Shown here: positions 1 to 42,517 of the stretch, piece after piece
Layout of the letters: each line of letters starts with the position of its first letter
How positions within the stretch are numbered: position 1 is the first letter of the stretch
NCBI RefSeq assembly: GCF_010550675.1
Contig: NZ_JAAGOA010000036.1
Coordinates: 1-42,517, forward strand
Length of the DNA stretch: 42,517 nucleotides
Source: Phytoactinopolyspora halotolerans
GTDB lineage: Bacteria; Actinomycetota; Actinomycetes; Jiangellales; Jiangellaceae
Direction of reading: 5' to 3'
Notes under the pieces: model-generated
Seen by the model: the letters and a program-made list of their open reading frames with translations, nothing else
What the model was told of the DNA's origin: nothing
Databases searched by the model: none
Made by a program: the position numbers and the translations under genes

Positions 1-254
1 AGCTTCGCCGCCGCCGCGTTGGCCACACCATTCCCGAACGCCGTGACCAGGTCAAGCGCCGACAGGCCAAAGGATCGGCCGGTGGGCGGCCACCATCGTT
101 TGATCCCGAGCGCTACAAGCTGCGCAACACGGTTGAGCGCGGCTTCGGCCGGTTCAAGCAATGGCGCGGGATCGCCACCAGATACGACAAGTACGCCCGC
201 ACCTACCACGGCGGCATCCTCCTGGCCGCCACCATCATCCTCGCCCGGCCATGA
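1..254 (+). mobile_element. IS5-family transposase, 3' fragment running off the window
   Basis: Reading in frame from base 3 to the TGA at 252-254 gives the typical C-terminal end of an IS5-family (IS427-like) DDE transposase. It contains a TIPERRDQ segment, a SAGGRPPSFD segment, then VERGFGRFKQWRG carrying the catalytic Glu region, and ends in TRYDKYARTYHGGIL. The start lies outside the window, so whether the element is complete cannot be judged. The bases just after the stop (about 255-270, TTAGGAGACACGCCC) resemble the outer terminal inverted repeat of such elements. They are followed by TAG, which would fit the short TA/TNA-type target duplications of this family. The family call rests on motif recognition; the exact right end is inferred. 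Confidence 0.8.
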
Positions 255-295
255 ATTAGGAGACACGCCCTAGACCCAGTGAGATCCTCGGCAGC

Positions 296-772
296 GTGGT
301 CGCCGCCAGCGAGCGCGAGCAGCTCGAGACGTTCCTGGATTACCTGCGCGACGCCGTCGTGCGCAAGGCCCGCGGGGTGTCGGAGGAGGACGCCCGGCGC
401 AGCCCGGTGCCGACCGGCACCAACCTCGGCGGCCTGATCAAACACCTGCGGTGGGTGGAACTGGGCGGGTTCGCCGAGCAGATCGGGCAGATCCCCGCCG
501 CGGAGCTGCCCACGCCGCCGTGGACCGACGCAGACCCGGAGGCCGACCTGCGGCTGGAGCCGAACGAGAAGCTCGACGACGTCATCGGCGCCTACCAGGC
601 GGAGTGCGACCGCTCCCGCGAGATCGCCGCCCAGCACAGCCTCGACTACGCACCGCGGGGCAGGGAGCTGACGTTGCGGTGGGTGTACCTGCACGTGATC
701 CTGGAGACCGGCCGGCACGCGGGCCACGCGGACATCCTGCGCGAGATGATCGACGGCAGCGTCGGCGACTGA
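296..772 (+). CDS. DinB/DUF664 superfamily protein, probably 5'-truncated by the IS
   Basis: Encodes 158 residues of the DUF664 branch of the DinB four-helix-bundle superfamily, which includes thiol-dependent, metal-binding enzymes in actinobacteria. Family marks are LETFLDYLRDAV at the start, NLGGLIKHLRWVEL with the first metal-type His, and LHVILETGRHAGHAD near the end with two more conserved His. Length is slightly under the usual 165-175 residues, because family members carry an N-terminal leader before the first helix. The frame is open back to base 260, inside the apparent IS end, and no convincing ribosome site precedes the GTG at 296. I infer that the IS replaced the native start. The substrate is unknown. 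Confidence 0.75.
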   Translation: MVAASEREQLETFLDYLRDAVVRKARGVSEEDARRSPVPTGTNLGGLIKHLRWVELGGFAEQIGQIPAAELPTPPWTDADPEADLRLEPNEKLDDVIGAYQAECDRSREIAAQHSLDYAPRGRELTLRWVYLHVILETGRHAGHADILREMIDGSVGD

Positions 773-822
773 CGGCTCGCGGCGCGTCGTCGGTCCGTGT
801 TCCGATCGTCGGAGGCGGCGTT

Positions 823-1040
823 ACACCGGTATCGGCGGAGGCTGACCTCCAACACCGTGGGCCGCCACCCGAACGGCTCGTGCGCCAACCGCCGGACCAC
901 CGTGTCCCTGGCCGCGCCCTGGCATCCGCAGCGACGACACCATCTGTCGGGCTGGACAGCCCGGCACCGGAGAATCGCCCGATCGGGCTCCAACCGCTGC
1001 CCGAGCACTTCGAGCCCGAGATCATAGTCACCTCCATCCT
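823..1040 (-). pseudogene. ISL3-family transposase, N-terminal fragment
   Basis: On the minus strand a run of about 70 codons matches the zinc-finger N-terminus of ISL3-family transposases. It has DRWCRRCGCQG (Cys pair), then RDTVVRRLAHEPFGWRP, then a beta strand ending RRYRC. After that the frame loses similarity, and neither the rest of the zinc finger nor the catalytic domain follows. The stretch 773-1110 would otherwise be empty; this remnant is the only thing I recognise in it. It is non-functional and marks past insertion activity beside the IS5 end at the window's left edge. Confidence 0.6.
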
Positions 1041-1110
1041 CGGGAGACCTCGACCCCTACCCGGCCACCGACGCGCCGACCGGACTACACCCTCAACTGC
1101 GAAGAGCCGC

Positions 1111-1314
1111 TTGACCGACGGGTCCCTGCTGTCGGACCTTGTCGATTTCTTCGAGCATGGGGCCGCGGACGGCAAGGGAGTCCTGGAATTGATCGGCACC
1201 GACGTGGTTGCCTTCTGCGACGATCTGGTGAAGGACTCGCGCACCTACGCGGACATCTATCAGGACTCCATCAGCCGCGAAAGCGGCACGGCCGAGAAGC
1301 GCAGCACCGGCTAG
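1111..1314 (+). pseudogene. DUF1048 family protein, C-terminal fragment
   Basis: Sixty-seven codons ending at the TAG at 1312-1314 match the C-terminal half of DUF1048 proteins, small helical proteins often found with PadR-type regulators. Diagnostic are LVDFFEHGAADGKGVLELIG and TDVVAFCDDLVKDSRTY. Full-length members have about 105-120 residues and begin with a helix that is missing here. Upstream in the same frame is unrelated sequence shared with the ISL3 remnant. No start codon or ribosome site is apparent, so this is probably a broken gene. Its stop codon overlaps the stop of the convergent arfB. Confidence 0.6.
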
Positions 1315-1745
1315 TCATCGGTAGCCCGGCGCCGACGCTTCGTCTCACTGCGCCGACGCTTGGCCGCCAGCCGACGTTCAACCGAGCCGCGGCTGGGCTT
1401 GGTCCGTCGACGCGCACGCGGCGCGGGAGCGAGAGCCTGATTCAATATCTGCACGAGGCGCGCCTCTGCCGCCTCCCGGTTGCGCAACTGCGAGCGGTGC
1501 TCTGAGGCGGCGACCGTGATCACCCCGTCGGTGAGTCGGTCCGCCAGCCGCTGCAGTGCGCGCTCCTTCAGGGCCGGGTCCAGCGCCGCCGACGCGGCCA
1601 CGTCGTAACTGAGTTCCACCCTGCTGTCCGTGGTGTTCACCGACTGACCGCCCGGCCCCGACGAACGAGAGAAGCGCCACCGCAGCTCCGCCTCCGGGAT
1701 GACGACCGATCCACGAACGCGCAGCGGACCTGGCATGTCACCCAT
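1311..1745 (-). CDS. arfB: Alternative ribosome-rescue peptidyl-tRNA hydrolase ArfB
   Basis: A 144-residue release-factor-like protein that frees ribosomes stalled on non-stop mRNA by hydrolysing peptidyl-tRNA. The catalytic GGQ lies at residues 32-34 within SSGPGGQSVNTTDS, the family signature. The domain is followed by a highly basic tail from about residue 112 (RARRRTKPSRGSVERRL and an Arg/Lys-rich end) that, in the family, inserts into the empty mRNA channel. There is no codon-recognition domain, which separates it from RF1/RF2. The start is the ATG at 1745; an in-frame ATG nine bases inside is possible. It stands alone and is convergent with the DUF1048 fragment. Confidence 0.92.
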   Translation of the reverse strand: MGDMPGPLRVRGSVVIPEAELRWRFSRSSGPGGQSVNTTDSRVELSYDVAASAALDPALKERALQRLADRLTDGVITVAASEHRSQLRNREAAEARLVQILNQALAPAPRARRRTKPSRGSVERRLAAKRRRSETKRRRRATDD

Positions 1746-1835
1746 CTTGCCAGACAGGCATCGCCGCGCTCGAGGACGGCTGCCACACCCCTTCCGGCAT
1801 CGCTCCCCTGCGTGGGTGCGCTATCGCCAGCCGGC

Positions 1836-1854
1836 GTTCTATAGAGTTCTATAC
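1836..1854. repeat. Tandem TTCTATA direct repeat upstream of arfB
   Basis: GTTCTATA occurs at 1836-1843 and again at 1846-1853, ten bases apart, so both copies face the same side of the helix. This AT-rich island in GC-rich DNA lies about 90 bases upstream of arfB and just beyond the end of the B3/4-domain gene. Read on the minus strand it offers TATAGA-type -10 candidates. It may be the arfB promoter or a regulator site; no clear -35 is visible. Confidence 0.3.
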
Positions 1855-1871
1855 AACCGCTGATCTTCGGG

Positions 1872-2558
1872 TCAGAACTCGATCCGTGGTTCGGTCGCGG
1901 TGAGCAGGGCAGCCTGGGCAGGCGGTGACCACGCCGTCTCCACGGCGTCGCTCAGGGTGGTGAGAAGGCTGGCGACGTCGGCGGCGGCGGATTCGTGCAG
2001 AGCTTCGGCCACGATAAGGACGTCGGTGGTTCCTTCCCGCACGGCCGAACGGCCACTCTGCCGATGACACCAACGACGGGCATGCGCGTAACCGTCGGCG
2101 TCGGCGAAGATCACCTCTCCTACGGCAGGGTGCTCGGTCTCGCCGCCGAAAGTCTCATACCTCTCGGTCCCGTCGGCGTGCCGCACCTCCAACCAGGCCG
2201 CGACCCGGCCCACATCTATGACGGCGATGGGCACCGCCCACGCCAATGAGGCGGCGTTGCACAGGTCGATCAACGGGTGAATCCGCGGCAACTCGCCCTC
2301 CTTGGCGAACCGTCGGAGCAACGATTCGGCCGCAGAGCGATACTGCGTCGGCTTGAGGCCCATGGCCGCGAACGTCCGTCGCCACGCTTGGATTTCGTCG
2401 AGCTCGGCGGGCGAATGATCGCGCAGGCGTAACCGCGCCTCAGCCAGCAGATGGTCGATCTTGACGTCTGCGCTGGACGTGATGCCGTTCGCCACCAACG
2501 CACCGGCAGCAAGCTCCGGAAACTCGCGCCGGATACCCGGCGAGTGCTGAAACCACAT
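1872..2558 (-). CDS. B3/4 domain-containing protein (PheRS-beta-like tRNA-binding fold)
   Basis: A 228-residue stand-alone B3/B4 domain, the fold found in the beta subunit of phenylalanyl-tRNA synthetase, where it takes part in editing mischarged tRNA. Recognisable segments are the early FPELAAGALVANGI, the helix pair AWRRTFAAMGLKPTQYRSAAESLLRR, the conserved PLIDLCNAASLAWAVPIAVID, and the C-terminal GEVIFADADGYAHARRWCHRQSGRS. In the family the last region lines the binding pocket. Free-standing copies are common in actinobacteria and are thought to act on amino acids or misacylated tRNA; the substrate is not established. The ATG at 2558 follows an in-frame TAG, so no longer form is possible. 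It is divergent from merR. Confidence 0.85.
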   Translation of the reverse strand: MWFQHSPGIRREFPELAAGALVANGITSSADVKIDHLLAEARLRLRDHSPAELDEIQAWRRTFAAMGLKPTQYRSAAESLLRRFAKEGELPRIHPLIDLCNAASLAWAVPIAVIDVGRVAAWLEVRHADGTERYETFGGETEHPAVGEVIFADADGYAHARRWCHRQSGRSAVREGTTDVLIVAEALHESAAADVASLLTTLSDAVETAWSPPAQAALLTATEPRIEF

Positions 2559-2585
2559 CCGCTACGTCCCATCCGTCGACACGGC

Positions 2586-2613
2586 CATGTCCATGGACAT
2601 GAACATGGACATG
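2586..2613. promoter_or_regulatory. CATG-rich palindrome between the B3/4-domain gene and merR
   Basis: CATGTCCATGGACATG (2586-2601) is a perfect 16-base palindrome. Its right part CATGGACATG is repeated at 2604-2613 after two bases. It lies about 30 bases upstream of the B3/4-domain gene start and about 165 bases before merR. The symmetry and phasing look like an operator, but no regulator can be assigned. Confidence 0.4.
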
Positions 2614-2775
2614 GCGCGCACGATACCAATCTCGTCCCAGCACCCCTGGCATCGTCGCTGCGTCCACCGCACTGCGCCAAACGCCACACTCTTCGCCCCG
2701 GTCAGCCGGACAACGCAAGCACGACGATCGAGCTACGGCGTACGTTGAGAGGTGAGAGCGACCAGGAGGGACGTC

Positions 2776-3180
2776 GTGCTGATCGGTGAGCTGGCGCGCC
2801 GGGCGGGGACCACGGCCAAGACACTGCGGTTCTATGAAGACGAGGGGTTGCTTCCCGATCCCGGCCGGACCGCGTCTGGTTACCGCGATTACCCCGCCGA
2901 GCTGCTCGATCGCGTGGTCTTCATCCGCGACGCTCAGACCGCCGGTCTGACGCTCCGGCAGATCCGCGAGATCCTGGCCATCCGCGACGGCGGCCAACCA
3001 CCGTGCGAGCACGCCGGTCAGCTCATAGGCGACCGGCTCGCCGACGTCCAGCGTCGCATCTCTGAACTGGAACAGACCCGATCCCGCCTTCTGGAGCTCG
3101 CCGGGCGAGCCAGCACGCTCGATCCCGCGGACTGCGGCGGATACTGCGACATCATCCAAAGACCGGCCGCCGCTGATTGA
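2776..3180 (+). CDS. merR: MerR-family metal-responsive regulator, probable mercury sensor
   Basis: A 134-residue MerR-type activator. The winged helix starts at IGELARRAGTTAKTLRFYEDEGLL, followed by the long dimer helix LADVQRRISELEQTRSRLLELA. Metal-binding cysteines are Cys77 (PPCEHAG) and Cys120/Cys124 (ADCGGYCDII). The classical MerR middle cysteine (Cys117 of Tn501) is replaced, so the thiolate set differs from the textbook one. The start is the GTG at 2776, because AGGAGG at 2764-2769 lies five bases before it; the longer reading frame from 2752 has no such site. It is convergent with merBA, and the operator in front of merB is the expected target. Zinc or cadmium sensing is an alternative, but the location favours mercury. 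Confidence 0.8.
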   Translation: MLIGELARRAGTTAKTLRFYEDEGLLPDPGRTASGYRDYPAELLDRVVFIRDAQTAGLTLRQIREILAIRDGGQPPCEHAGQLIGDRLADVQRRISELEQTRSRLLELAGRASTLDPADCGGYCDIIQRPAAAD

Positions 3181-3183
3181 CCT

Positions 3184-3201
3184 GGCCCCCGAGTGGGGTC
3201 C
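3184..3201. terminator. Possible bidirectional hairpin between merR and merA
   Basis: GG-C-CCCC, loop GAGT, GGGG-T-CC folds into a short GC stem with one mismatch, four bases after the merR stop and about 100 bases beyond the merA stop on the other strand. There is no T-run, so it is only a weak terminator candidate. Confidence 0.25.
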
Positions 3202-3303
3202 GGTGGGTGGACCACCCGGTTTGGCCATGCTTCTCCGGTCGGTCCCGGTCTCCGCTGCGACGATCACACATCGGCGAACCACCGCCGAACCGGCGACCGC
3301 CCG

Positions 3304-4740
3304 TCAGGCCGCGCAGCACGACAGCTTCGCGACATCACGCGAGAATGTCTGCGCAGCGAGCTTCAGGCCCTCGGCCATCGTCAGGTAAGGCGACCACGTG
3401 CGAGCGAGATCGGCGGTCGTCAGGCCGAACGCGATCGCATAGACCGCGGCCTGGATCACCTCGCCGGCTCCATCGGCGAGCACGTGCACGCCGAGAACGT
3501 TGTCGGTGTCCGTGTCGGCGACGATCTTCACCAGGCCACGCGTGTCCCGGTTCACCAGCGCCCGCGGCACCGCGGACAGTGGAAGCACACTGGTCTTCAC
3601 CTGATGCCCCGCCGCTATTGCGGCATGCTCGCCCAGCCCGGCCGCGGCGATCTGCGGAGTAGTGAAGGTCACCCGCGGAAGAGCCGTCATGTCCATCCGC
3701 GCGTCGACGCCGGTGAGAGCGTTCTCCGCCGCCAGCGCGCCCTGCTGTGCGGCGAGGTAAACGTACTGCGGTGCGGAGGTGACATCGCCGGCGGCGTACA
3801 CGTGCGGATTGCTGGTTCGCAGGTACGCGTCGACGACTACCGCGCCCCGCTCGTCCAGCTCGATCCCCGCAGCCTCGGCACCGATGTGCGCCGTGTCGGC
3901 TCGACGGCCGGTTGCGATGAGGATCTCGTCGACCGTCAGCGTGATCTCCTCGCCACCGACGACGGCGACCACCATGCGACGATGTCCATCGCGCTCCACC
4001 CGGACTATCCGTGCCGCTGCATGTATCTCCGCGCCTTGCTCGCGCAGTATCGTCGCCATCGCCTCGGATATCTCGGGTTCCTCGTAGGGCGCCACACGGT
4101 CGAGAATGTCCAGAAGCGTGACGTCCGCGCCCATCTCGAGGAAGAACTGGCCGAGCTCGAGGCCGATGGCGCCGGCACCGAAGACCGCGAGCGAGCCAGG
4201 GACCGCCGTGATGTCGAGTGCGCTGGCCGACGTCAGGTAGCCGGCCTCCGTCAGGCCGGGTACCGCCGGAACGGCAGGCGCCGCTCCGGTGCTGATCAGA
4301 TACGCACTGCCTTGGAGCACCTCGCCGTCGACGTCCACGCCGCCGGCTTCGGTGAAGCGAGCCGAACCACGGATCAGGTCGATGCCGTAGTACTCGATGA
4401 GGTCCTCGTACTTCTGCGCGCGCAGCATGGCGACAAGCTCGTCCTTCTGCGCCACCAGCGCACGTAGATCCACCGCCCCGGCACGGGTCTCGATGCCGTC
4501 GAACGGATGAAGCTCTGCCCTGCGCCGCACTTCCCCCGCGCGCAGTAGCGTCTTCGACGGCACACAACCCACGTTCACGCACGTTCCACCGACCGTCGAG
4601 CGCTCCACCATCGCCACCCGCGCGCCCAGGTCACGGGCGCGGATCGCCGCGGCGAACGCCGCCGATCCAGATCCCACGATCACCAGGTCGTAGCCGTCGC
4701 CGCCACCACGACGTCGTGTCCCCTCGTTCGGCATCGCCAT
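3304..4740 (-). CDS. merA: Mercury(II) reductase MerA
   Basis: A 478-residue FAD/NADPH flavoenzyme that reduces Hg(II) to volatile Hg(0) in the cytosol. The FAD-binding VIVGSGSAAFAAAI is near residue 20. The redox pair Cys54/Cys59 lies in GGTCVNVGCVPSKT. The NADPH-binding segment contains FGAGAIGLELGQFF, and the second FAD site contains VYAAGDVTSAPQYVYLAA. The C-terminal metal-relay pair is Cys475-Cys476 (LSCCAA). There is no N-terminal heavy-metal-associated (MerP-like) domain, as in many actinobacterial forms. The ATG at 4740 overlaps the merB stop by one base (TGATG), so translation is coupled. A reading frame extending to 4917 lies inside merB and is not used. Confidence 0.95.
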   Translation of the reverse strand: MAMPNEGTRRRGGGDGYDLVIVGSGSAAFAAAIRARDLGARVAMVERSTVGGTCVNVGCVPSKTLLRAGEVRRRAELHPFDGIETRAGAVDLRALVAQKDELVAMLRAQKYEDLIEYYGIDLIRGSARFTEAGGVDVDGEVLQGSAYLISTGAAPAVPAVPGLTEAGYLTSASALDITAVPGSLAVFGAGAIGLELGQFFLEMGADVTLLDILDRVAPYEEPEISEAMATILREQGAEIHAAARIVRVERDGHRRMVVAVVGGEEITLTVDEILIATGRRADTAHIGAEAAGIELDERGAVVVDAYLRTSNPHVYAAGDVTSAPQYVYLAAQQGALAAENALTGVDARMDMTALPRVTFTTPQIAAAGLGEHAAIAAGHQVKTSVLPLSAVPRALVNRDTRGLVKIVADTDTDNVLGVHVLADGAGEVIQAAVYAIAFGLTTADLARTWSPYLTMAEGLKLAAQTFSRDVAKLSCCAA

Positions 4741-5381
4741 CAGAGTCCGCCTCCCGACACGCAATCCTCGACATAGGCGCGTGCCACCGCCCGCGCGTCG
4801 CCCAGATCGACGATCGCGACGCCGGGATGGTCGGAGAGCCACTCCTCGCCGGCCGTGCGGGAAGCGAAGAACGGCATCTGCGTGCAGATCCGCGACTGTG
4901 GACCAGCCACCGGGCAACAGGACGTGACGTCCGTACCGACGATGGCGACGACGACGCCGGTGGGTGACGCGTCAGAGACAGTGCCATCTGCCTCCACGGT
5001 CAGCCGGATCTCAGCGCCCGTCACCGCGCAGGCCGAGGTCACCTCCGCACGTTCGCCGACGATGATCGGCACGAACAGCGCGTCGAACCCGCACCATGTG
5101 TACAGGTCGTTGCCCCGGACCCGGAACCGATGCTGAGTCGGACGCAGCGACAGCGCACTGCCGACGATCGCCCCGTCCTCAACCTCGGCACCTGCCCTGC
5201 GGGCCCGTTCGATGTGCACCGTCACCTCGTCGATGCCCAAGCCCGTCGCCCCCGCCAACGCGCTCGGCGTGGCGGGCGTCCCGTCCGCGATGATGTTGAT
5301 TGCCGCGCTGCTCACGCTCGTCGTGGAGTACTCTCGACGGCTCCAGGTGGTCCGCAGGTCTGCAACACTGGGTGTGTCCAT
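4740..5381 (-). CDS. merB: Alkylmercury lyase MerB
   Basis: A 213-residue organomercurial lyase that breaks the carbon-mercury bond and passes Hg(II) to MerA. Catalytic residues match the E. coli enzyme: Cys97 and Asp100 in LYTWCGFDALFVP, and Cys166 in SRICTQMPFFASRTAGEEW. An extra Cys155-Cys156 pair lies just before the last motif. An N-terminal helical domain (residues 1-80) precedes the core. I choose the ATG at 5381. The longer frame to 5420 begins with a TTG that is part of the -35 element of the MerR-type promoter, and transcription from that promoter should begin at or within a base or two of this ATG. merB leads the merB-merA operon; no merT/merP transporter is present. Confidence 0.92.
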   Translation of the reverse strand: MDTPSVADLRTTWSRREYSTTSVSSAAINIIADGTPATPSALAGATGLGIDEVTVHIERARRAGAEVEDGAIVGSALSLRPTQHRFRVRGNDLYTWCGFDALFVPIIVGERAEVTSACAVTGAEIRLTVEADGTVSDASPTGVVVAIVGTDVTSCCPVAGPQSRICTQMPFFASRTAGEEWLSDHPGVAIVDLGDARAVARAYVEDCVSGGGL

Positions 5382-5388
5382 GGCCGCC

Positions 5389-5420
5389 ACCGTAGACGTT
5401 ACAGTGCACTGGAATGTCAA
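5389..5420 (-). promoter_or_regulatory. MerR-type promoter/operator of merBA
   Basis: On the minus strand TTGACA (5415-5420) and TACGGT (5389-5394) are separated by 20 bases, the over-long spacer typical of promoters activated by MerR-family proteins. The spacer is an imperfect 24-base palindrome (5395-5418) with the exact core CAGTGCACTG and outer GAC/GTC arms. The -10 ends eight bases before the merB ATG, which predicts a leaderless mRNA. MerR itself is encoded 2.2 kb away at 2776-3180. Confidence 0.8.
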
Positions 5421-5554
5421 GGCGAACGCGGCCTATCACGGCGCGATGACGGCCGAAAGGCGCTCGGGTTCGGCACAGGTTGTCGGCCATCTCACGGTCC
5501 TCTGGCGCGAGCCACTGTGCCAGGATTTCACTAGCGCTGGCCAGACGTCTCTAG

Positions 5555-6595
5555 TCAGCGAAAGACGTCCGCAATCTCGCTGATCTGGCTGGTGTCGAGA
5601 TGCAATCTGCCCGCGGCCGCGTTGGCTTCCAATTGCGCGGCGGTCGAACTGGCCGGGATCTGCGGCCCCATGCCGGGCAGCGCGAGAAGGTAGCCGAGTA
5701 CGAGCGTCGACACGCGCGTATCCCATTGCGACGCGAGCTCACCGAGGCGCCTGAGCTTCTTGAGGTTGCTCTCGGTCGCCAGTTCGGCCAACAGTCCTTC
5801 GTCGACGAGGCGATCACCGGCGCCAGCCCGGTCGGGGTCGAGGTAGCGATCGGTCAGCAGTCCCTGCGCCAGCGGTGAATACGGGACAAAGGAGACACCT
5901 TCGGCCCTGCAGAGTTCGAGCACACCTGGCCGGAACTCACCGTTCAGCGGGTCAAACCGGTTCTGCACCGCGATCGGTCGCACTCTTCGGGACAGGGTGC
6001 CGGACACCGTCAGCAATTCCTCCAGCTGATCCCGCTCCACGTTGGACACGGCCAGATAATTGACGAGCCCTTGACCGATCAGATCCTCCACCGTCTCGAG
6101 GCTTTCGGCGACGGGCACATGCGAGTCGAAGCCGTGGAACCACAGCAGATCGAGATAGTCCGTGCGCAACCGCGCCAGCGAAGCCTTGACCGACTGAATG
6201 ATCTGCAGCCGGGAAAGCCCGGAATGATTGGGCGTGATCCCATCCATTCCCCCGAAGGTCTTGGTCGACACGACCACGTCACGCCGCCGCGCCGGGTTGT
6301 CCTTCAGCCAGCGGCCGATGATCCGCTCGGAGTTGCCCGACGCCGCGTTGTATCGGTTCGCCGTGTCCCAGAACGTAACGCCCAGCTCGACTGCACGACT
6401 CAGCAGCGGCAGCGCCTCGTCCTCGGCCACCCGCGACCCGTCACCTGTCTCCGGATAACCGAACTTCCAGGTCCCCAAGCCGATCGCCGACGCGCGCAGT
6501 CCACTGCTCCCCACGTATCGATAGGGCATACCGCCAAAGTCGTCGGTGCGGAACGGCACGTTGTACAGATTCTGGTCCGGTGTGTGATGATCCAT
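5555..6595 (-). CDS. Aldo/keto reductase
   Basis: A 346-residue NAD(P)H-dependent oxidoreductase with the aldo/keto reductase TIM barrel. The catalytic tetrad is visible: Asp77 and Tyr82 in FWDTANRYN, Lys112 in VVVSTKTFGG and His154 in LLWFHGFDS. The cofactor-binding end carries the motif region IPASSTAAQLEANAAA. The size and the R-Y-x-G-S-S-G-L start fit the AKR groups related to potassium-channel beta subunits and YghZ-type reductases. The first 22 residues precede the usual family start (Met at MPYRYVGSSGLR), so the true start could be internal. It is monocistronic, and the substrate is not predictable. A 14-base repeat lies around its start. Confidence 0.88.
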   Translation of the reverse strand: MDHHTPDQNLYNVPFRTDDFGGMPYRYVGSSGLRASAIGLGTWKFGYPETGDGSRVAEDEALPLLSRAVELGVTFWDTANRYNAASGNSERIIGRWLKDNPARRRDVVVSTKTFGGMDGITPNHSGLSRLQIIQSVKASLARLRTDYLDLLWFHGFDSHVPVAESLETVEDLIGQGLVNYLAVSNVERDQLEELLTVSGTLSRRVRPIAVQNRFDPLNGEFRPGVLELCRAEGVSFVPYSPLAQGLLTDRYLDPDRAGAGDRLVDEGLLAELATESNLKKLRRLGELASQWDTRVSTLVLGYLLALPGMGPQIPASSTAAQLEANAAAGRLHLDTSQISEIADVFR

Positions 6596-6623
6596 GCCCC
6601 AACTTCACCTGATCCATGCCCCA
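6588..6623. repeat. 14-base direct repeat TGATCCATGCCCCA at the reductase start
   Basis: The unit occurs at 6588-6601 and 6610-6623. On the minus strand each copy contains an ATG followed by GATCA. The lower copy supplies the annotated start codon of the aldo/keto reductase and the upper one an out-of-frame ATG 22 bases earlier. It looks like a small local duplication that could weaken initiation. Confidence 0.45.
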
Positions 6624-6747
6624 CTGGCAAAGTCGCTGCCCCAGGCAAGGAGGGTCGTGGACCGGTGATGGCCACGCCACACGTAGGCCACGACCCGGCT
6701 GATCGGCCGCTCTAGCACCGCAAGACCGGTGCGTCTAGGCTGTCGCG

Positions 6748-7312
6748 ATGATCGTGTGGGTCGCATCTTTTCCACGTTCCGGCAACACCTTCTTCCGCAT
6801 CCTGCTGCACCGCCTCTACCAAGTCCCGACCTACGTGGTCTACGACGTTGACGGTGTGGCCGACCAGATCGGAACCGACCTGATGGACTTCCGGCCCCGC
6901 CCAGGCACGTTCGACCAACTACGCACGTCGTCAGAGGTGTTCTTCATCAAGACCCACCGGCAACGCTCCGACCCACTGGTGTCCGAGCGGGACCGAGCGA
7001 TCTGCCTGGTGCGTGACGGCCGCGACTGCGTGGTCTCCTGGGCACGGCTGCGTACCGCACACCACGTTGACCAGCCCGATTATGAAACCCTGTTCGCAGC
7101 AGAGGCGCGAGCGATCATCACCCGGCAGTCAGGCGGCACAGCCCATTGGGGGCAGAACGTACTCAGCTGGCGTCAGTCGACCGCTCCCGATCCGATCTGG
7201 ATCCGCTACGACGACCTCATCGTCGACCCACTGGACACGGTCCGAGCCGCGGTGGCGGCAACAGACAACGCCGAACGCCACCACGATGCAGCTGCTGGGC
7301 TACCAGCGCTAG
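6748..7312 (+). pseudogene. Sulfotransferase, inactivated by internal deletion and frameshift
   Basis: The first 170 codons are a good sulfotransferase. They have the PAPS 5'-phosphosulfate loop SFPRSGNTFFRILL at residues 7-20, the 3'-phosphate motif VRDGRDCVVSWARL, and WIRYDDLIVDPLDTVRAAVAA. After about base 7260 the frame runs into unrelated sequence and stops only at 7410. In the neighbouring frame the same DNA reads TTMQLLGYQR and stops at 7312, which is the normal end of this family. The 40-odd residues that should lie between, including the conserved RKG-type motif, are missing. A deletion that changed frame is the simplest reading. Related intact enzymes sulfate carbohydrates or small molecules. 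Confidence 0.65.
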
Positions 7313-7453
7313 CCCCAAGAGCACGCCGCAGACCATCTGGAGCGACACGGTTACGATTGCACAGATCGCATTGCCACCGTCTGGTTCGTCGGGTCACCTG
7401 GTCTCCCTGACGATCATGGTCCCGCTATCCCACACGGCCAGCGATGAAGGTCA

Positions 7454-7996
7454 TCATGTCGCTTCTTGCTCGGTCGCATCGTTGTCCGGCATCAGCTCGG
7501 GTGCGAGACGGCGGATACGGTTCAGTGCGTCAAACGACTGTCGCTTGACCGTCCCCGGCGAGCACCTCATCAGAGTGGCTGTTTCGGCCACGGACATGTC
7601 TTCGTAGTACCGCAAATAGATGATCGCGCGCTGGCGCGGTGATAGGTGTTTGAGGATGTCCGCCATGTCGATTCGGTGGGCTACCCCGTGTTCAGTGGCG
7701 CCGGACGCAACGGGCTCCGGCACCTCGTCAGTGATCACCTCTTGCCGCCGAGCACGTCGGCGCCATTGCGATCGCGTCTCGTTGAGCATGAGGGCTCGGA
7801 TGTATCGCTCCGGGTCGCCGTCGCGGATGAGCTTTCCCCACCGGCTCACCGCCCGTGTCAGCGCTTCTTGAACAAGATCTTCGGCCAACCCGCGGTCCGC
7901 GGTCAGGGCCAGCGCCATGCGCAACAAGGCCGGCCCGCGGCTCGCCACGAACTCTGTAAACCCGTCAGTGTCCCCGTGCGCCGACCGCCCACTCAC
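7454..7996 (-). CDS. SigE-family ECF RNA polymerase sigma factor
   Basis: A 180-residue sigma factor with only regions 2 and 4. Region 2 is FVASRGPALLRMALALTADRGLAEDLVQEALTRAVSRW. Region 4 is the helix-turn-helix LSPRQRAIIYLRYYEDMSVAETATLMRCSPGTVKRQ near residues 115-155. This pattern is that of the SigE/'sigma-70 family, SigE group' of actinobacteria. Its GTG start overlaps the stop of the upstream membrane-protein gene by four bases (GTGA), so the two are coupled. Having the membrane protein first and the sigma factor second is the reverse of the common order. The promoters it serves cannot be told. Confidence 0.88.
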   Translation of the reverse strand: MSGRSAHGDTDGFTEFVASRGPALLRMALALTADRGLAEDLVQEALTRAVSRWGKLIRDGDPERYIRALMLNETRSQWRRRARRQEVITDEVPEPVASGATEHGVAHRIDMADILKHLSPRQRAIIYLRYYEDMSVAETATLMRCSPGTVKRQSFDALNRIRRLAPELMPDNDATEQEAT

Positions 7997-9288
7997 TTGT
8001 CGCTCACAACGGCGCCGGGCATGACGATCTCCGCGTCGACTGGCAGGGTATGCAGCAGCCGAGATTCGCCGCCGTCAGCAGGAAGGACAAACACATCAGT
8101 TGCATCCTCGAGAGCGGACTTTCTGGAAACAGCAACCCCATCATGAGTCAGGGCCAGGTAATCCCACGTCTCCTCCGGCGTCGACTCCGGCAGATCAAAT
8201 CGCGCGTATTCCGGCCCCAGGTGGTAACCCTGTGCGATCACCGCGGTCATTCTCAGCTCGTCGCCATGCGGAGTAAACACCTTGAAACCCCGCCGTGCGA
8301 GTGGATCATCGTCGACACCAGAACCTGGCTGCCACACCTCTTCATGGACCCCACGCGGACCAGCGAGAGTCTCACGATCACGCAGAACCTCAGCGGTCCC
8401 CCAATCGCTATCACCAAAGTCAATCACCGTCCCCGGCGGCGCACCGTCTACCGCCTCGAAGACCGCCACGTGAGTGGTGTCGAGCGGCTCGGTGATGCGC
8501 TGCCGATTCTCTGGCGGAACAGCCGTATCGATCGGATCGGCGAGCACCCCGCACCCTGCGGATTCCGACCCCGCGGGAATCGGCGGCAAGCCGGCATCGT
8601 CCTCAAGCTCATAGATGACGCCATTGTGGCTGAACGCCGTGGCCTTCCCATCAACTGTCTGAGCGAGACACAACTGCGATGAACCCACACCCCATGCCAT
8701 GACCTCCCACCGAGATCCGCCCGGACCGCGCGGCAGCGTGCCGATTGGGCTGTTAAACCCGATCTGGTACACCTCGAACCCCGCGTCTACCCGAACACCC
8801 ATCTCCTTGCCCTCGTGAGAGAGGGCCGCCCCGCCAAGCCCGTATTGCTCGATCTTCGCCACAAGATCCGGGTTGATCTCCGCCAGCGCATACTCCGCCC
8901 CGTCCGGAGTGAGCAGATTGACCACGCAATCGCCGTCGGCGCACGTCCGGTAGATCAACGTGCCAACCTCGGGCGGCCTGCCCAGCATGGGCTGCTCGGG
9001 CAGCCAGTCAGTCACGCTGTACGACGAACTCTGATCAGTCTGTGTCGGCGCCGGGAACGGGTCGTCAGAGCCGGCAGGTCTGGGATCACCCGAAGACGGA
9101 CCGCCACCAAGACCGACAACAGCGTCGGTCACCGCTACCGCTCCCACCACTAACATCGCCGTCGCACCAGCGACGGCCGCCACTCGACGTGCGCGCCGTC
9201 GCCGAGCAGCCGCGATAGCCAGGCCGGAATCAACATCTCCCAGAGGCTGATCCAGGAAACTCTCAAGCTCTCGCCGAAAACGATCCAT
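7993..9288 (-). CDS. Membrane-anchored protein coupled to a sigma factor, possible anti-sigma
   Basis: A 431-residue protein of unknown family. A basic N-terminal cytosolic stretch of about 34 residues (RRRRARR) is followed by one transmembrane segment around residues 36-58 (AVAGATAMLVVGAVAVTDAVVG). A Pro/Ser/Asp-rich linker and a long extracytoplasmic beta-rich domain containing a few Cys come next. The short N-terminus, about 30 residues, is smaller than a classical zinc anti-sigma domain, and there is no HxxxCxxC motif. Its four-base overlap with the downstream SigE-type gene suggests that it controls or senses for that factor. This is inferred from context only. Confidence 0.7.
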   Translation of the reverse strand: MDRFRRELESFLDQPLGDVDSGLAIAAARRRRARRVAAVAGATAMLVVGAVAVTDAVVGLGGGPSSGDPRPAGSDDPFPAPTQTDQSSSYSVTDWLPEQPMLGRPPEVGTLIYRTCADGDCVVNLLTPDGAEYALAEINPDLVAKIEQYGLGGAALSHEGKEMGVRVDAGFEVYQIGFNSPIGTLPRGPGGSRWEVMAWGVGSSQLCLAQTVDGKATAFSHNGVIYELEDDAGLPPIPAGSESAGCGVLADPIDTAVPPENRQRITEPLDTTHVAVFEAVDGAPPGTVIDFGDSDWGTAEVLRDRETLAGPRGVHEEVWQPGSGVDDDPLARRGFKVFTPHGDELRMTAVIAQGYHLGPEYARFDLPESTPEETWDYLALTHDGVAVSRKSALEDATDVFVLPADGGESRLLHTLPVDAEIVMPGAVVSDK

Positions 9289-9352
9289 CCCTACCGCCCA
9301 CCCTCGCTCGATGCGCTGTCGTTCCCCTTACACGTCCCGGGCGCCCGATGCG

Positions 9353-9545
9353 GTTGTGTCAGCCGAGATAACGATTCGGCTAGCGGCGTTTGAAGCTCCC
9401 GACCAGGACAACCTCGACGTTCTCATGCTCGACGATCCGGAACCGTTCTCAACGGGCCTCCCAGGAGCCGTCGACCGCTACGTCGCGATGACCCGCGCCA
9501 CCCGGTAGCTTCCAGCAGCTCGTCATCCTCACGACCACCACGTAG
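9353..9545 (+). pseudogene. HelR/UvrD-like helicase, C-terminal remnant with frameshift
   Basis: About 50 codons from 9365 to 9508 match the extreme C-terminus of UvrD/HelD-type motor ATPases, most like HelR. They include APDQDNLDVL, then DPEPFSTGLPGAVDRYVAMTRATR, which is helicase motif VI. A stop interrupts the motif. In another frame the next codons (9513-9545) read QQLVILTTT and a stop, the expected ending. No other part of the gene exists here, so this is a relic. It fills most of the 284-base gap between the two sigma/membrane-protein pairs; I see nothing else there. Confidence 0.6.
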
Positions 9546-9572
9546 CAGGACATTCCCTCCGTGCCAGGAGAG

Positions 9573-10826
9573 TCAGGGAACGGTGACCGTCCATGGCCCG
9601 CCGACGGCAGTGACGTCTGTACGGTCCTGGCCAGGTCCGTCGTCGCCGGCAGGAGTGGTGAAGAAGAACTCCATCACCGCATACAGCTCGTAGGTGCCCG
9701 GGGCCAGTGGATCACCGCCGCCGCTGTTGGCATGCTCGCCGACCCCTACCGTCGTGCAGTCGTGCAACGGCACCCACGCGTCGTAGTCCATGGATGTGCC
9801 CGGCTCCATGGTTGCATCCAGCCCGACGTCGTCCATCCCGCCCGTTGTGCCGACGATGGTCCTGTCACGGACCACCACGATCCACGGGTGCCCGGTCCAG
9901 CCCTCTAGCTCGGCATCCGACGTGTTGGCGGCGGTCACGGTGAACGCGGCACCGGGCGGGTCACCATCGGTGGGGTCCTGGGGTGCCACCTCGCCGAGGT
10001 CGGCAGGCCCGTCAAGCCGGATGCCCAGTTCGTCACCGCCGGTGGAGGTGACGGCGTCCTGCGGCCACACAGCGCCACACTGAGAATCAACAGCCGGGGC
10101 GTCGTCCCCCTCCCCCACGATGAGTACCGACCACGCGAGCACGACGGCCGCAGCCCGTCCAGGCCGGTCAGACTGGCCGGTAGGCGCCGGCGCGACGCCG
10201 ATTCCCGCCACGATGTCGTAATCCCCAGGTGGGAGCACGTCCCCGCGTGACGTACCAGCGACGTCGCCACACGAACGCACCTCGAACCCGACGTCCATCC
10301 AGGTGGAGTCTGGTGGCGTCACCACCAGATCGTCCGGGTAGCCTCCGGTCGGGCGGCCAGTTCCGACGACGCGCCCGTCGCCGTCAACCACCCACAGGGC
10401 CAGCGGGGATCCGTCCACGTTCACGACAGCGAAGCGATCGACGCCGCTGGCCGCGTACGTCGTCTCCGCGGCGACATAAGCCTCCGCCGAGTCTGTCGTG
10501 TGGAGCGGATCGAGTCGAAGGCCGACCGGCCCGTCGTCGGTGAAGACGGTGGCGTCATCGAACGCAGCCCCGGCGGCGGTCTCAACGTCCTGCCCGCACG
10601 CCTCCCACGACCCGCCAGCCACCGACGGATCGGGCGAACCGTCCAGCGCCACGACCACGCCGACGCTCGCCACGGCAACCATCACGACCACACCCGTGGC
10701 CACGACCATCCGGCGCCGGCGGCCCTTGCGCACCTTCGCCCGCACACCGGCGACATCACCGTCGCGGGCGGCGTTCCCCGCAGCGGTTGCGATCTCCTGG
10801 AGCCGCTGCCTCAGTTCGTCGCTCAT
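9573..10826 (-). CDS. Membrane-anchored protein coupled to a sigma factor, possible anti-sigma
   Basis: A 417-residue single-pass protein. The cytosolic N-terminus MSDELRQRLQEIATAAGNAARDGDVAGVRAKVR is followed by an Arg/Lys cluster and a transmembrane helix at about residues 40-60 (VVATGVVVMVAVASVGVVVAL). A large extracytoplasmic domain with repeated beta-sandwich-like segments comes next; several lines fit immunoglobulin-like strands such as AAFTVTAANTSDAELEGW. It has four Cys, probably paired outside the membrane. Its ATG overlaps the stop of the SigE-type gene by four bases. The layout matches other SigE-group sigma factors with a membrane partner. An anti-sigma role is inferred; no zinc anti-sigma motif is visible. 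Confidence 0.7.
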   Translation of the reverse strand: MSDELRQRLQEIATAAGNAARDGDVAGVRAKVRKGRRRRMVVATGVVVMVAVASVGVVVALDGSPDPSVAGGSWEACGQDVETAAGAAFDDATVFTDDGPVGLRLDPLHTTDSAEAYVAAETTYAASGVDRFAVVNVDGSPLALWVVDGDGRVVGTGRPTGGYPDDLVVTPPDSTWMDVGFEVRSCGDVAGTSRGDVLPPGDYDIVAGIGVAPAPTGQSDRPGRAAAVVLAWSVLIVGEGDDAPAVDSQCGAVWPQDAVTSTGGDELGIRLDGPADLGEVAPQDPTDGDPPGAAFTVTAANTSDAELEGWTGHPWIVVVRDRTIVGTTGGMDDVGLDATMEPGTSMDYDAWVPLHDCTTVGVGEHANSGGGDPLAPGTYELYAVMEFFFTTPAGDDGPGQDRTDVTAVGGPWTVTVP

Positions 10827-11377
10827 CGTCGCCCTTTCGTGTCCATGCCGCCGGGCGCGGACTCGCCGTCGTCGCCGACGGAGACCGCCGCGCCCAGCGC
10901 GGTCCGCAGCCGCCCCACACCCTGGCTCAGGTACCGCTTCACCGAGCCGTCGCTGACACCCAATCGGTCTGCGATCTGCGGGACGGTCAGGTCGTCGAAG
11001 TACCGAAGGACGACGCAGGCACGTTCCCGGCGAGGGAGATCGGCCAGCGCCCGTCGCACATCGATCTGAATATCAGTCAGATCCGGACCGGCCGCAGATC
11101 CGCGATCGTCACCGCCTGTCGCCACCAGATGCCGGATGCCCAGCCAGCGACCCCAGCGCCTATGCCCGTCGACATACAGGCGCAAGACGGCACGACGCAC
11201 ATAGCTCTCGGCGTCCTGCAGATCCAAGCCACGCAGCGACCGGGCGAACGTCCGCACGATCGCCTCCTGCACCAGGTCCTCGGCCTCTGCCAGGTCCGCG
11301 GTCAGCAGGTAGGCATACCCGACCAGCGCGCGGTGGCGTTCGCCAGCCACGACAACGAGCGCATCCTCGGTTGTCAC
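10823..11377 (-). CDS. SigE-family ECF RNA polymerase sigma factor
   Basis: A 184-residue two-domain sigma factor. Region 2 reads ALVGYAYLLTADLAEAEDLVQEAIVRTFARS, and region 4 is DLPRRERACVVLRYFDDLTVPQIADRLGVSDGSVKRYLSQGVGRLR at about residues 110-155. It precedes, and overlaps by ATGA, the gene for a single-pass membrane protein, the normal sigma-then-partner order. It is a paralogue of the sigma factor at 7454-7996, and the two units are separated only by a helicase relic. The promoter probably lies in 11378-11637. That 260-base gap holds no gene that I recognise. Confidence 0.88.
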   Translation of the reverse strand: MTTEDALVVVAGERHRALVGYAYLLTADLAEAEDLVQEAIVRTFARSLRGLDLQDAESYVRRAVLRLYVDGHRRWGRWLGIRHLVATGGDDRGSAAGPDLTDIQIDVRRALADLPRRERACVVLRYFDDLTVPQIADRLGVSDGSVKRYLSQGVGRLRTALGAAVSVGDDGESAPGGMDTKGRR

Positions 11378-11637
11378 TGTGCTCCTACCGCCCTGCGGGT
11401 CGCCGGACGCGTCCCGTCATTGACAAAGACGACCACACACATCGGATCGTTGTCCTGCGAGCGGGATCTCAGTCGTCTGACGCAACGCAGTCGAACCACG
11501 AGGTCTTTCTCGCCCTGATGGATAAGGACGCGAAGGGCGACGATCCAGCGCTGCCTATCACGCCGCTTAGACAGGGCAAGCCACGTCAACGTATCAACGA
11601 GCAGACGCCGCGTGCGCTAGCACGGAGCGGCTACCGG

Positions 11638-12201
11638 CTACTTCCAAGACGCGATCCACGCGAGCGCGCGCTCCGCGGCAGATCCATAGCGTGTCGGAAC
11701 GGTCGGTATCCGATCGGCGATCACACCGGCGTCAACCAGGCGGGCATCCAACAAGGCGGCGACGAAGTTCTGATCCTTCTCACGGAAAGCACAGAGCTTC
11801 GCAACGCACAGATCCTCCTTGTCGAGGCACCAGCCGGTAAACCGGGGTTCACCGGCCGGCGCCGCCGTATTAGCGTTCTGCACCTTGACCAGACGATCCC
11901 GCCAACCCTCCGGGAGCGCGGAGGTCTTCATGTCGACGCCATCGATACTGAAACCGTGCAAATCCTCGAAGGAAGAGAACTCCCCCGCGACACCTTCGAT
12001 GAGGTCGGCGAGCCTTACCGTCTCATCATCGTCGTCAGCGATCGGCAAGACGTCGACCTCCACCGACAACGTGGCGTCAACGGGAAGCTCATCCTCACCG
12101 AAGGTGCCAAGAATCGCCTGTGATCCGACTACGATCACTTCCGGTCGCTCGATGATCTGGCACGCAGTCCGAATGGCATGCTCCAGCTGAGCGCGCCGCA
12201 T
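11638..12201 (-). CDS. DUF6036/AbiEii-like nucleotidyltransferase, probable toxin
   Basis: A 187-residue protein with a minimal nucleotidyltransferase fold. It has a glycine-serine strand-turn VIVVGSQAILGTF near residue 25, acidic metal-binding residues in TLSVEVDVLPI near residue 50, and a conserved C-terminal helix EDLCVAKLCAFREKDQNFVAALL. This resembles DUF6036 and the AbiEii/MenT group, which modify tRNA or other targets with nucleotides. The ATG at 12201 overlaps the stop of the upstream XRE gene by one base (TGATG); a TTG one codon earlier is possible. The two-gene layout, regulator first and enzyme second, fits a toxin-antitoxin pair. Confidence 0.78.
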   Translation of the reverse strand: MRRAQLEHAIRTACQIIERPEVIVVGSQAILGTFGEDELPVDATLSVEVDVLPIADDDDETVRLADLIEGVAGEFSSFEDLHGFSIDGVDMKTSALPEGWRDRLVKVQNANTAAPAGEPRFTGWCLDKEDLCVAKLCAFREKDQNFVAALLDARLVDAGVIADRIPTVPTRYGSAAERALAWIASWK

Positions 12202-12719
12202 CAACCGGCCATCCGCAACACGTCAGAACGCTCGTCCTGCGAGAGCAATCCGCCCATCGGGGAAATCTCGCGCATCTCAATCGAGTCCCTGTCAAGTCCC
12301 GTGAGCACACGGTGCAGGCCGGGCACGTCCCCAGAGCCGACCAGCGACTGCCACCGGTCCAGGTTACGCACATGGGGCTGGCCCGACACATTCTCACGCA
12401 ACCGCCTCAAATTACGTTCGATGCGCGGGCGCCACTCCTCCAGACTCGAACGCGTCAGGTGAGTCGAGAGCTGACGGTGTAACCGCCAAGAGCGACGCTC
12501 GGAACGAGTCAGCTCCGCCACGACAGGCCGACGGACAACTTCGAGACGGTAACCCATGCACGACAGCAACCGGTCAAGCTGCTCGTCGCTCAGATTGACC
12601 TTGCCGGAGAGGAACTGGCTGATACTGGATTGACGGATGCCGCTCACCCGGGACAGGTCTGACTGGGTGGTGCTCGTCTCGAGCATCACCTGACGCAGCA
12701 CTTCGCTCCGACTAGACAT
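12201..12719 (-). CDS. XRE-family helix-turn-helix protein, probable antitoxin
   Basis: A 172-residue protein. An N-terminal helix-turn-helix (SEVLRQVMLETSTTQSDLSRVSGIRQSSISQFLSGK, about residues 4-40) is followed by a helical C-terminal part rich in Arg (LTRSSLEEWRPRIERNLRRL). I use the ATG at 12719; the longer frame to 12764 begins inside the promoter region. A TATAGT box six bases before this ATG predicts leaderless mRNA. It overlaps the downstream nucleotidyltransferase gene by one base. DNA binding to the ACTATAG repeats, with self-repression, and neutralisation of its partner are inferred from the arrangement. Confidence 0.78.
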   Translation of the reverse strand: MSSRSEVLRQVMLETSTTQSDLSRVSGIRQSSISQFLSGKVNLSDEQLDRLLSCMGYRLEVVRRPVVAELTRSERRSWRLHRQLSTHLTRSSLEEWRPRIERNLRRLRENVSGQPHVRNLDRWQSLVGSGDVPGLHRVLTGLDRDSIEMREISPMGGLLSQDERSDVLRMAG

Positions 12720-12725
12720 GCCACA

Positions 12726-12747
12726 ACTATAGCGCTGCCTACTATAG
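12726..12747 (-). promoter_or_regulatory. Promoter with duplicated TATAGT box before the XRE/toxin pair
   Basis: ACTATAG is found at 12726-12732 and 12741-12747, exactly 15 bases apart. On the minus strand each gives TATAGT, a near-ideal -10. The nearer one ends six bases before the ATG of the XRE gene, so its transcript would start at the codon itself. The CTATAG cores are self-complementary, so the pair may also be the XRE operator. Confidence 0.5.
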
Positions 12748-12825
12748 GCATCCACGATCACCACCTACTGCTCGATCGCTGACAGCCTCCTTGCCGCACG
12801 GTTGAGGCTTCAGTCCCGGAAAGCT

Positions 12826-13057
12826 CTACCGCTGCACACTCCCGTGATCAGCCCGCCTTAGCGATACCCGTGCCTCTATCCTGGATCCAAACCGTTGCCC
12901 TGGCCGCCATGGCTGCGCAACGCGATTGACCGTAGTCTTCGCGCGCAGCACTCGGTGCTCCTCGGTTGATCTGGTCCGGCCACTGGTCGGCGTCCGGTGA
13001 TGCGTGGAGACGGACGTAGGCGGACTGATCAATGACCCACAGATCGGTCACGGCCAC
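12826..13057 (-). pseudogene. VapC-type PIN-domain toxin, broken remnant
   Basis: The GTG at 13057 opens VTDLWVIDQSAYVRLHASPDADQW and then a DQINRGAPS segment. This is the usual N-terminus of actinobacterial VapC ribonucleases, with the first catalytic Asp in VIDQS. After about 36 residues the similarity is lost. The neighbouring frame (to 12826) may hold scrambled remains, but the later acidic residues of the PIN site are absent. No intact vapB is visible upstream; only a few codons that could be its tail precede the GTG. It fills most of the 327-base space between the XRE gene and the sugar dehydrogenase. Confidence 0.5.
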
Positions 13058-13091
13058 GCCTGTTCCATCACCGACTCACCCGTCGAATCCG

Positions 13092-14234
13092 TCATCCGAC
13101 AGCGAGTTCGATGCGCAGTATGCGGTCGTCCCCTTCTCCCGCCTCATCGCCGCCGTCTTCGGTGTTCGAGGTGAGGACCCACAGTGACCCATCCGGTGCG
13201 ACCTCGACCGTGCGGAGACGCCCCCACTCGCCCTGCAGGTGCGCGATCGGCTCGCCGGTCGGCTCTCCTTCGTCGACCGGTAGTTGCCACAGCCGCTGCC
13301 CGCGCAGGGCCGCCATCCACAGTGATCCTTCGGCGTAGGTGAGGCCGGCCGGCGAGGCGTCCTCGGTGGCAAAGGTGAAGATCGGCCTCTCTCCCCCCGA
13401 GCCGGTGGTGCCCTCGGCGTCCGGCCACCCGTAGTCGGCGCCGAGGAGGAGCACATTGACCTCGTCTTCAGTGTTCTCACCGAACTCGGAGGCGTACACC
13501 GTCCCGTCGGGTCCGAACGTGATGCCCTGGACGTTGCGGTGGCCGCTGCTGAAGATCGGCCCGTCGCCGGGATTGTCGTCCGGGATGCCGCCGTCGGGCA
13601 GGATGCGCAGGATCTTGCCGTTCAGGCTTTCCGGGTCGGGCGCGCGGGACGGTTCGCCGGCATCGCCGGTGGTGATCCACAGCGCCCCGTCCGGGTCGAT
13701 CGCGAGGCGGCCCCCGTTGTGACGGCTGCCGCCGGCCGGGATGCCGTCGAGGACGACACGTGTCTGCTCGAACGAGTCGAAGGCGGCGTCGAACTCGAGA
13801 GCGACGACCCGGTTGACCTCCCCGACGGTCACATAGGCGAAGACCGTGCGGTCATCGGCGATCTCCGGCGAGGCCGCCAGACCCATGAGGCCGCTGTCAC
13901 CCGCGGCCGGCGAGCCTTCAACGATGCCGACCGGCTCATGTTCCCCGGTCGCGGGATCGACCCGACGCAATTCGTAGGTGTCGCGCGAGGACACCAGCGC
14001 CGAGCCGTCCGGAAGGAAAGCCAGCCCCCAAGGGGTGGTGATTTCGGTGGCGATCTCGGTGACATCGGTGATCTCGGCTACCTCGGCGGACGTCGTCCGC
14101 TCTTCAGCGCTCGCCTCCTCCGAGGCCTCGGGCGCCGCTCGGTTGGTCTCCTCGTCTGCGGTGGTACATGCCGCGAGCAGCGCAGCGGCGAGGGCTACGG
14201 TGACCGGGACAGCGGCGTGCTTCTTCGTGGCCAT
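13092..14234 (-). CDS. PQQ-dependent sugar dehydrogenase-type lipoprotein (GDH-B/YliI fold)
   Basis: A 380-residue secreted lipoprotein with a six-bladed propeller of the soluble glucose/sorbosone dehydrogenase type. The lipobox LLAAC places the lipidated Cys at residue 23, followed by a Glu/Ala-rich linker to about residue 62. Blade motifs include [25 protein letters not shown] and [23 protein letters not shown]. The last contains His172, which corresponds to the catalytic base. They continue with [12 protein letters not shown] and [17 protein letters not shown]. It oxidises aldoses to lactones in related enzymes; the real substrate is unknown. A ribosome site GGGAG precedes the ATG. It is divergent from lacI, with a LacI-type operator between them. 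Confidence 0.85.
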
Positions 14235-14362
14235 GAAAGGCTCCCATCGTTTTCGCCGGTGGACCGCCGCGCTACCGGCAGGCCCGGTGGCGATCGGCTA
14301 CTTCGCCATCGTTCGTTCCGAATCTCAGAAGAAGCTCACAGCCGGTGTGCGACCACCGGCGC

Positions 14363-14378
14363 TGTCAACCGATTGCCT
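14363..14378. promoter_or_regulatory. LacI-type operator in the lacI (14.4 kb) promoter
   Basis: TGTCAACCGATTGCCT is a near-palindrome with the central CG typical of LacI-family operators. It differs by two bases from the sites at 33.4 kb. Its right half supplies TTGCCT (14373-14378) as a -35. Seventeen bases later comes TATGTA (14396-14401), giving a good promoter for the plus-strand lacI at 14453. The layout implies autorepression. Confidence 0.7.
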
Positions 14379-14452
14379 CGCCGCCGAGCTAGGGATATGT
14401 AAAATGCCCCTACGGATCTGGCAACAGTCACGCGGTTACGGTGAGGGTGTAG

Positions 14453-15481
14453 ATGAGCGACGACAGTCCGGCTGCGGTGCACCGCGTTGGCAGCCGGAAG
14501 CCGGCCGCCACTATTTACGACGTGGCCGAGGTGGTCGGTGTCAGCCCGTCCACCGTCTCGCGCGCGCTCAACAAGCCGGGCCGCATCAACGCCAAGACCG
14601 AGGAACGCATCCGCAACGCTGCCGAGGCGCTTGGTTACCGTCTCAATCCCATGGCACGTGCTCTCCTGACCGGAAAGACGGCCATGGTGGCGCTGCTGGT
14701 CTCCGACATTACGAATCCCGTGTTCTACGACATCGTGCGAGGTGCCGAGAACGTCGCCACCGACGCCGGCTACACGCTCGTGTTCGCCGAGTCGCACCGG
14801 CGCTCTGACATCGAGTTCGCCACCGTGGAGCGCTTGCAGCCCTCCGTCGACGGCGTGCTCGTGGTCGCGTCGCTCCTGGACGAGGAACAGATCGCACAGC
14901 TGAGCGAGACCAAGCCCATAGTCATCGCGCTCCGCCGGGTCGACGGCATCCCGCACGTGGTGCCGAACAGTGAGACCGGACTGGTGCAGGCCCTGGACCA
15001 CCTACAGGAACTCGGCCACCGCTCGATCGGCTATCTCTCCGGGCCGACGACGTTCTGGGCCAACCGGAACAGGTGGAACATCCTGCTCGAGCACGCGGTC
15101 GCGAAGGGCATGTCGATCGTCGAGATCCCCCCGGACGATCCGGTCCCGAACGGCGGCGCGACGAGACTGCGCAGAATCCTCGCCTCCGGCGTCACCGCCA
15201 TCGTCGCTTACAACGATCTCATGGCCATCGGTTTGATCTCAGAGTGCAAACAGGAGGGGGTCGACGTTCCCGGGCGCCTGAGCATCGTAGGATTCGACGA
15301 CGTCTATGGGGCGAACCTGATCAGCCCAAGCCTGACCACTATCGACAGCTCACTGGGCAAGGTCGGTGCGGCCGCCATGTCGTGCCTCCTCGCCCAAGTC
15401 GACGGCACGACGGCGTATGAGCCGCCCGAGCTGCCGACGCGCCTGATCGTGCGGGAGTCGACGACGTCACTCCCCTCGTGA
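14453..15481 (+). CDS. LacI-family transcriptional repressor
   Basis: A 342-residue LacI/GalR regulator. The helix-turn-helix is at residues 20-42 (TIYDVAEVVGVSPSTVSRALN), the hinge helix is NPMARALLTGKT near residues 65-76, and a periplasmic-binding-protein-like sensor domain runs from VALLVSDITNPVFYDIVRGAE to the end. The recognition helix SPSTVSRALNKPGRI is identical to that of the second LacI at 38.4 kb, and the hinge is very similar. The two should bind like operators. A GGTGAGGG ribosome site precedes the ATG. The gene directly abuts the stop of iclR on the other strand, with no bases between. Targets may include itself, the divergent sugar dehydrogenase and the distant transporter operon. 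Confidence 0.92.
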   Translation: MSDDSPAAVHRVGSRKPAATIYDVAEVVGVSPSTVSRALNKPGRINAKTEERIRNAAEALGYRLNPMARALLTGKTAMVALLVSDITNPVFYDIVRGAENVATDAGYTLVFAESHRRSDIEFATVERLQPSVDGVLVVASLLDEEQIAQLSETKPIVIALRRVDGIPHVVPNSETGLVQALDHLQELGHRSIGYLSGPTTFWANRNRWNILLEHAVAKGMSIVEIPPDDPVPNGGATRLRRILASGVTAIVAYNDLMAIGLISECKQEGVDVPGRLSIVGFDDVYGANLISPSLTTIDSSLGKVGAAAMSCLLAQVDGTTAYEPPELPTRLIVRESTTSLPS

Positions 15482-16231
15482 TCATCCGACCGACAGGAAC
15501 TCACCGATTGTTGCGGCCGTCTCACACAACAGCGGGACGGCGCGCTCCCCGAACTCGTCGGTGACCCGCACGGCAGGCCCAGATACGGACAGGGCCGCCG
15601 GGGTCGGAGTGCCTGACACCGGGACGGCGAAGCAGCGGACGCCGATCTCCTGTTCGCCGTCGTCCACCGCGTGGCCGCGCTTGCGGATGGAGTCTAGTTC
15701 GGCGAACAACGCCTCGATGTCGGTGATCGAGTGCTCCGTCGCCGGAGGGAGGCCGGCGCTGGCGATGATCTTGTGAACGTCGTCGTCGGCGAGCTGGGCC
15801 AGCACCATCTTGCCGACTCCGGTGCTGTGGCAATGCACTCGCCGCCCCACCTCGGTGAACATCCGCATCGAACGAGTCGAGGCTGCCTGGGCGACGTAGA
15901 CCACCATGTCACCATCGAGGATCGCAAGATTGACGCTTTCCCCGAGCTCGTGCGCGAGTCGTTCCAGGTGGGGTTTGGTGCCGACGCCGAGCTGGCGCCC
16001 GGCCGCCTCACCCAGCCGGACAACGCGTGGCCCGAGCGTGTATCGGCGCGAGGGGAGTTGCCGCACATACCCACGGTTGACCAGAGTGCGTAGCAATCGG
16101 TGAATCGTCGGGAGAGCAAGCCCACTGCGGGAAGCGAGCTCACTCAGTCCCGCATCACCGCCGAGATCTGTGAGGATCTCCAACAGGTCGATCGCTCGAT
16201 CCAGGGACTGGACCCCACCAGACTCCGGCAC
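15482..16231 (-). CDS. IclR-family regulator of the glycolate/glyoxylate operon
   Basis: A 249-residue IclR-type regulator. It has a winged helix at residues 1-65 (GVQSLDRAIDLLEIL, then LSELASRSGLALPTIHRLLRTLVNRGYV) and a GAF-like effector domain with HCHSTGVGKMVLAQL, DDGEQEIGVRCFAVPV and a closing SGPAVRVTDEF. The start is the GTG at 16231, which has AGGAGG (16238-16243) six bases upstream; a GTG at 16249 lacks this. Glyoxylate- or allantoin-type effectors are known for close family groups, and the divergent operon points to glycolate or glyoxylate. One TTCC-N7-GGAA operator covers its own -35 (16276-16281) and implies self-repression. Confidence 0.9.
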   Translation of the reverse strand: MPESGGVQSLDRAIDLLEILTDLGGDAGLSELASRSGLALPTIHRLLRTLVNRGYVRQLPSRRYTLGPRVVRLGEAAGRQLGVGTKPHLERLAHELGESVNLAILDGDMVVYVAQAASTRSMRMFTEVGRRVHCHSTGVGKMVLAQLADDDVHKIIASAGLPPATEHSITDIEALFAELDSIRKRGHAVDDGEQEIGVRCFAVPVSGTPTPAALSVSGPAVRVTDEFGERAVPLLCETAATIGEFLSVG

Positions 16232-16252
16232 ACGACACCTCCTCGCCACATC

Positions 16253-16291
16253 ATAGTATGCGCTACGGAATTAGTCTTCCACAATACGGAA
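16253..16291 (-). promoter_or_regulatory. iclR promoter with IclR-type operator
   Basis: TTCCACAATACGGAA (16277-16291) is an inverted repeat of TTCC/GGAA arms with seven bases between. On the minus strand it overlaps a weak -35 TGGAAG (16276-16281). Seventeen bases on lies TACTAT (16253-16258), a good -10 for iclR. A second half-symmetric element, GGAA-N6-TTCC, adjoins it. Confidence 0.65.
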
Positions 16292-16370
16292 GTCGGTGCA
16301 ACGGGGCGCGGGACGCCTGCTCGACATCGGTGCCACCCAGACCATCCGCCATCGCGTAGCCGCCTCGTCG

Positions 16371-16428
16371 TTGCCTTCTTCCCCACGCTCAGCTAGAGTT
16401 TCATATAGAAGAGATTCTTTTCCGCATT

Positions 16429-16434
<6 letters not shown>
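16371..16434 (+). promoter_or_regulatory. Promoter and IclR-type operator of the malate synthase-glcDEF operon
   Basis: TTGCCT (16371-16376) and TAGAGT (16394-16399), 17 bases apart, form a plausible promoter. Downstream of the predicted transcript start lies TTCCGCATTATGGAA (16420-16434), which matches 13 of 15 bases with the reverse complement of the operator before iclR. The ATG at 16429 is inside this palindrome. A bound regulator would act as a roadblock or cover the start region. Confidence 0.65.
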
Positions 16435-18035
<1,601 letters not shown>

Positions 18036-18036
<1 letters not shown>

Positions 18037-19502
18037 TGTCCATGTCCGCCCTGAGCCGCGTCACCGCGGAGCTGGAGCGTGCCCTGGGAACCGACCGCGT
18101 CATCACCGACCGGCAGCAGCTGCGAACGTACGAATGCGACGGCCTCGCCCAGTACACAGTGGTGCCCGGTCTGGTCGTGCTCGCCGAGCACACCGAGCAC
18201 GTCCGGACCGCGGTGCAGGTGTGCGCCGCGCACCGGGTGCCGTTCGTCGCCCGTGGGTCCGGCACCGGCCTGTCCGGCGGTGCGCTCCCCCACTCCGACG
18301 GTGTGCTCGTCGTCATGTCACAGATGCGGAACATCCGCGAGATCGACGTCGAGAACCAGCGTGCCGTCGTCGACCCCGGAGTCATCAACCTCCACCTCAC
18401 CCAGGCGACCAGCCCCGACGGGTACTACTTCGCGCCGGATCCGTCCAGCCAGACCGTCTGCTCCATCGGCGGTAACGTCGCGGAGAACTCCGGCGGCGCA
18501 CACTGCCTGAAGTACGGTTTCACCACGAATCATGTCACCGGCATCGACTTGGTCACCCCTGCCGGCGAGCTCGTGGAGATCGGGGGCAAGGCGCCCGATC
18601 CGCCCGGCTACGACCTGCTCGGTGCTCTCGTCGGCTCCGAGGGAACCCTGGGCATCGTCACCTCCGTCACGGTGCGCCTGACGCGCCTGCCGCAGGACGT
18701 CCGCACGCTGCTGGCCGGCTTCCACACCGTCGACGACGCCGGGGCGGCGACGTCGGCGATCATCGCCGCCGGCATCATCCCGGCGGCGATCGAGATGATG
18801 GACGCGCTCGCGATCGAAGCCGCGGAGAAGGCCGTGCGGTGCGGCTACCCGGCCGGCGCGGGCGCGGTACTCGTCATCGAGCTCGACGGTCACACCGCGG
18901 ACGTCAGCGGCGAGTTCGAGGCCGTGCTACGCCACTGTGAGGAGAACGGCGCGTTCGAGACGCGCGTGGCGGCCGACGACGCCCAACGGTCCCTGATCTG
19001 GAAGGGCCGCAAGTCCGCCTTCGCAGCCGTGGGACGGATCAGCCCGGATTACATCGTCCAAGACGGCGTGATCCCGCGGACAGCCTTGCCGCAGGTGCTG
19101 CGCCAGATCGCCGATCTCAGCGCCGAGCTCGGGGTGCGCGTCGCGAACGTCTTCCACGCCGGCGACGGCAACCTGCACCCTCTGGTCCTGTTCGACGACG
19201 CCGAGGACGGCGCCGCCGAACGCGCCGAACAGGTCGCCGGAAGAATCCTCGAGCTGTGCATCGCCAACGGCGGATCCATCACCGGTGAGCACGGCGTCGG
19301 CTCCGACAAGGCCACCTACATGCCCAAGATGTTCACCGAAGAGGACCTCGACACCATGCAGGCCGTCCGTTGCGCCTTCGACCCGGACAACATCTCCAAC
19401 CCCGGCAAGATCTTTCCCACACCCCGGCTGTGCGGGGAACGGCCCGGACGCCGCCAGGGCGCGCACCCGCTGCACGAGGCCGGCATCGCGGAGGTCTTCT
19501 GA
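18036..19502 (+). CDS. glcD: Glycolate oxidase subunit GlcD (FAD-linked)
   Basis: A 488-residue FAD enzyme that oxidises glycolate to glyoxylate together with GlcE and GlcF. The FAD-binding domain has the PP-loop VARGSGTGLSGGALP near residue 75, PDPSSQTVCSIGGNVAENSG near residue 135, and VGSEGTLGIVTSVTVRL. The C-terminal cap has VANVFHAGDGNLHPLVLFD, with the catalytic-type His, and ITGEHGVGSDK. D-lactate dehydrogenase (cytochrome) is a close relative, but the company of glcE and glcF decides for glycolate. Translation is coupled at both ends: TGATG with malate synthase before it and TGATG with glcE after it. Confidence 0.93.
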
Positions 19503-20767
19503 TGGCGGCGTCCACCCATCCGGACGTCAGAGCGCTCGCTCGCAGCCTCGATGGCGACGGCGACGTCCGGCCCCTCGAACCCGGCGATCCTGCCGGCTCG
19601 ATCGACGGCGTGCCAGCCTCGGTCGTGGCTCGCCCGACGTCCGTGGCCGGCGTCTCCGCCGTATTGCGTGAGTCGCACGGCCAAGGGCTCGTCACCGTGG
19701 CACGCGGGGCCGGCACCGCACTGGCCTGGGGCGCACCACCCGAGCAGGTCGACATGATCCTCGACACCACCGGGCTCGACCGGCTCATCGAACACGAGGC
19801 CGGCGACCTGGTCGTCGTCGCCGAAGCCGGTCTGCCGCTGCAGAGCTTGCAGAGCGAGGTAGGCCGCGCTGGGCAGGAGCTCGTCGCCGACATCCCACCG
19901 GGGCGCCTCGCTGCCGGCTCCACCGTGGGCGGGACGCTTGCCACCGCACCCTCCGGACCCCGGCGCCTGCAACGGCTCGCCCTACGCGACCTGGTACTCG
20001 GGACGACGGTCGTACTCGCGGACGGTACGGTGGCGACCTCAGGCGGCAAGGTCGTGAAGAACGTCGCCGGGTATGACCTCGCCAAACTCGTCACCGGCTC
20101 CTTCGGCACGCTCGGCGTGATCGTACGCGCGGCCTTCCGCCTGCACCCCGTCCAACCGGCACGCGCGGTGGTGCAGCGTGCAGGGCCGATGGCCGACGTC
20201 GCCGCTCTCGCCCGCCGGATCGTGGCCTCGCAGCTCGCTCCAGCCGCCGTCGAGATCGACCGCCCGGCCGATAGCGACGAGGCTACCGTGGCCGTCCTGC
20301 TCGAAGGCACCGCCGAAGCCGTCCGTCACCGGGCCGAGGAGGCCGCGGCGCTCCTCGACGGCGAACTCACATCCCCACCGTCGTGGTGGGGGCACCTGCC
20401 CGGCGGCAACGTCCTCGCCAAGGCCACCACCACGCTGACCGGCGTCACCGAACTCCTCAGTGCGGCCCGGGACGCCGAGCAACGATACGGCGCCGGGGTC
20501 GCCATCCGCGGTTCCGCCGCAGGAGTCCTGCACGCCGGTATCACCGCCTCCTCCGCCGACGGCGTCGCCGCCGTCGTCGCTCGGCTCCGCACCGCCGCGC
20601 CCAGCCCACGCGAGGGCACCGTCACCGTGCTGCAGGCGCCGAGCGAGATGCGAGCCGACCTGGATCCGTGGGGTCCGGTCGCCGGCCTGGACCTCATGCG
20701 CGGCATCAAGAACAGACTCGACCCCGGCCGTACCCTTGCACCCGGCCGATTCGTCGGAGGGATCTGA
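19502..20767 (+). CDS. glcE: Glycolate oxidase subunit GlcE
   Basis: A 421-residue FAD-binding subunit, a shorter GlcD-like protein. It keeps the FAD-domain loops TVARGAGTALAWGAPP and GSTVGGTLATAPSGPRRL, then SGGKVVKNVAGYDLAKLVTGSFGTLGVIVRAAF, the last being the clearest family signature. It ends in LMRGIKNRLDPGRTLAPGRF, like other VAO-type flavoproteins. The ATG at 19502 overlaps the glcD stop by one base; a longer frame to 19370 lies inside glcD and is rejected. The gene directly abuts glcF: its TGA ends at 20767 and the next GTG begins at 20768. Confidence 0.92.
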   Translation: MAASTHPDVRALARSLDGDGDVRPLEPGDPAGSIDGVPASVVARPTSVAGVSAVLRESHGQGLVTVARGAGTALAWGAPPEQVDMILDTTGLDRLIEHEAGDLVVVAEAGLPLQSLQSEVGRAGQELVADIPPGRLAAGSTVGGTLATAPSGPRRLQRLALRDLVLGTTVVLADGTVATSGGKVVKNVAGYDLAKLVTGSFGTLGVIVRAAFRLHPVQPARAVVQRAGPMADVAALARRIVASQLAPAAVEIDRPADSDEATVAVLLEGTAEAVRHRAEEAAALLDGELTSPPSWWGHLPGGNVLAKATTTLTGVTELLSAARDAEQRYGAGVAIRGSAAGVLHAGITASSADGVAAVVARLRTAAPSPREGTVTVLQAPSEMRADLDPWGPVAGLDLMRGIKNRLDPGRTLAPGRFVGGI

Positions 20768-22129
20768 GTGAACGACAACAGCCAGCTGCCCGATGTCCTC
20801 GGCATCGCCGCCTTCGACGACCACCACCCGCCGTCGCGCGAACTCATCGACGACTGCGTGCACTGCGGCTTCTGCCTCCCCGCATGCCCCACCTACACGC
20901 TCTGGGGCGAGGAGATGGACTCCCCTCGCGGTCGCATCCAGCTCATGAAGCAGGGCCTGGAGGGCGAGCCCATGACCGCCTCCATGGTCCAGCACGTCGA
21001 CGCCTGCCTCGGCTGCATGGCGTGCGTGACCGCCTGTCCCTCCGGCGTCCAGTACGACAAGCTCATCGAGGCGACCCGCCAGCAGGTCGAACGGCGCGGC
21101 ACCGAACACCGCTCGCGGGCCGGCCGCGTGCTGCGCGAGGCCGTCTTCGCGCTCTTCCCCCGCCCGAAACGCCTCCGGCTCCTGCGCGGGCCGCTGGCTC
21201 TCTATCAGCGCAGCGGTCTGAGCCGGCTGGTACGTCGCTCGCGCGTGCTCGACAGGATCTCGCCGACGCTGGCGACCATGGAGGCCATCGCGCCGCCCGT
21301 CCAGCGACGGGTCCGGATCCCCGCCCTGGTGCCCGCACGTGGTGAACGCCGCCTGACGGTCGGACTGCTACTGGGCTGCGTCCAGCGCGAGTTCTACCCC
21401 GACGTCAACGCCGCCACCGTTCGCGTGCTCGCCATGGAGGGCTGCGACGTCGTCACTCCCCCGGCCCAGGGCTGCTGCGGAGCGCTGTCGGTCCACACCG
21501 GGCGTGAGGACGAAGGACTGCGCTACGCCCGGACTCTCATCGACGCCTTCACCGACACCGGCGTCGAGCGCATCGTCGTGAACTCCGCCGGCTGCGGATC
21601 CACCATGAAGGACTACGCGGACCTGCTCGCCGACGACCCCGGCTACGCCGAGCGCGCCCGCGCCTTCTCCGAGAAGGTCCGCGACATCTCCGAGATCCTC
21701 GTCGAGCTCGGGCCCGTCGCCGAACGCCACCCGCTCCCGGTCACCATCGCGTACCACGACGCATGCCACCTCTCCCATGCCCAAGGCGTGCGGGCGCAGC
21801 CCCGCCGGCTGCTCACCGATATCCCGGGGCTCACGATCCGGGAGATCGCCGAGGGCGACATGTGCTGCGGATCGGCGGGCGTGTACAACCTGCTCAACCC
21901 CGAACCCGCCCGCGAGCTCGGCGAACGCAAAGCGACCAACGTCGCTGCGACCAAGGCTGAATTACTCGTCACCTCCAACCCGGGCTGCCTGCTGCAGATC
22001 ACCAACGCACTCGAACGCCAGGGCATTCACATGCCCACCGCGCACACGGTCTTGGTGCTCGACGCCTCCCTGCGGGGTCGCGGTGTGCCCACACTCGTGC
22101 AGCCATCGAGAGCTGACGGGATCGCATGA
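20768..22129 (+). CDS. glcF: Glycolate oxidase iron-sulfur subunit GlcF
   Basis: A 453-residue electron-transfer subunit. Two 4Fe-4S ferredoxin motifs are present: Cys30-33-36-40 (CVHCGFCLPACP) and Cys80-83-86-90 (CLGCMACVTACP). Two CCG domains follow, marked GCVQREFYPDVN / QGCCGALSVHTG and AYHDACHLSHAQ / DMCCGSAGVYNLLNP, which bind a further cluster or help contact the membrane quinone pool. It passes electrons from the GlcD/GlcE flavins to the respiratory chain. The start is the GTG at 20768, directly after the glcE stop. It is the last gene of the operon; a GC hairpin follows. Confidence 0.93.
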   Translation: MNDNSQLPDVLGIAAFDDHHPPSRELIDDCVHCGFCLPACPTYTLWGEEMDSPRGRIQLMKQGLEGEPMTASMVQHVDACLGCMACVTACPSGVQYDKLIEATRQQVERRGTEHRSRAGRVLREAVFALFPRPKRLRLLRGPLALYQRSGLSRLVRRSRVLDRISPTLATMEAIAPPVQRRVRIPALVPARGERRLTVGLLLGCVQREFYPDVNAATVRVLAMEGCDVVTPPAQGCCGALSVHTGREDEGLRYARTLIDAFTDTGVERIVVNSAGCGSTMKDYADLLADDPGYAERARAFSEKVRDISEILVELGPVAERHPLPVTIAYHDACHLSHAQGVRAQPRRLLTDIPGLTIREIAEGDMCCGSAGVYNLLNPEPARELGERKATNVAATKAELLVTSNPGCLLQITNALERQGIHMPTAHTVLVLDASLRGRGVPTLVQPSRADGIA

Positions 22130-22153
22130 GTCGCTGGAACGAGCATGCATAGC

Positions 22154-22169
22154 GGTCGCGGTGGCGACC
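22154..22169. terminator. GC hairpin between the convergent glcF and glycoside hydrolase genes
   Basis: GGTCGC, loop GGTG, GCGACC: a perfect six-pair stem in the 50-base gap between two convergent stop codons. It could end both transcripts. No T-run follows on either strand, which is common in high-GC actinobacteria. Confidence 0.45.
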
Positions 22170-22179
22170 ACAACGCCGT

Positions 22180-24831
22180 TCACTCACCGCGCTGTGTCAC
22201 CGCGACCAAGTCCGTGCTGTGCAGCACCACGTAGGGCTGGTTGGACAGCGTGTCGTTGAAGCCCGGGACGAAGATCGGCTGATACCCCGCCCGTCGTACC
22301 TCGGCGAAGAACATCAACGGGTACGACGACGCCGTGAACTCACCTGGAATCCACGCCGAGAAACACGTTCCCTGGCGGTCCATCACGACCTGGTGGAACG
22401 TCTCGGACTGATCGACGTGCCGGTAGTGAAGCTCGGCGGCGTCCGCCGGTGTGAGCGATCCGGTCTCCAGCCGCACCTCCAGCGGCTGACCCCGGGTGAA
22501 TCGTTCCGGCACGACGAAGCGCGCGTCGTCCAGCCGCCAGCGATCGTCACGGACAACCGGAGTCTTCGCGGTCGGCGGCGGTTCTCTTCGCAGCGCCTCG
22601 TCGCGTTCCAGGGAGAGCGCGAACAGATCTTCCCGCATCGCCGGGAGACGATCCGCCCAGTGACCGCGCTCGGAGACGCCCACACCGAAGGCAAGATCTT
22701 CCTGATACACGCCGGCGACGACATCCACGATCGCCGCGTACGACGCGTGCGCCGCTTCCAGCAGCCGAACCGTCTCCGAGATGGCCGTCGGATCACCCGT
22801 CCGGCGAAACAGCGCGTACTGCACCGCCGCACGGAACTTTCCGGCGAAGAAGCGGCCGAGCCGGGTCAGGACGTCCAGGTCGACGAGCGTCCGGTGCAGC
22901 TGCGCCGCCGGTGGTTCATCGAGCCCAGCTCGCACGCGGGTGATCGCCGCTTCGCCCGCGGCCACCCACCGCTCGATCCATGACGCCACCTCCAGCGGCG
23001 TGTACTTCCCGGTCAGCGTGCCCTCGAGCGCGTCGTCCGCGTACTCTCCGACGGCGTAGAACATCGTGGGGTCGAACGGCGACACACCCTCCCAGGTGCT
23101 GGGTGCCGGTGTGTCGAAGGCGTAGTGGGACGACTGGCGCCAGTACGAGATCGGCAGGTCGACGTACATCTCGGGCCAGTAGAAATTGTTCGCGCCACTC
23201 ACCCCGTGCACCACCGTGACCAGAGGGAGGATGCGGCTCAACGACGCGAGCGCCGTCTCGATCTCAGCGGCCGCCGCACCGTACTCGGCCCGCAGGAAGC
23301 GGCGCCACGTGTCGGGCGGAGCGTCGGGATCGTAGAGTAGCCGGCCCCAGAGCAGATACGTGTACCGGTACTTGCGCCAGTCGGCGACGCCGAGCCGGAG
23401 GTCGTCGCGCAGGTACGGATCGCGCCGGCCCGGTTCACCGGTACCCCTCCGGCCCTTGAAGGACAACGGCTCACAGAACTCGACCCCACGTGAACCGCCG
23501 AAGGTCGCGAAGCGTCCGAAGCCGCCCGCCATCTCCGGGTCACCCCACAACAGCAGCTTCTGGGTTCCCGGCCACACCCGGAACATGAACTCGACCGGAC
23601 GGCCCTCACTCAGGAAGTCCGCATAGCCGTAACGCGTGAGCCGGCGCTCGACATCGGTCACGCCTGCAACCTCCGCGTCGAAGCCGGGCCACGTCGCACC
23701 CTCGAGTTCACGGCGCCGGATCGATGCCTGGTGGTACGGGACGCCCATGTGTTCGGCCCAGTACTTTCCGGAGATCACCGGCCGGATTCCCGGCTTGTCG
23801 ACGGCGTCGAGGATGGCCTGGTCGATGCCCTTGGCGTGCATGTCGACCTCGATCGGCCGCCCGGCGTCGGACACGGCGTGGAAGACCTTGTCCCAGAACA
23901 CCTCGTGCCCTTGGTCGTGGATCCCGCCCTCGTAGTGCACCCGGAAGGTGAGCCCGTCGATCTCCGGGATCCGGGCGAGCAGCATCCGGACCGCGGCGGC
24001 GCAGTAGTCGGCATGGATCTCAGGGCTGATGCCGAGGATCGGATACCAGTGCCGCGAGTCGTACCCGTAGTCGTAGGCGTGATTCCACAGGCCCAGCTGG
24101 AAGCTCATTCCCCGTCGGCGCGTCTCTCGTGCGATGTGCGCGAGCGCAGCCAGATTGCGCTCACGTTCGGCCGCCGTCACCCCTTGAGCACGCACGTGGA
24201 AGCCGGGAACGTCGAGCAGGAAGGGATATGCGAAGCACAGGTAGTTGTCGCTCGCCGTGCGGCTCTCCACGCCGGTCCCGTAGTTGTACTGCATGCCGAA
24301 CGCCAAGTGGAAGCGGTTGAACCGCTGGGTCGCGAGGTGGTCGAGGTAGTCGGTCCAGAACGCCCGGTCATGGAACCACGCGGAGTCCTCGTGGACGCTG
24401 GCGAATATCCGCTGGATCCCGCGTACCGGAACCGCTGGGCGCTGCGTCAGTTGTGGTCCCGGTGTGAAGTCGCCGAGCCCGCCGGCGGCGAGGCGCCCGC
24501 AGAGCTCAGTGAGGGCGTAGGCGAACCCCACATCGTCCGGCGCCGCGACCACTACGCGCCGACCGCCGGCCTCATCGGCGACGATTCGCAGAGCGTACGA
24601 CTCGGGCTCGTGCGGCATATCCCGGAGTCCGGCCGCGACCGTGGACCTCGAGTCCTCCGCCCGGATCAGCGCCACCGTCAGCACACATTCTCGGTCATCG
24701 GCCAGCACGTCATCGGCGACTACGACGTGCGCGCCATGAGTCGTCGCCGCACCATCGAGACGGCCGATCGCCCAGCGTACCGGTGCCTGAGCGAGCACCT
24801 CGGGCGGACCGACGACGGCGACCCCCGTCAC
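22180..24831 (-). CDS. Uncharacterised large putative glycoside hydrolase (TIM-barrel type)
   Basis: An 883-residue cytosolic protein without signal peptide. Residues 1-115 resemble the alpha/beta accessory domain found before GH20 and GH67 barrels (VVAAPDDVGFAYALTELCGRLA). Residues 120-500 look like a TIM barrel: RGIQRIFASVHEDSAWFHD, DYLDHLATQRFNRFHLAFG, FQLGLWNHAYDYG, FRVHYEGGIHD and VDMHAKGIDQAI follow a strand-helix rhythm with acidic residues at strand ends. A helical region and a C-terminal beta domain (about 790-883) follow. I cannot place it in a characterised family. The GTG at 24831 overlaps the uidA stop by four bases, so it is the last gene of the operon. A role on glucuronic-acid-containing substrates is inferred from context. 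Confidence 0.7.
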   Translation of the reverse strand: MTGVAVVGPPEVLAQAPVRWAIGRLDGAATTHGAHVVVADDVLADDRECVLTVALIRAEDSRSTVAAGLRDMPHEPESYALRIVADEAGGRRVVVAAPDDVGFAYALTELCGRLAAGGLGDFTPGPQLTQRPAVPVRGIQRIFASVHEDSAWFHDRAFWTDYLDHLATQRFNRFHLAFGMQYNYGTGVESRTASDNYLCFAYPFLLDVPGFHVRAQGVTAAERERNLAALAHIARETRRRGMSFQLGLWNHAYDYGYDSRHWYPILGISPEIHADYCAAAVRMLLARIPEIDGLTFRVHYEGGIHDQGHEVFWDKVFHAVSDAGRPIEVDMHAKGIDQAILDAVDKPGIRPVISGKYWAEHMGVPYHQASIRRRELEGATWPGFDAEVAGVTDVERRLTRYGYADFLSEGRPVEFMFRVWPGTQKLLLWGDPEMAGGFGRFATFGGSRGVEFCEPLSFKGRRGTGEPGRRDPYLRDDLRLGVADWRKYRYTYLLWGRLLYDPDAPPDTWRRFLRAEYGAAAAEIETALASLSRILPLVTVVHGVSGANNFYWPEMYVDLPISYWRQSSHYAFDTPAPSTWEGVSPFDPTMFYAVGEYADDALEGTLTGKYTPLEVASWIERWVAAGEAAITRVRAGLDEPPAAQLHRTLVDLDVLTRLGRFFAGKFRAAVQYALFRRTGDPTAISETVRLLEAAHASYAAIVDVVAGVYQEDLAFGVGVSERGHWADRLPAMREDLFALSLERDEALRREPPPTAKTPVVRDDRWRLDDARFVVPERFTRGQPLEVRLETGSLTPADAAELHYRHVDQSETFHQVVMDRQGTCFSAWIPGEFTASSYPLMFFAEVRRAGYQPIFVPGFNDTLSNQPYVVLHSTDLVAVTQRGE

Positions 24832-26621
24832 TGCGTGGTCCCGGGCTTGCGGCCGTCGAGGCCCCGCCACCGGTCGCGAAGGGCGAAGGCGGCACTCTTC
24901 GGGCGGCGGTCGCGCGTGAAGATGCCTTTCTTGTTGCCGTCGACGCGGTGTACGCCGTTCGAGGTGGCGAAGTCGGCGAAGTTCCAGATCTGCTCGCCGA
25001 CGAACTGCGGGAAACGATCGAATACGCGATGGTGCATCACCAGATAGTCGCGCTGATACTCCTCGGTCCATGCCTGATCCCACACCGAATGCAGGCCCGG
25101 CTGAGTATCGGCGCCGTACTCGCTCATCATGATCGGCTTGCCCGTGCGTTCGACCCAGCTCTGGATGTCGCGCTCGAGGTAGTCTTCCGCGACGTCGAGC
25201 TCCCCAGTCGCGACGTACCAGCCGTAGTAGCGGTTCAGGCTGACGACGTCGAACAGGTCGATGATCTGGTCGTTCTTCGTGTTCGCGAACATCACGAGCG
25301 CATAGGTGAGAGGACGCGTCGGGTCGAGTTCGCGAGCGAGGGTCACCAGCGGCTCGAAGTACTCGCGCGCCCCGTCTTCGTTCGATGCGGGCTCGTTGGC
25401 GATGCTCCACATCACGACCGAGGGGTGGTTCTTGTCGCGTCCGATGAGCTCACGCAGGTGCTGCGCGTGCGCGGCACGCGTGCGGTCGTTCGCGTACTGC
25501 TCGGAGAACGTCGGGAAGGGCGGCTTGCCGGTCATTCCACCCACGACGCCCATGTTGAGCCCGACCGCCGCCGTCTCGTCGATGACGACGATGCCGTGCC
25601 GGTCGGCGAACTCGATGACCTCCTCGGCGTACGGATAGTGCGACGTGCGGAACGAGTTCGCGCCGATCCAGTCGAGGAGCTGGAAGTCGTGGACCAGGTA
25701 CGCGTCGTCGCTGCCCTTGCCTCGGACGGGGGTGTCCTCGTGCTTGCCGAAACCGGTGAAGTAGAAGGGCTCGCCGTTGATGAGAAACTCGTAGCCGCGC
25801 ACCTCGACCGTCCGCACGCCAACCGGGAGGGTGTAGCTGTCGACGACCTCGCCGCCGTCTGTCAGCTCGATCGTGAGGTCGTACAGGTAAGCGGCGCCGG
25901 GCTTCCACAGCACGACCTCGGGGATCTCGATCTGGCCGCCGGCACCCTCCGCTGCGCCGACGACCTCACCCTGGGCGTCGGCGATCCGCACGCGTACGTC
26001 GCCGGCCCCGACAGCCTTGACCTCGTAACGGACCGTTCCTGTGGTCCCCTCGAAGCCCGTCACGACCGTGACGTCATCGATGCGCAGCTTCGGCGTACTG
26101 TATAACCAGACGGATCGGGCGAGTCCCGCGTAGTTGTAGAAATCGTGGAAGTACGTCTGCTTCTTCCGGCCCGTGACGCCGACCTCGATCTTCCCCGGCG
26201 GGATCGTCTCGTTCGTGAGGTCCCCGCTGACGGCCACCGTGAGCCGGAACTCACCCCCGGCCGACACGACGTCGGTCAGGTCGATATCGAACGGTGTGTA
26301 GCCGCCGACGTGCTCCCCCATGAACGCGTCGTCGACGTACACACGCGCCGCATGCGTCGCCGCATCGAACCGGAGGAGGATCCGTTCGCCCGCCCACCCG
26401 CGCGGCACGCGCACGGTGCGCTGGTAATAGACCCATCCGACATGGTCGCGGATCTCAGGATCGGTGAAGAGATCGTTGAAGCTCGCGGGCACGGCAGCCT
26501 CCAGCGGCGTCTGGAGCCGCCCCGTCCACGGCTCGTCACCCACGCGCGAGTCGATCGCGAATCGCCAGATGCCGTCGAGATTGACGAGTTCGCGGGTCGG
26601 GGTGGGGATGGGCTTGAGCAT
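24828..26621 (-). CDS. uidA: Beta-glucuronidase, GH2 family
   Basis: A 597-residue enzyme that hydrolyses beta-D-glucuronides. Domains are a jelly-roll sugar-binding domain (1-180), an immunoglobulin-like domain (181-275) and a TIM barrel (276-597). Glu410 in WSIANEPAS is the acid/base and Glu501 in IMMSEYGAD the nucleophile. Tyr465/466 lie in LNRYYGWY. The NKKG motif at 563-566 contacts the uronic carboxylate and separates true glucuronidases from galactosidases. The active-site loop (about 356-380) is as long as in the E. coli enzyme, which fits small aglycones. There is no signal peptide, so it acts in the cytosol. GGAAGG precedes the ATG. It lies 61 bases after the GH1 gene and overlaps the next gene by four bases. 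Confidence 0.95.
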   Translation of the reverse strand: MLKPIPTPTRELVNLDGIWRFAIDSRVGDEPWTGRLQTPLEAAVPASFNDLFTDPEIRDHVGWVYYQRTVRVPRGWAGERILLRFDAATHAARVYVDDAFMGEHVGGYTPFDIDLTDVVSAGGEFRLTVAVSGDLTNETIPPGKIEVGVTGRKKQTYFHDFYNYAGLARSVWLYSTPKLRIDDVTVVTGFEGTTGTVRYEVKAVGAGDVRVRIADAQGEVVGAAEGAGGQIEIPEVVLWKPGAAYLYDLTIELTDGGEVVDSYTLPVGVRTVEVRGYEFLINGEPFYFTGFGKHEDTPVRGKGSDDAYLVHDFQLLDWIGANSFRTSHYPYAEEVIEFADRHGIVVIDETAAVGLNMGVVGGMTGKPPFPTFSEQYANDRTRAAHAQHLRELIGRDKNHPSVVMWSIANEPASNEDGAREYFEPLVTLARELDPTRPLTYALVMFANTKNDQIIDLFDVVSLNRYYGWYVATGELDVAEDYLERDIQSWVERTGKPIMMSEYGADTQPGLHSVWDQAWTEEYQRDYLVMHHRVFDRFPQFVGEQIWNFADFATSNGVHRVDGNKKGIFTRDRRPKSAAFALRDRWRGLDGRKPGTTQ

Positions 26622-26682
26622 GAAACGCCTTCCTACGCGTCGGGACTACCTGGTTCCATGTGCACGGGTGCTCCACCCGCCA

Positions 26683-27909
26683 TCACGCGAGGGCGTTTCG
26701 GCGGGCGACCTCTCCGAGCCAGCCGAGACTCGGTTTCGGAGTGCGCACGAACGTCTCGCGATCGACGGCGATAAGGCCGAAGGTCGGGCGCCAATGGCCC
26801 CATTCGAAGTTGTCCAGCAGCGACCAGTGCAGGTAGCCGCGCACATCGGCGCCGTCGGAGATCGCCGCCCGAAGTCCCTCGAGCGCCTCGCGCGTGTACC
26901 GGATCCGCTGCTCGTCGTCGCTGGTGGCGATGCCGTTCTCGGTGACGAGGATCGGCACGCCACCGGTCACCTCGTGGGCGTGGCGCACCGCGATCCCGAG
27001 CGAATCCGGTCGATACGCCGTGCCGACGAGGGTGTTGTCGGGGTGCGGCGGGTGCGGAACCGGACCGTCGGCGTCGACCTCCTGACTGGAGTACGCCTGT
27101 ACGCCTGCCCAGTCGTCGCCGCGGCTACCCTCCCAGTACACGTCCTCCTTGCCGTACCGGACCTCGAGGAGCTTCTCCTCACCACCCGGCGCGGCGGTGA
27201 GAGCGCCGGCGGCGACCGTCCAGCCGACCTTCGCGTCCGTGCGCTCCCGCAGGACATCGCGCGCGGCGTGGTGGACGCCGACGAACATCCGGCCGATCTC
27301 GGGGTCCGCGTAAGCCAAGAAGTTGCGAGCGTTGCGCTCTCGCTCTTCCTCGGACTGCTCGCGCTCGACGGTCGGGCTCGTCCACTCGCCGTCCGTGCCG
27401 GCGGACATCCGCTTCATCGCCGTCATGATCGCCGCCTGCATGTTCGGCTCGTTCATCGTCGCGACCCACTCGACGCCGTCGAGGATGCGCGTCGTCTCGG
27501 CCACGTACCGCACGAACCGGTCCGACGCGTCAGGCGCGGTCCATCCCCCTGCCTCGGCGAACCACCGCGGCGTCGTGAAGTGCTGCAGTGTCACGACCGG
27601 CGTGACACCGTGCTCGATACACGCGTCGATGACGCGCCGATAATGCGCGAGCGCGGCCCGGGAGACGTGCCCCGGGATCGGCTCGATGCGCGACCACTCC
27701 AGGCTGAACCTGTAGGTGTCGAGGCCCGCGTTCGCGAGGAGCGCGATGTCCTCGCGGTAGCGGTGGTAGCTGTCGCACGCGTCGAGCGAGAGCTCCATGC
27801 CCGGCGTCCGCTGCTCCTTCGCCCACCAGTCGCTGTTGACGTTGCCGCCTTCGATCTGGTGGCCGGACGTCGAGGCTCCCCAGAGGAAGCCAGGGGGAAA
27901 CTCGGTCAT
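26683..27909 (-). CDS. GH1 family beta-glycosidase
   Basis: A 408-residue cytosolic GH1 enzyme of the beta-glucosidase type. Marks are FLWGASTSGHQIEGGN at the start, FSLEWSRIEP, the acid/base Glu154 in ATMNEPNMQAA, the nucleophile Glu324 in ILVTENGIA, and LHWSLLDNFEWGHW near residue 360, which shapes the sugar-binding subsite. It is about 40 residues shorter than typical GH1 enzymes, mainly in surface loops. GGAAGGCGGA precedes the ATG. The gene follows the transporter ATPase by 22 bases and precedes uidA. It probably removes a beta-linked hexose from the imported compound; glucose or fucose specificity cannot be read reliably. Confidence 0.9.
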   Translation of the reverse strand: MTEFPPGFLWGASTSGHQIEGGNVNSDWWAKEQRTPGMELSLDACDSYHRYREDIALLANAGLDTYRFSLEWSRIEPIPGHVSRAALAHYRRVIDACIEHGVTPVVTLQHFTTPRWFAEAGGWTAPDASDRFVRYVAETTRILDGVEWVATMNEPNMQAAIMTAMKRMSAGTDGEWTSPTVEREQSEEERERNARNFLAYADPEIGRMFVGVHHAARDVLRERTDAKVGWTVAAGALTAAPGGEEKLLEVRYGKEDVYWEGSRGDDWAGVQAYSSQEVDADGPVPHPPHPDNTLVGTAYRPDSLGIAVRHAHEVTGGVPILVTENGIATSDDEQRIRYTREALEGLRAAISDGADVRGYLHWSLLDNFEWGHWRPTFGLIAVDRETFVRTPKPSLGWLGEVARRNALA

Positions 27910-27931
27910 CGTAGATCCGCCTTCCGTGATG

Positions 27932-28759
27932 TCATGCGTGCGCGGCGAGCAGCCGCTTGCGCTCCTCGCGCTTCTCGCGCTGCCGTGCCGGATCCGCGAC
28001 CGGGGCGGCCAGGAGAAGTCGCTGGGTATATGGGTGCTCGGGCGTCGATGTCACGGTCGCGGCATCTCCGGTCTCGACGAGATCCCCGCGATACAGCACG
28101 GCGACGCGGTGGCTGATATGCCGGACCACGCCCAGGTCATGCGAGACGAACAGATAGGAGACGCCCGTCTCGCGCTGGATGTCGACGAACAGATCGAGCA
28201 CCCGCGCCTGTGTCGACAGGTCAAGCGCCGAGACCGGCTCGTCGCACACGATCAGCTGGGGTCCCGGCGCGAGCGCCCTCGCGATCGCCACACGCTGACG
28301 CTGTCCGCCGGAGAATTCGCGAGGGAGGCGATCGATCGCGTCGTTCGGCAGGCCCACCTGATCGAGCAGGCTGCGCACCCGCGAACGCGCGTCCCGGCTC
28401 GTCGCCCCGTGCACCACAAGCGGTTCGGCGAGGATGTCTCCGATCGTCATCGACGGGTTGAGCGAGGTGTACGGGTCCTGGAACACGACCTGGATGTGGC
28501 TCGCGAGGCCGCGCCGGGCACGTCCGTGCAGGCCGCTGATCTCCTGGCTCGCGAAGCGGATCGATCCTCCCGACGGGCGGACGAGCCCGAGCACCGCGCG
28601 GCCGATGGTCGTCTTACCCGAACCGGATTCTCCCACCAGCCCGACGGTCTCGCCGTGGTCGACGTCAAGCGAGACACCGTGCAGGACCTCCACGTGCCTG
28701 GCTCGAAAACCCCTGCCCGGATAACTCACGCGGAGGTCTTCTAATTCCAGCAAGCTCAT
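27932..28759 (-). CDS. ABC transporter ATP-binding protein, OppF/DppF type
   Basis: A 275-residue ATPase of the oligopeptide/dipeptide importer class. It has Walker A GLVGESGSGKTT, Q-loop QVVFQDPYTSLNP, signature FSGGQRQRVAIARAL, Walker B QLIVCDEPVSALD and H-loop FVSHDLG. The C-terminal extension with EHPYTQRLLLAA is the Opp/Dpp tail (oligo_HPY). Its ATG overlaps the stop of the permease-ATPase fusion by four bases. It supplies the second nucleotide-binding domain of the importer. Opp-type systems also carry oligosaccharides and glycosides in actinobacteria and thermophiles, which suits the hydrolases that follow. Confidence 0.93.
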   Translation of the reverse strand: MSLLELEDLRVSYPGRGFRARHVEVLHGVSLDVDHGETVGLVGESGSGKTTIGRAVLGLVRPSGGSIRFASQEISGLHGRARRGLASHIQVVFQDPYTSLNPSMTIGDILAEPLVVHGATSRDARSRVRSLLDQVGLPNDAIDRLPREFSGGQRQRVAIARALAPGPQLIVCDEPVSALDLSTQARVLDLFVDIQRETGVSYLFVSHDLGVVRHISHRVAVLYRGDLVETGDAATVTSTPEHPYTQRLLLAAPVADPARQREKREERKRLLAAHA

Positions 28760-30570
28760 GATGCGACTCCCTTGACAGCGGCCGGTGGGTCTGTGCGCAC
28801 CGCATCCTCGTCGAGGATCGAGCCGAGCAGCATCCGCGTGTACTCGTGTCGCGGGGCTCCGAAGATCTCCTCGGCCGCCCCGTTCTCGACGATCTCGCCC
28901 TCCTTCATGACGGCGATCCGATCGCAGATGTCGGCGACGACGCCGAAATTGTGCGTGACCAGGAGCACGGCCATGCCGAGTTCATGCTGCAGATCACGCA
29001 ACAGATCGAGGATCTCGGCCTGTACGGTCACGTCGAGCGCGGTCGTCGGCTCGTCGGCGATGAGGAGCTTCGGCCGGCTCGCGACCGCGCCCGCGATGAG
29101 CACGCGCTGCGCCATTCCGCCCGAGATCTCATGCGGATACGCGTCGAAGGTGCGCTGCGGATCGACGATGCCGCACCTGTCGAGCAGCGCGATCACGCGC
29201 GCCTTCGCATCCTTCCTCGGCATGCTGGTCGCCGCGCGCAGGCCCTCGACCAGCTGCGAACCGACGCGGAAGGACGGATCGAGATTCGACATCGGTTCCT
29301 GGGGGATGTATGCGATCGCGCTACCGCGAAGAGCAGCCATCGACGTGTCATCGAGGCCGAGAAGCTCGCGCCCATCGAAGCGGATCGACCCGCCCGTGAT
29401 GACCGCCTCCGACGGGAGGACACCGAGCGTCGAGAATGCCGTCTGGGTCTTCCCGGATCCCGATTCGCCGACGAGCCCCAAGACGTCTCCCGGTGCGAGG
29501 GACAGATTCACTCCGCGCACGACTTCGTTGGGCGCACCGTCGACGCCCGGATAGGCGATGCCGAGGTCGCGGATCACCAGGAGCGCGTCCGGATCGGTCG
29601 GGCCGTCCCGCTCGACGTCTGCCACGACGCGTTGGCCGGCGCCGACCTTCTTCGCCTTCGGCTTCGATCCCTCGAGCGTGTCGCGCAGCGCGTTCCCGAG
29701 CAGCACCAGCGATGCCGTGATGACTCCCAGGAGCAGGCTCGGCCAGAGGAACTGGGCCGGCGCGACGTAGAGGTTCCGGAAGCCGGAGGAGATCATCGCG
29801 CCGAAGCTCGGAATCTCGGTGGACCCGACGCCCAGGAAGGCGAGGCCCGACTGCACGGCGATGGCCGACCCGGCCATGAACGCGGCGGCGATGATGATGG
29901 GGCCGCGGACGATGGAGAGCACGTGGCGCCCGAGGATGCGGACGTTCCCGAGGCCCGACACTCGCGCGGCGTCGACGTACAGCTCGTTCTTCACACCGAG
30001 CACGAGGTTGCGCACGATGCGGTAGATGCCTGGCGCCAGCAGGAAGCCGAAGACGAACATCGTGGCGCGGTAGTCACCCCCCGTGACGGGCATGAGGATG
30101 ATGAGCAATAGCACACCGGGCAGCGTCATGAGGAGGGCGAAGGTCCACTCCGTGATGGACTGTGTGGCGCGATTGAAGTACCCGCCGACGAGGCCGCCCG
30201 TGACGCCGACGATGAGCGCGACCGTCGTTCCGATCAGGGCAGAGATCGCCGCCGTGTTGATGGAGTGCAGAAGACGGCTGAAGATGTCACGCCCGGACTC
30301 GTCGCCGCCGAGCAGGTAGCCCGATGTTCCGACAGGCGCGTTGACCATGCTCAGGTCGGCGTCGTTCGGTCCGTGTGGCGCGATGAGCGGAGTCAAAGCA
30401 CCTATGAGGAAGATCGCGGCGAGGAGACCGATCGTGATCGCCGCCTGTGGGTCCCGGATGACCTTCTTCCACGTGGGCGTCCGCTGGGAGGCGTCCGCCC
30501 CCGCAGTGATGACGTGTTCGGTGCTGTGTGTCCGGACGGTCTGCGTCGTGGGGTCGTCGGAGGTGCTCAA
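28756..30570 (-). CDS. Fused ABC transporter permease (DppC type) and ATPase (DppD type)
   Basis: A 604-residue fusion. Residues about 35-310 form a DppC-like permease with five or six membrane helices and the cytoplasmic EAA-like loop DAARVSGLGNVRILGRHVL. After a Lys-rich linker, residues about 325-595 form an ABC domain with Walker A GLVGESGSGKTQT, signature ISGGMAQRVLI, Walker B LLIADEPTTALDV and the tail APRHEYTRMLL. Such fusions are known in actinobacteria and replace two separate genes. The start is a TTG at 30570 that overlaps the preceding permease stop by four bases, with GAGG just upstream. Together with its neighbours it gives a complete importer: two permeases, two ATPases and a binding protein. 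Confidence 0.93.
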   Translation of the reverse strand: MSTSDDPTTQTVRTHSTEHVITAGADASQRTPTWKKVIRDPQAAITIGLLAAIFLIGALTPLIAPHGPNDADLSMVNAPVGTSGYLLGGDESGRDIFSRLLHSINTAAISALIGTTVALIVGVTGGLVGGYFNRATQSITEWTFALLMTLPGVLLLIILMPVTGGDYRATMFVFGFLLAPGIYRIVRNLVLGVKNELYVDAARVSGLGNVRILGRHVLSIVRGPIIIAAAFMAGSAIAVQSGLAFLGVGSTEIPSFGAMISSGFRNLYVAPAQFLWPSLLLGVITASLVLLGNALRDTLEGSKPKAKKVGAGQRVVADVERDGPTDPDALLVIRDLGIAYPGVDGAPNEVVRGVNLSLAPGDVLGLVGESGSGKTQTAFSTLGVLPSEAVITGGSIRFDGRELLGLDDTSMAALRGSAIAYIPQEPMSNLDPSFRVGSQLVEGLRAATSMPRKDAKARVIALLDRCGIVDPQRTFDAYPHEISGGMAQRVLIAGAVASRPKLLIADEPTTALDVTVQAEILDLLRDLQHELGMAVLLVTHNFGVVADICDRIAVMKEGEIVENGAAEEIFGAPRHEYTRMLLGSILDEDAVRTDPPAAVKGVAS

Positions 30571-31508
30571 TGGACCCTCGCTTTCGGGTTCAGCCAGCCG
30601 TTGAGGATGTCGGTGACGAGGTGGACCACGGTGACGAGGGCCACGCCGAACACGGAGATGCCGAGGATGACGGGGATGTCGCCCTGAAGAGAGGCGTTGA
30701 ACGCGTAGCTACCGAACCCAGGGAGCGCGAACACGTTCTCGATGATGAGCGCCGCACCGAACATCTGGATGAACTCCAGCGACATCACGGTGAGGGCCGG
30801 GCTGCCGGCGTTGCGCAGCGCATGCTTGTAGACGATCGATCTCGACGAGATGCCTCGTGTGCGCAGCGTGCGAACATAGTCGCGGTTGAGCTCGTCGATC
30901 ATCCGTCCGCGCACCTGGGCCGACATGTTCGCGACGCCGGGGATCACCAGCACGATCACGGGGATCGTGATACTGCGCAGCCACCCGAGGGTGTCGTCGC
31001 CGAACCGCACGTATCCCGTCGCAGGGAGCCAGCCGAGCTCGACGCCGAAGAGGACGACGAGTCCGATCGCGAGCAGCAGCGCAGGGAAGATGTGTCCGAC
31101 CAGCGAGATCCCCTGGGCGAAGCGGTCGATGACACCGCCGTGCGAGGCAGCCCACACGCCGAGCAGCACCGACAAGATCGCCGTGATCAGCAGCGCGGGA
31201 ACGATCAGCGACAAGGTGACGGCGAGCCGGTCGACCACGGCCGAGCGCACAGGCAGCGACGTGAACGCGGACTGACCGAGGTCGCCCTGGACGGCGTGCC
31301 AGATCCACTCGACATACTGCACGATGACCGGCCGGTCCCATCCGCGCGCCTCCACCAGCGCCGCGGTGGACTCGGGAGTCGCCCCTTGGCCGAGCATCGT
31401 GCGGGCGGTGTCGTCGAATGAACTGCTGATGAGCAGGAAGACGATCAACAGGATGACGAGCGCGAGCATCACGCCCGCTGCCAGTCGTCTGAGGATGTAG
31501 AGGGTCAT
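30567..31508 (-). CDS. ABC transporter permease, DppB type
   Basis: A 313-residue inner permease with six membrane helices, beginning with the family's TLYILRRLAAGVMLALVILLIVFLL-type first helix (residues 1-27). A periplasmic loop with GWDRPVIVQYVEW follows, and the cytoplasmic contact segment reads DYVRTLRTRGISSRSIVYKHALRNA. The end, DILNGWLNPKARV, is typical. I start at the ATG at 31508; the longer frame to 31724 would run through the binding-protein gene and has no membrane or family character. It lies 82 bases after the binding-protein gene, with a strong stem-loop between. Confidence 0.93.
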   Translation of the reverse strand: MTLYILRRLAAGVMLALVILLIVFLLISSSFDDTARTMLGQGATPESTAALVEARGWDRPVIVQYVEWIWHAVQGDLGQSAFTSLPVRSAVVDRLAVTLSLIVPALLITAILSVLLGVWAASHGGVIDRFAQGISLVGHIFPALLLAIGLVVLFGVELGWLPATGYVRFGDDTLGWLRSITIPVIVLVIPGVANMSAQVRGRMIDELNRDYVRTLRTRGISSRSIVYKHALRNAGSPALTVMSLEFIQMFGAALIIENVFALPGFGSYAFNASLQGDIPVILGISVFGVALVTVVHLVTDILNGWLNPKARVH

Positions 31509-31530
31509 CTCAATACTCTCGTGAGGCGGA

Positions 31531-31564
31531 GAGGTCCAGTGAGCCGGCCGGCCCGCTGGACCTC
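31531..31564 (-). other. Strong stem-loop between binding-protein and permease genes
   Basis: GAGGTCCAG (31531-31539) pairs perfectly with CTGGACCTC (31556-31564), and the 16-base interior contains self-complementary GCCGGCCGGC. It follows the binding-protein stop in the same transcript. Such hairpins often stabilise the upstream mRNA or stop part of the transcription, so that more binding protein than permease is made. Confidence 0.6.
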
Positions 31565-31590
31565 CGGTGGGCCGGCCGTGCTGTCGGTCA

Positions 31591-33144
31591 TTATTCGAAG
31601 CCGAATGCGCGGATGGTCGGCGGCAGCCCACCCACGGTCGAGTACGTGATACCGTCGCGCGCTGCCCACGTCGTGCCGCCGAAGGCGATCGGGACCTCGA
31701 ACGCCTGCTCAACCGCGTATGCATTGACCTCGCGGTACGTCGGTATCGCGTCCTCGTAGTCGACGGTCGTGTTGATCACGCCGAACAATTCGTCGAGGGT
31801 CGGATCGGAATGGTTCTGCGGGTTCGAGAAACCACCGGGGACGAAATGAGAGAACGCGTCCGACGGATCGGAATTGAACCCGGCTACCTGGAAGGACAGG
31901 CCATAGTCGCCCGACATGTGGGCCGATTGCACCTGCTGCGGCGGAACGGACACCCACTCAAGGTTCAGGCCGACATCGGAGAAGGCCTGCGAGATCGTCG
32001 GTTCGAACGCGGTCGACAGGAACGTGCTCGGGATCTCGAAGCTCTCCCCCACGTATCCGGCTTCTTCGACGAGTTCGCGCCCACGCTCGGGGTCATACTC
32101 GTAGAGTTCCTCCAGGGCCGGGTCGTAGACCTCGCCTTGGGGATTGAAGATCTGCACCGTCGGGGAGCCGAGACCGCCCAGCAATCCCTCGACGAACGCC
32201 TCGCGGTCGATCGCGTAGTTCAGGGCCTGACGAACGCGCACATCGCCGAGCGCGGGCCACGTCTCGCCCGCTCGATCGAGGATCTCCAGCACGAACACGA
32301 CGTTCGCCTCGATCTGGCTGAGGGTGAAGGCGCTCTCGTCGAGCTGGCCGAGCATTCGCTGCTGCACGGTACCGGCGTCGATCTCTCCGGCCTGAAGTGC
32401 GTTGAGCTGGGCGGTGGGATCGGGCATCACGCGCACCGTGAATGTCGAGACCGGGATCGCGTCGGCGTTCCAATAGTCCTCGCGCTTCTTGAGGACGTAG
32501 GTGTTGTCCGGCACGGTGTTCGCGACATCGAGCTCGAACGGTCCCGACCCGACCGGGTCGGTTGCCGTGCGCTCGTCGTCGAGCGTGTCGGGGTGGCCGA
32601 TCGCGCCCGCCCCGAGCGCGATGTTGGAGAGGAACGTCGGGTCGAAACTGTCGAAGTGCACCTCGACGGTGCTCGGGTCCACGGCGGTAACGTCTGTGAC
32701 CTGGGAGTACTTCGACTGGACGGGACCCGGCGTCTCACGTGTGCGTTCCATCGACGCGACGACCGCATCTGCGTCGACCGGCGTGCCATCGCTGAAGGTC
32801 ATGCCGTCCCGAAGGGTGAGCGTCAGCAGTGTGCCGTCCTCGTTGTATTCCCAGCGTTCGGCCGCGTTCGGGATCAGCTCGCCCGTTTCCGGGTCGCGCG
32901 CCAGCAGCGTGTCCAGCACCCCCGACCATACGAACGTCTGCTGCCCATCGATGAGCTGGGCAGGATCGAGGGAGTTCGGGCCGGACTGGACCGCGATCGT
33001 CAAGCTACGGTCAGCGGACGGGTCGCCGTCCGGCGGAGCGGTGTCGGAATCTGCTCCGCAACCGGCGAGGGCCAGTGCGAGAGCGGTGGCCGTGGCCGCG
33101 AGTGCAGACGCTCCGCGGCGCTTGGTCCGACGAGTCGAGTACAT
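31591..33144 (-). CDS. ABC transporter substrate-binding lipoprotein, family 5
   Basis: A 517-residue extracytoplasmic solute-binding protein of the peptide/nickel/oligosaccharide (SBP_bac_5) class. The signal peptide ends in the lipobox LALAGC (lipid on Cys29). Family segments are SLTIAVQSGPNSLDPAQ, a DGMTFSDGTPVDADAVVASMER motif region, YWNADAIPVSTFTVRVM and DVRVRQALNYAIDREAFV. AAAGGAGA precedes the ATG. It is the first gene of the transporter operon and has a LacI-controlled promoter just upstream. It is clearly related to the next binding protein (33473-34999), which has no permease of its own. The ligand is inferred to be an oligosaccharide or glycoside from the hydrolases in the operon. 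Confidence 0.93.
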   Translation of the reverse strand: MYSTRRTKRRGASALAATATALALALAGCGADSDTAPPDGDPSADRSLTIAVQSGPNSLDPAQLIDGQQTFVWSGVLDTLLARDPETGELIPNAAERWEYNEDGTLLTLTLRDGMTFSDGTPVDADAVVASMERTRETPGPVQSKYSQVTDVTAVDPSTVEVHFDSFDPTFLSNIALGAGAIGHPDTLDDERTATDPVGSGPFELDVANTVPDNTYVLKKREDYWNADAIPVSTFTVRVMPDPTAQLNALQAGEIDAGTVQQRMLGQLDESAFTLSQIEANVVFVLEILDRAGETWPALGDVRVRQALNYAIDREAFVEGLLGGLGSPTVQIFNPQGEVYDPALEELYEYDPERGRELVEEAGYVGESFEIPSTFLSTAFEPTISQAFSDVGLNLEWVSVPPQQVQSAHMSGDYGLSFQVAGFNSDPSDAFSHFVPGGFSNPQNHSDPTLDELFGVINTTVDYEDAIPTYREVNAYAVEQAFEVPIAFGGTTWAARDGITYSTVGGLPPTIRAFGFE

Positions 33145-33214
33145 GTCATTCTCCTTTGAATGGGTGGCTTCGGTCGGTCGCGCATGTCACCGGTCACCGC
33201 GTCGCCCTGCGAGT

Positions 33215-33253
33215 AGTTAAGCAGTGTCCAGCGCCGGTGACAATCGATTGCCA
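33215..33253 (-). promoter_or_regulatory. Transporter-operon promoter with LacI operator
   Basis: TGACAATCGATTGCCA (33238-33253) is a palindrome with a central CG. On the minus strand its end gives TTGTCA (33238-33243). After exactly 17 bases comes TTAACT (33215-33220), a good -10, about 70 bases before the binding-protein start. A repressor bound here would cover the -35. Confidence 0.75.
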
Positions 33254-33398
33254 ACTTCGTTATGAATGAGCGATGCTGACTCGGCATCGCCGTGGCTGAC
33301 GAGGAGAGACATGGGATCGGTGCGGGAGCGGTCGTCGCGGGAGGGACGGTCGTCGTCATGGATCTGGCGCGCGAACACTGCACGTGAACCCGGCTGGA

Positions 33399-33414
33399 TG
33401 TCAATCGATTGCCA
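33399..33414. promoter_or_regulatory. Second LacI operator upstream of the transporter operon
   Basis: TGTCAATCGATTGCCA differs in one base from the operator 161 bases downstream. On the minus strand it contains TTGACA, a perfect -35, with a weak CAGTGT -10 candidate 18 bases on. It may be a second promoter or an auxiliary operator for DNA looping. The 328-base gap 33145-33472 holds these two sites and no gene. Confidence 0.7.
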
Positions 33415-33472
33415 CAGGGACATCATCGGCAGCCGGCAGCCCTTCGCTTCACCACCCATGGGGTAAGGCAGC

Positions 33473-34999
33473 TCACTCAGAGACATCGAACACCCGCAGA
33501 TCTTGCATGGACAGGGCGCTCCCGACATACTCGACGCCCTCAACCGTCGCCCAGATCGTGTCGAGCCACAGCGCGGGTGAGAACCACGCGTTGTCTATTC
33601 CGAACTGGTTGATCCGGCTGTACAACTCGTCGGCCTCGCCCAGGTCGACTTCGGCCGCGACGTCCTCGATGAGCTCGTTGAGCTCGGGATCGCTGGAACC
33701 GAACGGGTTGTTCGATCCCTCCGGGGCAAAGTACTGGGCCACCACGCGAGACGACGGCGCCGCACCCCCGATGTTCCAGTAGGCAGCCCAGTCGGTCGAC
33801 TGCCCGGAACTCTGGGCTGGAACTGGATCCCACTGGAGCGTGATCCCGATGTCGGCGAACGCCTGCGAGAGCGTCGCCTGAAACTGCATCGACATCACGT
33901 TCGCGGGCATCGCGAGGGTGAACCCGTCGCCGTAGCCGGCTTCCGCCATCAGCTCACGCGCCGCTTCGACGTCGTACGGATACGCCTGCTCCCCCTCTGG
34001 CAGGTACGCGGAGCTCAGGGGATTGAAGACCTGTGCGGTCGGCACGCCGAACCCGTAGTTCAACGACTCGACCATCCCCGCCCGGTCGAGCGCCATGTTG
34101 ATCGCCTGACGCACACGCACGTCACCGAGCGCGGGGACGACTTCGCCGTCCCGGTCCGCCAGCACGATCTGCGCCAGGCTCGCGCCCTCGACCTCGGTCA
34201 GCGACAGGCCGGCGTCCACCGCACGCTCGGCCAGTTCGCCGTTGACGGTCGCCGCGTCCAGCTCACCCGCGATCATCGCGTTGAACCGCGCGGTCTGGTC
34301 CGTGATCGGCCGCACCGTCACCGTCTCGAACGGATACTCCTCGGCGTTCCAGTGGTCGTCGCGGCGGTCGAGCACGTACACGACGCCGTCGTCGGTCTGG
34401 TCGGCGTTGAGCGTGTAGGGCCCGGATCCCACCGGGTTGAGCTGGGTCTGCGGATCGTCGAGCGTCTCGGGATCGCCGACGACACCCGCGGCCTGTGCGA
34501 GCGAGGTGAGCAGGTTGTCGTCGGGCTCGCTCAGGTTCAGCACGACGGTATGGTCGTCGGGCACCTCGATCGAGTCGATCGCCGAGAGGTTTCCCTGTTG
34601 GGGACCGGGCGTGGTTCTCGTCCGTTCGAGCGTCCCCCGCACGTCCTCGGCTCGGACCGGTTCTGAGTCCGAGAACGACAGGTCGTCACGGAGGTGCAGC
34701 GTCAGAGTGAGCGCGTCGTCGGAGTACTCCCAGCTCTCGGCGGCTGCTGGCTGGAGCTCTCCCTCGTGATCGAGGTACAGCAAGGTATCGAAAAGCGCGC
34801 CCCAGACGTACCGCTGGACGCCGTCGTGAAGTTCGGCGGGATCGAGGGAGTTCGGCGGCTGCGGCACCCCGAACACGAGTGTGGCGTCCCCTTGCGGGCT
34901 CGCGGACCCGCCTCCCTCAGAACTGCAGGCGCTCGCCACGAGCAGCGCTCCGACCATCAGGGCGCTGCCGGTGGTGCGACCAACGGATCGTTTCGGCAT
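33473..34999 (-). CDS. ABC transporter substrate-binding lipoprotein, family 5 (second copy)
   Basis: A 508-residue SBP_bac_5 lipoprotein with signal peptide and lipobox VASAC (Cys25). It has the same framework as its neighbour: VFGVPQPPNSLDPAELHDG, HLRDDLSFSDSEPVRAEDVRGTLER, HWNAEEYPFETVTVRPI and DVRVRQAINMALDRAGMV. It probably shares the single set of permeases and ATPases downstream, extending the ligand range. AAAGGAGA precedes the ATG. It follows the 2-hydroxyacid dehydrogenase by 79 bases, so it is likely transcribed from the GntR-type promoter at 36.1 kb and not from the LacI promoter that starts after it. Confidence 0.92.
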   Translation of the reverse strand: MPKRSVGRTTGSALMVGALLVASACSSEGGGSASPQGDATLVFGVPQPPNSLDPAELHDGVQRYVWGALFDTLLYLDHEGELQPAAAESWEYSDDALTLTLHLRDDLSFSDSEPVRAEDVRGTLERTRTTPGPQQGNLSAIDSIEVPDDHTVVLNLSEPDDNLLTSLAQAAGVVGDPETLDDPQTQLNPVGSGPYTLNADQTDDGVVYVLDRRDDHWNAEEYPFETVTVRPITDQTARFNAMIAGELDAATVNGELAERAVDAGLSLTEVEGASLAQIVLADRDGEVVPALGDVRVRQAINMALDRAGMVESLNYGFGVPTAQVFNPLSSAYLPEGEQAYPYDVEAARELMAEAGYGDGFTLAMPANVMSMQFQATLSQAFADIGITLQWDPVPAQSSGQSTDWAAYWNIGGAAPSSRVVAQYFAPEGSNNPFGSSDPELNELIEDVAAEVDLGEADELYSRINQFGIDNAWFSPALWLDTIWATVEGVEYVGSALSMQDLRVFDVSE

Positions 35000-35078
35000 G
35001 AGGTCTCCTTTGACTCTGTCGTCGGTGATGGCCCGGTCCCCGTCGCGCCGATCTGCACCGCGCGGATGCGCATGGCGC

Positions 35079-36107
35079 TCACCTCTTCCGAGGAGGCGGA
35101 ATACTGCCGCTGAAGATGTCTCGTGGGCTCAGCTGATTGAGAAGCTGCTCCCCCGCTCGGTAGCGGCGGATGTTCTCCACGATCGTGTCGATGGACCGCT
35201 GCGTGCGATCGGGGAGCTTCGGTGTTTGATGAGGGGTGATCAGCACGTTGGGCGCGTCCCACAGGGGCGCGTCGGAAGGCAACGGCTCGGGGTCGGTGAC
35301 ATCGAGTCCCGCGCCGGCCACCACCCCCGAGTGCAGCGCATCTACCAGCGCGTCCTGGTCGATCAGCCCGCCGCGTCCGAGGTTGATGACGTAGGCTCCC
35401 GGCCGCAGCCGAGCGAGGCGCTCTCGCGACAGAATGTGATACGTCTCGTCGCTCAGATGGGCGGCGAGCATCACGACATCGGTGTGCTCAAGCATGGCAT
35501 CGACCGAGTCACCCGCGTCCGCGGCATAGAGTCGATCGACCTCGTCGCCCGCTTCCCCGGCCCGACGGCGATACGCGACCACACGCATGCCGAACGCCTT
35601 GCCGAGCTTGGCCATCTCGCGGCCTGTATGTCCGTAACCGATGATGCCGAGGGTCTTCCCCCACAACGCCAAGCGGTCGGCATAGCCCGAGATCCCACCC
35701 CATTCGTGCGCGTCCTGTTTCTCGAGGAGTCGTCGCGCATCGAACGTCAGCGCGAGGGCGAAGTAGAACGCATGCTGCGCGAGCGCGGGAGCGGATCGCC
35801 CGGCCGATCCCGTCACGATGAGGCCGCGCTCGAACACCTCGGGGCGCGCGGAACGGGTGAGCCCTGCATGGTCACAGTGCACCCACGTAAGACTCGGCGC
35901 TTCAAGGAACCGGTCGTCGATATCGCCCCAGATGACGGCGACGTCGGCGCGCTCGAGCTCACGATCGAACTGCTCCTGCTCCCGTGGATGCAAAGCCACG
36001 ACATCCGCGGGAGCGAAGGCACCTCGCAGCCGCTCGATCTCGTCCGGCTCCCAGAGCAGCGACATCACCACACGCTCGATCTCACGCCCCTGCCCGTTGC
36101 TCGGCAT
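35079..36107 (-). CDS. D-isomer-specific 2-hydroxyacid dehydrogenase
   Basis: A 342-residue NAD(P)-dependent oxidoreductase. The Rossmann motif is GIIGYGHTGREMAK (glycines at 157-162). Catalytic residues are Arg245 in INLGRGGLID, Glu274 in DPEPLPSDAP and His293 in LITPHQTPK. The His is followed by Gln where many relatives have Phe or Trp. The family reduces 2-ketoacids or glyoxylate-like compounds. In this locus it could handle a ketoacid from uronate breakdown, but this is a guess. The ATG at 36107 has only a weak ribosome site; an ATG at 36065 is an alternative. It heads the unit with the second binding protein and is divergent from the GHL6-type gene. Confidence 0.88.
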   Translation of the reverse strand: MPSNGQGREIERVVMSLLWEPDEIERLRGAFAPADVVALHPREQEQFDRELERADVAVIWGDIDDRFLEAPSLTWVHCDHAGLTRSARPEVFERGLIVTGSAGRSAPALAQHAFYFALALTFDARRLLEKQDAHEWGGISGYADRLALWGKTLGIIGYGHTGREMAKLGKAFGMRVVAYRRRAGEAGDEVDRLYAADAGDSVDAMLEHTDVVMLAAHLSDETYHILSRERLARLRPGAYVINLGRGGLIDQDALVDALHSGVVAGAGLDVTDPEPLPSDAPLWDAPNVLITPHQTPKLPDRTQRSIDTIVENIRRYRAGEQLLNQLSPRDIFSGSIPPPRKR

Positions 36108-36123
36108 CGCCTGATTTCCCCTC

Positions 36124-36175
36124 TGGTCGGACCAATTTGCACGGCAAGAGAATCACGCGGCCGGAGCATTGTCAA
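36124..36175 (-). promoter_or_regulatory. Promoter and GntR/FadR-type operator of the dehydrogenase gene
   Basis: TGGTCGGACCA (36124-36134) is a five-base inverted repeat around one base, the form bound by FadR-subfamily GntR regulators. On the minus strand, read as ATTGGTCCGACCAGA, it matches the site at 36231-36245 in all but one base. A perfect TTGACA (-35) lies at 36170-36175, which places the operator near the transcript start. The -10 is weak (TTCTCT after 17 bases). Confidence 0.6.
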
Positions 36176-36211
36176 TGGTTACCGCCGATGGCGGCCTTCC
36201 GGAGAACCCGC

Positions 36212-36243
36212 TAAGGTTTGCGATGGCTGCATTGGTCTGACCA
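36212..36243 (+). promoter_or_regulatory. GntR/FadR-type operator of the GHL6-type gene
   Basis: TGGTCTGACCA (36233-36243) lies 30 bases before the start of the plus-strand gene, with TAAGGT (36212-36217) as a possible -10. Within the longer form ATTGGTCTGACCAGA it is nearly identical to the site on the other side of this divergent promoter, 109 bases away. Confidence 0.6.
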
Positions 36244-36272
36244 GACTGGCTGCAATGCAAGGAGGCATGCAC

Positions 36273-38318
36273 GTGAGCACGACGCTCGACGAGACCCCAT
36301 CGACGGCGAAGTGGTGGACGTACCCGTTCGCCGTCTTCCAGACCAACCTCCAGGAGATAGACGCCGGTCTCGATGTCGAGGCTGCTCTCGACGCGATCCA
36401 GGCGCACGGTGCGAACGCCTGGTTGCTGAACACCGGCGGCATCATCTCCAACTTTCCGACGGAGCTCCCGTTTCAGACACGCAATCCCCACCTCGAGGAG
36501 AGGCCGTCCGGCGACCTTGTCGGCGACGCCGTCGAGGCCGCACACCGACGCGGCGTACGTGTCATCGCACGATTCGATCTTTCAAAGGTCGCCGCTCCGA
36601 TCGCGGCCGCCCATCCGGAGTGGTGCTTCCGTACCCACGACGGCGAGCCGCAGGTGTACAACGACCTATGGAGCATGTGCCCGTCCGCGGGGTACTACCA
36701 GGAGCGCTCCTTCGACATCATCGACGAAGTGCTCGACCGCTACCCGATCGATGGCGTGTTCTTCAACTGGTTCAACTTCAACATCATCGACTACAGCCGC
36801 AAGCTGTACGGCGTGTGCCACTGCGCCGCGTGCGTGCGCCGGTACCGGCAATGGAGCCACGGCGAGTCGTTGCCCGTCGACACTCGAAGCGCCGAGATCC
36901 GCACATGGAGCCGGTTCACGGCAGAGGTGCTCGCCGACCTCAACACAAGGATCACGGCGCACATCCACGCCCGGGCCGAGGATGTACTCGTCGTCCTCGG
37001 AAAGCAGGCGCACATGCGGTACGCGGAGTCGAACAAGATGTTCGGCCGCGACCTCTGGCCGCACAGGACAGGCGAGGATGTCAGCGAGCTCCGGCATCAC
37101 GAGCCGCCTGTCCCTGCCCTCGTGAACAGCGTCAGTTTCGTCGACATGCCGTACCGCATGGCGGGCGAGGAACCGTCGCATTTCGCCCAGTACCTCATCC
37201 AGGGAATCGCCCGCGGCGGTATGCCCTCCACCTACATCATGGGAGCACCCGGCCGCATCCCCTACCCGTCCCTGGAAGCCGCCGGCGAGATCACGAGATT
37301 CTTCCGGCGCCACGAGGACGACGTCTACGGACGACTCGCACCGGCGGCACGCATCGCTCTCGTGAAGGCACCGCCGGCACAGCTCGGCTCGGCGGCATCC
37401 GAGGAGTACCACGGGACGTACTCGATGCTGCAGCGGGCGCAACGCCCCTTCGACGTCATACCGCTCGATCAGATCGCACAGCTGGAGGCCGCGGGTCGGC
37501 TGGCTCGATTCGACCTCATCGTCCTCCCCGATGTCGGCGCCCTCGAATCCCAGGCGGCCGCCCTCGACGCGTACGTGCGCGCCGGCGGGAACGTCCTGAC
37601 CACGGGGGCATCCGGCTTCACCGAGGACGGAACCGCCGAAATGCGCACCTCGCCCGCACACGCTCGCGTCGGCGATATCCGATGTGGGCAGGATCTGTGG
37701 TCGACGTACGCGACGCTGGCTCCGCAGGATCGTGCCGCATCGCACCACTTCGACGCACCGATCGTCCCCGTGCTCGGAAAGCTGCACGACTGCGCGTGGG
37801 CCGACAGCACCCTGCGGCAGGGAGTCATGCTTCCCCCTGCCCCCTTCGGACCGCCGGAGAAGGCTTACGGCCACCTCCCGTCCGAGGAGCCCGCGTACGG
37901 CAGCCTCCCGGATCCGGGCGGCGGCAGCGTCACAGTTCTACCGTGGACGATCGGGCAGTCGTACCGCGAGATCGAGACCACACCGCCCCAGGAGATGTTT
38001 CTCCGTATCGTCGACGCCGCCGCTCCGCCGCGGCTGCGCTTCGACGCGCCGGAGAACGTGGAGGCGATCGTCGGCACGGCAGGCGACGATCTCATCATCC
38101 ACCTGGTGAACCTCACGGGAGCGAGCCGGCGTGGGTTCCGCCCTCCGGTCGCCGTCACGGGCCTGCGCGTTGAGCTTCCTGAGACAACGCGCGATCTGCG
38201 AGCGGATGCCCTGGTCGCAGGTGTGCCGTTGGATGCCGGCGTGGGCGGCGTGCTCGAGCTCGGGACGCTTCGTGACTTCGAGGTTCTGCGCATCAGGGGA
38301 GCCGCGTCGCTTGCATAG
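36273..38318 (+). CDS. GHL6-type putative glycosyl hydrolase with trimerisation-like domain
   Basis: A 681-residue cytosolic protein. The N-terminal half (about 10-370) is a TIM barrel resembling the hypothetical glycosyl hydrolase 6 (GHL6) family: PFAVFQTNLQEID, VRVIARFDLSK, HPEWCFRTHDGEPQVYND, IDGVFFNWFNFNI. A Cys-x-Cys-x2-Cys cluster, CHCAAC, follows a barrel strand and could bind metal. The middle (about 390-580) is a flavodoxin-like domain like the trimerisation domain of GH42 galactosidases (RFDLIVLPDVGALESQ, AGGNVLTTGASG). A small beta domain ends it. The start is the GTG at 36273, seven bases after AAGGAGG; the ATG at 36267 is too close. The substrate is unknown. Its neighbours suggest part of the same glycoside. 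Confidence 0.75.
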   Translation: MSTTLDETPSTAKWWTYPFAVFQTNLQEIDAGLDVEAALDAIQAHGANAWLLNTGGIISNFPTELPFQTRNPHLEERPSGDLVGDAVEAAHRRGVRVIARFDLSKVAAPIAAAHPEWCFRTHDGEPQVYNDLWSMCPSAGYYQERSFDIIDEVLDRYPIDGVFFNWFNFNIIDYSRKLYGVCHCAACVRRYRQWSHGESLPVDTRSAEIRTWSRFTAEVLADLNTRITAHIHARAEDVLVVLGKQAHMRYAESNKMFGRDLWPHRTGEDVSELRHHEPPVPALVNSVSFVDMPYRMAGEEPSHFAQYLIQGIARGGMPSTYIMGAPGRIPYPSLEAAGEITRFFRRHEDDVYGRLAPAARIALVKAPPAQLGSAASEEYHGTYSMLQRAQRPFDVIPLDQIAQLEAAGRLARFDLIVLPDVGALESQAAALDAYVRAGGNVLTTGASGFTEDGTAEMRTSPAHARVGDIRCGQDLWSTYATLAPQDRAASHHFDAPIVPVLGKLHDCAWADSTLRQGVMLPPAPFGPPEKAYGHLPSEEPAYGSLPDPGGGSVTVLPWTIGQSYREIETTPPQEMFLRIVDAAAPPRLRFDAPENVEAIVGTAGDDLIIHLVNLTGASRRGFRPPVAVTGLRVELPETTRDLRADALVAGVPLDAGVGGVLELGTLRDFEVLRIRGAASLA

Positions 38319-38371
38319 CGCCCACCGGCTCGCTTGTCGCCATGCGTCACTTCCGTCTCGACAGCGCCTCA

Positions 38372-38387
38372 TGGCAATCGGTTGCGA
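38372..38387. promoter_or_regulatory. LacI-type operator before the second lacI
   Basis: TGGCAATCGGTTGCGA keeps the TGNCAATCG left half and a GGTTGCG right half of the sites at 33.2 and 33.4 kb. It lies 41 bases before the lacI start, so autoregulation is likely. A clear -10 at the right distance is not visible. Confidence 0.6.
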
Positions 38388-38428
38388 TATGGAAGGATGG
38401 AAGGCCACAGGAGTTCAGGAGGGTGCAT

Positions 38429-39451
38429 GTGTCCGAGCAGCTGTCGCGGGGCGGTGCCAATGGCAACCGCAAGCCATCCGCGACGATCTACGATATTGCG
38501 CGCGAACTTGAGCTCAGCCCTTCCACCGTGTCGCGAGCGCTTAACAAGCCCGGCCGCATCGCGGCGAAGACCGAGCGGCGAATCCGCGATGCGGCCGCGA
38601 AGCTCGGCTATCGCGGCAACCCCATGGCGCGCTCGCTCCCGACCGGGCGTACGCGCATGCTCGGGCTCGTCGTATCCGACGTGACGAACCCGGTGTTCTT
38701 CCGGCTTGTGCGCGGCGCCGAGAAGGCATGTAGCGAGCTCGGTTACACGCTCGTGCTCGCGGAATCGCAAGAGTCGGGCGAGCTCGAGTACGGCACACTC
38801 GATCGGCTGCTCCCGGCGGTCGACGGCGTGGTGCTCGCGGCCGCGCGACTCGAGGACGACCAGATCCACCAGATCGCGGCGTCGACGGACGTCGTACTGA
38901 TCAACCGCCGTGTCGGCGAACTCTCCGCCATCGTGCCCGACATCGACGACGGCGTCGCGCAGGCCATCGACCATCTCGCCACCCTCGGGCACACATCGAT
39001 CGCCTACCTCGCGGGGCCGGCGATCTCCTGGATGTCCCGCGAGCGCGGCGAACGCGTATTCGAGCACGCCGTCGCGCGCGGCATGATCTTCGTGGAGATC
39101 GGCCCCACCTCCCCCGATCTCGTGGGTGGCCAGTCCGCGCTGCGTCGCGTGCACGCGTCCGGTATGAGCGCCGTGCTCGCCTACAACGACCTCATGGCGA
39201 TCGGCCTCCTCCGTGCGTGCCGCGCCGAGGGCATCGACGTGCCCGGCGATCTCAGCATCATGGGCTTCGACGACATCTTCGGCGCCGATCTCACGACGCC
39301 CGCCCTCACGACCGTGCGCAGCCCTCTCGACCGTGCGGGCGACGCGGCCGTGCGCAGCCTCGTCGCGACGCTCGATGGAATTGAACCCGCGGCGGCGGAC
39401 CCGCTGCCCACAGAGATCGTCGTACGCGAGTCGACCGCCGCCCCGCACTGA
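38429..39451 (+). CDS. LacI-family repressor of the sugar locus
   Basis: A 340-residue LacI/GalR regulator. The helix-turn-helix is at residues 19-41 (TIYDIARELELSPSTVSRALN), the hinge helix is NPMARSLPTGRT, and the sensor domain starts LGLVVSDVTNPVFFRLVRGAE. I start at the GTG at 38429, with AGGAGGG six bases before it; longer frames run through the operator. It is a close paralogue of the LacI at 14.4 kb, with an identical recognition helix. Operators matching it lie in its own promoter and twice before the transporter operon. The inducer is likely a sugar released by the hydrolases. Confidence 0.92.
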   Translation: MSEQLSRGGANGNRKPSATIYDIARELELSPSTVSRALNKPGRIAAKTERRIRDAAAKLGYRGNPMARSLPTGRTRMLGLVVSDVTNPVFFRLVRGAEKACSELGYTLVLAESQESGELEYGTLDRLLPAVDGVVLAAARLEDDQIHQIAASTDVVLINRRVGELSAIVPDIDDGVAQAIDHLATLGHTSIAYLAGPAISWMSRERGERVFEHAVARGMIFVEIGPTSPDLVGGQSALRRVHASGMSAVLAYNDLMAIGLLRACRAEGIDVPGDLSIMGFDDIFGADLTTPALTTVRSPLDRAGDAAVRSLVATLDGIEPAAADPLPTEIVVRESTAAPH

Positions 39452-39584
39452 TCGCGACGGCGACCGGGCGGCGGATTGCGTCAGTCGGCACAGACCCTGC
39501 CACGCCATCGGTCACCCAGGCAGAGACACACACCGCTCGTGGCGGCAGATCAAGGCACGCTCCGACAACTGTCGGCGCCCGCCG

Positions 39585-40058
39585 CTATGCTCGGACGGCC
39601 TCGCCGTAGGCTTCGACGAACCGTTCGAGAAGCTCGAGGAACTGAGTGACGTCCTGGTCGCCGAGGGCCGCCAGTCCGGCCTCGTATGTTCCGAGAACCA
39701 TAGACGTGGCCGCCTCGAGCGCGGATAGCCCGTCCTCGGTCGGCTCGATCAGCCGGGCGGGCCGGCCCGGCTCGTCGATGCGACGCACGAGCCCTTCCTT
39801 GAGAGCGCCGTTGACCTGACGGTTGACCGTGGACTGCTCCAAGCCGAGCGCGTCGGCGATCTCCCGCAGCGTGCGAGGACCGCGGTCCGCTAGCAGCCAC
39901 AGCAGCCGAGCATCGGCGATCCCAAGCGGGCTGCGGGACTCGACCAGACGGCGGTGGACGTCCAGGCGGATCAGCAACCCTGCCAATGCGCGACCGCTGG
40001 TCAACCCGGACTCGACGGCGGACGCAGACGCCGCGGACGACGGTGTCACAGGCGACAT
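39585..40058 (-). CDS. MarR-family transcriptional regulator
   Basis: A 157-residue MarR-type regulator with the winged helix RTLREIADALGLEQSTVNRQVNGALKEGLVRRIDEPGRPARLIEPTEDG-like core at about residues 60-110. Flanking helices (FLELLERFVEAYGEAV at the end) form the dimer. The ATG at 40058 is preceded by GGAGG six bases upstream; the longer frame to 40115 lies in the operator region. It is divergent from a multidrug MFS pump, the standard arrangement in which the MarR protein represses the pump and itself until a ligand binds. Confidence 0.9.
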   Translation of the reverse strand: MSPVTPSSAASASAVESGLTSGRALAGLLIRLDVHRRLVESRSPLGIADARLLWLLADRGPRTLREIADALGLEQSTVNRQVNGALKEGLVRRIDEPGRPARLIEPTEDGLSALEAATSMVLGTYEAGLAALGDQDVTQFLELLERFVEAYGEAVRA

Positions 40059-40096
40059 CACAGACCTCCGAGACTCCCGGATTGTGAAGGGACAGC

Positions 40097-40139
40097 GTAT
40101 GTAGGTAGCATACACACCTTAAATTGTATGTACCATACA
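40097..40139. promoter_or_regulatory. MarR-type operators between marR-like gene and MFS pump
   Basis: TGTATG-TAC-CATACA (40125-40139) is a perfect inverted repeat, and GTATG-N7-CATAC (40097-40113) is a second. On the minus strand TACAAT (40123-40128) is a good -10 for the regulator gene and lies within the first repeat. The AT-rich patch stands out from the surrounding DNA. Confidence 0.65.
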
Positions 40140-40156
40140 CATGTCGTCGGAGCGCC

Positions 40157-41662
40157 ATGACACCCTCCAGTTCCTCCATCGCCCCCGGTGCCGCGGCACC
40201 TCGATCGACGCGCCGCGCCGTCGCGGCCGTCGCCGTACTGTGCTTCAGCAGCCTGTGCGCGGCACTGATGCAATCACTCGTGATCCCCATCCAGGGCGAA
40301 CTGCCCGTCTTGCTGAGCACCTCCGCCGCCAACGCGTCGTGGGTCGTCACCGCGACCCTGCTCGGCGCGGCCGTCGCCATGCCGGTGACCGGCCGTCTGG
40401 CCGACATGTACGGCAAGAAGCCCGTCCTGATCGCCTCCGCCGCCATTCTTCTGGTCGGTTCGCTCATCTGCGCCATGTCCGACTCGGTCGGACCGATGCT
40501 CGTCGGCCGCGTGCTGCAGGGCACGGCCATGGGTTACATACCCGTCGCCATCAGCATGGTCCGCGAGACCGCGCCACCGCACCTACGCAACACCGCCGTC
40601 GCCGGCGTCAGCGCGACCCTCGGCGTTGGCGGCGCGCTCGGCCTCCCGCTCGCCGCCTGGATCGCCCAGGACTTCGACTGGCATGCGCTGTTCTGGGTCT
40701 CGGCCGCCCTCGCCGCGATCATGATCACCCTCACCGCCATCGTCGTCCCGCAGATGCGCGACGCCCACCCCGGCAGGCTCGACATCGCCGGCGCAATCGG
40801 ACTGGCCGCCGGACTCGTCGGCGTCCTGGTCGGCGTCACCAAGGGCAACGACTGGGGCTGGGGTGACTCGAACACACTCGGCATGATCTCCGGCGGCATC
40901 CTCGTACTCCTGCTGTGGGGCTGGTATGAGCTGCGCCATCGTGAGCCGCTCATCGACCTGCGCACCACCGCCCGCACACCCGTCCTGCTCACCAACATCG
41001 CCGCCGTGCTCATCGGCTTCGGCATGATGGCACAATCCATCGTCGTCCCACAGCTGCTACAGACGCCCGAAGCCACCGGGCACGGACTCGGGCAGACCAT
41101 CATGCAAACCGGACTCTGGATGGCACCGGCGGGCATCATGATGATGCTGTTCACGCCCGTGTCATCCAGGATGCTCACCCAACTCGGCGCCCGCATCACC
41201 CTGGCCGCCGGGGCCGCCGTCATCGCCCTCGGCTACACCGTGGCCGTATTCCTCATGAACGCGCCATGGCAGCTCATGCTGGCCTCCTGCGTCGCGTCCG
41301 CCGGGGTGGGCATCGGCTACGCCGCCATGCCCACGCTCATCCTCACCAACGTCCCGCCCAGCGAATCGGCCGCCAGCGTCGGCCTCAACGGTCTCATGCG
41401 CTCCATGGGCACCACCATCGCCGGCGCCGTCATGGCCGTCGCACTCACCAGCCAGACCACCACACTCAACGCGAGTCTCCCAGCTATGCCGACCCAAGGC
41501 GCATTCCAGCTCTGCTTCATCATCGGAGCCGCCGCAGCCATCACGGGCGCGCTCATCGTGCTGCTCATCCCACGACACAAACACGACGACACCCACGACG
41601 TGACCGACGACGGCGCCGCCGACGCACGCGAATCATCGGACGAAACGGTGCTCGTGGACTGA
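40157..41662 (+). CDS. MFS multidrug efflux transporter, DHA2 (EmrB/QacA) type
   Basis: A 501-residue pump with about 14 membrane helices, the size of drug:proton antiporters of the EmrB/QacA family. Motif A is GRLADMYGKKPVLI between helices 2 and 3. A motif C-like stretch, GVSATLGVGGALGLPLAAW, is in helix 5, typical of exporters. The C-terminal 35 residues are cytosolic and rich in Asp/His. The ATG at 40157 has GGAG four bases before it; an in-frame start at 40124 falls in the operator. Substrates are not predictable. Control by the divergent MarR protein is likely. Confidence 0.92.
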   Translation: MTPSSSSIAPGAAAPRSTRRAVAAVAVLCFSSLCAALMQSLVIPIQGELPVLLSTSAANASWVVTATLLGAAVAMPVTGRLADMYGKKPVLIASAAILLVGSLICAMSDSVGPMLVGRVLQGTAMGYIPVAISMVRETAPPHLRNTAVAGVSATLGVGGALGLPLAAWIAQDFDWHALFWVSAALAAIMITLTAIVVPQMRDAHPGRLDIAGAIGLAAGLVGVLVGVTKGNDWGWGDSNTLGMISGGILVLLLWGWYELRHREPLIDLRTTARTPVLLTNIAAVLIGFGMMAQSIVVPQLLQTPEATGHGLGQTIMQTGLWMAPAGIMMMLFTPVSSRMLTQLGARITLAAGAAVIALGYTVAVFLMNAPWQLMLASCVASAGVGIGYAAMPTLILTNVPPSESAASVGLNGLMRSMGTTIAGAVMAVALTSQTTTLNASLPAMPTQGAFQLCFIIGAAAAITGALIVLLIPRHKHDDTHDVTDDGAADARESSDETVLVD

Positions 41663-41691
41663 GCCAGGCCGGCGCGGATCAGAAACCGACT

Positions 41692-41719
41692 CTGAGGAAC
41701 CGTGAGCCACGGGTCTCAG
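41692..41719. terminator. Hairpin between the convergent MFS and TetR genes
   Basis: CTGAG-GAA-CCGTG, loop AGC, CACGG-GT-CTCAG: two five-pair stems with a small internal loop, in the 93-base gap between convergent stops. It lacks a T-run but could serve both strands. Confidence 0.45.
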
Positions 41720-41755
41720 GCACAAACCCGGACCACAAAGGATGTGCCGGCCACG

Positions 41756-42349
41756 TCATTCTTCTTCGGGGGGCGCGGGCATCGCCCTGTCTGATGGATC
41801 AGTGGTGAACAGTCCCCGGTGGAGGATTTCGCGGATCCGGCGCGGGCGATGCGGACGTGCTGCGAGAGCGTCCGCCGCGTGTGCGGCCATGGCCATGGGA
41901 AGGCTCAGCAGGACGTCGTCCGTCGTCACCGATGCATGAACAATGCCACGCGCTCGCGCCCGGGCCACGAGCGGCTCAATGGCCGCCGTCGTGCGGCGGG
42001 CAAGCTCGCCGAGGTCGGTTCTGTCGTGACGTGCGGTCACGCGTGCGAGCCATGGGGCGCGCAGCTGCACGTCGAACATGTAGTGGAACAGTTCTACGGC
42101 GCCATCGTCGCTGTCGGCGAGAGCTGCGGCCCGGGCCTCGATGTCCGCGACGTTCTCCTGTAGCACTGCCGTGGCGAGAGCGTCCCGGTCGGTGAAATGG
42201 CGGTGCAAGGTGGTGCGGCTGACATCTGCCGCACGTGCGATCTCTTCGAGCGGAGCATCCGGGCCGAGCCTGGCGAATACCTCCCGTGCGGCGGAGACGA
42301 GTCGTTCGTGGTTGCGCGCCACGTCGCGTCGAGTGGATGTCGCGGGCAT
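41756..42349 (-). CDS. TetR-family transcriptional regulator
   Basis: A 197-residue TetR-type repressor. The N-terminal helix-turn-helix is LVSAAREVFARLGPDAPLEEIARAADVSRTTLHRHFTDRDAL at about residues 17-58. An all-helical ligand-binding domain of ordinary length follows, without recognisable ligand motifs. A perfect inverted repeat sits 56 bases upstream of the ATG, so it probably represses itself and a gene to the right that is outside the window. It is convergent with the efflux pump, which has its own MarR regulator. Confidence 0.9.
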   Translation of the reverse strand: MPATSTRRDVARNHERLVSAAREVFARLGPDAPLEEIARAADVSRTTLHRHFTDRDALATAVLQENVADIEARAAALADSDDGAVELFHYMFDVQLRAPWLARVTARHDRTDLGELARRTTAAIEPLVARARARGIVHASVTTDDVLLSLPMAMAAHAADALAARPHRPRRIREILHRGLFTTDPSDRAMPAPPEEE

Positions 42350-42404
42350 GTCCCGAGGATAGCGGCCGACCCAAGTGATCTAGGAGAATCCGGCGCGAAC
42401 GAAA

Positions 42405-42420
42405 CGTACATTGATGTACG
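42405..42420. promoter_or_regulatory. TetR-type operator
   Basis: CGTACATTGATGTACG has perfect seven-base arms (CGTACAT / ATGTACG) around TG. It lies 56 bases upstream of the tetR-like gene in the last readable stretch of the window. Confidence 0.6.
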
Positions 42421-42453
42421 GTTTGAGGGAGTCATCAAGTCCGCGGGGGTGCC

Positions 42454-42517
42454 GGGGGGGGGGGGGCCGCCGCCAGGACCCCACAGTGTTGTGACAAAAG
42501 GCGCCCCATTGTCCCCC
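42454..42517. other. Low-quality looking contig end with 13-G run
   Basis: A run of 13 G (42454-42466) is followed by about 50 bases without recognisable coding sense, ending in a C-run. The bases from 42421 on hold no supportable gene. This looks like a sequencing or assembly edge. Confidence 0.4.

Follow-up and report, generated by a model that had tools for sequence, protein, structure and literature searches.

The 883-residue protein encoded on the minus strand of the window (the whole 42,517-nucleotide stretch of DNA analysed) is a distant relative of GH138, a placement that is well supported in both fold and family. Judged by its sequence, it represents an unclassified sister family sharing common descent with GH138, within the fold group of GH67 and GH115, and it probably functions as an intracellular exo-alpha-uronosidase. 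Two glutamates, Glu301 and Glu360, are invariant among the members counted, and importer, glycosidase and sugar-acid genes recur beside the family. The protein is predicted to be a hydrolase, to act on the alpha anomer and to be specific for uronic acids, and the chemistry of the family is probably common to GH138.

Gene and genomic setting

The gene and its neighbours in the window are:

22180..24831, minus strand: 883-residue GH138-like glycoside hydrolase homologue, the subject of this work; GTG start, 883 codons plus stop
24828..26621, minus strand: uidA-like GH2 beta-glucuronidase; NF007538, 861.7 bits against a cut-off of 544; four bases in common with the subject
26683..27909, minus strand: GH1 family glycosidase; PF00232, E 5.5e-63
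27932..31724, minus strand: oligopeptide-type ABC permease and ATPase genes, three ORFs; by eye from translations
31591..33144, minus strand: family-5 solute-binding protein; PF00496, E 1e-64
33473..34999, minus strand: family-5 solute-binding protein; PF00496, E 5.7e-66
35079..36107, minus strand: D-2-hydroxyacid dehydrogenase, a recurrent neighbour; PF02826, E 4e-50; 70% identical to the L003 copy
36267..38318, plus strand: GHL6-type glycosidase-like protein, a recurrent neighbour; PF14871, 93.1 bits; 45% identical to the L003 copy; start by eye
38429..39451, plus strand: LacI-type regulator; PF13377, E 2e-32, with PF00356

The open reading frame is complete at 883 residues, in agreement with the preliminary description, which gave no strand. 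The four-base overlap with uidA claimed there can be read directly: the TGA of the uidA-like gene and the GTG of the subject together form GTGA at 24828-24831. Since homologues occur in a congener and in other actinobacteria, alphaproteobacteria and archaea, the frame represents a real gene and not a chance one. Coding of the same interval on the plus strand was rejected, since stops interrupt frame 1 there; in other frames of that strand, ORFs of 254 and 438 residues overlap the gene. By eye, the N-terminus lacks a hydrophobic segment or signal peptide, which suggests a cytoplasmic protein.

The three ABC permease and ATPase ORFs fall in blastp clusters of 7, 8 and 7 loci, the window included. 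Elsewhere in the same genome are two UxaC genes and a separate, true GH67 gene. The organism can therefore probably use uronates, and the 883-residue enzyme would not be needed as a xylan alpha-glucuronidase.

Distribution of the family

A copy ~91-92% identical is present in Phytoactinopolyspora endophytica (L002; L-numbers denote the records compared), and homologues 28-64% identical over most of the length are found in actinobacteria, alphaproteobacteria and archaea. Scanning of genome contigs gave 11 actinobacterial relatives; for one of these the tblastn match starts only at residue 130, yet its ORF is 857 residues long. These 11, together with the window protein and L015, make up the 13-protein alignment A1 (39-91% identity to the window protein), while A3 takes in additional rhizobial, Marinovum and Haladaptatus sequences.

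The family is sparse. Across the phylum, 396 sampled genomes gave two matches: the organism's own genome and, by eye, a GH20 enzyme. The class sample gave five matches in 393 genomes, three full-length and two confined to the N-terminal ~140 positions, and 3 of 22 genomes matched in the taxonomic family. Excluded from the counts were G182 (L013), a GH20 enzyme by eye whose match is confined to residues 31-178, and L019 and L020, which match in profile positions 13-139 and 22-139 only. A tblastn search of plasmids gave 11 records that cover 88-91% of the query and are 30-41% identical to it: four from Rhizobium, two from Neorhizobium, one each from Sinorhizobium and Marinovum, and three from Haladaptatus. 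Wherever these records have annotation, the relative is named 'hypothetical protein'. Neither the phage collection nor one scan of viral contigs contained a relative. Among the titles listed by literature searches of incomplete coverage on GH138, the RG-II/BT0997 galacturonidase, the partner PDB codes, and enolase, GH and Rhizobium clusters, none is on this family.

The rhizobial hosts of the large-plasmid copies come from pea, clover, lentil, soybean and Galega, and several of the actinobacterial carriers are named as endophytes. Because of this presence on rhizobial plasmids and in endophyte-named actinobacteria, the family may be part of acidic-glycan use by plant-associated microbes.

Sequence relationship to GH138

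The window protein alone has no Pfam match at threshold (sub-threshold: ATR13, 0.024; DUF4838, 0.12), and against the PDB it reaches the GH138 enzyme BPa0997 at E 0.36. The A1 profile reaches BPa0997 at E 4.5e-12 and the A3 profile at E 2.1e-22, over profile positions 20-318 and 466-752, with a GH84 entry next at 4.6e-05. BPa0997 is also first for a profile of the barrel alone (2.4e-04), and hhalign of A3 against BPa0997 as a single sequence gives 98.2%, E 4e-14, over 552 columns. In NCBIfam, one family is matched, NF049878 (alpha-D-galacturonidase): at E 7.8e-06 by the window protein and, weakly, by all 13 members of A1 (best E 1.7e-11).

The protein is not filed as GH138 because its identity to that family is ~20% and its NF049878 score of 24.2 bits is far below the 1300 set as the cut-off for membership. 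The GH138 model had no match at 1e-6 in the 396 actinobacterial genomes, so that the bridges to GH138 are BPa0997 and two Haladaptatus paralogues only. These paralogues, of 705 and 724 residues, are 23% identical to GH138 and score 138.2 and 136.8 bits with NF049878.

Similarity to other families is more local. The N-terminal domain is GH20b/GH84-like: three of the 13 members match Glyco_hydro_20b, at best with E 0.0073, and GH84 matches fall on profile positions 37-139. The catalytic domain of GH20 gave no match, leaving the weak N-terminal one in those three members. For the window protein, neither the GH67 Pfam domains (PF07488 and others) nor that of GH115 appear at E up to 1; the likeness to GH115 is in fold alone.

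Predicted structure

The full-length AlphaFold2 model, from 13 sequences, has a mean pLDDT of 70.2 and a pTM of 0.64. It predicts a (beta/alpha)8-type barrel with strands at ~138-144, 173-178, 243-248, 291-296, 327-330, 349-356, 414-419 and 450-455. The helical domain that comes next spans ~480-750, and the C-terminal beta domain ~770-872. A second, barrel-only model (mean pLDDT 61) places the strands similarly. It does not raise the confidence at the active site, whose loops are predicted with low confidence by either model (mean pLDDT 70 and 61).

With Foldseek, the top five rows are all GH138 (9.8e-22 to 1.6e-20), ahead of GH84, GH115 and GH67 at 1.1e-11 to 1.9e-09. VIA-align superposes the model on 6HZG with Z 17.2 and rmsd 5.9 over 588 residues, the next unrelated row having 14.7 over 230 residues. 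For the barrel-only model GH138 (3.4e-09) again comes first, before the glucosaminidase GcnA (8.3e-07). The order of domains matches that of GH138, from the N-terminal domain through the (beta/alpha)8 barrel to the helical one.

The preliminary description had seen a GH20/GH67-like N-terminal domain, a barrel with acidic residues at the strand ends and a C-terminal beta domain, and this anatomy is borne out. The comparison with GH67 and GH115 that it proposed does reveal fold kinship, but GH138 lies ahead of both in Foldseek. Its assignment to a new family is accordingly kept in part: the protein remains an unclassified, GH-like one, but it is not wholly an orphan, since profiles, Foldseek and hhalign all identify GH138 as a clear distant relative.

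Candidate catalytic residues

Conservation and position on the barrel single out two carboxylates:

23929..23931, minus strand: Glu301 codon; candidate general acid, after barrel strand 4; invariant in 19 of 19 members
23752..23754, minus strand: Glu360 codon; candidate catalytic carboxylate, just after strand 6, in the motif KYWAEH; invariant in 19 of 19 members

The count of 19 is from a MAFFT alignment of 22 sequences and leaves aside L005, L010 and a split copy in L026; both glutamates are also invariant in A1, which contains L005 and L010. The full invariant set is W249, R297, E301, D330, K334, K356, E360, H367, R372, E375, R400, D405, R418, W420, D431 and E554, and a further three, H299, H332 and E454, are each conserved in 16 of 19 members.

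Glu360 corresponds to Glu361 of BPa0997, both by hhalign with the single sequence and by MAFFT with 22 sequences. The surrounding motif is KYWAEH in the family and KYWCES in Haladaptatus, and Glu361 of GH138 lies within HKYNGES. When the two Haladaptatus paralogues join the GH138 template, hhalign places the loop differently and no longer pairs Glu360 with Glu361. The molecule name of 6HZG includes E361S, and the printed alignments have Ser in 6HZE and 6HZG and Glu in 6HZF_B; this mutant name in the PDB entry suggests that Glu361 is catalytic in BPa0997.

Glu301 lies one position off Glu294 of BPa0997, which we take to be catalytic. Without a gap, hhalign also sets it against the Glu of KADSEGQPGP, the strand-4 motif of GH67, presumably the acid of that family; the match as a whole is weak (15%, E 0.0018). 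In sequence and strand position, Glu301 and Glu360 fit the barrel with two facing carboxylates that had been proposed as the mark of an enzyme. In the two Haladaptatus paralogues, which are nearer to GH138, both have Ser at the Glu360 column and one lacks a Glu at that of Glu301. A shared fold therefore does not guarantee a shared chemistry.

Recurrent neighbours

Neighbouring genes were surveyed in 20 records at E 1e-12 and at least 120 aligned residues: the window, L002-L012, L015 (with short flanks) and seven of the plasmid records, which number 11 in all. L024 and L027 represent a single plasmid, and L025 and L028 carry no annotation.

The most widespread neighbours are family-5 solute-binding proteins, in 13 of 20 records (window, L002-L007, L010, L021, L022, L025, L026, L028). 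GHL6-type proteins are found in 11 (window, L003, L004, L005, L010, L012, L022, L023, L025, L026, L028) and enolase-superfamily MR/MLE enzymes in 10 (L003, L009, L011, L012, L022, L023, L024/L027, L025, L026, L028). A 2-hydroxyacid dehydrogenase is present in 7 of 20 (window, L003, L006, L007, L010, L023 and, weakly at only 28% identity, L022), and a glycerate kinase in 3 (L003, L004, L010). L008 and L015 have none of the partner proteins searched for.

The overlap with uidA had been taken as a sign of partnership, which over-reads it: uidA-like genes accompany the family in 4 of 20 records (window, L002, L004, L005) and overlap it in the window and the congener L002 only, whereas the family-5, GHL6 and MR/MLE proteins are spread more widely. 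As the main partner, uidA was accordingly rejected.

The importer type varies, with 7 of 20 records having no family-5 solute-binding protein at the survey threshold. L015 has a family-1 binding protein and, by annotation, L023 has a sugar-type ABC system and Haladaptatus has MFS transporters. On the Haladaptatus plasmid, a stretch of ~33 kb holds three close copies of the family, both distant paralogues, four MR/MLE genes, a pair of MFS transporters and one GH88.

The MR/MLE gene directly follows the family gene, on the same strand, in five records: 8 bases separate the two in L003, 19 in L011 and 2 in L012, and they overlap by 4 bases in L009 and L023. In the organism's own 7.3-Mb genome, 22 MR/MLE and 4 GHL6 genes exceed the cut-off; provided that other genomes resemble it, such adjacency of the MR/MLE gene is unlikely to be accidental. 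No MR/MLE gene adjoins the copy in the window, and the best match in its genome to the L003 partner enzyme is 33% identical. The MR/MLE proteins tested score best with the galactonate, talarate/galactarate and arabinonate dehydratase families, in every case far short of the cut-offs. Their nearest solved structures, 3TCS, 3U4F, 3T8Q, 3T9P (for L009) and 3N4E (for L022), are named only as racemase or enolase-superfamily proteins. Through this family, a GH138-like fold becomes associated with enolase-superfamily enzymes for which the nearest solved structures have been given no function.

Discussion

An alpha-uronidase-type activity, already suggested in the preliminary description, is on present sequence and model comparisons the most likely reading. 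If the protein is an exo-alpha-uronosidase, the pathway likely involves: uptake of short acidic oligosaccharides by an importer (in the window, the family-5 solute-binding ABC system); binding of the terminal residue in the barrel; and cleavage of the terminal alpha-glycosidic bond by Glu301 and Glu360, releasing a uronic acid, either galacturonic or glucuronic. Companion glycosidases, of the GHL6 type and, in Phytoactinopolyspora, of GH2 and GH1, would remove the remaining sugars. The freed sugar acid could then enter catabolism via uronate isomerase or, in many relatives, via the MR/MLE enzyme and 2-hydroxyacid dehydrogenase. The sugar-acid context counted for this reading consists of the MR/MLE neighbours, the Haladaptatus GH88, the GH2 beta-glucuronidase overlap and the two UxaC genes. 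The two predicted catalytic residues and the substrate class are open to simple assay.

A tentative extension, which we consider possible although the balance is against it, is that a new glycoside hydrolase family of bacteria and archaea is functionally coupled to orphan enolase-superfamily enzymes in one undescribed pathway. Here, an acidic or aldonic-acid-ended glycoside would be imported and hydrolysed, and the sugar acid dehydrated or isomerised directly, by-passing the classical uronate isomerase route.

The fold group also holds the GH84 and GH20 hexosaminidases, and an enzyme of the same fold could act on a non-uronic sugar, as a hexosaminidase-like or galactosidase-like exo-enzyme. 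In that case the sugar-acid neighbours would deal with a different portion of the substrate, for example an end made of an aldonic acid or glycerate, as the glycerate kinase in 3 of 20 records would allow. The N-terminal domain and barrel are common to GH84 and GH20, and the loci contain GHL6/GH42-like, GH1, LacZ-type GH2, GH3 and GH43 genes, families that act mostly on neutral sugars. We regard this as rather unlikely: GH138 is closest in every sequence or fold comparison with a significant match, two families of alpha-glucuronidases are among the folds that rank next, and the sequence similarity to GH84 and GH20 is restricted to about the first 180 positions. That the barrel is dead, and the protein a non-hydrolytic sugar-binding or regulatory one, is very improbable. 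With a Ser at the Glu360 column of the two Haladaptatus paralogues, the superfamily may include members whose activity is lost or changed, but invariance of both glutamates and of many strand-end polar residues in 19 of 19 members, from bacteria and archaea, would be unexpected without catalysis.

A further alternative to an unclassified uronosidase is a divergent but true GH138, an alpha-1,2-galacturonosidase acting on rhamnogalacturonan II-type fragments together with the overlapping beta-glucuronidase. Homology does extend across the N-terminal, barrel and helical domains and includes the Glu361 position. There is also a precedent in the RG-II set of Bacteroides thetaiotaomicron, which, according to PMC7939467, combines the beta-glucuronidase BT0996 with BT0997, an alpha-galacturonidase acting on the alpha-1,2-GalA of RG-II. 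This alternative is improbable, given the low identity and sub-threshold family score described above and given that just 4 of 20 records have a uidA-like gene nearby; Haladaptatus and Marinovum are, in our judgement, no obvious RG-II degraders.

Comparison with known systems

The N-acetylhexosaminidases of GH84 and GH20 have the same N-terminal alpha/beta domain and barrel fold as the 883-residue protein, but the sequence likeness ends near the start of the barrel and the fold scores are below those of GH138. The alpha-glucuronidases of GH67 and GH115 form, with GH84, the next fold group (5.7e-11 to 1.9e-09 in Foldseek); they differ in that the protein has no Pfam match to them and an hhalign probability to GH67 of only 15%. 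From GH138 itself (BPa0997, PDB 6HZE/6HZF/6HZG; BT0997) the family departs in several respects: its ~20% identity, far under the NCBIfam cut-off; a strand-4 Glu offset by one; R418, W420, D431 and E454 of its strand 7-8 region, unmatched in BPa0997; and a gene context with importer and sugar-acid genes. Nevertheless, GH138 is closest by both profile and fold, with three domains collinear over ~550-590 residues and a shared K-Y-x-x-E at strand 6 in which its Glu361 is equivalent to Glu360 of the 883-residue protein.

Genes neighbouring the GH138-like homologue

GHL6-type glycosidase-like proteins lie in the neighbourhood of the 883-residue homologue or its relatives in 11 of the 20 records searched, under annotations that differ by record: alpha-amylase family in one plasmid record (L022), beta-galactosidase in another (L023). 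Features of the window are:

9573-10826: ORF, 417 aa
16429-22129, strand opposite to the homologue: malate synthase A, then glycolate oxidase subunit-like genes
36267-38318: GHL6-type glycosidase-like protein
39553-40530, minus: ORF, 326 aa

The genes following malate synthase A look like glycolate oxidase subunits: one was recognised by eye as GlcD-like, and the last (20768-22129) carries CCG and Fer4 domains. This group ends 50 bp from the homologue, on the opposite strand; the congener P. endophytica (L002) likewise has malate synthase and a GlcD-like gene. The 417- and 326-residue ORFs gave no match in a Pfam search at 0.001.

Two relatives' loci each hold an alpha/beta hydrolase gene between two solute-binding protein genes, possibly encoding an esterase with the same substrate:

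L006 5596-6330: alpha/beta hydrolase, Pfam match
L007 5422-6114: alpha/beta hydrolase, same blastp cluster as the L006 copy

Split and divergent relatives

In Rhizobium johnstonii TP60 (L026 11932-14375), the family's gene is split into two pieces, possibly a decayed copy. One Haladaptatus plasmid carries two GH138-nearer paralogues, clustered with MR/MLE genes:

L024 18292-20409: GH138-nearer paralogue
L027 884-3058: GH138-nearer paralogue

These proteins (705-724 aa) form a branch of the superfamily that is either distant or altered; they score 138.2 and 136.8 bits against NF049878, share 23% identity with GH138, and both place Ser at the GH138 Glu361 column.
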